Shown here: piece by piece, positions 1 to 64,000 of the stretch | Position numbering within the stretch: position 1 is the first letter of the stretch | Layout of the letters: every line of letters begins with the position of its first letter | Origin: Flavobacteriales bacterium | Lineage (GTDB): Bacteria > Bacteroidota > Bacteroidia > Flavobacteriales_C > GCA-002722245 | Reading direction: 5' to 3' | DNA: 64,000 nucleotides | Assembly: GCA_947444925.1 (NCBI GenBank) | Contig: CANFBW010000002.1 | Coordinates: forward strand, 1-64,000 | The notes under the pieces: generated by a model | Databases searched by the model: none | The model's input: only the letters and a program-made list of their open reading frames with translations | Told to the model about the DNA's origin: nothing | Translations under genes and position numbers: made by a program

Positions 1-53
1 AAAGTCCTGATTGATAGCAAATGCGTCCGGCTCCGCGGATGCAAAGTCAATGC

Positions 54-359
54 TTAACGAACCTTAAGAAGTTCGATCATTTTGCCGCCCATGCAAATGG
101 AGGCTTGTCGCTTGGACGGGGCAAATTGAATGCAGATGATTTTTCCCTCATGCTGCAAAGAGTCGGGCAATTGCAAAACTTCGTATAACGAGGAATCTGC
201 TTTTTGCAACATGTAGCCGCAGCCATCAAGACCTGATCTGTTGACCACAATTACCCTTTCAAAACCTGGAGGGCAGGAAATAAAGGAGCTGTCTTTTTTT
301 TGAAAAAGACAGCTCGAAAGTGATAGGATGACAAATGTTATAATTGCGATAAGTCGCAT
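54..359 (-). CDS. hypothetical small lipoprotein
   Basis: 101 aa ORF with hydrophobic N-terminus and lipobox-like LSSC motif. Confidence 0.55.
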   Translation of the reverse strand: MRLIAIITFVILSLSSCLFQKKDSSFISCPPGFERVIVVNRSGLDGCGYMLQKADSSLYEVLQLPDSLQHEGKIICIQFAPSKRQASICMGGKMIELLKVR

Positions 360-360
360 C

Positions 361-1599
361 TTACATGAAAATCAACACAGGATTCTCAATAGATTTTTTC
401 AAGGTTTGCAAGAATGCTGCACCTGTTGCACCATCGACAACGCGGTGATCGCAACTTAACGTTACTTTCATCATATTTCCAGGAACGACAGCATTGTTTT
501 TAACAACTGGTACTTGGCGAATTGCACCAACCGCTAAAATACAGGCGTTAGGTGAATTAATGATAGCTGTAAATTCTTCCAAACCAAACATTCCTAAATT
601 GGAAATTGTAAAGGTGCTTCCTGCATATTCATCAGGAGAAAGTTTTTTCGCTTTTGCGCGTGCTGAGAAGTCTTTCACCTGAGCAGAAATTTCCTGAACA
701 GATTTAGAATTCGCGAATTTGACAACAGGCACAATTAAACCATCTTCTACGGCCATGGCCACACCAATGTGAACATGTTCATTGAAGCGGATTCTGTCGC
801 CTTGCCATGAAGAATTAATGGCTGGATGTTTCCCTAAACTTGAAGAAACCGCTTTGATCACAAGATCATTGAAAGATACTTTTTCACCACTGGCTTCAAT
901 GATGGCTTTTCTTGCAGCCATGATTGCATCCATATCAATGTCAATCGTTAAATAGAAATGTGGCGCAGTAAACAAAGACTCACCCAAACGAGTGGCAATT
1001 ATTTTACGCATTTGAGTAACCGCAACTTCACTGAAACTTTCTACTTGTGCAACTGAAGATCCCGGATTGAAATTATCGATATCTCTTTTAACTACTCGTC
1101 CTCCTTCACCTGATCCACGTAATTTATTGATATTGATATGTCTCTCGTCAGCCAATTTTTTAGCCAATGGAGAAACAAATATACGACCGTTGGATTCAAC
1201 AGGTGCCGGAGCTGCTGCTCTTGGAGCTACTGCAGCTTTTGCGGCAACAGGAGCTGGCGCAGGAGCTTTTGTCTCAGCCTTTGGTGCAGGCACAGGTGTG
1301 GCCGCAGGTGCGGCAGGTTTGTTGTCTTTTTCAGAAGCTATTAAAGCCGATACATCTTCTCCTGCTTTTCCAAGAATAGCAAGTATAGAATCTACCGGAG
1401 CGCTAACGCCTTTTTCACATCCAATATGCAATAGAACTCCATCTTGAAAAGATTCGAATTCCATTGTCGCTTTGTCTGTTTCAATTTCTGCGAGGAGTTC
1501 ACCTGATTTAACGGTGTCTCCAACTTTTTTGTGCCAAACAGCCACCACTCCGTCAGTCATGGTGTCACTTAGTTTGGGCATTCTTACAATTTCAGCCAT
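361..1599 (-). CDS. pdhC: pyruvate dehydrogenase complex E2 (dihydrolipoamide acetyltransferase)
   Basis: N-terminal lipoyl domain (EIETDKATMEFES), Ala/Pro linker, E3-binding domain, C-terminal catalytic motif SCDHRVVDGATGA. Confidence 0.95.
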   Translation of the reverse strand: MAEIVRMPKLSDTMTDGVVAVWHKKVGDTVKSGELLAEIETDKATMEFESFQDGVLLHIGCEKGVSAPVDSILAILGKAGEDVSALIASEKDNKPAAPAATPVPAPKAETKAPAPAPVAAKAAVAPRAAAPAPVESNGRIFVSPLAKKLADERHININKLRGSGEGGRVVKRDIDNFNPGSSVAQVESFSEVAVTQMRKIIATRLGESLFTAPHFYLTIDIDMDAIMAARKAIIEASGEKVSFNDLVIKAVSSSLGKHPAINSSWQGDRIRFNEHVHIGVAMAVEDGLIVPVVKFANSKSVQEISAQVKDFSARAKAKKLSPDEYAGSTFTISNLGMFGLEEFTAIINSPNACILAVGAIRQVPVVKNNAVVPGNMMKVTLSCDHRVVDGATGAAFLQTLKKSIENPVLIFM

Positions 1600-1616
1600 G
1601 GGGTATAGTCTTTTTA

Positions 1617-2636
1617 TTAATCCATTATGAATGGATAGTCTTTTTGGTGATAAACATCTTTGTACAACTCGTCTATTTCAGGAAAGGGAGATTCTTCGGC
1701 AAATTGAACTGCGCCATCTACAATCGCCTTTACTTTTTCTTCTATCGCCTCTATGTCTTTATCAGAAGCGTAATTTTTTGTTTTGATCGTTGTCAACACA
1801 GAATTTAATGGGTCTTGGTTTTTGTAAGTTTCCAATTCTTCTTTGGTTCTGTATTTTGCGGGATCTGACATAGAATGTCCTTTGTAGCGGTAGGTTCTGA
1901 TTTCCAATAAGGTCGGACCCTCTCCTTTTCTGCCGCGCGCAGCAGCTTCTTCTACCGCATCAGCAACATCTTCGCAGCGCATTCCATCTACCGGGAAAGA
2001 AGGCATGTCATATGCCAATCCTAATTTGTACAATTCAGTAACGTTAGAAGTACGCTCAACAGAGGTTCCCATGGCGTATTGATTGTTTTCGATAACAAAA
2101 ATCACAGGAAGCTTCCATGTCATTGCCATGTTCAATGTTTCGTGGAAGGCGCCTTGACGCACAGCGCCGTCACCCATGAAACATAGTGTAACGTCTTTGT
2201 TGCCATTGTACTTGTCGGCAAAGGCAATGCCCGCGCCCATTGGTATTTGAGCGCCTACGATACCATGTCCTCCAAAGAAATTGTGTTGTTTGTCGAACAT
2301 ATGCATTGAACCACCTTTGCCTTTTGAAACGCCAGTAATTTTTCCGAACAATTCGGCCATAATTAATTTAGGATCAGTTCCTCTTCCAATAGGATGCGCA
2401 TGGTCACGATACGTTGTGATCATTTTGTCGCCCGGCAAAAGCACTGCTTCGCACCCGGCTACGATGGCTTCTTGTCCGATATACAAGTGACAGAAACCTC
2501 TGATTTTTTGTTGGATGTACAGTTGACCTGCTTTTTCCTCAAATTTCCTGATCAGAAACATGAGTTCATACCATTTGAGGCATGTAGCTTTGCCATACTT
2601 CTCTTTTAATTCTTTTTTTGCCATGATTTTTTCCAT
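1617..2636 (-). CDS. pdhA: pyruvate dehydrogenase E1 component subunit alpha
   Basis: TPP-binding E1-alpha motifs (GDGAVRQGAFHETLNMA, YRYKGHSMSDPAKYRTKEE); adjacent to pdhC. Confidence 0.95.
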   Translation of the reverse strand: MEKIMAKKELKEKYGKATCLKWYELMFLIRKFEEKAGQLYIQQKIRGFCHLYIGQEAIVAGCEAVLLPGDKMITTYRDHAHPIGRGTDPKLIMAELFGKITGVSKGKGGSMHMFDKQHNFFGGHGIVGAQIPMGAGIAFADKYNGNKDVTLCFMGDGAVRQGAFHETLNMAMTWKLPVIFVIENNQYAMGTSVERTSNVTELYKLGLAYDMPSFPVDGMRCEDVADAVEEAAARGRKGEGPTLLEIRTYRYKGHSMSDPAKYRTKEELETYKNQDPLNSVLTTIKTKNYASDKDIEAIEEKVKAIVDGAVQFAEESPFPEIDELYKDVYHQKDYPFIMD

Positions 2637-2685
2637 TGAAGAAAGGCAAAAATATAAATCTTTGTGATAAAACTTTCAAGAAAGA

Positions 2686-3168
2686 TCATTTTTTATGGAT
2701 CAGTGCTACTGCATAAGCGTTTACGCCGAGCTCAGCACCCACATATCCTAACTTTTCGTTGGTGGTGGCTTTGATGGAAATTTGATTTTCGTCAATGTTC
2801 ATGACTCCCGCCAGGGTACTGCGCATTAGCGCGAGATGAGGGGCGATTTTAGGTCGTTCCAATGATAAAGTAACGTCGATATTTCCGATGGAATATTGAT
2901 TTTCGATAAGTAACAATATTACTTTGGCCAACAATATTTTGCTGTCGATTCCTTTGAAATCATTTGATGTATCGGGAAAATGGATGCCAATGTCACCCAA
3001 GTTGGCTGCTCCCAAAAGCGCATCGCAAATGGCGTGTATCATCACATCGGCGTCAGAGTGACCCAAAGCGCCTTTATGGTGTTCAATTTTAATGCCGCCT
3101 AGCCAGAAGTCACGTCCTTCCACCAATTGATGCACATCGAAGCCAAAACCTATTCTAAATGGAAACAT
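2686..3168 (-). CDS. ispF: 2-C-methyl-D-erythritol 2,4-cyclodiphosphate synthase
   Basis: RIGFGFDVHQLVEGR, GHSDADVMIHAICDALLGA motifs; start set at internal ATG (MFPFRIGFG) because the longer ORF overlaps porV. Confidence 0.93.
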   Translation of the reverse strand: MFPFRIGFGFDVHQLVEGRDFWLGGIKIEHHKGALGHSDADVMIHAICDALLGAANLGDIGIHFPDTSNDFKGIDSKILLAKVILLLIENQYSIGNIDVTLSLERPKIAPHLALMRSTLAGVMNIDENQISIKATTNEKLGYVGAELGVNAYAVALIHKK

Positions 3169-3169
3169 A

Positions 3170-4417
3170 TTATTCTTCTTTGGATTCGGCAGCTTTAATG
3201 TCGTCGAAGTTGAAGGAAAGTGTGAAACGCAATGTTGCGTCAAGAGGATTGTTGCGCAGCATCGATACTAAGTACGAAAAGTCAAGGTTGAAAATGCTGT
3301 ACTTCAAACCCGCACCCATAGTGAAATATTGACGATTTCCTTTGTTTGGCGCTTCGTAAAAATAGCCAGCGCGCAAGGCAAACTGATTGTCGTACATATA
3401 TTCCACACCAGCAGAGATATTGATTTCTTGCAATTCTTCTACAACTCCCCCTGGGGCGTCATAAAAAGATTGAATAACTGCTTGTGCCACAGAAATATTA
3501 GGGTCCATTCCAGACTCGATCACTTTGGTTCCGTCTGATCGTTTCACATCCCCTCCAGTGCTATCTTTCAAGTAAATAGGAAGAGTTGGAACCAGTAATT
3601 TATTGAAATCCAAAAGGAAAGTAAACTTGTTGTAGTCGTCAATATCAATTTTCAATGAAGTTCCTAATTTAAGATTCATTGGAATGAAATTTTTCTTACC
3701 AGAAATGGTGTAAGCCACCTTTGTTCCGATGTTTGAAATGTTGAATCCTGACGCCCAAATCGCTTTGTTTTTGCCCATTTTTACATCCGTTTTGTAGTAA
3801 CCCGAAAGGTCGGCCGAAACTCCATTTGCTGCCATCGCATTTGGGTCAACGCCTTGCGTCAAGTTAGAATAAATGTAGCGCAGGGCAAATGCCCCTGAAA
3901 ATTTATTGCTTAATTTATGCGCATAAGCCATGTCAACCGCTAATTCATTGGGAGTTCGTTGTCCAAGTGAGCCGCCGTTTTGGTCGGTAAAATCAATCTT
4001 ACCCAAAGAGAAATAACGCAATGAACCCCCTAAAGTACCTTTGCTGCTTAAGCGGTAGAAACCGGAGAGGTATCCTAAATGTATGTCGGGCACCAGGGTT
4101 TTTAACCATGGAGTGTATGCAACTGCAATACCCGACTGCTTTTCAATAAAGGCCAGTTTTGAAGCGTTCCAGTGCATTGAAGTGGCGTCAGGAGAAGATG
4201 CAACACCACAGTCACCCATAGCGCCACCGCGTGATTCGGGTGCAATCAATAAAAATGGTACTGAGGTTGTGATTGGGTTGAGTCCTATTCTTTGAAATTG
4301 ATTGTTTGTGCCAGTTTGTGCGTAGGATTGAGCCAAAAACAAAAGCAAGGCAAAAGTGCTTAATGCTGGCTTGCAATTTGAATTAATAAGAATCTTCATT
4401 GTTTTGAATTTGTACAA
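3170..4417 (-). CDS. porV: type IX secretion system outer-membrane protein PorV (LptO)
   Basis: Signal peptide, RGGAMGDCGVASSPDATSMHWNASKLAF motif, beta-barrel C-terminus; adjacent to porU. Confidence 0.9.
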   Translation of the reverse strand: MYKFKTMKILINSNCKPALSTFALLLFLAQSYAQTGTNNQFQRIGLNPITTSVPFLLIAPESRGGAMGDCGVASSPDATSMHWNASKLAFIEKQSGIAVAYTPWLKTLVPDIHLGYLSGFYRLSSKGTLGGSLRYFSLGKIDFTDQNGGSLGQRTPNELAVDMAYAHKLSNKFSGAFALRYIYSNLTQGVDPNAMAANGVSADLSGYYKTDVKMGKNKAIWASGFNISNIGTKVAYTISGKKNFIPMNLKLGTSLKIDIDDYNKFTFLLDFNKLLVPTLPIYLKDSTGGDVKRSDGTKVIESGMDPNISVAQAVIQSFYDAPGGVVEELQEINISAGVEYMYDNQFALRAGYFYEAPNKGNRQYFTMGAGLKYSIFNLDFSYLVSMLRNNPLDATLRFTLSFNFDDIKAAESKEE

Positions 4418-4436
4418 ATATAAATAATAATGCTCT

Positions 4437-7400
4437 TTATTTGAGTATCACCAGTTTTTCAGTTTTTTCAGCGTAGTGACCTCCGTCACTTTGCACTTTC
4501 AAACGATAAACGTAAACCCCTCTTCCAATGGCATCTCCGAAATCGTCTTTGCCATCCCATGGAATTGGATTGGGTTTGTAACGTTCAGATCCATCAATTG
4601 TTGTGTTGATGGTTTTTACCAAATGTCCTGAAATGGAAAAGATTTGAATTTGCACTTGCAAGGTCGCGCTTGCCTGATTGTGTTCAAACCAAAATTCAGT
4701 GTGTGTTGTAAATGGATTGGGATAATTCAACACATGGCTCAAAGCCATTTCGGCCGAGGAAGAAACTACAAAAAGAGTGTTTTTTTCGGACGAATTGTTG
4801 TTGACGTCCCATACTTTTAGACTCAGTTGATGCTCTCCTTCCGCCAAATTGGAGAGGGGATAAGTAATTGTTCCTTTTTTATAGCTGTCGAGATCGGCTT
4901 CATAAAAGGTGTTCAATATGAGCGACTGGTTACTTTGCTTGTCGAGCATTGCTACGATATCGTGTCCAATGTTGCTGCCTGCTGTGTTTATGCCGCTTTC
5001 GTCGGAAACGAGGGCGAATATTTTCGGACTTTCATTCGTCAGGCCACCATATATAAATGAGGAATCGTTCATGAAAAGGCGAATTTCTGGACCAGTATTG
5101 TCATTGGATCCATTGGGATCGGTGCCTCCGATGGTGAAATTTTCAAAAAAACCAGCCGCATCTTGGTCGCTGTTGTGGGCATAGTAGCTTATTTTGCCAT
5201 TGCCGTATTGGTAGTTGATGTCTTTTGGAACAATGAATTCAAAAGAGAATAGGCCATTTGTAACGCTGGCTTTTCCCTTGTATAGAATGTTGTTTTGTAG
5301 ACCGTAACTTACCGCTCCTTTATTACTGTTGTTAAGGGTTTGCATACTTTGTGACTTGTCATAAACAGTAGGATAAATAATGCCGTTGAAGCTTGGTAGA
5401 AACTGCCCAAGCTCATTGGTGATTTTTCCTTCTACTTTCACTTTCATCAATGCTTTGAGTGTGTCAGCATTAGGCACAACCGAATGCTGATTAATAGCGG
5501 TGGTCATTATTTTTTGTGACGGAAAAGCAAGGCTGATTGCCGGATCGCCCATCAGAAAAAACTTGCGTTTGTTGTTGTAAGTGCCATTGCTGGTTTGTGT
5601 CTTCGCTTGCAACAATGCTTGGCCTATAGTTGGACGATTGCCCTTCAAGGTGAAAAGTGAATCGAAGAAATTTTGCGAAAAGTCGAGATTGGACGAACCA
5701 AATACCAATCGTGTAGTGGTGAGCTGTCCAATGGCCCCGCCATCACCATTAAGTAATACATATTCTCCAGCTGAAACGCGTTGCGGGTCGTCAAAACGGC
5801 TGAATTCACAGGTTGCAGTGACGAAGAAAGGAAGTTTATTGAAATTTGTCCATTTGTTGATTTGTGAAATATTTAACACGCGCTCATCTGCCCAGCCTGC
5901 TGGTCCCCCATGGCCAATATAACTTAATATGAGTGCACCTTTAGACATCGCTTGTTCTATGGCAGTTTCAACATCAGGGTAGCGCGCGCCGCCAGCAGAA
6001 TTTTGTTTTTGATACGCGTCAAAATATATTTTTTGGTGGTTGTAAGTGCTGTCGATGGTACGCAACAATTTTGATAAGATTTCTGAACCACCAACATGTT
6101 CTGCATAATCGAAGTTGCCATTAGGATCACTGCCGTCGTCAGCAACAAAGACTACTTGGTTACGCCAATTGCCAAATTCAGGGTGCATTGAATTGTTAGA
6201 TGCTGCATGTCCGCTATATGCGATTATTTTTCGAACAATACCATCGGCTTGTGCCAAGGTAGTACATGGAATACGACCAATACCAACGTCGACATTGTCG
6301 GGAGAATTGCCTCCCATGTCGCCTTCGTTGTCATCGAGGAAGCCAAAAAAATCGTCGCTTGCGTATGTAGAGGAAGGGTCTATTGATTCTTGCGATTCGT
6401 ATACGGATACAAAATCACTAACGGTTATTTTTGATTTATAGTCATACGTACCATCGCCGAAAAGAAGCAAGTATTTCGGCAGTTCGTTGGTTGTTGATGC
6501 GTTTTTATAGAAATAGCGCATCATATTGCGAATGGCGCCTACATCTTTGGCACCAGAAGAAAATTCGTTGTAGACTTGATCGGGCGTAACAACGAGCACA
6601 TCAAGGCTGGAGTATTGTGTATGAAAAGCTGCTAATTTCTGCGCTGCGCTCAAAAACTCGGGCGCACAAACGATGACGTAGTCGGTGGTTTTTTTGCCGT
6701 GAATGTCTTGATTGGCAACGACTTCAACAAAGGTCGGTGCGTTAAAATTAGTGCCTGAAAATGAAATGTATTCTTTCAGCGTATCGGCGTCTTGTGTAAA
6801 CACGATTGCTCCTCCAGAGTAGTTGTAATCTTGCGTTTTTACATTGTAGCATGTTGTGATGTCCCAAAGCGACTGAGATAGCGCGGCGTTGGTGAGCATA
6901 TATTGTGCAACGTTATTGTGACCGCGGCTGATGCCATCTCTAAAAGTTATGGTGTTTCCCGTCATGGTTAGGTTTCGACGCGCTTGCACTTCAAGGTAAT
7001 TCAACCAACACTCGGCTTCGTTGGTTGGCAATTGGTAGTGCATATTGATGGAAAAGGCTGAGCTACTAGGAAAAAAAGAATTGTTCTTACTTGTTTTGAG
7101 TACGGCATAAATGTCGTCGTAACCGCCGGGAATTTGCGGTATGTTGGAGAAAGAAGCAAATGAGCTTCCGCTCAGCAGAAAACTAACGTTGTTGCCTGCT
7201 GTTTGCGACGAACGAACTGCGAATTCACTGTTCATTTTTGCGCCTGAACCAAGCACCATATTGGGGAAACTAAAATTATACGTGTAATCGTTTGTTGCAA
7301 TGTTAAAGTGGTCGCCAAACCATGTGCGTCCCGATTTAATGAGATTGTATAAGTCGCTTTCTTGATAAGCATAGTCGTCAAAGGTGCTCACATTGTGCGT

Positions 7401-8303
7401 CACTGCCTTTGCGCTTTGCGCTTGAGCACTTATCCTTTTGCCTGTTCCTGAATTAACAGTGATGAAGTAGTACGCCGCATCTGAGTACACATTATAGGAG
7501 TGTGCGTATTGAAGTGCTGTGGTGTCGTATCTCCATGTATGTGGGCCTTTTGCATAAAACAAAGCATAGTCAGCATCGTTGAATACCCCGTCATTTTCGC
7601 CGCTCACAAAAATGGCATTTTCTTGCAGGTCATCGGGCGTAAAAGTGTTGATTCGTTCAGGAAGCATGCCGCCTCCATTACCGAAAACCCTAATGTTGCG
7701 TGGGTCAATGTTGGCAACATTGACGCCCATTGTTTGCAGAAAGGCTTTGTCTATTTTGTATATTCCGCTGGCACTTATTTTTACTTTATACCAAGTTCCA
7801 GATGCCAATATACTGGAGTTGCCGTTTTTGTAAGAAGCTTTCCTTTCTGCTGCTTTTTCGCTGTGTACGGTGTTGATAATGTTGAACTGGAAAGAGAGCA
7901 ATTGCTCGATATTGCCCTGGGCATTTCTTCTAAGCGAAGAAATAAAAATTTGAGCGACACCATTTTTGAGGTGGGCTCCAATTTTTTTTTCAACGATAAA
8001 GTGATCGGGAATAGGAATGTCTTTAATCGTTTGTGCTCGATCGGGGCTGAGTTCAGCGACTTTAAGCACAGTGAATGCAACATCGAAAGATTGCAGTTGA
8101 CCAATTACTATTTCGTTTTTTTGAAAAAACGGCAATTGACCGTAAGGTTCTAATTCTGTTGCCGAAAAGAACGGTGACTGTAGCTTTTGAGCGCCTGCGT
8201 TGAACCATGTATTGTTCCATTGCAGGTTTGTTTCAGTTGCAAATGCTGCTGAAACAAAAGTGAAAAACAATATGGTACTTGATAAAAATTTCATGAACAT
8301 CAA
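4437..8303 (-). CDS. porU: type IX secretion C-terminal signal peptidase PorU, copy A
   Basis: 1288 aa C25 gingipain-like protease: SYIGHGGPAGW (His) and TATCEFSRFDDP (Cys); FlgD-like C-terminal region; next to porV. Confidence 0.9.
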   Translation of the reverse strand: MMFMKFLSSTILFFTFVSAAFATETNLQWNNTWFNAGAQKLQSPFFSATELEPYGQLPFFQKNEIVIGQLQSFDVAFTVLKVAELSPDRAQTIKDIPIPDHFIVEKKIGAHLKNGVAQIFISSLRRNAQGNIEQLLSFQFNIINTVHSEKAAERKASYKNGNSSILASGTWYKVKISASGIYKIDKAFLQTMGVNVANIDPRNIRVFGNGGGMLPERINTFTPDDLQENAIFVSGENDGVFNDADYALFYAKGPHTWRYDTTALQYAHSYNVYSDAAYYFITVNSGTGKRISAQAQSAKAVTHNVSTFDDYAYQESDLYNLIKSGRTWFGDHFNIATNDYTYNFSFPNMVLGSGAKMNSEFAVRSSQTAGNNVSFLLSGSSFASFSNIPQIPGGYDDIYAVLKTSKNNSFFPSSSAFSINMHYQLPTNEAECWLNYLEVQARRNLTMTGNTITFRDGISRGHNNVAQYMLTNAALSQSLWDITTCYNVKTQDYNYSGGAIVFTQDADTLKEYISFSGTNFNAPTFVEVVANQDIHGKKTTDYVIVCAPEFLSAAQKLAAFHTQYSSLDVLVVTPDQVYNEFSSGAKDVGAIRNMMRYFYKNASTTNELPKYLLLFGDGTYDYKSKITVSDFVSVYESQESIDPSSTYASDDFFGFLDDNEGDMGGNSPDNVDVGIGRIPCTTLAQADGIVRKIIAYSGHAASNNSMHPEFGNWRNQVVFVADDGSDPNGNFDYAEHVGGSEILSKLLRTIDSTYNHQKIYFDAYQKQNSAGGARYPDVETAIEQAMSKGALILSYIGHGGPAGWADERVLNISQINKWTNFNKLPFFVTATCEFSRFDDPQRVSAGEYVLLNGDGGAIGQLTTTRLVFGSSNLDFSQNFFDSLFTLKGNRPTIGQALLQAKTQTSNGTYNNKRKFFLMGDPAISLAFPSQKIMTTAINQHSVVPNADTLKALMKVKVEGKITNELGQFLPSFNGIIYPTVYDKSQSMQTLNNSNKGAVSYGLQNNILYKGKASVTNGLFSFEFIVPKDINYQYGNGKISYYAHNSDQDAAGFFENFTIGGTDPNGSNDNTGPEIRLFMNDSSFIYGGLTNESPKIFALVSDESGINTAGSNIGHDIVAMLDKQSNQSLILNTFYEADLDSYKKGTITYPLSNLAEGEHQLSLKVWDVNNNSSEKNTLFVVSSSAEMALSHVLNYPNPFTTHTEFWFEHNQASATLQVQIQIFSISGHLVKTINTTIDGSERYKPNPIPWDGKDDFGDAIGRGVYVYRLKVQSDGGHYAEKTEKLVILK

Positions 8304-8327
8304 ATATACAACGACTGCACTAAGATA

Positions 8328-11300
8328 TTATTTTAATAATACGAGTTTTTCAAAAATGTGGGCGCTTGTGCCATTTTCGCTTTTGACTTTGATTTGGTAG
8401 AGGTAAACACCTCTTCCCAAGGCATCTCCGAAGTCATCCATACCGTCCCAGTCGATAGGCCCAACTCTTCTGCTGTCGGCATAAACTTGATGGGTCAAGG
8501 TTTTAATTAGCTTTCCGGATATAGTGTAAATTAGAATGGTAACGTCTAATTCTCTGCCAATTTGGTTGTGCTCAAAGTAAAATCCGGTTCTTGAGGTGAA
8601 GGGATTCGGATAGTTGAGAACATGTTCGAGAGCTGTTTTTGCGTTGTACGACACTACGAATTCTGTATAAGCACTTGTTGAATTGTCGTAGTTGTCCCAA
8701 AGTTTTGCTTCAATGCTGTGTTTGCCTTCCGCCAAATCGCTGAGGCGGTAGCGAATGCTGCCTTGTCGGTAGTCGTCGATTTTTGGTGTATAGGCCGCCG
8801 ACAGCGGGATCACCTGCGCTGTATTGTTGTCGAGAATTGCGGTCATGCCGTGTCCGATTCCGCCCACAGTGACGTTCATTCCACTGGAGTCGAATGCGCT
8901 GATAATCAATGTGGGAGAATTGTTTGTGAACCCTCCATACACGAAAGTAGAGTCGTTGAGGTAGAGGGATATGGTTGGGCCGCTAACGTCAATCGGTGCC
9001 TTGTTCGAATATCCGCCCACAATGATGCTTTTATCACTTCCTTGCGCATCGCCGTGCGCCTCGTCATAGGCGTAGAAACTGAGTTTCCCATTTCCAAATG
9101 AAGGCGCAATGCCTTTCGGAATCAGGCAATCAAAAGAAAAATCTCCTTGCTTCACGGTAGCAGAGCCTTTAAATAAAACGTTTTGTTGAAGATCAAATGA
9201 GAAAGGATTGGTTCCGTTGTCATTGGCTAAAGTTGCGCTAACAAGTGTTTTGTCAAATAGTGTGCTTTGCACAGTGCCATTGAAATTGGTGAGTTTGTTT
9301 CCCGCAGTATCGCTGATGCTGCCACTGATGCGTACTTTAAGCAGGGCTTTAAGCGTGTCAGTAGCAGTGTTGTTGTAAAGGTCTACGATGGCGTTGACTT
9401 TGATTTTCTCTCTTGGAAGCGCCATACGCATGGCCGGATCTCCGAGCAGGGTAAAGTTGCGGTCGTTTGTGCCTCCGTTGTTGATGACTTTGGTCATTTT
9501 GAAAATATCGCCCAAACGTGTTTTATACCCTTCTGGCTGGCTGAATGCGACATTGTAAAAGGTTTTATTGAGATTAAAGTTGGGTGTCGAAAAAACCAGT
9601 CTTACTGTTGTGAAAAGCGCTATGGCGCCGCCGTGTGGATTTAGCAATAGTAGTTCACCGGCTGTAGTGCGCTGTGTTAAATCATAACGGCTGAATTCGC
9701 AAGTGGCGGTGACGAATAGCGGCATTTTTATACCATTGTTCAAGTCCACTACATCGCTTGACTTAAATACCCCTTCGCTCGTCAGTCCCTCCTCGCCTCC
9801 GTGTCCGGTGTAGTTGACGATGTATGCGCCATTCTCAATTTTGTTTTTTATGGCTGCTGAGGCTTCGGGATATTTGTCGCCTTCAGCATCACGCGTTTGC
9901 TGGTAGGCATCGATGTATATTTTATCGACATTATAGGCTTCTTGTTCGTTTTCCATCTTGGTTGCCAATTGGTTGGCTTGATTGATATGGATGTTAAAGT
10001 CTTCGTCATCCGCAATAAACAAAGCTTCGTTTCGCCATGAGGAATAGACTTGTTTTTTTTGTTTTTCAAAGAAGCTGTTTGAAGCGTCGAAATAATTGCA
10101 GTAGGCAAGGATTTTATCCACTACCGTTTTTGCTTGATCGGCATTATTTACTGGCAGTCGACCGATGCCAATGTCGAGAAGGTCGGGATCGGAAGGCGCC
10201 CATCTTCCTTCGCCGTTGTCAAGAAGTCCGAAAAAATCATCGGAGGTGTAAGAACTTGTGCTTTTTGTAGAGTTAAGAGATTGATAGGTAGGAATGAAAT
10301 TGGGCAGTCCCTTTAGTATGTGTTTGTAGTCAAAGGTGCCATCGCCGAAAAGCAAGAGGTATTTGGGAACTTCGCTTGGTGCTGCTTTGTCGTAAAGCAT
10401 TTTTACGAAATCCCGCAATGCGGCAACGTCAGGAATGCCGGCTGAAAACTCGTTGTAGATTTGCAGAATGTCAACTACTTGAACGCTAAGGGAATCGTTG
10501 TTTTGGTGAAAGCTTGCCAAGCGCTGTGCTTGTTCCCAAAAGGAGGGGTGGGCAACAATGATCAATTCAGTTGGAACGAGGGCATGAAGATTTTGGTTGT
10601 TGATTTTGCCTTCAAATTTCGGTGCAGCAGCAGTTAAAGGGTTGAACAGCACAAATTGGCGCAAAGAATCGGCATTTGCGCTGAAAAATATGCTGTCGCC
10701 ACTGCTTCTAAATTGCTGTTCCCGTGCTTGAAATAAGTTAGTGACATCCCAAATTTTTCCGCCTGAAACAGCCGTGGCAATGTGGTATTCAGGAATGCCA
10801 CCAATACTGATGTGGTCTCTAAAATGAAGTGCTGTGCCATCATATTTCAGTTTACGACGCGCCAAAATTTCAATATAATTGATCCATCCTTCTGAATAGG
10901 AGTCGGGGGCGCTGTATTGAACATCCACATTGATAAGATCTCCGCTGCTCGGTGCGGTGAAATTAACTACAGTATTTTTCGCAATATCGTCGGTTGAATT
11001 TCCTGAAACCATGGCTATCGGATAGGGTCCGTTGCTACTGCCGTTTACATTGACCAAGAAAGAGCTTCCAGCATTGTTGTTGCATTTTGCGTATAACTGG
11101 GCATTGAATGTCAATGAAGAAGAGGTGAGTGCGTTGGGGCAGATGAATTGGAAATTTTGTGTTTGGCTGCCTTCAAAATGGTCTCCTAACCAAAGTCGGC
11201 CGCTGTTGAGCAAATTATTTTCTTCTTTTTCTCGAAAAAATAACTCGTCAAAATCGTAGGTTTTTAGTGTTGCCGGAGCACTTTCTTCTGCTTGCACTAT

Positions 11301-12170
11301 AATGTTTTTCGGACTGTCGTTATTGATTGTTAAAAAAACATAGATGCTGTCTGTATAGAGGTTGATTTCATGGGCAAAAGTACTAGTGCCGCTGTCATAA
11401 TTCCACACGCAAGGTCCTTCTGCGTAAAACAAGAGATAGTCGCCTTGGTCGAAAATTCCATTTCCGTTGTCAATTCTTTGTACAGCGAGTTCCGGGAGGT
11501 CGTCACTCCTGAAAGCACTATTTGCGTGTGGCAACATCTTTCCTCCTCTACCATGTATTTTGATGTTGTCGAGATTTCCAATATTTTCAGTGGAAATTCC
11601 AGCGTTTTGTAAAGTGCTGTAGTCAATTTTGTAAATACCAGTTTGTGTGATGCTCCATTTATACCATGGGTTTGTTGCCAAAACAGAATTGCTGGCGCTG
11701 CGGTATTTTTCGCTGCTTTGTTTTTTTGCGTAACTGGCGCTTTCAATTCGGAAATCGAACGAAAGCACTCTTTGTATTTGTCCCGCTTCGTTTTTGAATA
11801 AGGGAAACATTGAAAACGTAACAATGGTTTTTTTAGCAGAAATGCCTTTTTGAAAAGACCATTTTGGTGCGATTGGCAGATTTTCAGCGCTTCGGATTGT
11901 TTTTTCGTAGGGAGAAAAGACGATGTTGTCGATACTGACTGTGAGCGAATCTAAGGTTTGCGGCAAGGATATGGAGCTGTTGTGTGGGGCGATTTCAAAT
12001 TTTTCTCCATCGCTCAAGAGCAAGGTGTCGGCGCTCATGTCAACATGAAAAACCTGTGCTACCGAGCTATTTGCGAGGAGAATAAGTAGAAGAGAAAGTG
12101 CTTTGGCAAATTGTTTCACGGATATAAAGTAAAGGTTTTCTGCCATCATTGGTAAATTTTTTTCTGTCAA
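8328..12170 (-). CDS. PorU-family C25 peptidase, tandem paralogue (copy B)
   Basis: 1280 aa, co-linear with the adjacent porU; NYTGHGGEEG and TATCEFSRYDLTQRTTAGE motifs conserved; same C-terminal architecture. Confidence 0.88.
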   Translation of the reverse strand: MTEKNLPMMAENLYFISVKQFAKALSLLLILLANSSVAQVFHVDMSADTLLLSDGEKFEIAPHNSSISLPQTLDSLTVSIDNIVFSPYEKTIRSAENLPIAPKWSFQKGISAKKTIVTFSMFPLFKNEAGQIQRVLSFDFRIESASYAKKQSSEKYRSASNSVLATNPWYKWSITQTGIYKIDYSTLQNAGISTENIGNLDNIKIHGRGGKMLPHANSAFRSDDLPELAVQRIDNGNGIFDQGDYLLFYAEGPCVWNYDSGTSTFAHEINLYTDSIYVFLTINNDSPKNIIVQAEESAPATLKTYDFDELFFREKEENNLLNSGRLWLGDHFEGSQTQNFQFICPNALTSSSLTFNAQLYAKCNNNAGSSFLVNVNGSSNGPYPIAMVSGNSTDDIAKNTVVNFTAPSSGDLINVDVQYSAPDSYSEGWINYIEILARRKLKYDGTALHFRDHISIGGIPEYHIATAVSGGKIWDVTNLFQAREQQFRSSGDSIFFSANADSLRQFVLFNPLTAAAPKFEGKINNQNLHALVPTELIIVAHPSFWEQAQRLASFHQNNDSLSVQVVDILQIYNEFSAGIPDVAALRDFVKMLYDKAAPSEVPKYLLLFGDGTFDYKHILKGLPNFIPTYQSLNSTKSTSSYTSDDFFGLLDNGEGRWAPSDPDLLDIGIGRLPVNNADQAKTVVDKILAYCNYFDASNSFFEKQKKQVYSSWRNEALFIADDEDFNIHINQANQLATKMENEQEAYNVDKIYIDAYQQTRDAEGDKYPEASAAIKNKIENGAYIVNYTGHGGEEGLTSEGVFKSSDVVDLNNGIKMPLFVTATCEFSRYDLTQRTTAGELLLLNPHGGAIALFTTVRLVFSTPNFNLNKTFYNVAFSQPEGYKTRLGDIFKMTKVINNGGTNDRNFTLLGDPAMRMALPREKIKVNAIVDLYNNTATDTLKALLKVRISGSISDTAGNKLTNFNGTVQSTLFDKTLVSATLANDNGTNPFSFDLQQNVLFKGSATVKQGDFSFDCLIPKGIAPSFGNGKLSFYAYDEAHGDAQGSDKSIIVGGYSNKAPIDVSGPTISLYLNDSTFVYGGFTNNSPTLIISAFDSSGMNVTVGGIGHGMTAILDNNTAQVIPLSAAYTPKIDDYRQGSIRYRLSDLAEGKHSIEAKLWDNYDNSTSAYTEFVVSYNAKTALEHVLNYPNPFTSRTGFYFEHNQIGRELDVTILIYTISGKLIKTLTHQVYADSRRVGPIDWDGMDDFGDALGRGVYLYQIKVKSENGTSAHIFEKLVLLK

Positions 12171-12224
12171 AAAGCAGAATAAATCGAACTTTCAATAAAA
12201 AATATTGTTACTTTTCGATTTCTA

Positions 12225-13286
12225 TTGATTATATTCGAGATTAAGATTGTAAAAATAATTTGTATAATTGTGCCTGTGAAAAGTAAAACTATCGTAACGT
12301 TTGGTAAGCTAGGCGTAGTTGGACTCTTGATTGTTCTGAGTGAACTGATCAATCCAACGCTAGCTTCTGCTCAGGATCCTGAGTTCACGCAATTCTATGC
12401 TAACCCTCTGTATTTGAATCCAGCAATGGCTGGTACGCATAGGTGTCCGCGCTTTGTGTCAAACTACAGAAATCAGTGGCCGGCTATTTCCGGTACTTTT
12501 GTAACTTACAGTGCTTCCTATGATCAGCATGTTGATGTTTTGTCGGGAGGTCTTGGTGTGCTTGTGACGCAGGATCGCGCAGGTGAAGGAACTTTGAATA
12601 CTTTGAATGCAAGTTTGATATATTCGTATCATTTGGCAATAACAAAATCATTTTCACTAAAAGTTGGTTTTCAAGGCACGTACCACCAAAAATCAGTGGA
12701 TTGGAATAAATTGAATTTTGGCGACATGATTGATGCTAAATTTGGTTTTATTAATAAAACACAAGAGGTGCAGCCAAGTACAACCGTTTCTATGGTGGAT
12801 TTTTCTGCTGGGATTTTAGGCTATAGTAAGTCTTTTTTCATTGGAGGAGCGGTGCACCATATTTTGGAGCCAAACGAATCTTTTTACATAGGAGGTAGAA
12901 GTCCTTTGCCAATGAAGTTCACGGGCCACGCAGGTGCTGTGATTCCGCTTGGTGCGCCACAACGTGGAAGAGGTAAAGGAGCGCCGCAAAGTTCAATCTC
13001 TCCCAATGTGTTGTTTAGGATGCAAAAAGATTTTCAACAATTGAATTTGGGGGTATACGTTACAAAAGGTCCAATCGTAGGTGGTCTTTGGTATAGAAAT
13101 TCAGATTCTTTCATTTTGTTGGTGGGTGTACAACAAGGATTTTTTAAATTTGGTTACAGTTATGACGTTACTGTATCTAAATTGAGTAATGCGACAGCTG
13201 GTTCACACGAGATTTCTTTGGCATTGTTGTTTGACTGTAAGCCAAGAACAAAGAAATTCAGACCACTTAGTTGTCCATCGTTTTAA
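12225..13286 (+). CDS. PorP/SprF family type IX secretion membrane protein
   Basis: DPEFTQFYANPLYLNPAMAGT signature, beta-barrel protein. Confidence 0.9.
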   Translation: MIIFEIKIVKIICIIVPVKSKTIVTFGKLGVVGLLIVLSELINPTLASAQDPEFTQFYANPLYLNPAMAGTHRCPRFVSNYRNQWPAISGTFVTYSASYDQHVDVLSGGLGVLVTQDRAGEGTLNTLNASLIYSYHLAITKSFSLKVGFQGTYHQKSVDWNKLNFGDMIDAKFGFINKTQEVQPSTTVSMVDFSAGILGYSKSFFIGGAVHHILEPNESFYIGGRSPLPMKFTGHAGAVIPLGAPQRGRGKGAPQSSISPNVLFRMQKDFQQLNLGVYVTKGPIVGGLWYRNSDSFILLVGVQQGFFKFGYSYDVTVSKLSNATAGSHEISLALLFDCKPRTKKFRPLSCPSF

Positions 13287-13312
13287 GTTGAATTAATTAT
13301 AATAAGAGTAAT

Positions 13313-14833
13313 ATGAATCGTAAGATGCATTTAAAATTAGGCAGTGTTTGTGCAGTATCGGCAATGATTTTGCTGAGTGGTTGTGGGAAGGACGTGTCCA
13401 ATTCAACGGGTTGGAATAACAATGACCCTAAAAATGGCGGATTTGAAGTGCAGCCTTATGGTGAGCAAGAAACTGGCCCGGGATTGATTCTTGTAGAAGG
13501 GGGTCGTTTCACAATGGGACAAAATGAGCAAGATGTGATGTATGAGTGGGATAGTAAACCACGTACAATGTCGGTTTCCTCTTTTTATATGGATGAAACG
13601 GAGATTAGAAATATTGACTGGAGAGAATATGTATATTGGTTGAGCCGTGTTTTCGGACAAAGTTATCCTGAGGTAATCAAAAAAGCGCTTCCTGATACTT
13701 TGGCTTGGAGAGATGAGTTGGCATATAACGAAGAATATGTGGATTGGTATTACAGACATCCCGCTTATAACGAATATCCGGTTGTAGGAGTGAACTGGTT
13801 GCAAGCAACTGATTATTGTATTTGGAGAACCGACCGCGTGAATGAGATGATCATGATCAGAGAAGGTATCTTGAAAGTGAATCCAAATCAACAAGACGAC
13901 GATAACTTTAATACAGAAGCCTATTTGACTGGACAGTATGTTGGTGAAGTGAAAGGCGACTTAGTCAATTTGGATCCCAACACAGGTGGCTTTAGAAAAG
14001 TTGTTAGAGAAGATGGTATCATTCTTCCTAAATACCGTCTCCCAACAGAGGCTGAGTGGGAATATGCTGCAATCGGTTTGATTGGAAATACAATTGATGA
14101 GCGTATTATTGACCGTCGTATTTATCCATGGAATGGACACTGGGTGCGCAATAAGGACGATAAGTGGCAAGGTGAGATGATGGCCAACGTTATGCGTGCA
14201 AAAGGAGACATGATGGGTGTTGCCAGCAAGTTGAATGATGCTGCTGATATCACTGCGCCAGTGCGTTCTTTCTGGCCTAATGACTATGGATTGTACCATA
14301 TGGCTGGTAACGTTTCTGAATGGGTGATGGATGTTTACCGTCCTTTGTCTTTAGAAGACAACAACGAGTTTAGAGCATTTAGAGGTAACGTATTCAAAAC
14401 TTTTCAAGAAGATGCGAGTGAGCCAGATGTATTGGCTGAGAAAGACTCTTTGGGAAGAATGGTATACAGAGATGTTGACGTTGAAAAAGACAACTTAGCG
14501 CAAAGAAGAAATTATAAAAGATCAAACAATATTGACTTCTTAGATGGTGACTTCACTTCATCGGTTTATTTCACTGACGAAGGTTATAAAGATGCAACCA
14601 AACAAAATAAATTGATGTATGAAAATGCAGCTCCTGCTGTAACAGGTCATTCTTTGATGTCTCAGAGAACCCGTGTTTACAAAGGTGGTTCTTGGAAAGA
14701 CAGAACCTACTGGATGGTTCCTGGAACAAGAAGATATTTAGATGAAGATCAATCTACAGACTGTATCGGTTTCCGTTGTGCAATGCACAGAGTGGGAAGT
14801 CCGGTTGCATTTGGCGGGGAGAACGGCAAATAG
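13313..14833 (+). CDS. gldJ: gliding motility lipoprotein GldJ
   Basis: Lipobox LLSGCG; FGE-sulfatase fold motifs (EGGRFTMGQNEQD, YRLPTEAEWEYAA, GNVSEWVMDVY, GFRCAM). Confidence 0.92.
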   Translation: MNRKMHLKLGSVCAVSAMILLSGCGKDVSNSTGWNNNDPKNGGFEVQPYGEQETGPGLILVEGGRFTMGQNEQDVMYEWDSKPRTMSVSSFYMDETEIRNIDWREYVYWLSRVFGQSYPEVIKKALPDTLAWRDELAYNEEYVDWYYRHPAYNEYPVVGVNWLQATDYCIWRTDRVNEMIMIREGILKVNPNQQDDDNFNTEAYLTGQYVGEVKGDLVNLDPNTGGFRKVVREDGIILPKYRLPTEAEWEYAAIGLIGNTIDERIIDRRIYPWNGHWVRNKDDKWQGEMMANVMRAKGDMMGVASKLNDAADITAPVRSFWPNDYGLYHMAGNVSEWVMDVYRPLSLEDNNEFRAFRGNVFKTFQEDASEPDVLAEKDSLGRMVYRDVDVEKDNLAQRRNYKRSNNIDFLDGDFTSSVYFTDEGYKDATKQNKLMYENAAPAVTGHSLMSQRTRVYKGGSWKDRTYWMVPGTRRYLDEDQSTDCIGFRCAMHRVGSPVAFGGENGK

Positions 14834-14857
14834 TGGAATAAACAATCTACAAACTTT

Positions 14858-14896
14858 AAAAATCCCTCAGCACTTGTGCAGAGGGATTTTTTTTTA
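14858..14896 (+). terminator. Rho-independent terminator downstream of gldJ
   Basis: AAAATCCCTC-agcacttgtgca-GAGGGATTTTTTTTT. Confidence 0.85.
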
Positions 14897-14906
14897 AAAT
14901 CAATTT

Positions 14907-16184
14907 ATGCGTATTGAAGAACTGTACTCGATTTTTATAGCCCAGCATCAAAAGATTTGCACAGATACCAGAAAGGTAGAACAGGGCGCTATCTATTTTG
15001 CGTTGAAAGGCGATAATTTTGATGCGAATGATTTTGCATTGCAGGCTCTTGCTAGCGGCTGTTCCTATGCTGTAGTTGATAAATCGTCGGTTGTTGGTGC
15101 GAATTGCATTCTTGTTGCTGATGCTTTGACAACACTGCAAGAACTTGCGTTGTACCATCGCCAGCAACTTAACATCCCAGTGATCGGGATCACAGGCAGC
15201 AACGGCAAAACCACTACAAAGGAATTGGTGAAAGCGGTATTGGACACGCAGTTCAAAGTACATTGCACCAAAGGCAATTTAAACAACCATATTGGTGTGC
15301 CATTGACGCTTTTGTCAATGCCCCTCGATACTGAAATTGCAATCATAGAAATGGGAGCCAACCATCCTTTAGAAATTGAGTTTTTATGTCGCATCGCAGC
15401 GCCGAATTACGGAATGGTAACCAATATAGGGAAAGCGCATTTGGAAGGATTTGGTGGCTTTGAGGGCGTTATAAAAACAAAGTCTGAAATGTACCACTAT
15501 GTTGCTGCGCACACAGGAAAAGTTTTTGTGAATGCTTCGGATCCTTTGTTAATGAAGCAGTCGGCAGAGGTTGGCGATCGTATTCTATATCAAAATGATG
15601 TTTTTTTCGGAAGTGTAAAGGCACTTTTTCCTTCGGTTCACGCTGAGTTGCATTTTAATGGCGACTGCATTGATCTTCAAACACATTTGTTTGGGGAACA
15701 TAATTTGATCAATATGGTGGCCGCCGCTGCTGTAGGCAATGAGTTTTTTGTTTCGGTAGCGAATATTCAAAAGGCTTTGACGCAATACCAACCCGACAAC
15801 AATCGCTCGCAAATCAAAAAATCAGCGAAGGGCAACATGCTTATTTTAGACGCATACAATGCTAACCCTAGTTCAATGCGACTCGCCCTGCTTGCTTTTG
15901 CAAAAGTGGAAGACGACAATAAATTTGCAATTGTAGGAGATATGTTGGAGTTAGGTGACGCTGCTGAAGAGGAACACCAAGCCATTGTTCAGTTGTTAAG
16001 CGCGCAAAAAATTAATGCCTATTTGGTAGGTGCTGAATTTGAAAAGTGTGCAGGAAACTTTAAAAGCTTTGCCACCGCAGGGGATTTAAAGACTTATTTG
16101 TCTTCGCAAAACATTGAAATGTGCACGGTACTTATCAAGGGATCTCGGGGCATTAAGCTGGAGCAGCTCGAAGAAGTGTTGTAA
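14907..16184 (+). CDS. murF: UDP-N-acetylmuramoyl-tripeptide--D-alanyl-D-alanine ligase
   Basis: Mur ligase motif GITGSNGKTTTKELV, LDAYNANPSSM. Confidence 0.95.
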   Translation: MRIEELYSIFIAQHQKICTDTRKVEQGAIYFALKGDNFDANDFALQALASGCSYAVVDKSSVVGANCILVADALTTLQELALYHRQQLNIPVIGITGSNGKTTTKELVKAVLDTQFKVHCTKGNLNNHIGVPLTLLSMPLDTEIAIIEMGANHPLEIEFLCRIAAPNYGMVTNIGKAHLEGFGGFEGVIKTKSEMYHYVAAHTGKVFVNASDPLLMKQSAEVGDRILYQNDVFFGSVKALFPSVHAELHFNGDCIDLQTHLFGEHNLINMVAAAAVGNEFFVSVANIQKALTQYQPDNNRSQIKKSAKGNMLILDAYNANPSSMRLALLAFAKVEDDNKFAIVGDMLELGDAAEEEHQAIVQLLSAQKINAYLVGAEFEKCAGNFKSFATAGDLKTYLSSQNIEMCTVLIKGSRGIKLEQLEEVL

Positions 16185-16216
16185 GCACGTTCCTTTGTTC
16201 ACCAAAGGAACGTGCT
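16184..16216. terminator. Perfect 14-bp stem at convergent murF / OMP gene ends (probable bidirectional terminator)
   Basis: AGCACGTTCCTTTG-ttcac-CAAAGGAACGTGCT. Confidence 0.7.
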
Positions 16217-16222
16217 GTATGC

Positions 16223-16669
16223 TTATTTTTTGCTTCCGAAATAGAAAGTGAATTCCAATAATCCTCTGAATCCAGAGTAAATAAAACTGTTGTTGAAAGA
16301 GCTCATGCCTACACCTGATTCTACAGTGATACTCATTCTTTTGTTGCCCATTGGGAAAACCTCAACACCGATTGGGATGAAGGTATTGTAACCGAATGTG
16401 TTGTTTGAAAAAGCAAACCATGAGCCAACCCCAATACCAAAGTAGGGCTTGGCATTTTCGGAGGTAAAAACTCTGGCAATTGCGCTAACACTTGGACTCG
16501 CGATTAATCGTCCTGCTCCATAACCGAGGCCGAGGCGGCCGATAACGCCAAATTTGTTTTCATGGCTGCTTTTGATATTCAATCCGCCATTTCCCAAGCC
16601 AACGCCCAGTTGCGCGAAGGCGATGCTGCTGATGAAACAAAGGAAGAGTGCTGTGGTAATTTTTTTCAT
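16223..16669 (-). CDS. hypothetical outer-membrane beta-barrel-like protein
   Basis: Signal peptide, Gly-rich beta pattern, aromatic C-terminus. Confidence 0.6.
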   Translation of the reverse strand: MKKITTALFLCFISSIAFAQLGVGLGNGGLNIKSSHENKFGVIGRLGLGYGAGRLIASPSVSAIARVFTSENAKPYFGIGVGSWFAFSNNTFGYNTFIPIGVEVFPMGNKRMSITVESGVGMSSFNNSFIYSGFRGLLEFTFYFGSKK

Positions 16670-16775
16670 ATGGGGTGTTTTATACGTTTGTGGGAAAAAT
16701 ACAAAAGATAAATAGGTTCGTACTCAAAAAGTACAAAAGTTTATAACAGTGCAAAAAGCTAAAATGTTGAAAGCT

Positions 16776-18171
16776 TTATTCGGTGGAGCCAGTCATGTCC
16801 TCGGGACGCACCCAAGTATCGAATTCTTGTGCTGAAAGGTAGCCCAAACGCAAGGCTTCGTGCTTTAACGTTGTTCCGTTTTTGTGCGCTGCCTGAGCTA
16901 TTTCAGCTGCTTTATAGTAGCCTATTTTACTGTTTAACGCGGTGACAAGCATCAATGAGTTTGTCAAATGTTCTTGCACTCTTTGTAAATTGGGTTGAAT
17001 TCCTTTGGCGCAGTGGTCGCTGAAGGATGCGCATGCATCACCGATCAAACGTGCCGAATGCAAAAAGTTATAGATCATTAACGGTTTGAAAACGTTTAAC
17101 TCGAAGTGACCATTCATTCCACCGATGGATAGCGCAACGTCGTTGCCCATCACTTGCGCGCACACCATAGTCAGCGCTTCGCATTGCGTTGGATTCTCCT
17201 TTCCTGGCATAATAGACGAGCCCGGTTCATTGGCCGGAATGGTGATTTCACCAATTCCTGAGCGGGGACCCCGAACAAAGCATGCGTATATCGTTGGCTA
17301 TTTTCATCAAACTAACGGCGAGCTGCTTCAATGCACCATGCGTTTCTATAAGAGCGTCGTGTGCTGCAAGCGCTTCAAATTTATTGCTCGCCGACACAAA
17401 AGGCAGTCCGCTTAAAGTTGCGATGTTGTCGGCTACCAATTCGGAATAGCCTTTTGGCGCGTTGATCCCTGTGCCTACAGCTGTTCCGCCAAGGGCCAGT
17501 TCCGACAAATGCAAAAGCGTATTGTTCAAGGCTCGCAATCCGTGATCGAGTTGCGAAACGTAGCCGCTGAATTCTTGACCGAGCGTGAGCGGTGTCGCAT
17601 CCATAAAATGTGTTCTCCCGATCTTCACGATGTTTTTCATTTCGCTTGACTTTACTGCAAGCGCATCGCGCAGTTTTTGAACCCCTGGTATGGTGTTGTC
17701 AGCGAGCATCTTGTAGGCAGCAATGTGCATTGCCGTTGGAAAAGTGTCGTTGGATGACTGTGATTTATTGACGTCGTCGTTGGCGTTCAGTAATTTTTCT
17801 CCTTCACCCAAGGCATTGCCCAACAGCACATGAGCGCGGTTGGAAATTACCTCGTTTACATTCATGTTCGTTTGTGTTCCTGATCCTGTCTGCCATACCA
17901 CCAAAGGGAATTGATCATCAAGTTTGGCGGCGATGATTTCGTCGCACACCACGCTAATGATTTCTTTTTTTTCTTTGCTGATGGCACCAAGCGCAAAATT
18001 GCTTTGCGCTGCTGCTTTCTTAAGCAGTGCAAAGGCGCGAATAATTTCAATGGGCATGGTGTTGTTGCCAATCTTGAAATTTTGAATAGAACGCTGCGTT
18101 TGTGCCCCCCAATACTTATCGGCTGGTACTTGAACCTCGCCTAAAGTATCGTGTTCTACCCTAAAGTTCAT
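16776..18171 (-). pseudogene. fumC: class II fumarate hydratase, interrupted by a single frameshift at ~17269-17272 (two ORFs 17248-18171 and 16776-17210)
   Basis: N-part ([17 protein letters not shown]...) and C-part ([16 protein letters not shown]...) together form one FumC. Removing one base restores [26 protein letters not shown]. Confidence 0.9.
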
Positions 18172-18172
18172 G

Positions 18173-19261
18173 CTATAAGTATTTGCTTAGTTTGGCATCT
18201 GAGCTCACGTCTGTGACAAATTGTTTTATCTTTTGTTCGTCGTCTTTTGGACAAATCAACAACACGCTTTCAGAATCTACAATAATGAAGTCCTTTAGTC
18301 CATTAACGACCACTAGTTTGCCGCTCGGCACGTTGAAAATATTGTTTTCAGAATTGTATGTTTTTACGTTTTTTCCAATCACCGCATTTCCTTTTTCGTC
18401 TTTGGACAAGTGGTCGTATACTGATCCCCAAGTACCTAAGTCTGTCCAACCAAATTCACAAGGCAATACGTAAACATTTTTAGCTTTTTCCATCACCCCA
18501 TAGTCAATAGAGATGTTGGTGCATTCAGAATAAGCTTTGGTAATGAAGGATTCTTCTTGTGGCGTATTGTAAGATCCTTTTCCTTCTTTGAAGATGTTGT
18601 TTATTTCAGGCAAATGCTTTTCTAAGGCATTGACAATGCTTTTTGCCGACCAAATGAAAATACCGCTGTTCCATGAAAAATCGCCGCTTTGCAAGAAGAA
18701 CTTGGCCATTTCGAGGTTGGGTTTTTCGGTGAAGGTTTTAACTTTTTTAAGAGAACTAGAGTGCTTAAATGATTCGTCGGTGGCCTGAATGTAACCATAA
18801 CCCGTGTCGGGGCGATTGGGTTCAATGCCTAGTGTGATCAGGCAGTCTTCTTTGGAGCAAGCGTCGAGCGCGGTTTCGAGCACAGAGGTAAACACATCTT
18901 CTTTTAAAATAAGGTGGTCAGAAGGCGCGATAATGAGGCGTGCCTCAGGGTTGATTTCGTATATTTTGTAGGATGCATAAGCTACGCAAGGTGCAGTATT
19001 TCGGCGTTGTGGCTCACACAATATTCTGCTATTTTGAATTTGTGGCAGCTGTTCTTTAATGAGCTCCCTGTATTCAACATTGGCAACGATGAAAATATTT
19101 TCTTCGGGACAAACTTTTTGAATGCGCTCAAATGTGAGTTGCAACAGGGTTTTGCCAACACCAAGGATGTCTAAAAATTGTTTGGGTTTGGCACTTTTGC
19201 TGATGGGCCAGAATCTGCTGCCTATCCCCCCTGCCATGATGATACAATAGTTGTTTTTCAT
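18173..19261 (-). CDS. manC: mannose-1-phosphate guanylyltransferase
   Basis: [25 protein letters not shown] nucleotidyltransferase motif; [14 protein letters not shown]. Confidence 0.92.
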
Positions 19262-19332
19262 TGAATTATAAGCGTTTTATCATTTGACACCTAAAGTATT
19301 AAAATTGCGTGGTAATGCCTTGTTATTGTGCA

Positions 19333-20535
19333 TTAAAATACTTCGCCTAAATTAAAGAAGAAGCCTTGTGAACCATCAAGTGCTATGCCGTAGCTGAGGA
19401 GTAAGTTTAGGTTTGAGCGTTTGTTCAATTTTGTGCGGAGTCCTGCGCCTATGCCTGGTATTATGTATTTGAAGCGATTGCTGGGCCATTCGGAAACGCT
19501 TTGCGCATTTGCGAAAACAGCGCCATTGAATAGTCCGTTTTTAGAAATTTCAAAACGGTATTCAGCCTCAAAGTACAATAAGTTATTACCTATATAGCGC
19601 CCTTGCCGAAATTGGCGCGCAGCGTTGGTGTAGGTATCCCAGCCAACGGCGGGCAAATCAAAATACGGCGGATTTCCGGACAGCGTGAATATATTGTAAT
19701 TCCAGAGTGCAATAATGTTTTTCGATTTTTTTGGGAAAGCAATATAGGTGCGAAAGTCGAGTAAAATCGATTGCCAATTTTGGTCACTTCCAAGAAAAGT
19801 GAAGTTGGGGCGGTAAACGACATTGGCGTAATGCTCTTTCGCTTTAGGTGTATTGGAGTTCGCTCGACTGTCGAAAAGAACATTGAATGAAATACCTGAT
19901 GAAACGGATTGCCCTCTACTGTCGTAGTTTTTAAAGTCGTTGTTGGGTTGTTGGTCGGGAAAGCGCTCTCTGATCCCCCAATGATAGTCGAGGTTATACC
20001 CAATTCCGGCCATAAAGTTTTTGGCTATTTTTCGGAGCGCCAATTGGTATACGCGAATATAGTCGTAGTACACAATCATGGCATTTTCTTTGGGTGTTCT
20101 TCCCCCTAAGCCATAGTTGATTGCAGAGTAGTTGTAGTAGCGCCAATCACCCGAAAAGTTCCACTTATTACCTGTCGACCAGATGTTTAAATTGATGGGT
20201 AATAGTAGTTGATTGAATTGCGTATACTCTGCAATGGCACTAATGCTTGAGATGTTGTTGTTTTTTTTTTTGCCGACGTAGAAGGAGGTGTTTGAGATTA
20301 CAACTGCGGTAAATCCATTTTGAATAGAGTAGCCAATAGTTGGCAGCACCGAAACAAAAATAGGAGATGATTTAACACTGTCGTTGCGCACAACTTTCTT
20401 CACCTTCAATGCCTTTCTCGCAATGTCAATAAGATCGAGCCCAGCGTTTAAACTGTCTTGACTGAAAGCCGTTTGAGTTAGCAATACCAGTGAAAGTAGC
20501 GCTTTTATGCTACGGGCGGACGAACATAATATCAT
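19333..20535 (-). CDS. BamA/TamA-family (surface antigen) outer-membrane protein
   Basis: Signal peptide, beta-barrel pattern (GAGLRTKLNKRSNLNLLLSYGIALDGSQGFFFNLGEVF). Confidence 0.7.
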   Translation of the reverse strand: MILCSSARSIKALLSLVLLTQTAFSQDSLNAGLDLIDIARKALKVKKVVRNDSVKSSPIFVSVLPTIGYSIQNGFTAVVISNTSFYVGKKKNNNISSISAIAEYTQFNQLLLPINLNIWSTGNKWNFSGDWRYYNYSAINYGLGGRTPKENAMIVYYDYIRVYQLALRKIAKNFMAGIGYNLDYHWGIRERFPDQQPNNDFKNYDSRGQSVSSGISFNVLFDSRANSNTPKAKEHYANVVYRPNFTFLGSDQNWQSILLDFRTYIAFPKKSKNIIALWNYNIFTLSGNPPYFDLPAVGWDTYTNAARQFRQGRYIGNNLLYFEAEYRFEISKNGLFNGAVFANAQSVSEWPSNRFKYIIPGIGAGLRTKLNKRSNLNLLLSYGIALDGSQGFFFNLGEVF

Positions 20536-20536
20536 T

Positions 20537-21169
20537 TCAATTGATTTGCTCCACGGGTGCAGATGCGTAAATAGTATACCATCTTTTGTTGCCCAAATTG
20601 TAGCATTTGTAGCGCACCCTTATTTTTTCCTTTTTGCGGAACACCTCTGTTCTTTCATTGAGTTTGAAGTGGCTGTTGAAGGGAAGTTCGTGCAAAACTG
20701 TTTGCGGTTCGTGCTTGTCAGCGATTTTAATGGCATTGAGCAAAATATGATTGCTGTATATGTTGGCTTTGAGATTGTCAATTTCTAAATCAATGGCTTC
20801 TCTGATCACAACTGGCAGTCTGGTGTTTTTTTGTAATTTTCGGAGTAAGAGTTTGAAGTTGTTTTTCCACTCGAGGCCGTGCGGTTGAACACGTGAGCCA
20901 AATTCTTTCCAGGTGATGAGGTGCGCCCATTCGTGCAAAAAAACAATAAGCATGAAATAGGGCGTTAAATCGGAGTTGAGCTCAATGGCGCAAGGCTTGT
21001 TGCGTGTTCTGCTGAAGCAGCCCAAACGACCTTTGCGCGGGGCAGTAATGCGCAAGTCCACTTCCTGACCTCGGTATAAAGAATGCACAAAAACGATCGC
21101 TGAGGCTGGTAAAAGCTTGTAGAAATCGCCTCTGTCGCTATATTTTCTCAATTCTTTCCAGTTTCTCAT
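20537..21169 (-). CDS. SprT-like zinc metallopeptidase-domain protein
   Basis: FLHEWAHLITWKEFG..HGLEWK pattern; start chosen at MRNWKELRKYSD. Confidence 0.8.
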   Translation of the reverse strand: MRNWKELRKYSDRGDFYKLLPASAIVFVHSLYRGQEVDLRITAPRKGRLGCFSRTRNKPCAIELNSDLTPYFMLIVFLHEWAHLITWKEFGSRVQPHGLEWKNNFKLLLRKLQKNTRLPVVIREAIDLEIDNLKANIYSNHILLNAIKIADKHEPQTVLHELPFNSHFKLNERTEVFRKKEKIRVRYKCYNLGNKRWYTIYASAPVEQIN

Positions 21170-21352
21170 TGCTTTTGTTGAATGTTGGACAATCACTGCA
21201 CTTATCTTTTCTAAACATCTTGCAACCTGACAATAATACGATGCAGCAAATAGACAAAGCAATTGTTTTTTTCATGGGGTGCGGTTTATAACATCGTAAA
21301 TTTAGTAAAATGATTTTCTAAATAATGTCTATTTTTGGTAAAAATGCTTTAG

Positions 21353-22096
21353 ATGGTAGATATTTTAACACACTTGGGAGCATACTTCTTAATGTTGCGT
21401 AAGGCCTTCACTAGGCCTGAGAAAATGAAAATATTTTTCAAGCGCTTAAGTGCTGAAATGGAATTGATTGGGGTGGATTCAGTGGCCTTGGTTTCTATTT
21501 TGTCTTTATTTATGGGTGCTGTTATCTTAATTCAAAGTGCCTACAATTTTGAAAACCCTTTGATACCATCGTATGCTGAGGGTGTCGCAACGAGAGATTC
21601 TATGTTGCTGGAGTTTTCACCAACCATTATATCGTTGATTTTAGTGGGAAAGGTGGGATCGAGCATTGCGTCTGAATTAGGTACCATGCGGGTGACGGAG
21701 CAAATTGATGCATTGCAAATTATGGGCGTTAATCCAGTTAATCATTTGATTTTGCCGAAAATATTGGCCGGAGTGTTCATTATTCCTTTTTTAATATTGC
21801 TCAGTATGTTTTTGGGAATTCTGGGTGGATTTTTAGCCACTCTTGTTACCGAATCAGTGTCTACTCACAAGTATATTTATGGTATTCAATATGGTTTTGA
21901 ACCCTATTACATTGTTTATGCCTTGACAAAGGCTTGTGTTTTCGCCTTCATTTTGACCTCCATTTCTTCCTACCAAGGTTTTACCACCAAAGGAGGTGCA
22001 TTGGAAGTGGGCAAATCTAGTACAAAGGCAGTGGTGTTCAGTACCATTGTGATCATTTTATTCAACCTCATATTGACCAAATTATTGTTGAATTAA
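21353..22096 (+). CDS. MlaE-family ABC transporter permease
   Basis: MlaE motifs (VGKVGSSIASELGTMRVTEQIDALQIMGVNP). Confidence 0.92.
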   Translation: MVDILTHLGAYFLMLRKAFTRPEKMKIFFKRLSAEMELIGVDSVALVSILSLFMGAVILIQSAYNFENPLIPSYAEGVATRDSMLLEFSPTIISLILVGKVGSSIASELGTMRVTEQIDALQIMGVNPVNHLILPKILAGVFIIPFLILLSMFLGILGGFLATLVTESVSTHKYIYGIQYGFEPYYIVYALTKACVFAFILTSISSYQGFTTKGGALEVGKSSTKAVVFSTIVIILFNLILTKLLLN

Positions 22097-22860
22097 TGAT
22101 AGAAATCGGTAATATATCTAAGGTCTTTGGTGACCGAAAAATACTGTCAGATGTGTCCATGTATCTTGAAACAGGTAAAGTAAACATGGTGATTGGACAA
22201 AGTGGTGCTGGGAAATCAGTATTGCTCAAATGCTTGGTGGGTTTGCTCGAAACCGATGCTGGTGAAGTTTGGTACGATGGCAGAAATTTTACCGAAATGA
22301 ACTATGAGCAGAAAAAGGCGCTGCGCAGAGAAGTGGGCATGCTTTTTCAAGGTGGCGCCCTCTTTGACTCTATGACAGTGGAGGAAAACGTTGCTTTTCC
22401 ATTAGAAATGTTCACCAAAATGAGCAAGGAAGAGCGCACAGAACGCGCTAATTTTTGTTTGAAACGAGTGAATTTACCAGCCTCTAACAAGTTGTATCCT
22501 GACGAAATTAGTGGCGGTATGAAAAAAAGAGTTGCTATCGCCCGAGCTATCGCGATGAATCCCAAGTACTTGTTTTGTGATGAACCGAATTCTGGTTTAG
22601 ATCCACAAACGTCTATTGTTATTGACAACCTTATTCGTGAAATCACGCTTGAATACAATATGACTACAGTGGTGATTTCCCATGACATGAACTCAGTGAT
22701 GGAAATTTCTGATAATATTTTCTTTGTCTTCAATGGCCAAAAATGGTGGGAAGGCAATCGCAATGATTTATTGAAAACCGACAATAAGGAATTATGCGAC
22801 TTCGTTTTTGCCTCTACTTTTATGAAAGAGTTCAAAAGCTCATCGCAAAGCAAAAGATGA
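22096..22860 (+). CDS. MlaF-type ABC transporter ATP-binding protein
   Basis: Walker A GQSGAGKS, signature ISGGMKKRVAIARAI, Walker B YLFCDEPNSGLDP. Confidence 0.93.
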   Translation: MIEIGNISKVFGDRKILSDVSMYLETGKVNMVIGQSGAGKSVLLKCLVGLLETDAGEVWYDGRNFTEMNYEQKKALRREVGMLFQGGALFDSMTVEENVAFPLEMFTKMSKEERTERANFCLKRVNLPASNKLYPDEISGGMKKRVAIARAIAMNPKYLFCDEPNSGLDPQTSIVIDNLIREITLEYNMTTVVISHDMNSVMEISDNIFFVFNGQKWWEGNRNDLLKTDNKELCDFVFASTFMKEFKSSSQSKR

Positions 22861-23303
22861 TGTCTTTGATGAAAATAGCACTTGTGTTGCTGTTCATACA
22901 AACTGAATTTGCTTTTGCTCAGTCGAGGGCGAACGCTAATGTTGTTGAATTGATGGTGGACTACAATATTGAATTGAGTAAAGCTCATTTACCTGCCGGC
23001 AGAGCGATGATGTCGGTGCAAAGCAGTGCGCTGTCGAAGTGGAATCCATTGGGTTATCTTTCTGCAGGAATGATGTTTTTGTACCAGCGTGTTTTATCGG
23101 AGCAAATTCAGGCAAATTGCATGTATCAAATCACTTGCTCAGAGTACACCAAGAAGCAAATAGAAAAACATGGTTTGCTCTTGGGTGTGTTGGAAGGCTG
23201 TAACCAACTGACCAATTGTTTTATGGGGGTTCAGTATCAGTATCCTAAATACAAGTTGTCTGCCCAAGGTAAAATCCGCAATGATCTTCATGATGCGGAG
23301 TAA
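22857..23303 (+). CDS. YidD-like membrane protein insertion efficiency factor with N-terminal signal peptide
   Basis: LYQRVLSEQIQANCMYQITCSEYTKKQIEKHGLLLGVLEGCNQLTNCF; ATGA overlap with preceding ATPase. Confidence 0.75.
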   Translation: MMSLMKIALVLLFIQTEFAFAQSRANANVVELMVDYNIELSKAHLPAGRAMMSVQSSALSKWNPLGYLSAGMMFLYQRVLSEQIQANCMYQITCSEYTKKQIEKHGLLLGVLEGCNQLTNCFMGVQYQYPKYKLSAQGKIRNDLHDAE

Positions 23304-24075
23304 ACTGTTGCTTTTCCTTTTTATTTCTGTGCAGCTCTTTGCCCAAGTAGACAAGGGATTTTTGAATTATTTGTCGGTCAATAAATTGGAAGCAGAGCAG
23401 TTGACTTACTTGAATTCATTTGGCACTGCGTCACCCTTTGACACGCTGCACTTTTACAAGGCACAGCATTATTTGCAGTATTTCAATGATTCGTTGTTTC
23501 GTTACCATTTGTCTTTTAGTGAAGCACTTTTTTTTGCAGATTCTTCTTTGGTTAACACTGCAAATTGTAGGTTTCTGCGAGAAAAAAATACAAGTCGAAC
23601 AGTATGGTATCAAATGTTGAATACCCAAAATAGAAATGCCGCCGTGCAAAATTTGACACTGTATTATGATGCGGGAGTTCATCCTAGAAACTATGTTGTG
23701 GATCAATTTTCACCCGAACTAAAAATCAGTTTTGCGCTTTATAAAAAAATGGAACAGCGCAATCCTCTTGCAGCGATGGTGCTATCGGCGCTGGTGCCCG
23801 GCTTGGGCAAGTATTATGGCGGCCGAAAGAGGTCTTTTGTAAATACGTTATTGCTGCATTCCATTTATGGTTTTCAAACCTATGAGAGTATTGCTAAACT
23901 TGGGGTATATCACCCGTACAGCATTTTTTCAATGGGACTCTTTGGCTTGTTTTATGTTGCCAATGTGTATACAAGTTACAGTGATCTAAAGGAATATAAA
24001 ACAATGCTGAGGAATCAATATTATGAAGATGTTTCGGACTATTTTAATCCAAATGTTCCTCCTTTTTTTCGCTAG
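23281..24075 (+). CDS. hypothetical membrane protein
   Basis: Signal peptide; SALVPGLGKYYGGRKRSFVNTLLL hydrophobic motif. Confidence 0.65.
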   Translation: MIFMMRSKLLLFLFISVQLFAQVDKGFLNYLSVNKLEAEQLTYLNSFGTASPFDTLHFYKAQHYLQYFNDSLFRYHLSFSEALFFADSSLVNTANCRFLREKNTSRTVWYQMLNTQNRNAAVQNLTLYYDAGVHPRNYVVDQFSPELKISFALYKKMEQRNPLAAMVLSALVPGLGKYYGGRKRSFVNTLLLHSIYGFQTYESIAKLGVYHPYSIFSMGLFGLFYVANVYTSYSDLKEYKTMLRNQYYEDVSDYFNPNVPPFFR

Positions 24076-24847
24076 TTCTGTTGGTGCAGCACAGCATTTT
24101 GAAGAGGATTTGTTAACGTTGGAACACAGTGCTTACTGCGCTCAAAATGACACGGTGCGCAATGTTTTTTTGTTTCAAAAATTTCAGCTGTTCGTCGCAA
24201 ACGGACAGTATGGCGCACGCGCTTTTTCTGAGGCAAAACGCGTGCAGTATCAACTGTTGCCTGATAGTTTGAAATGGAAGTATTTATGGAATGCTTCCTT
24301 GATCGCCTATCTCAATGGAGATAAAGATTACACCTCTTTTTATGGGAACTGTTTTAGGGCATTGCACAGCGATACATTAATGGCGGAGTCTACAGTTTTA
24401 CATGCCTTTCAAAATATGGGAAACGATTCCTTGGTGGCACTGGACGTAGCATGTTTGTCGGCAACCGACACGATTTTTGCCTGTATGCGTTGCTTGGGCG
24501 CTGTCGGACAAAGTGAACAATTTCCTGCTGAAACGCGTTATGTGGTCGCATCGGCGCTCGTTCCAGGTTCGGGCATGTTTCTGCTGGGTGATGCGCGCAG
24601 AGGTGCTACAGCCTTGGCAATCAATGCCGGAATAGGGGTGCTTATCTATATTTTTTGCAAAGAAGCGCTTTTTGTCAATGCCTTCGGCTGGGGAGGGGCA
24701 TTAATCACTAAATTTTACCTTGGAAATATCCAACTGACAAGGGTTTTACACCAACGTAAATGGGCAAAAATTAGCTCTGAAAGAGACACGGATTGCCAAA
24801 CACAGATCAAGGCAAAGTTGCAAAAATATCCCCTGCGTTTTATGTGA
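24023..24847 (+). CDS. hypothetical membrane protein, related motif to upstream gene
   Basis: Signal peptide; ASALVPGSGMFLLGDARRGATALAINAGIGVLIYIF. Confidence 0.6.
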   Translation: MKMFRTILIQMFLLFFASSVGAAQHFEEDLLTLEHSAYCAQNDTVRNVFLFQKFQLFVANGQYGARAFSEAKRVQYQLLPDSLKWKYLWNASLIAYLNGDKDYTSFYGNCFRALHSDTLMAESTVLHAFQNMGNDSLVALDVACLSATDTIFACMRCLGAVGQSEQFPAETRYVVASALVPGSGMFLLGDARRGATALAINAGIGVLIYIFCKEALFVNAFGWGGALITKFYLGNIQLTRVLHQRKWAKISSERDTDCQTQIKAKLQKYPLRFM

Positions 24848-24850
24848 GTA

Positions 24851-25681
24851 TTACCACCCTATGCCGAAAGTGTAGCCCACTAAAAGCATTGGTGACAAGC
24901 TGCTTTCACGCAACCCGGTCTTGGTTGGAACCGAAATGGTGCTGGTGTTGTTGTACTGGTCAACAACTTCTACATTGCTGTATTTGAAGGCGTCGAAACT
25001 GGTTGTTCTAAAGCTAAAACCGTAATAAATATCATGTGTTGTTTTAATTTTTCCGCTAGAGGAATAGTACTGTCCCATGATGATGTTGAAGTTGGTATTG
25101 ACCACTGAAACATCTTGTGGGGTAAGCACATTGAAAACTTCGGTTGGCAATTGGTAGGCGTAGTTGGCATAACGAAATCCTAATTCAAGGTAGGATTTGT
25201 CCCAATCGAAAAGCCAGCTATACAAAGAGTAATTCGAATCAAAATATATTCTTCCTGACGCAGCAAAATACAAATTGACACCAGGAGTGACGGTGCCCTC
25301 ATAAATGATGTCACTTAAAGAAATCACTGAAGAATTGCTGTTGAGTTGACTAAACATACTTCCATATAGGACATTGGAAAAGTAATCTCTACTGAAACTG
25401 AATCCAGCGCTGGCCGAAACTGAAAACAGTTCGCTCAGCGATCGTTCATACGTTAATGCCGCGATGCCACGCATGGCAAGGAAGGGCGAAAAGGTGATGG
25501 CGTTTTGTGGACGATCAAAACCTGTTGTGCTCAAGTTGCCTTTTTTATTTTCGCCAAAGATTGGGCTGTTCGATGGAGTGTACATTTTGTCCAAATCGTT
25601 GGCTGCACCTGCTTGTCCGTAGACAAGCGGTGCTGCCAATGTGAGCAGTATAAAGAACAGTTGGACCTTTATTTTTTTCAT
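24851..25681 (-). CDS. hypothetical outer-membrane protein (paralogue of 27483-28259)
   Basis: Signal peptide; DLDKMYTPSNSPIFG...ITFSPFLAMRGIAALTYERSLSELFSVSASAGFSFSRDYF; ends VGYTFGIGW. Confidence 0.65.
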   Translation of the reverse strand: MKKIKVQLFFILLTLAAPLVYGQAGAANDLDKMYTPSNSPIFGENKKGNLSTTGFDRPQNAITFSPFLAMRGIAALTYERSLSELFSVSASAGFSFSRDYFSNVLYGSMFSQLNSNSSVISLSDIIYEGTVTPGVNLYFAASGRIYFDSNYSLYSWLFDWDKSYLELGFRYANYAYQLPTEVFNVLTPQDVSVVNTNFNIIMGQYYSSSGKIKTTHDIYYGFSFRTTSFDAFKYSNVEVVDQYNNTSTISVPTKTGLRESSLSPMLLVGYTFGIGW

Positions 25682-25699
25682 CGTATTGATGTGCTAATA

Positions 25700-27463
25700 T
25701 TATTTTATTGGTGACATGTTGCCTAAGTATCCTTTGCCGTGGTACATCTCGCCAATATACATCATTGGTATGCAGCCTAGACAGCATAGTATTTGTGGAA
25801 TAATTTTCATTGATGTTTTTTTGAATTCAAAGTAGAAGCGGTTGTCAAATACCTGTGTGCCGTAAGCATCGATTGATTTTTTTTCTTCTTTCGGTGTTGT
25901 TGCGCTGTTGATGAGGTATTTTCTTTTTTGGTAGCCACCTGTATTGTAATCGAAAACAGCATATTCCACCTCGTTAAAGTCTTCTTTATTTGATTTTGCT
26001 TTCTTTTTGCTTTTGCCTTTGGCTGTGATCTCGACTTCGTTGAAAGAAGAGCCGTAAAGCACGAAGAAATTTGATTTGTCGTTGATGACACTTACATCGT
26101 ATTTGCTCCAACCCGAATAAGTAATTTGTCGATCAACATTGGTCGCCCAAACGATGTCGCCTTTGTCATTGATCTTAAATGCAGTGACATTGTCTTTTCT
26201 GCAATATGGATCTTGGTAACAAGTTGTTCCTCCGTTTCCATTGCTCACGCAACGGGTGACGGTGTAGTTGTACATGATGGAGCAAAAGAGCACTAAGTTG
26301 TCTTTATCGATAGACTGAACACTTTCAATGGTGTAATTGCTTTGCAATGATTCTTCATCTGATTTTGCAGCATCATTTCCTTTTTTGGCATCTTTTTTCC
26401 TTGCCTTTTTCTGATCGTCCTTGTCTTTAGAAAACAATTTATTCAATTGGTCTTTGGTGAACATTGAAAAATTGATGCTTTTGATGGTGTTGTTTTTGTT
26501 GTCTACAATGGCGTAAAAAATACCATGTGTATCGTAGCCATTTGCATCTTTAATTAAGTCGCTGAAGAATCCGAAAACCTTGGTATTTTCTTTTCCGATG
26601 ATGTAGTTGAAGTCGAAGAGTGTTTTGTTGTCAAATTTAAAGTTCAAGGCGCTGAGAACACCTGTTTTCAAATTCACTACTGACAATACCGGATATCTTG
26701 ATGATTCGCCCTTGCGTAGTGTTTTCAACTCGTCTTTACTTTTGGTAATAAAGGTTTTGAGGTGAAGGTTTCCGTCGTTGCCCAATTCATAAGAAGCGGA
26801 GAGGCTGTTTGAGCGTTCCGCAATAACGTAAGGCAGCGTAACTTGGTTTGAAGCCTCGAAGCCAAAATCACGATTTAATAATCGGTATTCAATTTTTACA
26901 TTTTCCCCTTTGTCACCCGCCATTTCACCACCGATGAGTATTTTTTCATCGAGGTCTTTGTTTGCCATCACAAAAAGTTCAGCTTTTTTCTTTTGTCCTT
27001 TTACTGAATTCAGTTCGTATATTTTTTGCAGTTGTTTTTGCGCTTTCAAATTGCCATCGAAGCTTTGCACGTAAAGTTCGTCTTTTGCCTTGGTTTCTTT
27101 GATCCAAAAAACATACACCGAATTTTCAAAGAAAATGGTTTTGTAGTAAGTTAAACCTTGGTATTTGCTTGCACTGGCTTTGTTTTCAGGAAAGCCAATG
27201 AGGGCCGCGGCGTAGGCTTTCTTCATGGTGATTTTATCGAGGGCGACCAACTTTATTTTTGACGATTTCCCTCCTCCAAAAGCAGGTTGGTATTTGGTGA
27301 ATTTCGCAAAAATGAATTTGGAGTTGAAGCCGAGAAATTCATCGAAAAATCCATCGTTACTGTTGTCGTACAGTTGTTGTTCTGACCACGAAGCTTTGAG
27401 TTCTTGTGCTTTCGCGACAACAACACTAACACATAATAAAAGCAATACCAATTTTGATTTCAT
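25700..27463 (-). CDS. hypothetical secreted protein
   Basis: 587 aa ORF, signal peptide, Lys-rich linker. Confidence 0.6.
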   Translation of the reverse strand: MKSKLVLLLLCVSVVVAKAQELKASWSEQQLYDNSNDGFFDEFLGFNSKFIFAKFTKYQPAFGGGKSSKIKLVALDKITMKKAYAAALIGFPENKASASKYQGLTYYKTIFFENSVYVFWIKETKAKDELYVQSFDGNLKAQKQLQKIYELNSVKGQKKKAELFVMANKDLDEKILIGGEMAGDKGENVKIEYRLLNRDFGFEASNQVTLPYVIAERSNSLSASYELGNDGNLHLKTFITKSKDELKTLRKGESSRYPVLSVVNLKTGVLSALNFKFDNKTLFDFNYIIGKENTKVFGFFSDLIKDANGYDTHGIFYAIVDNKNNTIKSINFSMFTKDQLNKLFSKDKDDQKKARKKDAKKGNDAAKSDEESLQSNYTIESVQSIDKDNLVLFCSIMYNYTVTRCVSNGNGGTTCYQDPYCRKDNVTAFKINDKGDIVWATNVDRQITYSGWSKYDVSVINDKSNFFVLYGSSFNEVEITAKGKSKKKAKSNKEDFNEVEYAVFDYNTGGYQKRKYLINSATTPKEEKKSIDAYGTQVFDNRFYFEFKKTSMKIIPQILCCLGCIPMMYIGEMYHGKGYLGNMSPIK

Positions 27464-27482
27464 AGTTTAAATTTTTGTTTAA

Positions 27483-28259
27483 TTACCAGCCAATACCTAA
27501 AGTGTATCCGAAAAGAATTGTGGGCGAGTACACAACTATTTTTTCGCTTGTTGCAACGTTGATTGTTTCTGTTGAACCATTGACGTCAATGTAGGCTTCT
27601 TTGAAAGCCGGGAAAGACGCTATCCTCATGCCAAAACCGATGTAAAAATCATGACTGCTTGGTATTTTTCCTGATGTACAAGAGGAGAAACCCCATGACA
27701 TATTTAATACAGTGCTTTGCAAATCTACTTTTGTTGTGCCGTAATTGTAAGCGCTCGTGATTACGTCGTAGGTATTGGTATAAAAGCGGCTATTGATGTC
27801 GAAATAAGAATTGAATTCATCTTTAGAAAATCCATCGTAGTACAAGCGCAAGCCCGCACTGAGGTAGGGGCTTGAATTGGGTAGGAAGGTGCCTTGTACA
27901 ACAATGTCTTGTAAGTTAAGACTTGATTTAACTGGACTTTGCAAATCGTAAAAAGCATCTGTAGAAAGCAAATAAACATAGTCTCTGTTGTAGCTGTACC
28001 CGAGTCCAGCACGGGCTGAAAAGTTATTGTTGATGAAGCGTTCGTACTCCAATGCGATAATGCTTCGGGACAGCAGAAAGGGTGAGAATTTTATAATGTT
28101 TTTTGGACCGTCAGAAATGTCGCCTTTTGATGATGTTCGTTCACTTCCAGCGATGGAAGCGCTCGGTGGTGTGTAGATGTTGTCCATCTCGTTGCTGGTT
28201 CCTTGTGCATTTAGCAACAAGCAGCAAAATAGAAATGATATGGAAAATAAAGCGCGCAC
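27483..28259 (-). CDS. hypothetical outer-membrane protein (paralogue of 24851-25681)
   Basis: EMDNIYTPPSASIAG...IIKFSPFLLSRSIIALEYERFINNNFSARAGLGYSYNRDYV; ends FGYTLGIGW. Confidence 0.65.
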   Translation of the reverse strand: MRALFSISFLFCCLLLNAQGTSNEMDNIYTPPSASIAGSERTSSKGDISDGPKNIIKFSPFLLSRSIIALEYERFINNNFSARAGLGYSYNRDYVYLLSTDAFYDLQSPVKSSLNLQDIVVQGTFLPNSSPYLSAGLRLYYDGFSKDEFNSYFDINSRFYTNTYDVITSAYNYGTTKVDLQSTVLNMSWGFSSCTSGKIPSSHDFYIGFGMRIASFPAFKEAYIDVNGSTETINVATSEKIVVYSPTILFGYTLGIGW

Positions 28260-28268
28260 GTTTGTATT

Positions 28269-29894
28269 CTATTTGATTTTGATTAATACAACGTATGGCG
28301 TGAGGTTTTTGATCAACTGCTCCGTTGTGAGGGTTTGTGAATTGTAGTTGGGCAATACAATACTTTCGGGCAATAATTCAATGAGCGTTCTTACATAGTT
28401 CAATTTTATGGCATACGACACGTTGTCCGTTTCGTGTACTGTGGAGTTGATTAATCCTACCAACAATCCTTTTTCGGTAAAGACAGGACCTCCGCTATTT
28501 CCTGGTTGAACTGGAATTGATGTTTGAAAGGCATTGATGGCGTTGTTGTAACCGGTTTTTGCAGATATTTTACCATCGGTAAATTTTGCTTCTTTACCCA
28601 TTCCACCTAGAGCGTGTGGATAACCTATGGTGAAAACAGATGCGCCAACTTCAACACCTCCTGTTTCTTTGAAACCATATTTTAGTGGACCAGCAAGGGC
28701 TGTAAATGCTTTGTCGCTAATTTTTAAGATTGCTAAATCGTTGTTGTTGTCTTTTTGCACAACCTCAGCGCTGTAAAGTATAGTGGTGCCGCCATCGGTA
28801 ATTTCAATCGAAATAGTTTTGGCATCTTCAATTACGTGGTAGTTCGTAATGACATAACCGCTGGTGCTGATGATCAAGCCTGATCCGGTGGCTTTTACAT
28901 CCAAATCAGATTGTGTCATTTCTAAATTTGAGGCATTGAAATTCACTTCTTTGTACACAAGTCTTTCAAAACTAACAGCAGATTTTCCGCTCAAAACAAA
29001 GCCAATGTTGCTGCCGAAATCTTTGAAATTGGTTGTAGTAGTATATTGAATTTCACCATTGATGGAGAATATGTTTTGTTCGCCCGATAATACTTTTAAA
29101 TTGTTGTCGGCAGCTTTTTTGATAGCCGACGAGAACATTCCCTCTACCAGCATATTTGATACTCCTTCAAACACGCTTCCAATATAAAACGAGCTTTCGG
29201 TGATGAGAAAGAAATTGTAGTTGTTCCAATCTTTGAAGCCAAAGAGTAATCCTGTTTTATCGCCGTTTTTTAGTCCGGTGATATTGACGGTAGATTCTAC
29301 GGTGAACAAGTTCGATTGTGATGGAATGCTGATGTAACGCGCAGTTCCAGCTGCGGTAAGCGAGCTAAGTAGCAGTTTTCCGTTTTCCAATTTAGCACTA
29401 CTCTTGTCGCTGGTGTACAAGTCCCAATCGTTTCTGTTGTTGTCAAATTCTTCACTAAAAATCAAACTCGCCTGTGCATCTTCGTTGTATTCTTTGTACT
29501 GACTTGATGCGATGCCGTTTTTGTATTCTATTTCCTTCCATATTTTGCCGCTTTCGTAGTAAAAAAGAGACAGGCCTTCTTCAAGTCCTTTATCATTGAA
29601 ATTTCTAATGCTTTTTGTTTTCCCGTTTTTAAAATACCATTTGCAAGGTCCAGTATAGTGGTTTAGGTTTTCATCAGTTGCGCTTAGCGTTAGAATAGAA
29701 CCTTCAAAGAATAGGGCGCCTCCGTTGACGAAGAAAGATTTGTAATGGTTGCCAGTTGTTTTGGTGCGGTAGTAATACGCCGTTGATTCAGAACAAGGGT
29801 GTCCGATTTTATCGAAAAACTTTTTGTCTCCCGCTTGCGCAAAAGCACTGTTGCTAATGGTCAACACTATGACAAGGATGCGTAGTAACTTCAT
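28269..29894 (-). CDS. secreted trypsin-like (S1C) serine protease with N-terminal MORN/YwqK-like repeats
   Basis: Catalytic motifs VITNYHVIED, NNDLAILKI, QPGNSGGPV; N-terminal GPCKWYFKNGKTKSIRNF. Confidence 0.8.
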   Translation of the reverse strand: MKLLRILVIVLTISNSAFAQAGDKKFFDKIGHPCSESTAYYYRTKTTGNHYKSFFVNGGALFFEGSILTLSATDENLNHYTGPCKWYFKNGKTKSIRNFNDKGLEEGLSLFYYESGKIWKEIEYKNGIASSQYKEYNEDAQASLIFSEEFDNNRNDWDLYTSDKSSAKLENGKLLLSSLTAAGTARYISIPSQSNLFTVESTVNITGLKNGDKTGLLFGFKDWNNYNFFLITESSFYIGSVFEGVSNMLVEGMFSSAIKKAADNNLKVLSGEQNIFSINGEIQYTTTTNFKDFGSNIGFVLSGKSAVSFERLVYKEVNFNASNLEMTQSDLDVKATGSGLIISTSGYVITNYHVIEDAKTISIEITDGGTTILYSAEVVQKDNNNDLAILKISDKAFTALAGPLKYGFKETGGVEVGASVFTIGYPHALGGMGKEAKFTDGKISAKTGYNNAINAFQTSIPVQPGNSGGPVFTEKGLLVGLINSTVHETDNVSYAIKLNYVRTLIELLPESIVLPNYNSQTLTTEQLIKNLTPYVVLIKIK

Positions 29895-30023
29895 GTTGTG
29901 TATAATTGAGTGCGAAACTAAAGATATTTACGCACAAACAATTTATTTTTTGGCACATATTGCGTTTGTTGTCTTGTACACTTATTGAAAATGTTTCCGA
30001 ACCGAAGCGTCAAGGCAATGACT

Positions 30024-31286
30024 CTATTGAATTACAAATTTGTGCATTTCACTTGAGTTGCCGAGCGTATAGAAATACAAACCGGATGGTAAGTCGCTAA
30101 GGTTGAGTTGTGACAAATGGGTCCCAATCGTTTTCCATCCTTCTTGTTTTTGCAGCACCATATTGCCAAATAGATTGTACACTTGGATGTCAATGGTTTC
30201 ATTTTTCAAAACCTTATAAGGCAAAATGATAGTGGCGCTTGCCGTGTTTGGATAGGGTATTCCAGTCAGCAAGGCCTCGTTGCTGGCGGCACTCAGCCAC
30301 TCGTCGTCGTACGATGTGTGCACGTTGATCCAATAGTGTTCGGGGAAATCTTGCGGCCATGACCACGAGGGAATGAATGTTTGGTACCAATACGACCAAT
30401 TGGGATTAAGCGGCAACAGGTTATTGTACGAGGCCCAGTAGGAGCAATTGTATTCACCCACTGTATATTTTGGAATAGTTGACAAGCCTTGTTCTTCCCA
30501 GCTGAAGCCTCTGTAGGTATTGCCCATTTTAGTAATGGTGTCTTCTATGCCGTATTTGAAGCCAGGTTTAAAGCTCAATGCGACGATTATGTTTTGTCCG
30601 CCTTTGAAGCGCGGTAAATTGGGTTGTAGCGTCAGTGCTGATATGCCTTTGAAGCTCGTGTCAGTGGCAAAATCAGGAGTCAATAAAACGGCAATTGTTT
30701 GCTTGTTCGGCACATCTATTTCTCCCACGCCGCCTTTAGTGGCTTTGAATTTAAGATGCTTAAACTTCAGTTGATTCAGATCATAGCGCATTTTGATGTC
30801 ATTGCCCACCAATGTTCGCGTGCTCAAGGCAGAGTCGTTTGCAATTTCAACAAAGAGGGTGTCTACAATGTCATCACCTGTGTTGCGGTGGTATTGAAAA
30901 TACAGTTGAATGGAATCAACGTTGTACGGCAATGATGGGCCAAATTCAGGATCGAGGTAATCTTTGAACAATTGCGCTTTAGGATCTATGATATTGGCGA
31001 TTTTGTAGTTAGATCCGCGGCCAACTCCATTCGGATATTTGAAATAAGCAGAGTCTGGAAACAAATATTCGTCAAGATAGGGTGCGTTTTCATCACTGCC
31101 CGCATCCATGTTGGAATAAAAGCCATAATCATACCAGTTGGGCACCAAGGCGCCGCGGTAGTTACTAATCGTGGGTTTAATGGTAGTCAATTCCGCGCGG
31201 CAAGGCGGAAAAGAGTTGGGTACTGCAATATTCAATTGCGCCGAAAGCGAAGTTGCAAAAAGAACAAATAATAGCAGTAGTTTCAT
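30024..31286 (-). CDS. T9SS type A sorting-domain secreted protein
   Basis: C-terminus PYPNTASATIILPYKVLKNETIDIQVYNLFGNMV...LPSGLYFYTLGN; start set at MKLLLLFVLFATSLSAQ. Confidence 0.8.
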   Translation of the reverse strand: MKLLLLFVLFATSLSAQLNIAVPNSFPPCRAELTTIKPTISNYRGALVPNWYDYGFYSNMDAGSDENAPYLDEYLFPDSAYFKYPNGVGRGSNYKIANIIDPKAQLFKDYLDPEFGPSLPYNVDSIQLYFQYHRNTGDDIVDTLFVEIANDSALSTRTLVGNDIKMRYDLNQLKFKHLKFKATKGGVGEIDVPNKQTIAVLLTPDFATDTSFKGISALTLQPNLPRFKGGQNIIVALSFKPGFKYGIEDTITKMGNTYRGFSWEEQGLSTIPKYTVGEYNCSYWASYNNLLPLNPNWSYWYQTFIPSWSWPQDFPEHYWINVHTSYDDEWLSAASNEALLTGIPYPNTASATIILPYKVLKNETIDIQVYNLFGNMVLQKQEGWKTIGTHLSQLNLSDLPSGLYFYTLGNSSEMHKFVIQ

Positions 31287-31335
31287 TAGACTTTGGTTTA
31301 TGGACAGGTGTTGCCCGTCGACGTAGGTTAAAAAT

Positions 31336-34206
31336 CTATGCCAATTCCTTGCTGTATTCTTCAGTTGGAGCGCAGCTGCACACCAAGTTTCTATCGCCGT
31401 AAGCATTGTCAATGCGGTTTACCGTCGACCAAAATTTGCTTTCGCTGAGGTAGGGCAGGGGACTCACTGCTTTCTCTCTAGAGTACGGATGGTTCCACTC
31501 CCCAATGACATCGGCGATTGTGTGCGGTGCATTTTTAAGCACGTTGTTTTCTTTGTCGGCAATACCGTCTTCTATTTCTGCAATTTCTTTTCTTATCGCG
31601 ATCATGGCTGTGCAAAAACGGTCTAGTTCTGATTTGGATTCGCTTTCAGTAGGCTCTATCATCAGCGTGCCAGCCACTGGAAAGCTTACTGTTGGTGCGT
31701 GAAAACCGTAGTCAATCAAGCGTTTTGCGATGTCCATCACTTCGATGCCGGCGCTTTGTTTGAAAGCCCTACAGTCTAAAATCATTTCGTGTGCAACCTT
31801 GTTGTTTTTGCCCTGATACAAAATAGGGTAATCGTTTTCGAGTTTTACCTTCAGGTAGTTTGCGTTCAACATAGCCATGCGCGTTGATTCTGTAACGCCT
31901 TCGAGACCCAGCATGCGGATGTATCCGTACGAAATCAATAAAATGAGCGCCGAGCTAAATGGCGCCGCGGCAACTGCGGGAATTCCTTTTTCTGATTTCT
32001 GGTAGGCCAGCGGGTGCGATGGCAAGAAAGGGGCTAAATGTTTTGCGACACCAATTGGCCCCATGCCCGGACCACCGCCGCCGTGTGGAATGGCAAATGT
32101 TTTGTGCAAGTTGAGGTGACAAACATCGGCGCCAATTTCTGCGGGATTGGTGAGACCAACCTGTGCATTCATGTTTGCTCCGTCCATGTACACCTGTCCT
32201 CCATATTTGTGAATGGTGGCCGTTATTTCCTTAATTCCTTCTTCGTAAACGCCGTGGGTTGAGGGATAGGTGACCATCACACAAGCCAAATTGTCTTTGT
32301 GCTGTGCGGCCTTCAATTCTAAATCTTGTAGATCGATGTTGCCTTGTTCATCGCATTTTACTAAAACAATGTCCATTCCCGCCATTGCTGCAGATGCCGG
32401 ATTTGTGCCGTGGGCTGACGTAGGGATCAAGGCAATGTTTCGTTGCGTTTCTCCTTTGTCATCGAGATATGCTTTGATGACCAATAGCCCTGCCAATTCC
32501 CCTTGTGCGCCCGAATTGGGTTGAAATGAAATGCCGCTGAAACCAGTAATTTCTTTGAGGTAGGCGCCTAAGTCGTTGATGATTTCTTGGTAACCCAGTG
32601 TTTGTTCTTTGGGCGCAAATGGATGCATGCTGGCAAACAAAGGATTGCTCAACGGCATCATCTCAGAGGCAGCGTTTAGCTTCATAGTACAAGAACCCAA
32701 CGAAATCATGGAGTGTACCAGTGAAAGGTCTTTGTTTTCAAGGCGCTTGATGTAGCGCATCATCTCCGTTTCAGAGTGAAATGTATTGAATATCGGATGT
32801 GTCAAAAAAGGCGTCGTACGCAAGTTTAGCTGGGCGGCAGGGCTGTTGGTGATTTCATCGGAAGTAAGCATTGGCGTGGCTTTACCAAGTGCTGCAGCCA
32901 AAGCGCCAAGTAGGGCGTTAAGGTTGGCAAGCGAGGTGCTTTCGTCAACGGCGATCAATATGGCGTCGTTGAGTGCGCCAACATTGATTTGTGCTTTCAG
33001 CGTTTCTTCTACTATCCTTGAAAGCAGTGCCTTGTCGCCAGTAATGCTCAAGGTATCAAAGAATTTATCAGAAGCGCAGGTTAGTCCAAGTGCGTTTATT
33101 TTTTGACGCAGTGCAGTTGCTTTTTGATGCACTTCTGAACCAATCGCTTTTATTCCCGCGTGACCGTGGTAAACGGCGTACATACTCGCCATGATGGCCA
33201 ATAGCGCCTGCGCGGTGCAAATGTTTGAAGTCGCTTTGTCGCGTTTGATGTGTTGTTCGCGTGTTTGCAAAGCCATGCGGTAGGCTTTTTTGCCACGTGA
33301 ATCTATTGAAACGCCAATGATTCGGCCTGGCATATTTCTTTTGAATTCGTCTTTCGCTGCAAAGAAAGCTGCGTGGGGTCCGCCAAAGCCCATGGGCACA
33401 CCAAAGCGCTGCGAGTTGCCAAATACGATGTCAGCGCCAAATTTTGCGGGTTCTTCAATTACGGTCAGGGCCAATAAGTCAGTTGCAACCGCAACCGCAA
33501 CACCTTGTGCATGCGCTGCTTCAACAAAGGGGTGGTAATTTTCAACTACTCCATAAGCATTTGGATATTGCACCAAAGCACCAAAAAACTGATCATTGAA
33601 GGCCACTGTTTTGAAGTCACCCACAATAAGTTCAATGCCCAAAACTTTGGTGCGGGCTTTCAATACATCAATCGTTTGATGAAAACAGTTTTGGTCTACA
33701 AAAAAACTGTTGGCGTTTTTTTTCACCGCTTCTCGGCTTCGTGAATTCAGTAACATGATCATGGATTCGGCAGCTGCAGTGGCTTCGTCGAGTAGCGAAG
33801 CATTTGCGATGTCCATTCCTGTCATGTCTAAAACCATGGTTTGAAAATTCAACAGGGCTTCCAATCTGCCTTGCGAAATTTCAGCTTGGTAGGGAGTGTA
33901 GGCGGTGTACCATCCTGGATTTTCAAATACATTTCTCAGCACAACTGGCGGTGTAATGGTGCCGTAGTAGCCCAAGCCGATGTGTGAGGTGTACAATTTA
34001 TTTTTTGCAGCCACGGCATTGATGTGGTTGAGGTAGTCGAATTCACTCAATGCTGCCGGCAGGTTTAATGTTTTGGGCAAACGGATGTGTTGCGGCACGA
34101 TAGTACTTACCAATTGCTCGGTGGCAGTAGCTCCTGTAAGCGCTAACATTTCGCTGATATCGGCTTGTGCCGAACCAATGTGTCTTTGTTGAAAAGGGAT
34201 GGCCAT
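31336..34206 (-). CDS. gcvP: glycine dehydrogenase (decarboxylating), P-protein
   Basis: PLP motif HLNLHKTFAIPHGGGGPGMGPIGV; FQQRHIGSAQADISEML N-terminus. Confidence 0.96.
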   Translation of the reverse strand: MAIPFQQRHIGSAQADISEMLALTGATATEQLVSTIVPQHIRLPKTLNLPAALSEFDYLNHINAVAAKNKLYTSHIGLGYYGTITPPVVLRNVFENPGWYTAYTPYQAEISQGRLEALLNFQTMVLDMTGMDIANASLLDEATAAAESMIMLLNSRSREAVKKNANSFFVDQNCFHQTIDVLKARTKVLGIELIVGDFKTVAFNDQFFGALVQYPNAYGVVENYHPFVEAAHAQGVAVAVATDLLALTVIEEPAKFGADIVFGNSQRFGVPMGFGGPHAAFFAAKDEFKRNMPGRIIGVSIDSRGKKAYRMALQTREQHIKRDKATSNICTAQALLAIMASMYAVYHGHAGIKAIGSEVHQKATALRQKINALGLTCASDKFFDTLSITGDKALLSRIVEETLKAQINVGALNDAILIAVDESTSLANLNALLGALAAALGKATPMLTSDEITNSPAAQLNLRTTPFLTHPIFNTFHSETEMMRYIKRLENKDLSLVHSMISLGSCTMKLNAASEMMPLSNPLFASMHPFAPKEQTLGYQEIINDLGAYLKEITGFSGISFQPNSGAQGELAGLLVIKAYLDDKGETQRNIALIPTSAHGTNPASAAMAGMDIVLVKCDEQGNIDLQDLELKAAQHKDNLACVMVTYPSTHGVYEEGIKEITATIHKYGGQVYMDGANMNAQVGLTNPAEIGADVCHLNLHKTFAIPHGGGGPGMGPIGVAKHLAPFLPSHPLAYQKSEKGIPAVAAAPFSSALILLISYGYIRMLGLEGVTESTRMAMLNANYLKVKLENDYPILYQGKNNKVAHEMILDCRAFKQSAGIEVMDIAKRLIDYGFHAPTVSFPVAGTLMIEPTESESKSELDRFCTAMIAIRKEIAEIEDGIADKENNVLKNAPHTIADVIGEWNHPYSREKAVSPLPYLSESKFWSTVNRIDNAYGDRNLVCSCAPTEEYSKELA

Positions 34207-34307
34207 AATGCTGAGTTGAAAATAGGGAGCAAAAATAACCTTTTCCATTGTGAATAGTGCGAAAAGGGGAAGGTCATTGCAAGTTTTTATTCACTAACAT
34301 AGTTTTC

Positions 34308-34315
34308 TATATTTG
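34308..34315 (+). promoter_or_regulatory. Bacteroidota -7 element (TATATTTG)
   Basis: TATATTTG shortly upstream of the ATG at 34333. Confidence 0.5.
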
Positions 34316-34332
34316 CCTTATAAACAAAGAGA

Positions 34333-34950
34333 ATGAAAAAGATTGTTGTGCTTTTATTAACAATTGTACTTGTAAGTAGCTTGGCCGCGCAAGACAGAAT
34401 CCAAATGCTCAGCGGAAAAGAAAAGACTGGCTATTTTGACCACGAAAGCGCAAGCTATATTTACTATTCAAAAAAGCAGGGAGGTCCCAAAAAGAAGGTG
34501 AACAAAGAGAATGTTTTCAGAGTGTTGAAAAGTGCCGGAGATACCCTTTATGTTTACAAACAAGACACCTTGGCCGAGGACGATTACAGTGTTGCACAAA
34601 TTGAAAAACACATGCAGGGACAAATTGAAGCGCGCAAATATTACCGTCCGTGGTTGGCTGCTGCTGGTGGTTTTTGTGTAGGTGGTGCAAGTGGTGTTTT
34701 GCCTTTGTTTTACGCCTTTTTTCCTCCCGGACTCTATTCTGCCTTTGTGGGCACATGGAGTATCAATCCGTCGCGCTTCATTGCATCAGATGAAACATTG
34801 CTTTCCAACGAATATTTCGTCAATGGCTACGATTTAGCCGCCAAGGGAAAAAAATTGCGTTACGCTGTAGTGGGCAGTCTCACTGGCTTGGCAAGTGGAA
34901 TGAGTTTGATGTACATGATTTATACCTACAAACCCTACGTTCCGCAATAG
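34333..34950 (+). CDS. hypothetical membrane protein
   Basis: Signal peptide and two further hydrophobic segments. Confidence 0.6.
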   Translation: MKKIVVLLLTIVLVSSLAAQDRIQMLSGKEKTGYFDHESASYIYYSKKQGGPKKKVNKENVFRVLKSAGDTLYVYKQDTLAEDDYSVAQIEKHMQGQIEARKYYRPWLAAAGGFCVGGASGVLPLFYAFFPPGLYSAFVGTWSINPSRFIASDETLLSNEYFVNGYDLAAKGKKLRYAVVGSLTGLASGMSLMYMIYTYKPYVPQ

Positions 34951-34958
34951 CACCGTTT

Positions 34959-36272
34959 TTATTTTGTTGCCAATACAATACCTTCCTTAAAAATGCGAAT
35001 GGTATTTTTGATGTCTTCCTTGCTGTGTGCCGCTGAAACAAAACCTACTTCGTATCCAGAAGGACCCAAATAAATTCCTTTTTGCAAAAGAAAAGCATGC
35101 AGTATTCTGAAGTGTTTCATCGATTTTGGATCAATGTCGCTTGCCGCTTTGATGTCTTTGTTTGAAAAGCGCAGCCAAAAAATGGAGCCTACGGAAACCA
35201 TTTTAAAAGCCAATTTTTTTTCTTTGGCAAAAGCATTGACCGTATCGACCAATGTTTTGGTTTTTAGCTCCAGTGCTTTGTAAAAACCTTTTTTCAAACA
35301 TTCACTCAGTTGGGCTTTTCCAGCGCTCATTGCTACTGGATTCCCCGATAATGTTCCGGCTTGGTAAACAGGTCCGTCGGGCGCAATTTGTTTCATTATT
35401 TTTGCGCTTGAGCCATAAGCGCCCACCGGCATTCCGCCGCCAATAATTTTGCCGTACGTGATGATGTCGGGTTTGATGTTGTACAATCCGGCAGCGCCTT
35501 CAAAGCCAACACGGAAGCCACTGATAACTTCGTCGAAGATCAACAGTGCATTGTGTTTTTTAGTGATGTCGCGTAGGGCTTGCAAATATTCTTTGCCTTG
35601 TAAAAGCAAACCGTTGTTCGCTGGAACGGGTTCAATGATGATACAAGCAATTTGATTGTAATGCGCAGCAAAAGCTTTTTCTACCGCTTTTAAATCGTTG
35701 AGCGGAAGCACTATGGTTTCGTTGGCGAATGCTTCAGGAACACCGGCTGAAGAAGAAGTGCCAAAAGTTGCCAAACCCGAACCTGCCTTCACCAAAAGGT
35801 GATCGGCATGACCGTGGTAGCAACCATCAAATTTTATGATTTTGTCTCTGCCCGTGTAGCCGCGTGCCAGTCGAATTGCCGACATGACCGCTTCCGTCCC
35901 CGAACTTACAAAACGCATTTTTTCAATAAAGCGATTGTTGGAGATGATCAGTTCAGCCAATTCATTTTCTTGCACTGTTGGCGCACCAAACGACAAACCG
36001 TTGACAACAGATTTTTGCACTGCTTTTACCACCGAACTTGGCGCATGTCCCAAAATCAGCGGACCCCAAGAACAACAATAATCAATGTATTTATTTCCGT
36101 CGATGTCGTAAATTTTTGATCCTTTGCCTTTTGCAATAAATAGCGGATCACCATCTACCGAGCCGAAAGCGCGCACCGGAGAATTTACGCCACCCGGAAA
36201 AAATGTTTTTGCTTTTTTGAAAGCGGCTGCTGATTTTTTTGTTTTCATGCGGGTCTTTTTTTTAATGGGCAC
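34959..36272 (-). CDS. hemL: glutamate-1-semialdehyde 2,1-aminomutase
   Basis: FPGGVNSPVRAFGSVDGDPLF, LIFDEVISGFRVG, DIITYGKIIGGGMPVGAYG. Confidence 0.96.
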   Translation of the reverse strand: MPIKKKTRMKTKKSAAAFKKAKTFFPGGVNSPVRAFGSVDGDPLFIAKGKGSKIYDIDGNKYIDYCCSWGPLILGHAPSSVVKAVQKSVVNGLSFGAPTVQENELAELIISNNRFIEKMRFVSSGTEAVMSAIRLARGYTGRDKIIKFDGCYHGHADHLLVKAGSGLATFGTSSSAGVPEAFANETIVLPLNDLKAVEKAFAAHYNQIACIIIEPVPANNGLLLQGKEYLQALRDITKKHNALLIFDEVISGFRVGFEGAAGLYNIKPDIITYGKIIGGGMPVGAYGSSAKIMKQIAPDGPVYQAGTLSGNPVAMSAGKAQLSECLKKGFYKALELKTKTLVDTVNAFAKEKKLAFKMVSVGSIFWLRFSNKDIKAASDIDPKSMKHFRILHAFLLQKGIYLGPSGYEVGFVSAAHSKEDIKNTIRIFKEGIVLATK

Positions 36273-36319
36273 ATGGCATACCTGTCTATTTTCTCTATTG
36301 GTATAACAGGCATTTCATA

Positions 36320-36958
36320 TTATCGTACAAATGGATTATTCTTTTTTTCGAAACCAATATTTGTTGGCTCACCGTGTCCGGCGTATACTTCATAGCCATC
36401 GGGCAAAGTGAATAATTTTTCTTTGATGCTTTTTACTAGCGTATTCATGTCGCCAAAAGGCAAATCGGTGCGCCCCACGCTCATTTGAAACAATACATCT
36501 CCGCCAATGACAAAGCCATCTTTGTGGCTCACAAAAGCAAGATGACCAGGCGCGTGCCCCGGAACAAAAAGAATGTCCAATTTCGAATTGCCAAAAGTGA
36601 CAACATCTCCTTCTTCTAGAAAAATTTCAATTTCGGGAGAAGGATTGCAGTTTATGCCGTATTGTTTTCCCCACAGCGGAGAGCCTTGTAAAATAGGCTT
36701 TTCGAGTTTGTTGGCTTCTAATTTTAATTTGAATTTATCGGCGATCATGCCATTGCCCAAAATGTGGTCAATATGACAATGCGTATTCAGTAAATGGGTT
36801 GGTTTTAAATTATTGTCGCTGATAAATTTCAGCAGTGTTTTTTCTTCAGTGCTGGTATAGCAGCCCGGATCAATGATGACACATTCCTTTGTTTCATCAA
36901 AAAGGATGTAGGTGTTTTCGTAAAAAGGATTGAAAGCAAAGCCTTGAATTTGAATCAT
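36320..36958 (-). CDS. MBL-fold metallo-hydrolase (glyoxalase II-like)
   Basis: NTHCHIDHILGN motif, VPGHAPGHLAFV, YAGHGEPTNIG. Confidence 0.88.
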   Translation of the reverse strand: MIQIQGFAFNPFYENTYILFDETKECVIIDPGCYTSTEEKTLLKFISDNNLKPTHLLNTHCHIDHILGNGMIADKFKLKLEANKLEKPILQGSPLWGKQYGINCNPSPEIEIFLEEGDVVTFGNSKLDILFVPGHAPGHLAFVSHKDGFVIGGDVLFQMSVGRTDLPFGDMNTLVKSIKEKLFTLPDGYEVYAGHGEPTNIGFEKKNNPFVR

Positions 36959-36979
36959 GGTGCAATTGAAGTTTGAATA

Positions 36980-37441
36980 TCAAAAGTAAGGAAAATTACT
37001 TTTGATATATTCTATTGCTTCATCAATAAATGCTTGCCAGTTGTGATCGGGCATCCAGACGTCGGTGATGAAATTTTCTATTTCGTTTTCCTGTAATTTT
37101 TTGAAGGCAAATAAGTGCAGCGCAACAAAAATGGATGCGCGATAATTTGCTGCGCAATGCACCAATATTTTTTCATTTGCATTCTGCTTCATTTTTTCAA
37201 AAAAGAGGGTGAGGTCTTGAATCGTTGGATTGTCAAACAAAACAGGAAGATGAAAATATTTGATGTTTAAATTTTCGACGAAATATTTTTCATTCAGCAG
37301 AGAATAATCCTGATCATTTAATCCGAGATTGATGATCACTGAAAAATTTTCGTCGGCAATTTTTTGGAGTTGGGATTCAGTTGGTTGACCAGAGCAGTAA
37401 AGGGATTCGGAGACTTTAAGAAAATTGAGGATGTCGAACAT
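36980..37441 (-). CDS. tyrosine-phosphatase-like family protein
   Basis: CSGQPTESQL and ILVHCAANYRAS active-site-like loop. Confidence 0.6.
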   Translation of the reverse strand: MFDILNFLKVSESLYCSGQPTESQLQKIADENFSVIINLGLNDQDYSLLNEKYFVENLNIKYFHLPVLFDNPTIQDLTLFFEKMKQNANEKILVHCAANYRASIFVALHLFAFKKLQENEIENFITDVWMPDHNWQAFIDEAIEYIKSNFPYF

Positions 37442-37503
37442 GAAGTGAAATTAGGGATTTTCTAGCGTGTGTAGTTTCGATTCAGTTTCATTCGCTCCGC
37501 TTT

Positions 37504-37704
37504 GGCTTCTTTTGCCTAAGCGGTCTTTATACTTTAGAGGCTTCGCCTTTCCTGATTAATAAAAATAAGCCGAAGGCTTTGGGAGTGTTAAGATCGCTTA
37601 GGCAAAAGAAGCCTAAGCGAGGCGTGGGTTTGCTTTGTGAGGATGGAGACGCTGAAAGCTTCAAGAAAAGATTCCGTTAAGTTCGCTTCGCTAAACTTAA
37701 CGGA
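37504..37704. repeat. REP/BIME-like intergenic palindrome cluster
   Basis: GGCTTCTTTTGCCTAAGCG (37504-37522) inverted at 37595-37613; nested CGCTTAGGC/GCCTAAGCG; AAGCCgaaGGCTT; TCCGTTAAGTT..AACTTAACGGA (37673-37704). Confidence 0.75.
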
Positions 37705-37722
37705 GGTGGAGGAGACATTTAT

Positions 37723-38016
37723 TTAGCCACTGTTTGAACAACCCGTGCATTGTAAATGACATAGTCTATAACCCCAATAAATTAAAGTGAAAGCAAAAGC
37801 AAGAAGTAGTAAAAAGACGATAAGTTCTTTATGCATAATCAAAAGATTTATCGCGTATAATACAAAGATGCCAGAAGTTATATACAAAAGGATACCTAAA
37901 AAAGGGCCATTGTTCATATGCGAATTCGCGGTGTTTTGCGCATAAGGAAGTATCAAAAAAGCGATTAATAAATTAACAGCGATAATGACCGGCAGATAAA
38001 GTTTTTTGTTACTCAC
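37723..38016 (-). CDS. hypothetical small membrane protein
   Basis: Three hydrophobic segments; overlaps gpmI by one base. Confidence 0.5.
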   Translation of the reverse strand: MSNKKLYLPVIIAVNLLIAFLILPYAQNTANSHMNNGPFLGILLYITSGIFVLYAINLLIMHKELIVFLLLLAFAFTLIYWGYRLCHLQCTGCSNSG

Positions 38017-39533
38017 TACACCAAAACCTCCCCTGTCATATCCTTCGGAATTTCCACCTCCATCATCTTCAAAATCGTAGGTGCTAAATCGCCCAATTTT
38101 CCATTTTTGATGTGTTTGTAATCTTTATCAATTAAGAAACAAGGAACCGGATTTGTGGTGTGCGCTGTATTTGGTGAACCATCTGGATTGATGACATAAT
38201 CAGCATTGCCATGATCGGCAATAATGATGAAAGAGAATCCTTTAGGAGTTCCACATTCCACTACTTGTTTTACGCAAGAGTCAACAGTTTCCACCGCTTT
38301 TATGACTGCTTCGTAAACTCCGGTATGTCCTACCATATCAGGATTAGCGAAGTTCAAGCACATGAAATCTGCTTCGCCTTTGTTCAACTCTGCGCAAACT
38401 TTATCCGTCAATTCTTGCGCACTCATTTCGGGTTGTAAGTCGTAGGTTGCTACTTTTGGAGAAGCGGCCATGATGCGCACTTCGCCTTTGAAAGGTTCTT
38501 CTCTTCCGCCGGAGAAAAAGAAAGTAACGTGTGGATATTTTTCGGTTTCAGCAGCGCGAATTTGTTTTTTACCACCTTTCTCTAAAGCTTCTCCCATGGT
38601 CATTATGAGATTGTCTTTTTCGTAAATGATGTGGACACCTTTGAATGACTCATCGTAACGTGCCATCGTAACATAATACAAATTCATTTTGTACATGTTT
38701 TGTTCATGGAAATCTTGCTGGCTCAAAGCCTGCGTGATTTCGCGACAACGGTCGGTGCGGAAGTTGAAGCAAATCACTACATCCCCTTCTTTAATGAGGG
38801 CAGTAGGTTGTCCGCTTGCATTAGTAATTATGGTAGGTTTAACAAATTCATCGGTTTCGCCTTTTGCATATGAAGCTTTCATGGCTTCAACTGGATCAGT
38901 AACATGTTCGCCAGTTCCGTGCACCAAAAGATCGTAAGCCAGTTTCACGCGATCCCAACGTTTGTCGCGATCCATTGCATAATATCTACCGCAAAGAGAA
39001 GCGATTTTGGCATTTGTGTTTTTTACATAAGCTTGCAATTCTGTTACATAACCTAAACCGCTTTTCGGATCCACATCCCGTCCGTCGGTGAAAGCATGAA
39101 CAAAAACGTCTTTCACTCCCTCGGTGGTGGCCATGTCGCACAAAGCATATAAATGTTTTTGGGAAGAATGAACGCCTCCTTCAGAGATCAATCCTAAAAA
39201 GTGCACCGCTTTATTTTTGTCTTTGGCTTCTTTGAAAGCTGCTTTCAAAACAGGATTCGTGAAAAATGATTTGTCACGCACGGCAACATTAATTCTCACT
39301 AAATCTTGGTACACAACGCGTCCGGCACCAATATTTAAGTGACCTACTTCAGAGTTTCCCATCTGTCCCTCCGGCAAACCAACTTCTTCACCGCTGGTGA
39401 TGAGTTCAGAATTAGGATAGTTGGTATATAAAGAATCAATGAAAGGAGTATTTGCATTGAAGATAGCATCGGACTTTGTATGATCGCCTTTTCCCCAGCC
39501 ATCCATGATAATAAGAGCAACTTTTTTTGACAT
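38016..39533 (-). CDS. gpmI: 2,3-bisphosphoglycerate-independent phosphoglycerate mutase
   Basis: LIIMDGWGKG, GQMGNSEVGHLNIGAGRVVYQDL, ADHGNADYVINPDGSPNTAHT. Confidence 0.96.
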   Translation of the reverse strand: MSKKVALIIMDGWGKGDHTKSDAIFNANTPFIDSLYTNYPNSELITSGEEVGLPEGQMGNSEVGHLNIGAGRVVYQDLVRINVAVRDKSFFTNPVLKAAFKEAKDKNKAVHFLGLISEGGVHSSQKHLYALCDMATTEGVKDVFVHAFTDGRDVDPKSGLGYVTELQAYVKNTNAKIASLCGRYYAMDRDKRWDRVKLAYDLLVHGTGEHVTDPVEAMKASYAKGETDEFVKPTIITNASGQPTALIKEGDVVICFNFRTDRCREITQALSQQDFHEQNMYKMNLYYVTMARYDESFKGVHIIYEKDNLIMTMGEALEKGGKKQIRAAETEKYPHVTFFFSGGREEPFKGEVRIMAASPKVATYDLQPEMSAQELTDKVCAELNKGEADFMCLNFANPDMVGHTGVYEAVIKAVETVDSCVKQVVECGTPKGFSFIIIADHGNADYVINPDGSPNTAHTTNPVPCFLIDKDYKHIKNGKLGDLAPTILKMMEVEIPKDMTGEVLV

Positions 39534-39538
39534 ATATT

Positions 39539-40504
39539 TTAGTTTAATTGTATCGGAAATTGAATGGCGAATATAGCACCTTTAGGAGAATTATCCTTCA
39601 CTTCGATGCTTCCTTGGTGTAATTCTATTAGATTTTTAACAATGAAGAGGCCGAGACCAGTACCTTTGTTTTTGCGGGTATTCTCGTTGCCTATTCGGTA
39701 AAATTTTTGAAAAATGTTGTTTTTCTCTTCGTCTGGAATACCTTCTCCTTCATCAGAGATGTTAAAATAAATGCGCTTGTTTTCACTTTTGAGTGTGAGG
39801 CAAATTTCACTACCGGTTGGCGCGTATTTGGCTGCGTTTTCTAATAAATTTAGCACCACGGATGACAAACCCATTTCATCGCCGAGCAGGATAAATTCGT
39901 TGTTTGCGGGATGCATAAAGTTCACGGTGTGGTTTTTTAAAAAACCTTGTTGATTGCGCTGGATGCTCTCGGAAATAATTTTTTTGAGAGAAATTTTTTC
40001 TTTGTGTAAAATGAACAATTGTTCGTCTATTTTGGTGGCCAATAATATATTTTCTACCATTTGATTGAGTCGGTCGGCATTCGCAACGCCTTTGTTGGCA
40101 AGGTCTTTCACTTGCTCGGGCTCTAAGTTTCGCGCAGCAATTGTTTGCCATAACAACTTTATAGAGGCGATGGGTGTTTTTAGTTCATGGGTGATGGCCA
40201 TAAGAAAATTGCGTTGCTGATTGCTCACTGCCATTTCCTTTTTGAAGGCACGGTAGGTGATGAAAAAACCAAAGAAAAGCAATATGATGAATACAATGCC
40301 TTCGCCAAAGAGCATCCAATATTTCCTATCGAGTTCTGAGCCGTGGTAAACTTGTTGGTAAAGGTTCCACGTGTTGTGCAGCCACCATAGTGACTGCATC
40401 AAGATGTAGGCCAGCAGAACGGAGAAAATAAAGAGTGGTTTTTTAGAGATGCTTGTCATTTGTGTCAATATATTCCATTTTTGCCCTTGCAAACAGCAAG
40501 TCAT
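39539..40504 (-). CDS. membrane sensor histidine kinase
   Basis: H-box FLMAITHELKTPIASIK, N-box VVLNLLENAAKYAP, G-box GTGLGLFIVKNL. Confidence 0.9.
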   Translation of the reverse strand: MTCCLQGQKWNILTQMTSISKKPLFIFSVLLAYILMQSLWWLHNTWNLYQQVYHGSELDRKYWMLFGEGIVFIILLFFGFFITYRAFKKEMAVSNQQRNFLMAITHELKTPIASIKLLWQTIAARNLEPEQVKDLANKGVANADRLNQMVENILLATKIDEQLFILHKEKISLKKIISESIQRNQQGFLKNHTVNFMHPANNEFILLGDEMGLSSVVLNLLENAAKYAPTGSEICLTLKSENKRIYFNISDEGEGIPDEEKNNIFQKFYRIGNENTRKNKGTGLGLFIVKNLIELHQGSIEVKDNSPKGAIFAIQFPIQLN

Positions 40505-40568
40505 GGGCAGGCTAAAATACTTATATTATTTATTTTATCTTTAAGCTCTCGTAAAAAACAAATAGAAA

Positions 40569-41180
40569 ATGAATTTCATTACCCAGCTCAGAAGATACAG
40601 ATGGATCGTTACCGGTCGTTGGAAAATTAGAAAGCAGATTTTGCTTGCAAACACTGGGGGTGTAGTAAAAATTGTGGTGGGTACTGGAACAACATCTTTT
40701 GATGGTTGGATAGGAACAGATCTTCCACACTTCAATATTTTGAAGAAAGAGGATTGGGATTATTTTTTCAAAGATTGCAATATTGATAATCTCTTGGCGG
40801 AGCATGTTTTTGAACATCTCACTGAAGCACAAACCGAGTTGGCGTTGACGTTGGCTTTTCCTTATGTAAAGAAAGGTGGTGTTTTCCGCATCGCAGTGCC
40901 TGATGGATTTAATTCCAATCCGGCATATATAGAATATGTTCGCCCGGGTGGACATGGCGACGGATCACACGACCATAAAGTATTGTGGAATTATAAAACG
41001 CTTTCAAAATCAGGAGAAAAGGCGGGATTTAAATCTGCTTTGATCGAATATTACAATGAAGAAGGTAAAATCGTAGAAAACGAATTGACGGATGTGAACG
41101 GACATGTGTTTAGATGCAGAAATCAATCCGAGCATGAGTTTTCAAAGAGCTCATTGATCATTGATTTTGTGAAAAATTAG
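40569..41180 (+). CDS. predicted SAM-dependent methyltransferase-like protein
   Basis: NLLAEHVFEHLTEAQTELALTLAFPYVKKGGVFRIAVPDGF. Confidence 0.75.
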   Translation: MNFITQLRRYRWIVTGRWKIRKQILLANTGGVVKIVVGTGTTSFDGWIGTDLPHFNILKKEDWDYFFKDCNIDNLLAEHVFEHLTEAQTELALTLAFPYVKKGGVFRIAVPDGFNSNPAYIEYVRPGGHGDGSHDHKVLWNYKTLSKSGEKAGFKSALIEYYNEEGKIVENELTDVNGHVFRCRNQSEHEFSKSSLIIDFVKN

Positions 41181-41182
41181 TA

Positions 41183-43063
41183 TTATCCTACTTTCTCCAC
41201 CCAATCTCCATTTTCCTTTATCAGCGCAATAAGCGCATCAACAGCCAATTCAGAAGAGATGGATTTTTTCACCACTTCTTTGCCTTTGTACAAGGTGATT
41301 TTACCAACACCTGATCCAACGTAGCCATAGTCGGCATCGGCCATTTCACCAGGACCGTTGACGATGCAGCCCATGATGCCAATTTTTACACCTTTTAAGT
41401 GCTGTGTCACCGCACGAATTTTAGCCGTGGTTTCTTGCAAGTCGAACAAAGTTCTTCCGCAAGATGGACAAGAAATATATTCGGTTTTTGAAATGCGTGT
41501 GCGCGTAGCCTGTAAGATGCCAAAGGCTTGAGAGTTGCTTTGCGCCAAACTCATTTGCTGCGCCGCGAGCCATATACCATCGCCCAATCCGTCTAAGAAC
41601 AAAGCGCCAAAATCGGTTGCGCTGTAGAGTTGAAAATCATTTGGACTGATACTGCTGTATGTGCGCTGAAGCACAATTGGAAGCGAAATCTGTTGTGCAA
41701 GTAATTCATTGATGAAGGCACGTTGTTCGGCCATTCCGTGCAAGTTGTCGGTGGTCAGCACGAGCGTGGTGTTTTTTAATTTTTTGAGTTCGGCTACCTG
41801 CTCAATGTTTTTGGCATTGACTAGCAAAAAGTCGGGTTGCCCCACCGCAGCAAAAGAATAGTGTCGGTCTTTTTTTTGCACTGCGCCCTCATTTTGAATG
41901 ACGCCCAATGTTCCAGGAATTTCAAAATTAACTTCATTGTCACCCACATAAATATAGTCGCAGGCCATGTCGCCAATGGTCCATTTGTCGGTAGGTACAG
42001 AGTAAGTATAGCCAGCCGCAAATAAATTTGCGGCTTTGATTTCTTTCAAATGCGACAAGTCGGCCACTACAACGGGCACGGCTTTATCACCAATGTTGCG
42101 CAGCGCAGTGCTTGTTCTGCGCTGGTATTCGTAAGGATTAATGTGGTAGCTTTTGATGGGCGCAATGGCAGCGTGTGCTGCTCTGTCGCTGTAACGATCG
42201 GCCAAGGCTTTTGCAACAGGCGCTTCAAATTCGGGATCTTCGGTGAGTGACACGCGAATGGTATCGCCCAATCCATCTTCCAATAGAGCACCTATGCCTA
42301 CCGCCGATTTAATTCTGCCATCTTCGCCGTCGCCTGCCTCGGTAACGCCCAAGTGCAAAGGATAATTCATTTTATTTTCCTTCATGGTGGCTACCAACAA
42401 ACGGTAAGCCTGCACCATAATTTGGGTGTTGCTGGCCTTCATCGACAGCACTATGTTGTGGTAGTTGAGGTCGTCGCAAATGCGTAGAAATTCCATGGCC
42501 GATTCCACCATTCCGAGCGGACTGTCGCCGTAGCGGCTCATGATTCTATCCGACAGTGAGCCGTGATTGGTGCCAATACGCATTGCTGTGCCGTATTCCT
42601 TGCAAATTTTAACGAGCGGCGTAAATTTCTGACGAATTCTTTCCAACTCAATGTTGTAGGCATCGTCAGTGTATTCTATGTTTTCAAATTTCTTTTTGTC
42701 GGCGTAGTTCCCCGGATTTACGCGCACTTTTTCAATGATGCGCGCAGCAACTTCAGCCGCGTTGGGCGTATAGTGTATGTCGGCGATCAAAGGAACGGAG
42801 TACCCGCGGACTTTCAATTCTTTTTTAATGTTGGCGAGATTTTCAGCCTCCTTGATGCTCGGCGCAGTGATGCGCACATAGTCGCAACCCGCTTCTACCA
42901 TGCGTATGGTTTGTTCAACAGTGGCAATGGTATCCATTGTGTCGGTAGTGGTCATCGACTGAATTCGAATGGGATTTTTCCCTCCCAATGGGACGTCGCC
43001 GATGCTTACCTCACGGGTAAGCCAACGTTCGTAGTGTGTAAGATTATTGGTATACAATGGCAT
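41183..43063 (-). CDS. ispG: 4-hydroxy-3-methylbut-2-en-1-yl diphosphate synthase, long (insert-containing) form
   Basis: IRIQSMTTTDTMD N-terminal TIM-barrel motif; C-terminal Fe-S motifs SCPSCGRTLFDL and GCIVNGPGEMADADYGYVG. Confidence 0.95.
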   Translation of the reverse strand: MPLYTNNLTHYERWLTREVSIGDVPLGGKNPIRIQSMTTTDTMDTIATVEQTIRMVEAGCDYVRITAPSIKEAENLANIKKELKVRGYSVPLIADIHYTPNAAEVAARIIEKVRVNPGNYADKKKFENIEYTDDAYNIELERIRQKFTPLVKICKEYGTAMRIGTNHGSLSDRIMSRYGDSPLGMVESAMEFLRICDDLNYHNIVLSMKASNTQIMVQAYRLLVATMKENKMNYPLHLGVTEAGDGEDGRIKSAVGIGALLEDGLGDTIRVSLTEDPEFEAPVAKALADRYSDRAAHAAIAPIKSYHINPYEYQRRTSTALRNIGDKAVPVVVADLSHLKEIKAANLFAAGYTYSVPTDKWTIGDMACDYIYVGDNEVNFEIPGTLGVIQNEGAVQKKDRHYSFAAVGQPDFLLVNAKNIEQVAELKKLKNTTLVLTTDNLHGMAEQRAFINELLAQQISLPIVLQRTYSSISPNDFQLYSATDFGALFLDGLGDGIWLAAQQMSLAQSNSQAFGILQATRTRISKTEYISCPSCGRTLFDLQETTAKIRAVTQHLKGVKIGIMGCIVNGPGEMADADYGYVGSGVGKITLYKGKEVVKKSISSELAVDALIALIKENGDWVEKVG

Positions 43064-43103
43064 GGGGTAAAATTAATACTTAAATCTTATTTTAGCAGCA
43101 ACA

Positions 43104-44222
43104 ATGAAGCAGATATATTTAGACTACAATGCCAGCACGCCCATGGACCCAAAAGTACTGGAGGCGATGCTTCCTTATTTTACGCAGGACTTTGGTAATT
43201 CGGCAAGCGGTACACATGCTTTTGGCTGGACAGCCAAGGCTGCTGTTGAAGCAGCCCGGCAGCAGGTGGCTGATTCAATTGGCGCCGAAGTCAGCGAGAT
43301 TGTTTTTACCTCAGGAGCTACTGAGTCCATCAACCTTGCGATTCAAGGGGTTTATGGCTTGTTTAAAAATGAAAAAAATCATTTTATCACCATTGCCACT
43401 GAACACAAAGCAGTACTTGATACGCACGCGTTTTTGGCGCGGCAAGGTGCTGAAGTGACCTACTTGAGGGTGGATTCAACCGGGCAGATTGATTTGCAAG
43501 TATTGGAAAATGCGATTGGTGACAGAACGGCTTTGGTTTCCGTGATGTTGGCCAACAATGAAACCGGCGTAATTCACAACATTCAAAAAATAGCGGAACT
43601 GGTACATGCTAAAAAATCGATACTGTTCAGCGATTGCACGCAAGCACTGGGCAAAATGCCATTGAATGTAAATGAATTGGGTATTGATGTACTGTCGCTG
43701 TCGGCTCACAAAATATATGGCCCTAAGGGTGTGGGCGCTTTGTACCTTCGCCGCAAAGGGCCACGTGTTCGCGTGTTGCCGATGATGTATGGGGGCGGAC
43801 ACGAAAATTCATTTCGCGCAGGAACATTGAACGTGCCGGGTATTGTGGGTTTAGGCAAGGCTTGTGCGTTGATCAATACGGATGCAGAGCTATTGGGCAT
43901 CGCTCAATTGCGTCGTCAACTGATGGAAGGCTTGTCAGAAATGGGTTTTCAGAGCAATGTACCTTTGCAAAATACTTTGGTAAATACTTTAAATGTATTT
44001 CGATTAGGGAGTAAAGCTAGTGATTTGCTTGTGAAAACAAGAGTTTTGGCATATTCTTTAGGTTCGGCGTGCGCGTCGGAGCAAGGTCAACCTTCGCATG
44101 TGTTGGCGGCCATGAGCTGTACTGCGCAAAATATACAATCAACTATTCGCATCAGTATTGGTCGTTTCACTACGGAGGCCGATATTGTCAAGGCATTGCA
44201 GATTTTTAAGACCGCGATATAA
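43104..44222 (+). CDS. cysteine desulfurase (NifS/IscS family)
   Basis: YLDYNASTPMDPKV, SLSAHKIYGPKGVGALYLRR, GSACASEQGQPSHVL. Confidence 0.95.
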   Translation: MKQIYLDYNASTPMDPKVLEAMLPYFTQDFGNSASGTHAFGWTAKAAVEAARQQVADSIGAEVSEIVFTSGATESINLAIQGVYGLFKNEKNHFITIATEHKAVLDTHAFLARQGAEVTYLRVDSTGQIDLQVLENAIGDRTALVSVMLANNETGVIHNIQKIAELVHAKKSILFSDCTQALGKMPLNVNELGIDVLSLSAHKIYGPKGVGALYLRRKGPRVRVLPMMYGGGHENSFRAGTLNVPGIVGLGKACALINTDAELLGIAQLRRQLMEGLSEMGFQSNVPLQNTLVNTLNVFRLGSKASDLLVKTRVLAYSLGSACASEQGQPSHVLAAMSCTAQNIQSTIRISIGRFTTEADIVKALQIFKTAI

Positions 44223-44259
44223 TTTATATTTTTGAAGCAACCACATTAGTCCTTTCCCA

Positions 44260-47200
44260 ATGAAAAGTTTATTTAGCCTTGTTTTTTTTGTAGTTCTTCT
44301 ATTTCCTGCTGCTGCGCAAACGGAGGTATATATTGATTCGCATGATATAGCGGCGCAGGGAATGGCATTTGTGATCAGCAGAGAATATACCAAAGCCATT
44401 GCGCAGTTTGAACAAATATCACCCAACGATACCAACTACACTTTGGCGCAGTTGGAAATGGTGTTGTCGCATTTTGAACTCAATCACGATAGTACTGTAG
44501 TGCAAATGTGCAACAAGGGCATCGCATGGGATGGGGAATGGGATCATTTGTTTCGCGAGTATTTAATTGAAAGTTTAACGCGCCTGAAAGACAGTTCGGC
44601 ATTCAAGCAAATTGTTCTTGCCCAACGAAGATATCCGTTCAACGAAGATTTTATTTTGCTCGAAGCAACAGCACTCCAAAAATGGGGGCGCTACGACGAG
44701 AGTGCCGATGTGCTGCAAAAGTTGATTCTGCGCAATCCTTTCAATAAAAACGCGCATTATTTTTTGGGTCAAATGATGGCCGACAAAGGCGATTTTATCC
44801 GAGCTACGCTTTCTTTAGAGGCCTTTTTGATGCTTTCAACGGAGTCCAATGTAAAAACCAGTGCGGCTCTTGTAATGCTGAGCAATATTTTTAAAAATAA
44901 GCACGACGTCACTATCAAAAATGCCAAGAAAAATAATTTATTTAAGGATGAAGAAGAGCTTATGGAGTCGGGACTCGCGCTTAAAGATGGATACCACAGT
45001 GAAGCTCCCTTGGATGACCCCATCGTTAGGCAAAGCGATGTGTTGATGAAAAATTTGACATTTCAAAAAGGAAGCAATGATTTTTGGATGAACTTGTATG
45101 TTCCCTTTTTTGTGAAGGTGAAGGAGCAAGGAATGATTCGTGCTTATACCTATCAATTCTTGTCTTTTTTAGACCACAAAGAATTGCAAAAAGGCGTCAA
45201 AAAATTCGCTATTGAAATTGAAAAATTTAGAACATTTGCTACCTCGTATTTTGAAAAAATAAATGAAGTGTCGATCATTGTTGTACTTGGAAAATCAGTT
45301 GCTGCACCAAAATACTACGACGATGGAAACATGGTGTCAACCGGAAAAAAGGATGGCGAAACACGCAGTGGTACTTGGTATTTCTTTTATGAATCGGGTG
45401 CTCTCGAAAGTGTATTAAATTATGACAACGCAGGACATAAAGTTGACAGCGCCTATGATTTTTATAGCGATGGAAAAATAAAAACCCGCGCATTTTATGT
45501 TGCCGATTTACTCGAAGGCAAATACAGTGAGTATTACGCCAATGGAGAACTGAAAACGCAATTGTTTTACAAAAGCGATTCGCTGGATGGTTTGCAAAAA
45601 ACCTATTACGCTAATGGAGCCTTGAAAGAAAGTATTGACTTCAAAAATGGTCAACGTCATGGCGGCGATGTGGAATATGATAATGCAGGTAACAAAGAAA
45701 CAGAATTGTGGTACAGCCAAGGAGAGCTTGAAGGCGTGCAGAAGGGTTTTTATCCCGGTGCAATTTTGAAAAGCGAAGTACCCTATAAAGCGGGACTGCG
45801 CGAAGGTGCTGCACTTTTCTATCACAAAAACGGAAAGCTCAGCTCAAAAGGAAAATACCTTGCTGGCAAGGCGGTAGGTCCTTGGGAAGATTATTTTTCA
45901 AATGGTAAGATGGAACGCAGTTATTTTTTTAATGCGCAGGAGCAAATGGCGGATTCGGTGTGCACTTTTTACACGAATGGAAAAGTGGAAAGCAAAACGC
46001 TGTTCAACAAGGAAGGAGTGAAGGAAGGAAATGCGCGATTTTATAGTTATAAGGGCAAATTGCTTAGTGAATTCAATTACAAGAAAGATTTGTTGAAATC
46101 ATATTCTTATTATTCCGCGCAAGGGACATTGCTCAGTTCAGGAAATAAGACAATGTTGAATTACGACGATTATGGTCATCTCAGTTCGAAAGGCGAGTTT
46201 AAAAATGGAAAGCGGATTGGGCGTTGGGAATTTTATTATCCTAACGGAGAAATTTCGGCAATAGGAACTTATACGATCGCCGGAGATTTTGATGGCTTGT
46301 ACGAAAATTATTATCAGTCGGGTGTGGTTAAAGACAGAAGTTACTACAGCAATGGCATGTTAAATGGCAGATATACTGCCTATCACGAAAACGGGAAAGT
46401 AAAAAGCGAAGGATGGTACAAAGAGGGGCAAAATGCAGGGCAGTGGATGTGGTATTATGCCAATGGCATGCCGGAGCAAAAATCGTATTTCACCAATGGT
46501 GAAACTACAGGTGAATTAGAGGATTACAATGCCGACAGTACACTCGATTATGTTAGGAAGTACAAAGATGGACACTTTCAGTCTATACACTATTACGATG
46601 CACAAGGCAAGTTGACTGCGGCGGTAGATACTAAAAATGGAAACGGCACCTTTACCTACAAAGGCGAGAACAATGCTGTGGAGTACCAACGTTCGTATCA
46701 ATACAGTGTGCTGCATGGAAAAGCAAAAAAAATATTGAAAAATGGAATACTGTTGGCTGAAGAAAATTATGTACACGGCGTTTTAGATGGACCTCAAATT
46801 TACCGTTATCCGAATGGACAAATTTCATTGCAAGCAAATTACATTTTTGGCGATGAGCAGGGCACTTGGAAATATTTCAATGAAGATGGTTCCTTGTCGC
46901 TAGAGCGCCATTACTCTTTTGGAAATTTGTGCGATTCTTCACTTTGGTATTTCCCGTCGGGTACCTTGCAAACAAAAAAACATTACAATGACATGGGACA
47001 GGAAAGCGGACTGTCGACTTGGTATTACGAAAACGGTAAAATAAAAAAGGAGTCGGACAATGCTTTCAATGAAAGAGAGGGATGGACTACAGATTACGAC
47101 CCGCAGGGCAGAGTTATTTGTAAAAGATTTTTTGAAAATGGCAACACAGCATTTGTGAAAGGTCTCGCTGCGAATGGCAAAGACAGCGTGTTTTATGACG

Positions 47201-47592
47201 TATACAAGCAATCAGATAGTCTTACCACATATTACGATAGCGGAAAACCAGCGCTTTCTTGCCGCTACGACAAAGGCTTGTTGCAAGGGCAGTACATTAA
47301 ATATTTTTACAATGGAAATATTCTCGAAGTAGCAAATATTGAACATGATTTCGCCAATGGCAAAAGCACTGACTATTATGCCAATGGGAAAATGATGCAG
47401 CAAGAAAATTACATTTGCAACGCGCAGCATGGCCAGCAATTGAGCTATTTTGAAAATGGAATCTTGCAAAAAGACGAAGGGCGGTATATGGGAAATTTGC
47501 ACGGAACAATGAAGGCATACAATAAAGCAGGTACTTTGCTTGTTGATGCTGAATACCGTCATGGAATGCTGGTTAAAAATAATATGAAATGA
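44260..47592 (+). CDS. large secreted MORN/YwqK-type repeat protein with N-terminal TPR-like region
   Basis: 1110 aa; many ~23-aa repeats of the type YANGxLKxxxxYKNGxxxGxxxxY. Confidence 0.85.
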   Translation: MKSLFSLVFFVVLLFPAAAQTEVYIDSHDIAAQGMAFVISREYTKAIAQFEQISPNDTNYTLAQLEMVLSHFELNHDSTVVQMCNKGIAWDGEWDHLFREYLIESLTRLKDSSAFKQIVLAQRRYPFNEDFILLEATALQKWGRYDESADVLQKLILRNPFNKNAHYFLGQMMADKGDFIRATLSLEAFLMLSTESNVKTSAALVMLSNIFKNKHDVTIKNAKKNNLFKDEEELMESGLALKDGYHSEAPLDDPIVRQSDVLMKNLTFQKGSNDFWMNLYVPFFVKVKEQGMIRAYTYQFLSFLDHKELQKGVKKFAIEIEKFRTFATSYFEKINEVSIIVVLGKSVAAPKYYDDGNMVSTGKKDGETRSGTWYFFYESGALESVLNYDNAGHKVDSAYDFYSDGKIKTRAFYVADLLEGKYSEYYANGELKTQLFYKSDSLDGLQKTYYANGALKESIDFKNGQRHGGDVEYDNAGNKETELWYSQGELEGVQKGFYPGAILKSEVPYKAGLREGAALFYHKNGKLSSKGKYLAGKAVGPWEDYFSNGKMERSYFFNAQEQMADSVCTFYTNGKVESKTLFNKEGVKEGNARFYSYKGKLLSEFNYKKDLLKSYSYYSAQGTLLSSGNKTMLNYDDYGHLSSKGEFKNGKRIGRWEFYYPNGEISAIGTYTIAGDFDGLYENYYQSGVVKDRSYYSNGMLNGRYTAYHENGKVKSEGWYKEGQNAGQWMWYYANGMPEQKSYFTNGETTGELEDYNADSTLDYVRKYKDGHFQSIHYYDAQGKLTAAVDTKNGNGTFTYKGENNAVEYQRSYQYSVLHGKAKKILKNGILLAEENYVHGVLDGPQIYRYPNGQISLQANYIFGDEQGTWKYFNEDGSLSLERHYSFGNLCDSSLWYFPSGTLQTKKHYNDMGQESGLSTWYYENGKIKKESDNAFNEREGWTTDYDPQGRVICKRFFENGNTAFVKGLAANGKDSVFYDVYKQSDSLTTYYDSGKPALSCRYDKGLLQGQYIKYFYNGNILEVANIEHDFANGKSTDYYANGKMMQQENYICNAQHGQQLSYFENGILQKDEGRYMGNLHGTMKAYNKAGTLLVDAEYRHGMLVKNNMK

Positions 47593-49526
47593 GAAGTGTA
47601 GTCTTGCTGAGTTTAATGGCACTTTGCTATAGTGCGCCTTTACTTTCGCAAAAAGTAAACTACGATTCGTTGCAAATAAAATACCGCGATGAGCCAGCTG
47701 TTTTCAGTATTGACAAGGAGCACATGCACATTGCAGTGAAAGACGATAAATTGAAGGTGTATTCAGATCATCTTTCGGAAATTTGTTATTTGAAAGACAA
47801 CGCGAAGTCGTATGCCGATAAGGCCATGTACTACTCGTATTTCACCGCGCTTGATCGCATCACCGCGTATTCACTGGTGCCGAAGGAAAAGGCGAATAAG
47901 TTTGAAAAGATACCTGTCACTGAATTTAGCGACAACAATGTTTTGTCGTCGAGTGTTTTTTTTGACAGCAGTAAAAAAAAGTCTTTTGTTTTTCCAAAGG
48001 CCGTTAAAGGCGGTGTTGGTCATTTGGAGTACAGAGAAACATACAATGATCCTAAATTTATTGGTGTGTTTTATTTCAATTCTTATTTGCCTGTTTTGCA
48101 TGCTGAATTTTCGCTTACTTTTCCATCTAATGTAAAAGTGGAATACATTTTACGCAATACAGAAAAGTACGCGATTGGTTTTTCGAAGGAAGAAAAAAAA
48201 GGCAATACAATTTACAGATGGGTGGCGAAGGATATTGCAGCGTATGATGTGCAGGACCACGCTCCCGCAATTAGTTATTACGCCCCACATTTGATTTTGC
48301 GCATCACGCAGCTTACCCACAAAGACGGTACAGTTGAGAAGGTTTTGCCCGACGTGGATGCGTTGTACAATTGGTATTACAGTTTGGTGGAAAAAGTAAA
48401 CAGTGAAAAAAATGAGGACTTGCAAAGTTTGGTTGATTCGCTTACTGCGCAAATTGTAAGTAAGGATGAAAAAGCAAAAACGATTTTCAATTGGGTGCAA
48501 AACAACGTGAAGTATGTGGCCTTTGAAGACGGCATGGGAGGCTTTGTGCCTCGCGAAGCACACTTGGTTTGCCAACGCCGTTATGGCGATTGCAAAGACA
48601 TGGCAAGTATCATTACCACTATGCTGCGCGCAGCGGGATTGGAAGCGCACCTTACTTGGATTGGCAGTAGAGATATTCCTTATACGTACGCAGTGGTGCC
48701 AATGCCTATTGTTGACAACCACATGATTGCGGCCTACAAAAAGGAAGATGGAACTTATGTTTTTTTAGATGCTGTTGGTTCGTACACGCCCTATGGATTT
48801 CCAACGTCGATGATACAGGGAAAGGAAGCACTTGTTGAAAATGGAAAGGGAAAATACAACATTGTAAAAGTGCCTGAAATCGACAAAGAAAAAAACAGAA
48901 GGAGTGATTCAGTGCTCTTGCGCATTGAAGATAAAGTTTTGGTTGGCAAAGCCTGGATGGATTGTCGTGGCTACGATAAATTGAATTTTGTGTACCGCAT
49001 GATTAATAAATCGGAAGATAAATATCCCGATATTTTGAAAGGCTATATTGACAAAGGAAGCAATAAAATTGAACTGCAAAATGTACAGGTAGCGGGCCTC
49101 AACAACAGAGATACCAATTTGTTGGTGCAATACGATTTCAAGCTTCCCGATTACGCTAAATTTGTGGGCGATGAAGTATATGTAAATTTGTTTTTAGAGA
49201 AAGAATTCAAGGGTAGAAATATTGATATTGCAAAACGAAAAAGTATACCGCTGGAGTCGGATTACAAATATGTTGATCGCGAAATTGTTCGTTTAGAAAT
49301 TCCGAAAGGCATGGAGCTGGATTATTTGCCAGCATCAGTTTCGTACCACCATGCACTGTTTGGCTTTGATATAAAGTACCAAAAAGTGCAAGGCGAAGTG
49401 CTTTTGTCAAAATCGGTGTACATCGATTATTTGCTTTTGATGGAAGAGAATTTTGAAGCATGGAACACCATGGTGAAGGAGCTCAATAAAGCATACAATG
49501 AAGTTGTGATTTTAAAAAAGAAATAA
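47589..49526 (+). CDS. DUF3857 / transglutaminase-like protein
   Basis: VQNNVKYVAFEDGMGGFVPREAHLVCQRRYGDCKDMASII; His (DNHMIAAY) and Asp (FLDAVG) motifs present. Confidence 0.85.
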   Translation: MRSVVLLSLMALCYSAPLLSQKVNYDSLQIKYRDEPAVFSIDKEHMHIAVKDDKLKVYSDHLSEICYLKDNAKSYADKAMYYSYFTALDRITAYSLVPKEKANKFEKIPVTEFSDNNVLSSSVFFDSSKKKSFVFPKAVKGGVGHLEYRETYNDPKFIGVFYFNSYLPVLHAEFSLTFPSNVKVEYILRNTEKYAIGFSKEEKKGNTIYRWVAKDIAAYDVQDHAPAISYYAPHLILRITQLTHKDGTVEKVLPDVDALYNWYYSLVEKVNSEKNEDLQSLVDSLTAQIVSKDEKAKTIFNWVQNNVKYVAFEDGMGGFVPREAHLVCQRRYGDCKDMASIITTMLRAAGLEAHLTWIGSRDIPYTYAVVPMPIVDNHMIAAYKKEDGTYVFLDAVGSYTPYGFPTSMIQGKEALVENGKGKYNIVKVPEIDKEKNRRSDSVLLRIEDKVLVGKAWMDCRGYDKLNFVYRMINKSEDKYPDILKGYIDKGSNKIELQNVQVAGLNNRDTNLLVQYDFKLPDYAKFVGDEVYVNLFLEKEFKGRNIDIAKRKSIPLESDYKYVDREIVRLEIPKGMELDYLPASVSYHHALFGFDIKYQKVQGEVLLSKSVYIDYLLLMEENFEAWNTMVKELNKAYNEVVILKKK

Positions 49527-49529
49527 ATT

Positions 49530-51527
49530 ATGAAGTTGAATACCATGAAATTTGTATTATATTTTTTTGCGCTGCTTTCTTTCAATGCATTGTGCGCCCA
49601 AAGTGAAGATCCGAAGGATATAGAATACCACAATTATGATTGGAGCGCAACCGCATTGCGTAGTTCAATTTCAGTCGAAGAGGCGAAATTTGAAGTGGTA
49701 TACACAAAAGATTTTTTGGCTACTGAGTATATTTTGCTTGGTGATACACTTTTTGAATTCAATACGGTACACCGCAAAATAATGCTCAACACCGATGCAG
49801 GCGTTGATAATTTTAATAAGGTTTATATTTCGACCTATCAAGGACAAGTTGTTTTGATGTTGAAGGCGCGCTCGATTTCAAAAGATGGAAAGGTGACGGT
49901 GTTTGATAAAAGCAATATCAAACAAGTTGAAAACTATGAAAATGCCGGTCCTTACACGATCTTTGCCTTGGAAGGTGTTGAGGTGGGCAGCGAAGTGGAG
50001 TATGTGTATACGGTGAAAGTGGTGATGAACGATATTAACTACGATTCTCGTGTTTTTCAAAATACATTCCCCACTAAAAATTCACGTTTCGAATTTATTT
50101 ATCCGAAGCATTTGGTATTTGCATCGAAGTCTTACAATGGATTGCCTGATGCAACAACCGACAGCACTGCCGATGGAAAAAACAGATTCATTGTTGATGC
50201 TCCTTACATTCCTGCAGAATCAAACGACAAGTATGCGCCGGGTGATGCTGCTTTGCAACGCTTGGAATTTAAGTTCAGCAAAAATACATTGAAAGGAAAT
50301 GTGGAGAAAAACACTTGGGATGACGCCGCAAAAAAATTCTATGCAGCATTGTACGAAACTCGAGATGCCAAGGCGTACAAAAAAGAATTGAAGTCGGTTG
50401 ACAAGATGCTCAAAACATTGAAATTGAAGGATCTTCCTGAAGAAGAGCAGGTTCGAAAAGTGGAGCATTACATCAAGACCAATATTGAAATCAGCGGCGA
50501 TGCTTCTGCTTACTTTTTGTATGATGTGCTGGAGAAAAAAAGAACTTCAGCTTATGGTATGGCGCGCCTTTTTGCTTTTGCGCTGACTGCTGCGGGTATT
50601 GATCACCAATTGGTGATGACCAGCAATAGAAAACAAATTCCATTTGATGGCGAATTTCAGAGTTGGCATTATCTGCAAAAATTCTTGATGTATTTCCCAA
50701 AATACAATAAAGTGCTATCTCCCACAGATGTTGCGTTTCGCTATGGATTGGTGCCGAGTGGATTCGCGTATACCGATGGAATGGTGGTGAAAGTAATTGC
50801 TCTTGGCGATATGAAGAGCGCGGTGGCTCGAGTGATGCATATTGATGGTCCGGCTGACTCTTTGAACTATGACAATCTCTTTATCAATGCAGATTTTGGC
50901 GATGCTTTCGACGATTGCAAACTCAACGTTGAACGTCGTATTTTGGGCTATGAAAGTGTGTCGTTTCAATCGCAGGTTAAATTTTTGAAGGCAGAGCAAA
51001 AAGAAGAACTGGCCAACAATCTGCTTAAGTTTGCGGGCGAAGATGCACAGGTCATTGAGCATCAATTTGCCGATGAAAAAGAAGGTGATGTTTTTGCCAA
51101 TCCATTTGTGCTCAGAGGAAAAGTACAAGTAAATTCACTGCTTGAAAAAGCAGGTAATAAATACCTTTTCAACATAGGGAGCACCATTGGCCGTCAAGAG
51201 GAAATGTATCAAGAAAAAGAACGTGTTTCCGACATCGAAATAGATTATCCGCATTCGTATTTGCGTGAAATAAAATTCAATGTGCCTGAAGGTTTCGTGG
51301 TGAAAAATATGGAAGAATTAAATATGGATGTTTTCGCACTGGAAGACGGGAAGAGAACGATGGCTTTTACTTGTAGTTATGTTCAACAAGGGAATACGTA
51401 TATTGTGTCGGTAAAGGAGTATTATTCGGAAATCCGCTTGCCTAAAACGGCCATTGATGTTTTTAGAAAAGTAATCAATGCGGCAGCCGACTTCAATAAA
51501 AAACAACTGATTATTCAAAAAAAGTAA
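49530..51527 (+). CDS. DUF3857-like protein with degenerate transglutaminase core
   Basis: Similar layout to upstream gene; the RYGDCKDM position reads KRTSAYGMARL (no Cys). Confidence 0.75.
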   Translation: MKLNTMKFVLYFFALLSFNALCAQSEDPKDIEYHNYDWSATALRSSISVEEAKFEVVYTKDFLATEYILLGDTLFEFNTVHRKIMLNTDAGVDNFNKVYISTYQGQVVLMLKARSISKDGKVTVFDKSNIKQVENYENAGPYTIFALEGVEVGSEVEYVYTVKVVMNDINYDSRVFQNTFPTKNSRFEFIYPKHLVFASKSYNGLPDATTDSTADGKNRFIVDAPYIPAESNDKYAPGDAALQRLEFKFSKNTLKGNVEKNTWDDAAKKFYAALYETRDAKAYKKELKSVDKMLKTLKLKDLPEEEQVRKVEHYIKTNIEISGDASAYFLYDVLEKKRTSAYGMARLFAFALTAAGIDHQLVMTSNRKQIPFDGEFQSWHYLQKFLMYFPKYNKVLSPTDVAFRYGLVPSGFAYTDGMVVKVIALGDMKSAVARVMHIDGPADSLNYDNLFINADFGDAFDDCKLNVERRILGYESVSFQSQVKFLKAEQKEELANNLLKFAGEDAQVIEHQFADEKEGDVFANPFVLRGKVQVNSLLEKAGNKYLFNIGSTIGRQEEMYQEKERVSDIEIDYPHSYLREIKFNVPEGFVVKNMEELNMDVFALEDGKRTMAFTCSYVQQGNTYIVSVKEYYSEIRLPKTAIDVFRKVINAAADFNKKQLIIQKK

Positions 51528-51528
51528 A

Positions 51529-52017
51529 ATGAAAAGCGCCGAACAGTGGATACAGCAGCTGCAACTGCAAGCCCATCCTGAAGGTGGGCATTTTAAAGAA
51601 AACTACCGTGCGCTAACGATGCACGGCGATAGAAACATTGCTACGAGCATTTATTTTTTATTGAAGGGCGGTGAACTGTCTCATTTGCACCGACTGACAG
51701 CTGATGAAATGTGGTATTACCATGCGGGGCATGCGCTTAAAGTGACCGTGATCGACCAAGAAGGGCACTTAGAAGAATATTGTGTTGGTTCAGATTTCGA
51801 GAAAGGGGAAGTGTTGCAGTTGTTAATTCCTGCGGGATGTATCTTTGGATCAGAAGTATTGGGTGACGCGAAACACTTTTCGCTGGTGGGCTGCATGGTG
51901 AGTCCGGGCTTTGATTTTAGAGATTTTGAATTGTTTAGCACCTCTCAACTTTTAGCGCTGTATCCTCAACATGAAGTGCAAATAAAAAAATTAACAAAGG
52001 AAAAGTACTTATATTAG
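51529..52017 (+). CDS. cupin family (DUF985-like) protein
   Basis: LQAHPEGGHFKENYR, TSIYFLLKGGELSHLHRLTADEMWYYHAG, GCMVSPGFDFRDFEL. Confidence 0.85.
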   Translation: MKSAEQWIQQLQLQAHPEGGHFKENYRALTMHGDRNIATSIYFLLKGGELSHLHRLTADEMWYYHAGHALKVTVIDQEGHLEEYCVGSDFEKGEVLQLLIPAGCIFGSEVLGDAKHFSLVGCMVSPGFDFRDFELFSTSQLLALYPQHEVQIKKLTKEKYLY

Positions 52018-52043
52018 TTCGTATAAAGCACAAGAGCGCTACT

Positions 52044-54836
52044 ATGAAACTAAGACTACTATTGTTTTTATCCTTATTGTATTCGGCGGTAACGCTGGCT
52101 TTTTCGCCCAGCATGTACACATTCACCGCGAGTGAATACGACAATCACCAAGAGAATTACAGTGCAGTATACAACAATTCTGGATTGCTCTATGTCGCCA
52201 ATGCATACGGTTTACTTGAGTATGACGGATACGAGTGGAATAGGATTGCGTTGCCTGACGGCAAGAGTCCTGTTTCATTGTGCTTAAAAGACGGCGTGGT
52301 ATATGTTGGAGGCAACGATGAGTTTGGTTACATCAAGTACTCGCGCGGTGCACCTTCTTGCTATCAATCATTGGCGTCGTTACTGCCAACTGCTGAGAAG
52401 AATAAAATTGGTTGGCTTGACCATTGCGTGGAGGCGAATGGCAAAGTGTATTTTTCAAACAACGAAAAGGTGATCGTTTACGATGGCCAGTCGGTTTTGG
52501 TGCTAAAGCCTACAAATGGAAATTCGTTTTTGTCGCTTGATTACAGCATGGGGCAGTTGTTTCTTTTTGAGAAGGGTAGAGGAATTGGCGTTTTTGAAAA
52601 CAACGACATTGAATGGATGGGCAGTTCTGTTGCGAATTTGAATGTGGTGAACATAGAGAAAGTGTCTTCTAAGTTGTACTACTTGTATACTGTTGATGGT
52701 ATTTACAAATTTGATGGTGTACACGCTGAAAAAATCGAGAAAACTAATTTTTTGAGTACGCTTGTTGTAACGCAAGTGCTGGCAAAAGGCAGTAAAAAAG
52801 TGCTGTGCACGGAACTGGGCGGCGTTTATATTTTAGACGATCAATTGGATGTGCAATCTCATTTTGACCACAGCAACAGCAAGCTCAGTACAAATTTTAT
52901 TTATGGTGTGGCTGAGAACAAAGAAGGTGATCTTTGTTTTGCAAGTGCGAATGGGATTGCACTTTTGAACGCGAGTTCGTCACTCTTGAATATTGACGCA
53001 GCAAGTGGTTTGTATGGCGCAGGGTATTGTTCTTTGTTGGTAGGTGATACTATGTATTTAGGGACTTCGCAGGGCTTGTTTTTTGCGCCGAATTGGAAGT
53101 TGAAAGGGGAAAAGAAATTTCAAAAGGTAGCCAATGTAAAAGCCTATGTTTACGACATTCATTTGCAAAATGGGGCATTGTTTTGCGGTAACCGAGCTGA
53201 AATGTATCAAATTATGTCCGATGGCGCGAAGGTGATTTCTCCAAGCACTTATCGCGGTGCATGGGGCATACACGCAGTTCCTGGCAGAGATGATGTTTTT
53301 TTGGTAGGTACCTATTCGGGCATCGATGTGTATCGTTTTGAAAACAAGGAATGGAAATTTTCAAATGCAATAGAGGGCTACACTGCGCCAGGCCGAAATT
53401 TTGAATTTGATGAAGAAGGCAATATTTGGGTGGCGAGTGGATTGGCTGGATTGTATAAATTAAGTATTTCCAAAGATTTTGCAAAGGTGTTGAAGAGTGA
53501 GGAGTTTTGTAAAAAATTCGCTGTTAAAAGCGACTATTTTATAGAACTGATAGAATGTGGAAAAACAATTTTAGTATCGTCTTATGGCGGTGTTTTTAAA
53601 GTTGAAAATGGCGCTTTGGTGAAGGATGCTGCATTCACTGCCTTGGGTTTGCCCTTTGAGCGCCTTCGAAAAATAAATAACGATTTGATATATACAGTTC
53701 AAAAGAGAACACCCATCGTTTTGCGTCGCAAAGGGTCTGTTTTCACGCTCGATTCAGCACATATTTTAAACAACGTGAATATAGAGTTGATTGGTAATTC
53801 AGAGTGGATCAGCACCAGCTCTCCTGATGAATACATGGTTGGAACGCCCGATGGTTTTTTGCTCTCCAACAACGCTTCTCTCAAAAAATATTACGGTAAA
53901 CTCACCGTTCGTAAAATTCAAAACATCAATACTGACAGCACGGTGATTGGTGGCAATGTTGACGAAATTGCAGTTTCATATGACAATCATGATCTACGTT
54001 TTACTTTTGCATACTCACCTTTAGAGCGTTTTTATTCGCTTGATTGGTACGTGCTTTTAGAAGAAGACGGCGCGGGCGAATGGAAGAAAGTAGAGAAGGC
54101 GCATTTTAAAGAGTTTTCAAATTTACGCGAAGGCGACTACACGTTGCGCGTTAAGGTAATGTGCCGTTACAATACCTTAGACGAAACCAGTGTTTCTTTT
54201 AAAGTACTTCCTCCGTGGTACCGAAGTTCTTTAGCAAAGGTGCTGTATTTGCTTTTGTTTTTGTTGACCGTGTTTTTGGTATACCGATTTACACAACATC
54301 GGGTAAAAAAAGTGAGTGCAAAAATGCAGGCCGAGAAGGAAAGAGAATTGATGGTGCAAGAAAAAGAATTCAAGGCTGAGTTGCTGAAAAAGGAGTTGCA
54401 AGAAAAAGAAACGGAGATGTCATATATGGCATTGAATTATAGTCAGAAAAAAGATTTGCTAGAACATGTGAGTGACAAGCTGAATGAATTAATGGGCAAG
54501 CTGGATGATCCGCGCGCATTGCGCGCGGAGATAAAAGGACTGGAGTTCTCGTTGAATAAATCGGAAGATGGTGAAGAACGAAAGTGGCAGGAATTTCAAG
54601 TGCTTTTCAATAGAGAACACAACGACTTTTTAGATAAAATCAAAGTGCTTGATCCAAAAATAAAGGAATCAATGCTGCTTATGTGTGTTTATATTAGAAT
54701 GGGCAAAAGCAACAAAGACATTTGCGACCTCATCAATATTTCGATCACCGCGCTCGACAAAAGAAAATCGCGCCTGCGCGAGAAATTCAATGTTGCAGGA
54801 GAGCTCACGCTGAATGAGTTTTTGCGTTTGCTTTAA
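52044..54836 (+). CDS. membrane-spanning beta-propeller / Y_Y_Y sensor with cytoplasmic coiled coil and HTH output (copy A)
   Basis: Signal peptide, propeller repeats, single TM (VLYLLLFLLTVFLVYRF), C-terminal SNKDICDLINISITALDKRKSRLREKF HTH. Confidence 0.85.
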   Translation: MKLRLLLFLSLLYSAVTLAFSPSMYTFTASEYDNHQENYSAVYNNSGLLYVANAYGLLEYDGYEWNRIALPDGKSPVSLCLKDGVVYVGGNDEFGYIKYSRGAPSCYQSLASLLPTAEKNKIGWLDHCVEANGKVYFSNNEKVIVYDGQSVLVLKPTNGNSFLSLDYSMGQLFLFEKGRGIGVFENNDIEWMGSSVANLNVVNIEKVSSKLYYLYTVDGIYKFDGVHAEKIEKTNFLSTLVVTQVLAKGSKKVLCTELGGVYILDDQLDVQSHFDHSNSKLSTNFIYGVAENKEGDLCFASANGIALLNASSSLLNIDAASGLYGAGYCSLLVGDTMYLGTSQGLFFAPNWKLKGEKKFQKVANVKAYVYDIHLQNGALFCGNRAEMYQIMSDGAKVISPSTYRGAWGIHAVPGRDDVFLVGTYSGIDVYRFENKEWKFSNAIEGYTAPGRNFEFDEEGNIWVASGLAGLYKLSISKDFAKVLKSEEFCKKFAVKSDYFIELIECGKTILVSSYGGVFKVENGALVKDAAFTALGLPFERLRKINNDLIYTVQKRTPIVLRRKGSVFTLDSAHILNNVNIELIGNSEWISTSSPDEYMVGTPDGFLLSNNASLKKYYGKLTVRKIQNINTDSTVIGGNVDEIAVSYDNHDLRFTFAYSPLERFYSLDWYVLLEEDGAGEWKKVEKAHFKEFSNLREGDYTLRVKVMCRYNTLDETSVSFKVLPPWYRSSLAKVLYLLLFLLTVFLVYRFTQHRVKKVSAKMQAEKERELMVQEKEFKAELLKKELQEKETEMSYMALNYSQKKDLLEHVSDKLNELMGKLDDPRALRAEIKGLEFSLNKSEDGEERKWQEFQVLFNREHNDFLDKIKVLDPKIKESMLLMCVYIRMGKSNKDICDLINISITALDKRKSRLREKFNVAGELTLNEFLRLL

Positions 54837-54890
54837 CACGTCGGTGATATCCATTGAGGGATAGCTTTGATTTTTGGCGGCTTTTTGCTT

Positions 54891-54898
54891 TATATTTG
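54891..54898 (+). promoter_or_regulatory. Bacteroidota -7 element (TATATTTG) upstream of regulator copy B
   Basis: TATATTTG 73 nt before the ATG at 54971. Confidence 0.5.
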
Positions 54899-54970
54899 TT
54901 TGAAGTACACGAACAATTGCTTTATCTTGTGTGGCGCTACTGCTCCAGCAATTGCTGTAAATAATATACT

Positions 54971-57760
54971 ATGAAGTTGAAGTTATTCGGATTGTTTTTT
55001 GTGCTCAATAGCTGTTTTGCGTTTGCCTTTTCTCCGGCCATATATACTTATACCACTAAAGAATATGACGGTAGGCAAGACAACACCAGTGCGGTATTCG
55101 ATGGAGAAGGCTTGTTGTATGTAGCCAACGCATATGGTCTGCTTGAATACGATGGATACAAATGGCAGAAGATACCATTGCCTAATGGGAAGAGTCCTGT
55201 TTCATTGTGTGTGTATGACAAAAAAGTGTTTGTTGGCGGTAATGATGAGATAGGGTATGTTTCACGCAATGCAGCAGGATTGTCAGTTTACCACTCGCTT
55301 TTACCTTTGTTGGCCGATAGCTTGAAAAAGCAAATAGGATGGATGACTTATTGCGTTGAAGCGGAAGGGAAGGTTTATTTTCTTACCGATCAGCGTATGT
55401 TCGTTTTTGATGGAAAAGGAATTAGTGTTGTACGGCCCAGAAGTGGTGGTAAATTCACGAGCATCGCACGTTCACAGGGTCATGTTTTGCTTTTTGAAAA
55501 GGGAAGAGGCTATGCGCTTTTGGCCAATGGAAAAACGACATGGGTAGAAGGGGTTTTTAAAAATTTGGAAGTGCGCGGAGTGGAAACAATTGGACGCGAA
55601 TTGGTGTTGTATGCCACTGATGGCATTTACAAATACGATGGACTTCGACTTGAGCAACTTGGTAAAACAGCCTTTTTGGCAAAAGAAATCATTACTCGTG
55701 TGATCGCTGACCAAGCGAGAAAAGTGGTTTGTACGGAGCTTGGTGGGGTTTATGTGCTCGATGCGCAATGGGAAGTGCAGCACCACTTTGATCAAAGCAA
55801 CAGTAAACTTACTACCAATTATATTTATGGTGCGGCGGAGAACAAGGAAGGCGACCTTTGCCTTGCCACCGACAATGGCATTTCTTTGGTAAATTTAGGA
55901 GCATCAGTATTGCACATCGATGTGTCGTCGAACCTTTACGGAGCGGGCTTGTCTTCGCTGCTTGTAGGAGACACCATGTATCTCGGTACTTCTCAGGGTT
56001 TGTTTTTTGCTCCATATTGGAGCGGTAAGGGCGAAAAAAAGTTTATTAAGGTGCAAGGTGTTAAGGCATTTGTGTACGACATTCATATGCAGAATGGCGC
56101 ACTGTTTTGCGGCAATCGTTCAGATGTATATCAAATTCGCGGCAATTCGGCGGTGGTCATATCTCCGGAAAGCAATCGCGGAGCCTGGGGACTGCACTCT
56201 GTTTCTGGAAAGAAGAATGTTTTTTTGGTGGGCACTTATTCGGGCATTGATGTTTACAGTGAAAATAATGGAAAATGGTCTTTTTCTCATAAAATAGGCG
56301 GCTATAATTTACCGGCAATGAATTTAGAAATTGATGACGATGGCAATATATGGGTGGCAAGCGGTTTGTCGGGGTTCTATAAACTAGTCGTTGACCGCGA
56401 TTTCAACAAAGTGCTTGCCACTGAAGATTTTTGCGAGAAATTGAAGTTATCGAAGGATTATTTTATTGAACTCATCAAAGTAAACAATTCAATTTTAGTC
56501 TCCTCTCATGGCGGGCTTTACAAAGTGGAAAGCGGGCAGTTGCTAAAAGATGCTTATATGAATGGGTTGGGGTTGCCTTTTGAACGAATTAGAAAAATTA
56601 GCAATGGACTCATTTATACCTTGGACAATAAAACGCCTACGGTATTGAAGTTGGGCTCCAAAGGCTTTGTGATCGATACTGCTCATATTTTGAATCGTTT
56701 GAAGGTAGAGCTTATTGGCAATTTTGAATTGATTGATCAATTTGCCGATCAAAATTATTTAGTGGGCACTTCTGAAGGCTTTATACTTGCTAATAATGCA
56801 GTGCCCAAAAAATATTATGGAAAGGTGTCGTTGCGCAAAATTCAAAATATGTACAATGACAGTTTACTGGCAATGGCCGGGGATAAAGGCGCAGTAATTG
56901 CTTTGCACGACAACAATTTGCGTTTCACTTTCGCCTATTCACCCTTGGAGCGTTTTTATGATGTTGATTGGTACGCTATGCTTGAAGAAGAAGGAAAGGG
57001 CGTATGGATCAAAGTGGAAAATGCACATGTAAAGGAGTTTTCAAATTTGCAGGAGGGGGACTATATTTTTCGCATGAAGGCCGTATGTCGCTATACTACG
57101 CTTGATGAGAGCGCATTTTCATTCACTATTTTGCCTCCATGGTACCGAACTTCTTTGGCGAAAGTGATATATCTTTTGCTTTTATTGAGCGCTGCCTATC
57201 TCGCTTACCGCATGTCTCAGCGACGACTGGAGAAGGTAACAGATAAAATGACAGAGGAAAAGGAACAAGAATTACTGTTGCAAGGCAATGAGTTCAAGGC
57301 TGAATTGCTTAAAAAGGAATTACAAGAGAAAGAAAGCGAAATGTCTTTTATGGCGTTAAATTACAGTCAGAAACGTGAATTGATGGAGAGTGTTAGCGAT
57401 AAGCTGGGTGATTTGCTTGGGAAACTTGAGGATCCGCGTGCGCTTCGTGTTGAGATTAAGGGTTTGATTAATTCGCTCAACAATTCTGACGGAGATGAAG
57501 AAGTGAAATGGCAGGAATTTCAAATTCATTTTAACAAAGAGCACAATGACTTTTTGGAAAAAATAAAGGCGATGGATCCGAAAATCAAAGAATCAGTGCT
57601 ATTGATGTGCACATATATCAGAATGGGCAAGAGCAATAAAGACATTTGCAATTTGCTCAATATCTCTATCAATGCGCTCGACAAGCGCAAATCTCGTTTG
57701 CGGGAAAAATTCCTGATCGCCGAAGAAATAACGGTAAACGAATATCTTCGGCAGTTATAG
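54971..57760 (+). CDS. membrane-spanning beta-propeller / Y_Y_Y sensor with HTH output (copy B, tandem paralogue)
   Basis: 929 aa, co-linear with 52044-54836; SNKDICNLLNISINALDKRKSRLREKF HTH. Confidence 0.85.
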   Translation: MKLKLFGLFFVLNSCFAFAFSPAIYTYTTKEYDGRQDNTSAVFDGEGLLYVANAYGLLEYDGYKWQKIPLPNGKSPVSLCVYDKKVFVGGNDEIGYVSRNAAGLSVYHSLLPLLADSLKKQIGWMTYCVEAEGKVYFLTDQRMFVFDGKGISVVRPRSGGKFTSIARSQGHVLLFEKGRGYALLANGKTTWVEGVFKNLEVRGVETIGRELVLYATDGIYKYDGLRLEQLGKTAFLAKEIITRVIADQARKVVCTELGGVYVLDAQWEVQHHFDQSNSKLTTNYIYGAAENKEGDLCLATDNGISLVNLGASVLHIDVSSNLYGAGLSSLLVGDTMYLGTSQGLFFAPYWSGKGEKKFIKVQGVKAFVYDIHMQNGALFCGNRSDVYQIRGNSAVVISPESNRGAWGLHSVSGKKNVFLVGTYSGIDVYSENNGKWSFSHKIGGYNLPAMNLEIDDDGNIWVASGLSGFYKLVVDRDFNKVLATEDFCEKLKLSKDYFIELIKVNNSILVSSHGGLYKVESGQLLKDAYMNGLGLPFERIRKISNGLIYTLDNKTPTVLKLGSKGFVIDTAHILNRLKVELIGNFELIDQFADQNYLVGTSEGFILANNAVPKKYYGKVSLRKIQNMYNDSLLAMAGDKGAVIALHDNNLRFTFAYSPLERFYDVDWYAMLEEEGKGVWIKVENAHVKEFSNLQEGDYIFRMKAVCRYTTLDESAFSFTILPPWYRTSLAKVIYLLLLLSAAYLAYRMSQRRLEKVTDKMTEEKEQELLLQGNEFKAELLKKELQEKESEMSFMALNYSQKRELMESVSDKLGDLLGKLEDPRALRVEIKGLINSLNNSDGDEEVKWQEFQIHFNKEHNDFLEKIKAMDPKIKESVLLMCTYIRMGKSNKDICNLLNISINALDKRKSRLREKFLIAEEITVNEYLRQL

Positions 57761-58085
57761 ACATACTGTTCAATTGCTGTTCTTTCTATGGTGTTTGAGT
57801 GCTAATGATTATTGTGCCGCTATTGTTGATGGTTCTCGGTACATGTTTTAGTGGATGCGCAAAGTAATTTTGTGGCAAATGAATGATAGTAATTCAATGG
57901 TTGAATTTCATTTGCTGGCTCCCTTATTTATTTTGCAAACAATTGAAAGTAAAAGACTTGAGTTTTTGCTACGTGTAAAGTCAGTGTCGCGCTTTTGACG
58001 TGACATCTTGTTGTTAAAAATTCTCAAATCCTTTGTTTACAACAACTTTATTTTGAGAAACACTTGACATCGCCTCAATAATTGC

Positions 58086-58093
58086 TATATTTG
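58086..58093 (+). promoter_or_regulatory. promoter -7 element (TATATTTG) of sRNA copy 1
   Basis: TATATTTG exactly 5 nt before the closing-stem 5' strand, as in the other two copies. Confidence 0.7.
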
Positions 58094-58098
58094 TGTAC

Positions 58099-58293
58099 GC
58101 TTGCTTTGTTGATAGAAATAGTAGTAGTGTAAAATTGCGTAGTTCTTTACAAGTTAGTTAGTAGTATCAAAGTTAAGTTATACCCCCTATAATAGCTTTG
58201 AAATTTTAGTCTACAACAAAGCAAGCTTTCTTGTAAAATCACTGATAACATTGAGTATATAGAAGCCTCCCTCAAAAAAGGGAGGTTTTTTTT
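58099..58293 (+). ncRNA. structured small RNA, copy 1 (stem element 58099-58226 plus tail and terminator)
   Basis: GCTTGCTTTGTTG..CAACAAAGCAAGC perfect 13-bp closing stem, A bulge, TAGA/TCTA; TCAAAG/CTTTGA + TTATA-CCCCC-TATAA hairpin. Confidence 0.8.
58266..58293 (+). terminator. Rho-independent terminator of sRNA copy 1
   Basis: CCTCCC-tcaaaaaa-GGGAGG followed by T8. Confidence 0.9.
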
Positions 58294-58485
58294 GTAACAA
58301 AAAACTCCCTTTTTCAACTACTATTTTAATTGCATTCCCTCTTGGGTATCGCAACTACTTCGAATTTGAATAAACGTCTTGATGTCAATTACTTAACTTT
58401 TTATTACGTGCAGTGTCAGTGCTATAAAATTAGCCTGGAGGTGTTTTGTACGGCGCCAGAAATAGCGAATAGTTCTTTGCTGCTG

Positions 58486-58493
58486 TACATTTG
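58486..58493 (+). promoter_or_regulatory. promoter -7 element (TACATTTG) of sRNA copy 2
   Basis: TACATTTG exactly 5 nt before the stem. Confidence 0.7.
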
Positions 58494-58498
58494 ACTAT

Positions 58499-58699
58499 GC
58501 TTGCTTCGTTGCTAGAAATAGTAGTAGTAGTAAAAATTGCGTAGTTCTTTTACAAAAGTTAGTTAGTAGTAATCAAAGCCAATACTATACCCCCCTTTAG
58601 TGACTTTGAAACAAAAATCAATTCTACAACGACGCAAGCATTTTATTTGTACACAAGAGTAGCAGTTTATATGAAAGCCATCCGTTAGGGTGGCTTTTT
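58499..58699 (+). ncRNA. structured small RNA, copy 2 (stem element 58499-58639 plus tail and terminator)
   Basis: GCTTGCTTCGTTG..CAACGACGCAAGC (12/13 pairs), C bulge, TAGA/TCTA; TCAAAG/CTTTGA hairpin with C6 loop. Confidence 0.8.
58674..58699 (+). terminator. Rho-independent terminator of sRNA copy 2
   Basis: AAAGCCATCC-gtta-GGGTGGCTTTTT. Confidence 0.85.
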
Positions 58700-58933
58700 C
58701 ATTTTCCTCCCTTTTGCGAAAGCGGAATTGTGAGCGTGTTCATTGCCATACGAAAGTGCCGGCGAAACAGCTTTGAGAAACCACCGATCGAGTAGTTTTT
58801 ACACTTTACATTTTGTTAAATTATTGAATATCAAATATTTAATAATTTGTATACGTATAGAGTCAGTGATTTATAGCTGGTAGTAGAGGTGTTTTGTACA
58901 GGCGTAAAACTGGCAATGGGCACTTCCTCATTG

Positions 58934-58941
58934 TATATTTG
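58934..58941 (+). promoter_or_regulatory. promoter -7 element (TATATTTG) of sRNA copy 3
   Basis: TATATTTG exactly 5 nt before the stem. Confidence 0.7.
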
Positions 58942-58946
58942 AATAT

Positions 58947-59152
58947 GCTAGCTCGGTTGTTAGAAAAGTAGTAGTAGTAAAAATTGCGTAGTTCTTTTAC
59001 AAAAGTTAGTTAGTAGTAATCAAGGTCAATACTATACCCCCCTTTAGTGACTTTGAATCAAAAATCAAATCTACAGCCGAGCTAGCTTTTTCATTTGTAA
59101 GTAATTTAACATCATAAAAAAAGCCCTTTCGTTTTGACGAAAGGGCTTTTTC
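58947..59152 (+). ncRNA. structured small RNA, copy 3 (stem element 58947-59086 plus tail and terminator)
   Basis: GCTAGCTCGGTTG..CAGCCGAGCTAGC (12 Watson-Crick pairs + 1 G-U), U bulge, TAGA/TCTA; TCAAGG/CTTTGA hairpin with C6 loop. Confidence 0.8.
59116..59152. terminator. terminator of sRNA copy 3, probably bidirectional (also faces the 59167-59484 gene)
   Basis: AAAAAGCCCTTTCG-ttttga-CGAAAGGGCTTTTT, A-run and T-run on both sides. Confidence 0.9.
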
Positions 59153-59166
59153 TTTGTGTAGTTTTT

Positions 59167-59484
59167 TTATTTCGCAGTCAACAAAACCCTAATGTCAACC
59201 ATTTCTTCTCTGTTGTATTTGTTGTCAGAACCTTTCAGTAATTCAACGAAGTAATGAAATTTGTTTTCACCTTCTTCTGGGCCTTCAAATTCAAGATCAA
59301 AAGCGCCATTTTGCTCAATGTATTCTCTTGACAAGCGCAATAATTTTGTTGCCAAAGGATCTTCTTCCGCAAGCGCATAATTTCTGATTTCAGTCAATTT
59401 TGCTGCAACTGCAGCAACATCGAAATTCTTGTCGGTGCTTTTGATCAAGTCGTCAAGAAGTTTGTTTGCTTTAGGATCTTTCAT
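59167..59484 (-). CDS. hypothetical small acidic protein
   Basis: 105 aa ORF with no signal peptide. Confidence 0.6.
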   Translation of the reverse strand: MKDPKANKLLDDLIKSTDKNFDVAAVAAKLTEIRNYALAEEDPLATKLLRLSREYIEQNGAFDLEFEGPEEGENKFHYFVELLKGSDNKYNREEMVDIRVLLTAK

Positions 59485-59593
59485 TGGTCTAAATTTTTTT
59501 CTTCATTTTTTGTAATGCGACAAAGGTAAGTTATTGAACTTGATTACTCAAAAAGTTATTAAAATTTATAACGACGTAAGCGCTCCGCTGCTA

Positions 59594-62221
59594 TCAGCGC
59601 AATAAAAGGACGTGTCCAATTTGTTCTTTTTTTGATTTTTTCCCGTTTTCAAGGTCCACACTGTACAGTACTTTGTAAACATAAACGTCTTCCTGCGCAG
59701 CTTGTCCATTGTAGCTTCCATCCCATCCTATAGTTTGATTATTGCTTTTAAAGATGATTTCACCCCAACGATTGAAAACCAGTAATTCATAGTCTTCGAT
59801 GTTGCGCGCGTAAGGGTAAAAAATATCGTTGTGGCTATCGTTGTTGGGTGTAAAGCAGTTGGGTACAAAAAAGGAGTTTTCGCAATAGTTGAATATGGTG
59901 ATGCTGTCGCTGCTACTGCAGTTTTTTTGGCTGATGAGTAGGGTGTATGTTCCTGGATTTTGCGCCAAAATGTTGGTGCTGGTGTCGCCCGTGCTCCACC
60001 GAAGTTTCAGCTGCGGGTCGCTAATTCCTGAGCGCAATTGCAAAGCGTTGTGTTCATTAAAGCAGAAATTGGAAGGTAGGTTTTGTGCTTGTAAAACCTG
60101 TTGCGGAAGTGAGATCTCGCTTGCAACTATGGTGTCGCTTGAAGCGCATGATCCATTGCTAACCTTGACGATGTATGTGCCTCCTGCGGAGACTGTGATT
60201 TTGTTTGTTTTGCTATTGTTGTTCCAAAGAAAACTGTAGCCAGGACTCGTATTTCCTGCGTCCAATATTTGTTTATTGCCACTGCAAAGGATAAAGGTGT
60301 CAATACCTCCCAATAGACTTAGCGATGGTTTTTTTTTGAAAGTAGCGAGCAGTGAATCGCTTGAGCTACAATTATCGGTGCTCGTGGCTGTGAGGGTGTA
60401 TAGGTCACTGCTGTTGATGAGCAATGAGGACGTGTTGCCTTGCAATGCCGCACCGGAGCTCTTTTTTGTCCACGCGTAATTTAGATCAATGGAGGTAATG
60501 CCAGCTGAAATTAACGTGCTCGTTCCTTCGCAAGGTGCAATACTATTAAGCAAATCGACTTGCGGTTTAGGGTGCACGATTACATTTATGACGACACTAT
60601 CTTTACATGTCGTTTGTGTGTTTGACACTATTACTTTGTAAGCATCGCTCGTAGTTGGGTTAAATGTTGGGGCAGTATTGGTGATGGGTGACCATTGGTA
60701 ATTGTAGTCGGCGCCAAAATCGTAACCAATTTTTTTATTTTCCCCAGTGCACATACTCATTGAATTTGGAATCAGCGCCACATTGGGTAGTGTTTGCGTT
60801 TTCACATCAATAGTTGCGCTGGCACTGCAGCCTTTGCTGTCGGTAAAAATTGCGTTATAGCTTCCGGCAATGGTTGTGGTGATGGATGAACTAAGCGCTG
60901 TTTTTGGCCCTGTCCATTGGTAGCTGAAGGGATTCGTTCCACCACTTAAAGTCGGACTCAAAACCACGCTTGCACCACTGCAAATGCTTGCCGTTGCAGC
61001 GCTGAAAGCCAAGTTAATGGCTGGGTCAATGGCGATGTTGATACTTCCTGATCCGCTACAGTTACTGCTATTCGTGACATTTACGGTGTAGGTGCCAGCG
61101 GTGCTAACTGTTTTTGTTGCTGTATTTTCTCCAGTTGACCAAAGGTAAGTGCTTAAGCCTGCACCGGCGTTTAGGGTGATATTTTGCCCGAAGCATAAGA
61201 TGGTGTCTTTACCGAGATCAACGTTGAGTTTATTGGAAAACGTGACATTAATGCTGTCGCTGTTTTTGCATCCTTTGTTGCTGGTTACTTCTACTGCGTA
61301 ATTGCCTGATGTGCTTACCGAGATGGAAGACGCGGTGCTACCTTTTGTGTTATTCGACCAAGAATAGTAAGAAAAAGAAGGTCCTGCATCAAGTGTTGCC
61401 GCTGTTGCTGCGCAAATGTTTTTGTCGGTTCCAAGATCAAAAATTGGTTTAGCGTTAAGCGCAACCTTAACGGTATCGAGCACTTTGACAGTGTCTTTCC
61501 GAGTGAAACTCACATCGTCGAGCATGAAATCATTGCCGTCTAAAGAATTGTTTTTGTTGATGATGCAAATTTCAACTGAAGTGCTGACGCCGGAGTTCCA
61601 ATTTTGTTTGAAATTATTCCAAGAACAAACTGTTGGGGTCGCTTTAAAGGAAGTGCCTGGCGCAACACCATTAAAGGTGAATTGCATAATTGCAGGGTAG
61701 GTGCTTGTAGCCGAACTCAACCAAACACCCATGGTATAATTGGTGTTTGGATACACACTAACGTTTTGACACCACAATTTTTGATTCAAGGTGCTGGTTC
61801 CATTGGCAACCATCATGTTTCCAGTTCCACTGTGGTCGGGACAACTTGTGAAATCTCTGTGTGCTTTTGCGGCATTGTCTGTGACTTGGTAGTCGCCAGC
61901 TGTATAGATGTTTACTGTATTGTAATTGTATGCAGAAGTGAAGCTGCTATTGCCTCCTTGAAAATTTCCATTGACAACGAGGTTTGTGAGTGGGTCGTAA
62001 TCGTATCCAGTAACAGAATAAGTTCCGTTTTTTTTAACCTTTAGTGTTGTGCCTGTGCTGCCGTCGTTCCATAAATACTTGACATAGGGGCCACTTACTG
62101 AAAAGACAATGCTGTCGCCATCACAAATTGAAGTATCCTTCCCCAAATTTATTTGAGCGGAAACAATGTGACCAAAAAGGCAGGCAAAAATAAAGAGAAT
62201 AGAGCCTTGTTTCTTTTTCAT
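59594..62221 (-). CDS. secreted multi-PKD/Ig-like protein with gliding motility-associated C-terminal (CHU_C-type) domain
   Basis: Repeats such as TYLWSTGENTATKTVSTAGTYTVNVT; C-terminus VPNCFTPNNDSHNDIFYPYARNIEDYELLVFNRWGEIIFKS. Confidence 0.88.
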   Translation of the reverse strand: MKKKQGSILFIFACLFGHIVSAQINLGKDTSICDGDSIVFSVSGPYVKYLWNDGSTGTTLKVKKNGTYSVTGYDYDPLTNLVVNGNFQGGNSSFTSAYNYNTVNIYTAGDYQVTDNAAKAHRDFTSCPDHSGTGNMMVANGTSTLNQKLWCQNVSVYPNTNYTMGVWLSSATSTYPAIMQFTFNGVAPGTSFKATPTVCSWNNFKQNWNSGVSTSVEICIINKNNSLDGNDFMLDDVSFTRKDTVKVLDTVKVALNAKPIFDLGTDKNICAATAATLDAGPSFSYYSWSNNTKGSTASSISVSTSGNYAVEVTSNKGCKNSDSINVTFSNKLNVDLGKDTILCFGQNITLNAGAGLSTYLWSTGENTATKTVSTAGTYTVNVTNSSNCSGSGSINIAIDPAINLAFSAATASICSGASVVLSPTLSGGTNPFSYQWTGPKTALSSSITTTIAGSYNAIFTDSKGCSASATIDVKTQTLPNVALIPNSMSMCTGENKKIGYDFGADYNYQWSPITNTAPTFNPTTSDAYKVIVSNTQTTCKDSVVINVIVHPKPQVDLLNSIAPCEGTSTLISAGITSIDLNYAWTKKSSGAALQGNTSSLLINSSDLYTLTATSTDNCSSSDSLLATFKKKPSLSLLGGIDTFILCSGNKQILDAGNTSPGYSFLWNNNSKTNKITVSAGGTYIVKVSNGSCASSDTIVASEISLPQQVLQAQNLPSNFCFNEHNALQLRSGISDPQLKLRWSTGDTSTNILAQNPGTYTLLISQKNCSSSDSITIFNYCENSFFVPNCFTPNNDSHNDIFYPYARNIEDYELLVFNRWGEIIFKSNNQTIGWDGSYNGQAAQEDVYVYKVLYSVDLENGKKSKKEQIGHVLLLR

Positions 62222-62456
62222 GTATATAGCGCCAAAGTTTCAATGAGCAAACCTTGGGGCATTTAAGATAGACATCTGTGCAGTATTCAAAAAATTTATT
62301 TTGCTGAATTGCGGCAATAGACTACCTCTTTTTGTTTTTAAATATATGATGTTGAGTCGGTTGAGAAAATGTAAAGTCATAATTGGAATATGTAAAGCAT
62401 TTTTTGGAGTATGGGGTCTATCTTGCCGTCAGCTAAAAACCAAACTTAATTCAGCT

Positions 62457-64000
62457 ATGAAAAAACTACTATTAACAACATGGGGGGTCGCTACTTCGAT
62501 CGGTGCTTTAAATGCACAAACTCATGATTATGCCTTAGCTCAAAAATTATCCACACGATTTTTAGGCGCTCAACGCTGCGGTAATACCGGCTCATGGATG
62601 CACGGCGCTTGCCATACTCAGGATGGCGCCGCTGTTGGTAAAGATTTAAGCGGTGGCTGGCATGATTGCGGAGATTATATTAAGTTCCACCACACCGGCC
62701 CTTATGCTGCAGTAATGTATTTAACAGCGTATGAAGCTTTCCCTGCGGCTTATGCCGATGATTATTCACCCGCCAATTCTGCGGGTAGTCCGAACGGTAT
62801 TCCTGATATTTTAGATGAAGTAAAAATTGAAACTGATTACTTGATAAAGGGTGTTCAAAACGGAACGGTATATTGGCAAGTGGGTGGAGCAGAGGATCAC
62901 GACAGTTTTTCGGAGCCCGTAAGTTGCTCTTCTGAAAAATTGTATTCGGGATCAGCTACGCGACCGGTTTTTTCTACTACTTCAGGTTACTCCAATGCCT
63001 GTGGAAATGCCGCTGCTGCTTTGGCTTTAATGTCGATAGTTTACAAACCATATGATGATGCGTATGCCACTCAATGTTTGCAAAAGGCGATTGAATATTA
63101 TAACGTCGGGAAAATCAGTCCGGCCAGCTCCAACGCTAATCCGATTGATTTTTATAGCTTCTCAGATTACAAAGATGAAATGGGTTTAGCGGCTGCTGTA
63201 ATTTACAGAGCGGGAAATAAAGCCACTGGTTCTTATTTAACCGAAGCGCAAAGTTATGCCATAGGTTTCAATACCGGAGATCCTTTGTATTATGGAAATG
63301 TGTCTTATCTGGGGTATTTAGAATTGTACAGATTAACATCCGGTTCAACAGCTACGGGATATTTAAATAAAGTTGCTGCTGAGGTGACCAAAGTAAAAAA
63401 TGCAATGGGTAGCTGCGGATATTACCATTACGATAATTGGGGGAGCTTAGTGTATGCTGCGAACGAAGCAATGTTGGCTGCTTTGTATCATCAGATTTCT
63501 AATGATGCTACAGCCTATGCTTTTGCAAAAAACAACATCAATTTTATTTTAGGAACTCATAGCGCGGTTCCTGCGTCTGATGCACCTGCAAATTTCTCTT
63601 TTGTGATTGGGTACAATAAATTAGGTGGAGGTTCCCCTAAGTCGCCGCAACACGCTGCGTCTTTTGGTTATACTACTGCACAAGATCCTTGGACCAAATT
63701 TACTAACGAAACCAATAACCCCGGATCGGTTACATTTAAATATCCTTTGAACGGAGCTTTGGTAGGAGGATTGCAAAAAAAATGCACACTATGGTCGGCA
63801 AGTACAGGGAAAGCAAATTATGAGGATAAAATTGATAATTATGTGGGCAATGAGGTTTGTACTTATTACAATGCCGGATTAACAGGTGCCTTGGCTTATA
63901 TCAATATGATTGAAAACAGCATTCCAACAGCTAATGCCGATGTAAAAGTGCACACTGCTTTAAATGTATATCCAAATCCTGCAAACGATCAAATAGTTAT
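62457..64000 (+). CDS. glycoside hydrolase family 9 endoglucanase with C-terminal T9SS sorting domain (truncated by window end)
   Basis: My translation: MKKLLLTTWGVATSIGALNAQ...LSGGWHDCGDYIKFHHTGP...GIPDILDEVKIETDYLIK...NYVGNEVCTYYNAGLTGALAYI...ALNVYPNPANDQIVI; open to the last base, absent from the supplied track. Confidence 0.9.
   Translation, partial: MKKLLLTTWGVATSIGALNAQTHDYALAQKLSTRFLGAQRCGNTGSWMHGACHTQDGAAVGKDLSGGWHDCGDYIKFHHTGPYAAVMYLTAYEAFPAAYADDYSPANSAGSPNGIPDILDEVKIETDYLIKGVQNGTVYWQVGGAEDHDSFSEPVSCSSEKLYSGSATRPVFSTTSGYSNACGNAAAALALMSIVYKPYDDAYATQCLQKAIEYYNVGKISPASSNANPIDFYSFSDYKDEMGLAAAVIYRAGNKATGSYLTEAQSYAIGFNTGDPLYYGNVSYLGYLELYRLTSGSTATGYLNKVAAEVTKVKNAMGSCGYYHYDNWGSLVYAANEAMLAALYHQISNDATAYAFAKNNINFILGTHSAVPASDAPANFSFVIGYNKLGGGSPKSPQHAASFGYTTAQDPWTKFTNETNNPGSVTFKYPLNGALVGGLQKKCTLWSASTGKANYEDKIDNYVGNEVCTYYNAGLTGALAYINMIENSIPTANADVKVHTALNVYPNPANDQIV

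Follow-up and report, generated by a model that had tools for sequence, protein, structure and literature searches.

6S RNA is broadly conserved, and the protein-sponge RNAs CsrB and RsmY are characterized by repeated motifs, with CsrB showing GGA in hairpin loops to CsrA. In Bacteroides, the sRNAs FopS and GibS are associated with the RRM protein RbpB, which binds single-stranded parts of multicopy sRNAs. FopS acts near the start codon of susC-type mRNAs to repress them, and it has been deposited in Rfam (PMC11697453). According to the account of Adams 2021 given in PMC12119571, RbpB prefers GUAGGAUA over UCCUGUGC. The Musashi RRM has the consensus RUnAGU with the core UAG, and GUUAGU is among its SELEX elements (PMC10942595). 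The locus described here lies in a window of 64,000 nucleotides from a member of the Flavobacteriales (genome G000), and it carries three tandem RNA genes in which UAG elements are repeated within a conserved core.

Organization of the Array

The array is located in DNA without any ORF of note (57760–59167), between a convergent gene pair: a gene for a sensor-like protein of 929 aa, which stops at 57760, and a minus-strand gene for a 105-aa protein. The three units begin at 58099, 58499 and 58947, which places the starts 400 and 448 bp apart. Each of them contains a 13-bp closing stem (P1), a 1-nt bulge and a TAGA/TCTA pairing, and TAnnTTTG boxes are found at 58086, 58486 and 58934. The terminators of the three copies are unrelated in sequence. 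The first-pass annotation had described this copy number and spacing, the ORF-free DNA, the boxes, the stem with its bulge and the unrelated terminators, and all of these features were recovered (Table 1). Judging from the promoters, the terminators and the conservation, each unit is predicted to be an intergenic RNA gene that is transcribed from its own promoter to its own terminator as an RNA of ~195–205 nt. An additional exact copy of the ATTGCGTAGTTC 12-mer is present at 49655–49666, inside a 665-aa ORF, and most likely occurs there by chance. It was rejected as a target since it lies in a coding gene and has the same orientation as the RNA.

Table 1. Features of the three-copy array, with positions in the window (G001, G003 and G004 are array-free relatives)
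Feature	Position	Strand	Details
Copy 1 promoter	58064–58093	+	TTGACA 58064–58069, 16-nt spacer, -7 box TATATTTG 58086–58093
RNA copy 1 including terminator	58099–58293	+	P1 58099–58111/58214–58226, bulge 58112, then 58113–58116/58210–58213
Copy 1 hairpin and terminator		+	P3 58167–58201; terminator stem 58266–58285; T-run 58286–58293
Copy 1 invariant core	58118–58166	+	RUnAGU linkers, ATTGCGTAGTTC 58134–58145; 7 RUnAGU sites
Copy 2 promoter	58437–58493	+	Box GGAGGTGTTTTGTAC 58437–58451, -7 box TACATTTG 58486–58493
RNA copy 2 including terminator	58499–58700	+	P1 58499–58511/58627–58639, bulge 58512, then 58513–58516/58623–58626
Copy 2 hairpin and terminator		+	P3 58573–58609; terminator stem 58673–58698
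Copy 2 invariant core	58517–58572	+	AATAGTAGTAGTAGTA, ATTGCGTAGTTC 58536–58547, GTTAGTTAGTAGTA; 8 RUnAGU sites
Copy 3 promoter	58885–58941	+	Box AGAGGTGTTTTGTAC 58885–58899, -7 box TATATTTG 58934–58941
RNA copy 3 including terminator	58947–59152	+	P1 58947–58959/59074–59086, bulge 58960, then 58961–58964/59070–59073
Copy 3 hairpin and terminator		+	P3 59020–59056; terminator stem 59118–59151
Copy 3 invariant core	58965–59019	+	AGTAGTAGTAGTA, ATTGCGTAGTTC 58983–58994, GTTAGTTAGTAGTA; 7 RUnAGU sites
105-aa gene, convergent, flanking anchor of the array	59167–59484	-	No Pfam match; surroundings array-free in G001, G003 and G004

Distribution and Novelty

A covariance model built from the three window copies (R1), the search that had been proposed for this locus, was run against 60 related genomes and matched only G002 and G005. 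These two further species of the genus carry the same three-copy tandem array, which brings the total to nine copies, the third copy in G005 being cut by a contig end. A pattern scan of public sequences gave JAHEZL010000015.1 (Flavobacteriales MAG nzgw150) and JAPLEZ010000155.1 (Bacteroidetes MAG, LacPavin) as the contigs of these two species. A nine-copy model (R2) found nothing beyond the three species, either in the order (11 genomes) or in the class (395 genomes). The R1 and R2 scans were run under strict filters. An exact relaxed pattern matched only two of the three species in 85,462 GTDB genomes, and no match was obtained in IMG/VR with this exact relaxed pattern or in phage and plasmid collections.

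Rfam 15 gave no match at the gathering cut-off across the whole window, and a permissive E-value added only terminator-driven noise. This was the check that the first-pass annotation had called for, and its proposal of a candidate new sRNA family has held up through the lack of an Rfam match, the arrays in two more species and the covariation of the closing stem. The array RNAs almost certainly constitute a real structured sRNA family. The family is new, undescribed and lineage-restricted, with a very narrow range of three species of one genus. It provides a clean example of a structured sRNA family that is under strong constraint and is seen in one small clade only.

The 105-aa gene was recovered from all genomes of the family but G005, where a short contig stops within the array. 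Its product is conserved across both genera of the family, with 38–43% identity in the second genus. In the sister species G004, the gene order is the same as in the window, namely a 665-aa protein, a cupin, the sensor and the 105-aa protein, and the window has a second, paralogous sensor. The gap between the sensor and the 105-aa gene in G004 is only ~55–60 bp and contains no array, and at the corresponding junction in G001 there is nothing but a terminator-like hairpin. In eight relatives that lack the array, scanning the 105-aa locus with the full model likewise gave only terminator-like hairpins and noise. As the sister species are array-free at this junction, the array was either acquired within the group of G000, G002 and G005 or lost outside it.

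Large Ig-repeat proteins with a CHU_C domain (type IX secretion) adjoin the array, at 59594–62221 on the minus strand of the window and at 3432–7925 on the plus strand of locus L013. The position of the CHU_C protein differs between G000 and G002, indicating that the neighbourhood of the array has been rearranged. A cellulase-type glycosyl hydrolase family 9 (GH9) gene is located at 62301–63998 on the plus strand and is kept beside the 105-aa gene in G002.

Structure and Selection

All three window copies fold more stably than their dinucleotide shuffles (z = -4.6, -2.9 and -4.9 for copies 1, 2 and 3, respectively). The compensatory changes claimed for the closing stem were seen exactly as described, with T-A/T-A/A-T at position 4, T-A/T-A/C-G at position 8 and T-A/C-G/G-C at position 9, together with a T-G pair at position 11 of copy 3 and a mismatch at position 7 of copy 2. 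Covariation was examined further on the nine copies by shuffle and slide controls. Nine of the 17 P1 pairs have changed on both sides, and the covariation score of 0.175 exceeds the value in shuffles (0.106 ± 0.013; 0 of 500 shuffles match it). Paired cells fall from 96.5% to 35–46% when the partners are slid; the nine-copy alignment was fitted to a model containing the closing stem and favours it, and the stem was also read directly in the three window copies. These results support the earlier suggestion of selection on RNA structure.

The hairpin P3 (UCAAAG.../CUUUGA) is situated inside the core, has a loop of five to six C residues and keeps its pairing through changes. Its lower position 8 and its upper position 2 are each C-G, U-G or U-A among the copies. 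The same annotation had proposed a nearly invariant, single-stranded core; the near-invariance stands, and the core is not wholly single-stranded since P3 lies within it. When G000 is compared with G002, 2 of 106 aligned sites in the interior of copy 2 and 3 of 103 in that of copy 3 are different (2–3%), against 6 of 35 and 11 of 35 in their P1 arms; the counts for the interior of copy 1 are inflated by alignment shifts. At four-fold synonymous sites, the same two genomes differ by 53% in the 105-aa gene, 57% in the GH9 gene and 65% in the sensor. Sequence comparison shows that P1, variable but always paired, and the internal hairpin P3 with its C-rich loop frame an almost invariant core.

Candidate hairpins between P1 and P3 are invariant, so that comparison cannot test the fold there. 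The hairpin GUAAAA/UUUUAC around AUUGCGUAGUUC is not claimed, as its computed pair probability is at most 0.03 and it never varies, and an alternative interior hairpin favoured by RNAalifold is likewise invariant. The linkers are only partly unpaired in energy models, with a mean unpairedness of 0.41–0.61 for AGUAGUAGU and 0.49–0.78 for the second linker.

Promoters and Possible Regulation

The promoter of copy 1 (TTGACA-16-TATATT) matches 11 of the 12 hexamer positions and is kept in G002 and G005. Copies 2 and 3 are without TTGACA and have a GGAGGTGTTTTGTAC box with at most one change each, while the intervening sequence has diverged. In the three species, the six promoters of copies 2 and 3 all place this box at precisely the same distance from the -7 box, 49 nt upstream. 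A constant spacing combined with poor -35 sequences points to an activator site, for which the GGAGGTGTTTTGTAC box is a candidate. The copies could then supply two kinds of dosage. Copy 1 would give a basal dosage via the TTGACA/TATATTTG promoter, and copies 2 and 3 would give a regulated dosage via an activator that recognizes the GGAGGTGTTTTGTAC box. In the G000 genome, the promoter core GGTGTTTTGTAC occurs at 45 sites when up to one mismatch is allowed, versus 25 for the reversed control. In a search for a wider regulon, the other GGTGTTTTGTAC sites read in this genome had no -7 box at the 49-nt spacing, and a wider search for the promoter core in six genomes gave counts near the control.

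Two tandem paralogous proteins of ~930 aa are encoded upstream of the array at 52044–54836 and 54971–57760. Both have a signal peptide-like start, a transmembrane-like stretch and a C-terminal HTH-like region, and the first shows a weak Y_Y_Y domain. In the G002 contig and in the G004 region, the ~930-aa sensor-like protein is matched only once close to the array site. The two proteins are possible local regulators and candidates for the activator presumed at the GGAGGTGTTTTGTAC box.

Possible Functions of the Array RNAs

The core consists mainly of overlapping UAG elements (AUAGUAGUAGUAGU, GCGUAGUUC and GUUAGUUAGUAGU). RUnAGU sites number 7–8 per copy in all nine copies, compared with 0.28 on average in windows of 141 nt, although the motif was picked after the sequence had been seen and its consensus is that of the Musashi RRM, which may differ from that of the host RRM proteins. 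Among 25,544 windows on both strands of the 64 kb, those with at least seven sites all fall inside the three copies, and 25, 0 and 3 of 5000 dinucleotide shuffles reach the observed number for the three copies. The G000 genome has two RRM genes (RbpA/B-like), at G000:C4:36157-36366 and G000:C3:66842-67051, and the one that was read out encodes just one RRM followed by a Gly-rich tail. No Hfq was detected in the order, in a search in which the positive controls were detected. The P1 clamp would present the core as a multivalent platform for the RRM proteins of the cell. By titrating or scaffolding them, as CsrB and RsmY do with CsrA, the RNAs would alter the action of these proteins on mRNAs or sRNAs.

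A multivalent RRM-protein ligand or sponge is the best and most economical mechanism suggested by the sequence, although it is put forward tentatively and at somewhat less than even odds. The nearest solved structures of the RRM proteins include the non-UAG binders HuD and PABP, which makes specificity unreadable from sequence, and the conservation also covers parts other than UAG, such as AUUGCG and the C-rich loop. In three sister species the array is missing although each has two or three RRM genes, which means that RRM proteins do not need the array. The reported preference of RbpB for GUAGGAUA and the conserved promoter layout count in favour of the sponge reading. The more specific proposal of a dedicated RRM-protein RNA decoy in Bacteroidota is rather unlikely as a whole. 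It would be a CsrB-type system of one small clade, in which a UAG code and a eukaryote-like RRM replace GGA and CsrA, one copy being basal and two being controlled by an activator.

Nearly as likely as the RRM sponge, and likewise short of probable, is that the copies are sibling base-pairing sRNAs. Common single-stranded seeds (the UAG linkers, AUUGCGUAGUUC and the C-rich P3 loop) would then act on shared mRNA targets by antisense, with copy number setting the dosage and separate promoters receiving different inputs, as in FopS, LhrC1-5 and the Neisseria siblings. This is the mode of most described multicopy sRNAs, including FopS of Bacteroides. The separate promoters and terminators and the invariant core fit it, and they would fit an RRM partner too. 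However, the conserved interior of ~100 nt extends far beyond one seed. Complements of AUUGCGUAGUUC with at most one mismatch in three genomes revealed no common start-codon target in the loci read, which weighs lightly as it concerns one 12-nt seed, and in these genomes their counts were near the reversed-pattern control once RNA genes were set aside.

Less likely again, and doubtful overall, is a structured RNA with some other partner, such as RNA polymerase, the ribosome or another protein, acting as an RNP regulator of the 6S or some other kind. The closing stem, the large conserved interior and the length of ~200 nt recall 6S-like architecture, and the near-complete invariance fits a constraint from protein or tertiary structure. 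Nevertheless, the 6S-Flavo and Bacteroidales-1 models did not match the three copies, and only three species have the array RNAs, whereas 6S RNA has a broad distribution. The best 6S-Flavo match elsewhere in the G000 genome is at G000:C16:41251-41361 (L069:1501-1611), with 35.8 bits against a cut-off of 85. A locus of similar sequence, G003:C38:558-666 (L070), has a below-cut-off Bacteroidales-1 match. These two loci probably represent a diverged 6S RNA of the genus that is missed by the Rfam cut-offs. A 6S identity of the array RNAs is not supported, given the lack of a model match and this separate sub-threshold candidate.

Two other RNA classes were also considered. A Y RNA is not supported, as no TROVE/Ro protein is found in G000 or G002; a TROVE/Ro-type protein is encoded at G005:C60:39289-40011, the only one among 11 genomes of the order. 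A retron was rejected because no reverse-transcriptase-like ORF is present among the neighbours read. Finally, the ATG ORF of 15 codons in copy 2 (58497–58544, MLASLLEIVVVVKIA), perhaps a hydrophobic peptide, has its frame open in copies 2 and 3 of G002 and copy 3 of G005, but coding is very improbable since copy 1 lacks such an ATG in every species, a UAG ends the frame after 8 codons in copy 3 of G000 and copy 2 of G005, and the constraint falls on every core nucleotide and on P1 pairing rather than on codons.

How small RRM proteins of Bacteroidota select and release RNAs is a wider question in an order in which Hfq is undetected. With seven or eight RRM-type sites packed closely into a short RNA, three copies of it here and none in sister species, the array offers a direct test of whether the RRM proteins are bound and titrated.

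Comparison with Known Systems

The array RNAs resemble FopS/GibS of Bacteroides (PMC11697453) in that they are paralogous intergenic sRNAs of Bacteroidota that share a conserved sequence and each have a promoter and a terminator of their own. FopS is ~65–70 nt long and consists of a single-stranded 5′ stretch (the R1 seed) and a terminator, whereas the array RNAs are ~200 nt long, have a closing stem that shows covariation as well as an internal hairpin, carry repeated UAG in the core and lack an Rfam match. Owing to these differences in length and architecture and the lack of an Rfam match, they are not placed in the FopS/GibS family. The 6S-Flavo (RF01685) and Bacteroidales-1 (RF01693) sRNAs come from Bacteroidota as well and are 100–200 nt long, but the array copies match neither model.

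LhrC1-5 and other sibling sRNAs (PMC5880928; class PMC4211561) are similar in that several sRNAs of almost the same sequence have conserved segments in common and an inducible promoter is present. The array RNAs, too, are paralogous, have their own promoters and terminators and share a conserved segment. No sequence relation to LhrC1-5 was found, and the promoter type of array copy 1 clearly differs from that of copies 2 and 3. With CsrB and RsmY, the array shares repeated short motifs of a protein-recognition type in a structured RNA and the presence of several paralogous copies, and several such motifs occur in each of the nine RNAs. Unlike in CsrB, the repeat is UAG and mostly falls outside the supported helices, and an RRM protein would be the partner.

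Follow-up and report, generated by a model that had tools for sequence, protein, structure and literature searches.

In CsrB, RsmY and RsmZ, one short protein-binding motif is repeated in the loops and single strands. A C-rich loop is found in the cuckoo RNAs of alphaproteobacteria, in the Rsa RNAs of Staphylococcus and in RepG of Helicobacter, and the cuckoo RNAs are also tandem siblings. In Bacteroidota, RRM proteins are thought to act in global RNA regulation, and RbpB and FopS have been worked out in some detail. FopS RNAs of B. thetaiotaomicron are ∼65-70 nt long, consist of a single-stranded 5' seed and a terminator, and are present in 14 copies at separate loci; RbpB was reported to bind the single-stranded parts of this paralogous sRNA family (PMC11697453). 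According to a passage of PMC12119571 that cites Adams 2021, RbpB prefers 5'-GUAGGAUA-3'. The RRMs of the eukaryotic Musashi proteins recognise (G/A)U1-3AGU and UAG (PMC12342889).

Here, we have analysed a stretch of 64,000 nucleotides of Flavobacteriales DNA (the window) and found three paralogous noncoding RNA genes side by side on its + strand, at about 58097-58293, 58497-58706 and 58945-59156. The three copies align pairwise over ∼130-146 nt with 78-91% identity, and their transcripts, the ends of which are predicted, would be ∼197-212 nt long. Each gene has one Bacteroidota-type -7 box and one terminator. The -7 box, TAnnTTTG, lies 11-12 nt upstream of the closing stem in all copies of the three array-bearing genomes, and RNA 1 is additionally preceded by a TTGACA box. 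We infer that RNAs 1-3 are separately transcribed, noncoding, trans-acting tandem RNAs of one new family. That the array represents a real, structured and previously unlisted RNA family is, in our judgement, close to certain. The features are as follows.

57970-57985, + strand: element TACGTN5GTCAGT of RNA 1, at -127; a version of it stands before every copy in both other arrays
58064-58093, + strand: promoter of RNA 1 read from the sequence, TTGACA at 58064-58069 and -7 box TATATTTG at 58086-58093
58097-58293, + strand: inferred transcript of RNA 1; the covariance model matches its structured part, 58097-58229, and the terminator is at its end
58099-58116, + strand: 5' arm of the closing stem of RNA 1 (3' arm 58210-58226), from the fold and two-sided changes
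58118-58128, + strand: 5' UAGU run of RNA 1, from UAGU counts and near-zero divergence
58129-58150, + strand: hairpin A of RNA 1, GUAAA/UUUAC, with loop AUUGCGUAGUUC, identical in 9 of 9 copies
58154-58165, + strand: linker UAGU run of RNA 1, UUAGUUAGUAGU, from UAGU counts and divergence
58167-58201, + strand: hairpin B of RNA 1 with its C5 loop at 58183-58187, from sequence, fold and unpaired probability
58266-58293, + strand: terminator of RNA 1 read from the sequence, CCTCCC...GGGAGG followed by T8
58405-58451, + strand: elements of RNA 2, TACGTN5GTCAGT at 58405-58420 (-92) and GGTGTTTTGTAC at 58440-58451
58486-58493, + strand: -7 box of RNA 2, TACATTTG, read from the sequence
58497-58706, + strand: inferred transcript of RNA 2, structured part 58497-58642 (covariance model and fold)
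58530-58698, + strand: parts of RNA 2, namely hairpin A 58530-58553, hairpin B 58573-58609 with C6 at 58590-58595, and terminator stem 58673-58698
58852-58899, + strand: elements of RNA 3, TACGTN5GTCAGT at 58852-58867 (-93) and GGTGTTTTGTAC at 58888-58899
58934-58941, + strand: -7 box of RNA 3, TATATTTG, read from the sequence
58945-59156, + strand: inferred transcript of RNA 3, structured part 58945-59089 (covariance model and fold)
58977-59151, + strand: parts of RNA 3, namely hairpin A 58977-59000, hairpin B 59020-59056 with C6 at 59037-59042, and terminator stem 59118-59151, which is common to the convergent 105-aa gene
59167-59484, - strand: 105-aa gene, found in 9 of 10 family genomes and without a Pfam match

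Like FopS, these are paralogous, multicopy sRNAs of Bacteroidota with a promoter of the phylum-specific kind and a possible RRM_1 partner, as FopS has in RbpB. Unlike FopS and GibS, they are ∼200 nt long, clamped and arranged three in tandem, have no Rfam match, and share neither the length nor the layout of those two families. They would resemble CsrB, RsmY and RsmZ in carrying multiple copies of one protein-binding motif on a noncoding RNA; the candidate motif is UAGU/GUAG here rather than GGA, and an RRM protein would be the partner. The 6S RNAs, including 6S-Flavo (RF01685), resemble them in length and in having an open centre inside a long closing stem, but differ in that our RNAs come in three tandem copies, are patchily present in the family and have another core. 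No 6S covariance model of Rfam 15 matched the window, nor was one among the sub-threshold matches; the 6S-Flavo model found nothing in the window's genome, but since it found nothing in any control genome either, this search was uninformative. Cuckoo, Rsa and RepG RNAs were offered as analogues in the earlier note. The resemblance stands, in that a conserved and predicted-accessible C-rich loop is present in our RNAs, but we found no homology to these RNAs, the architecture is different, and no class of G-rich targets was detected.

The structure of the family was derived from nine copies aligned by covariance model, one of which is cut by a contig end. In this alignment, 97.5% of the cells pair, and 11 pairs have changed on both sides compared with 3.7 in shuffles (none of 500 shuffles reaches 11) and at most 4 in a partner-sliding control, although an alignment fitted to a structure makes such pair counts lean towards that structure. 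Of the 18 pairs of the closing stem, 10 have changed on both sides, and these compensations are also visible in the raw sequences. At the level of sequence comparison, a long stem clamping both ends of the RNA is thus proven by covariation. Whole-RNA folding z-scores range from -3.1 to -5.5, and the stems inside the three-copy array are paralogue-specific. Hairpin A shows no variation at its paired sites, and its stem is one pair shorter in RNA 1, where the loop is kept. This hairpin is less certain because minimum-energy folds choose an alternative in its region. A candidate pseudoknot, GUAGU with ACUAU, was rejected as it is not conserved in RNA 1.

Where the constraint falls was revealed by the pairwise difference per site among the nine copies, which is 0.011 in the UAGU runs and hairpin A, 0.053 in the C-loop, 0.088 in the stem of hairpin B, 0.27 in the closing stem and 0.32 in the A-rich 3' linker. 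RNAs 1, 2 and 3 contain 8, 9 and 8 UAGU units, compared with means of 3.8, 2.1 and 3.1 in dinucleotide shuffles. (G/A)U1-3AGU, the sequence that Musashi recognises, is matched by most of these units and occurs 7-8 times in each RNA, and the loop of hairpin A displays one further GUAGU. The richest UAGU stretches of the window are at this locus; the best 146-nt stretch elsewhere has 5. Copies differ by one in how many UAG units they have, while the motif is kept. Computed accessibility of single UAGU sites is moderate (∼0.1-0.9). In a search of the family genomes for other UAGU-rich RNAs, the hits left over were either plain TAG repeats or unrelated, at about the level of the reversed control. 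Near-total invariance extends to every base of the core and not to the UAGU units alone, which suggests further constraints or recent homogenisation of the sequence. Since the UAGU repeats, and not the C-loop, are the most protected part, the RNA may sponge or carry an RNA-binding protein besides or instead of pairing with mRNAs.

We favour, as a reading that is plausible if still somewhat short of probable, that the RNAs are a clamped multi-site ligand that sponges or carries an RRM protein and has the C-loop as its second module. The sequence comparisons show that the closing stem clamps the ends and encloses an almost invariant core of UAGU units, hairpin A and a second UAGU run, after which comes hairpin B with the C-loop. 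The UAGU/GUAG motifs could each offer an unpaired site to an RRM_1 protein, with several molecules bound per RNA, and the RNAs would titrate or carry this protein in the manner of CsrB or RsmY/Z with CsrA. The C-loop may be a seed that pairs with G-rich RNA or an additional site of binding, and a common signal could drive transcription of all copies through the conserved DNA elements upstream. The window's genome encodes two single-RRM_1 proteins with Gly-rich tails, at C3:66842 and C4:36157. However, RRM_1 genes are present in all five genomes of the genus, array-bearing or array-less, so that their co-occurrence with the array is weak evidence. The sequence GUAGGAUA is absent from the RNAs, and the GUAG part alone is shared with the preference of RbpB; the Musashi match is to proteins of eukaryotes. 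More tentatively still, tandem clamped UAGU/GUAG arrays could be a CsrB-like decoy system for Bacteroidota RRM proteins in which the C-loop is an antisense or regulatory arm; to our knowledge, no sponge RNA has been described for an RRM protein of bacteria. If true, a clamped UAGU-site RNA would give a direct handle on how Bacteroidota RRM proteins are restrained.

It was hairpin B that had drawn attention to this locus. Its inner stem, UCAAAG/CUUUGA, is where it had been placed in RNA 1 (58167-58172/58196-58201) and RNA 2 (58573-58578/58604-58609), and the C5 and C6 runs are likewise borne out by the sequence at the coordinates listed above. The UCAAGG/CUUUGA version in RNA 3 (59020-59025/59051-59056) is also correctly placed, but the change had been called compensating, whereas it is one-sided and yields a G-U pair. 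The subapical stem does differ as described, TTATA/TATAA in RNA 1 versus ACTA/TAGT in RNAs 2 and 3, with the C-loop kept. That the hairpin recurs beyond chance was upheld by the alignment of the copies, the repetition of the three-copy order in two other genomes and the fold z-scores. Over the two stems of hairpin B, 7 of 10 pairs are invariant, 2 have one-sided changes and 1 is changed on both sides, in one sequence only. As judged from the differences per site, hairpin B is a module within a larger RNA, in which invariance is greatest 5' of this hairpin.

The earlier note suggested by analogy that the RNAs may be sibling regulators of G-rich mRNA sites. Spelled out, they would be antisense sRNAs with the exposed C5/C6 loop acting as a seed for such sites in several mRNAs (e.g. 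Shine-Dalgarno-like sites or start-codon regions), and the role of the UAGU core would be to stabilise the RNA or to bind a chaperone. That the three are sibling noncoding RNAs agrees with our results, as each has its own promoter box and terminator and the predicted-accessible C-run is kept throughout. A loop C-run not conserved in homologues was one of the outcomes named there as counting against the idea, but the run is present in every orthologue and paralogue. Such a seed is also in line with the conservation of the loop as UAUACCCCC in 9 of 9 copies while the stem below it changes, with the predicted unpaired probability of the C-run (0.89-1.00 in the 8 of 8 complete copies), and with composition being an improbable source of the run, a C5 run occurring in at most ∼0.6% of dinucleotide shuffles of each RNA. 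On the other hand, constraint on the C-loop is weaker than on the UAGU segment, and a common G-rich mRNA target was not borne out. The 9-mer complementary to UAUACCCCC, GGGGGTATA, occurs 5, 4 and 2 times outside the arrays of the array-bearing genomes, compared with 8, 5 and 4 for the reversed control, and is thus unenriched there, in a comparison that does not cover short mismatched seeds; in two array-less genomes it occurs 6 and 7 times (control, 12 and 1). The sites read on the forward strand of the contig have no gene in common and are mostly within coding sequence. G000, G007 and the array-less G006 have more GGGGGG within 12 nt of an ATG than the reversed control, the largest number of sites being that of G006, and there is hardly an excess in G008 and G009; an array-less relative thus has such sites at least as often as array-bearing genomes. 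These 9-mer and G6 counts, which make a coarse test, gave no sign of an array-linked class of G-rich targets. One G6 match common to four genomes lies in what we take to be 23S rRNA, and two of the matches in G007 sit in a large inverted repeat. In that genome, a large inverted repeat with CATTACCCCCCTAAG...CTTAGGGGGGGAATG (L109:1319-1460), 3' of an RRM gene, is MITE-like. We regard antisense action through the C-loop as possible but doubtful; it can be true together with a multi-site RRM ligand.

The invariance of nearly all core bases, beyond the motifs, the covarying stem that clamps the core, and three copies whose stems are paralogue-specific would also be expected of a lineage-specific structured RNA (a guide, a scaffold or a polymerase-binding RNA), in which the whole core is recognised in three dimensions and UAGU and C-loop form one folded site. 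We consider this unlikely, as no gene for a partner protein travels with the array: one flank is variable, and the neighbouring 105-aa gene is also found without the array. That only 3 of 10 family genomes have the array moreover argues against an RNA as universal as 6S. Tandem arrays of small-peptide genes exist (Ibs/Sib), and the frame of a leaderless peptide in RNAs 2 and 3, e.g. MLTLLLEIVVVVKIA, is open in 4 of 9 copies, as type I toxin-like genes might have it. Yet indels break this frame in RNA 3 of the window's genome and in RNA 2 of G008, no RNA 1 copy has its start codon, the changes in the stems are compensatory and not synonymous, and the sequence is equally invariant past the end of the frame. 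With no conserved frame found in any of the six frames of the family, we rejected a coding role, and short-peptide genes are a highly improbable explanation of the array.

A genome search found exactly three copies in the window's genome. Orthologous three-copy arrays in the same order are present in two of the four other genomes of the genus, G007 (JAHEZL010000015.1) and G008 (JAPLEZ010000155.1), and covariance models detected the array in 3 of 10 genomes of the family, with no convincing copy in the other genus of this family. Covariance-model searches of a class sample (395 genomes) and a phylum sample (396) returned same-genus arrays only, as did a contig pattern scan, three viral-contig scans, and phage and plasmid searches. 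Weak matches outside the genus in G012 (E 0.014) and G629 (E 0.058) were rejected, as they are without the C-run and have E-values to be expected when this many genomes are searched. Searching the whole window and the region against Rfam 15 gave nothing above the gathering score; the sub-threshold matches are mostly on terminator hairpins and differ between copies. The RNAs would add to Rfam a covariation-supported family from an uncultured lineage. The 105-aa gene marks the insertion site of the array, and on one side the flanking genes vary between array genomes. In the array-less G006 and G009, the junction is compact: directly behind the 105-aa gene come its terminator and then the next gene, which leaves no space for the RNAs. 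The genus-limited pattern and these array-less junctions make this a narrow chromosomal array that was gained or lost. At 52044-57760 of the window, two similar 930-aa genes stand in tandem; they resemble membrane sensors with a helix-turn-helix at one end, and the second has no Pfam match at E 0.001. A relative adjoins the 105-aa gene in G006.

Conserved DNA elements precede the RNA promoters at fixed distances and are probably sites for a regulator. TACGTN5GTCAG keeps its spacing across the arrays, at -126 to -128 for RNA 1 and at -92 or -93 for RNAs 2 and 3, with the variant GGCAG before RNA 3 of G007. The GGTGTTTTGTAC element precedes RNAs 2 and 3 only and is kept in both other arrays, and TGTTTTGTA stands at -55 before the same two RNAs. 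Orthologue identity over the upstream 130 nt is 57-83%. We would like to point out that a lone match to the combined upstream elements is found in the array-less G009 (G009:C1:75518-75554, - strand; L073:1501-1537), directly 3' of the stop codon that ends a gene encoding a T9SS-like C-terminus, where it may be due to chance or be a remnant.
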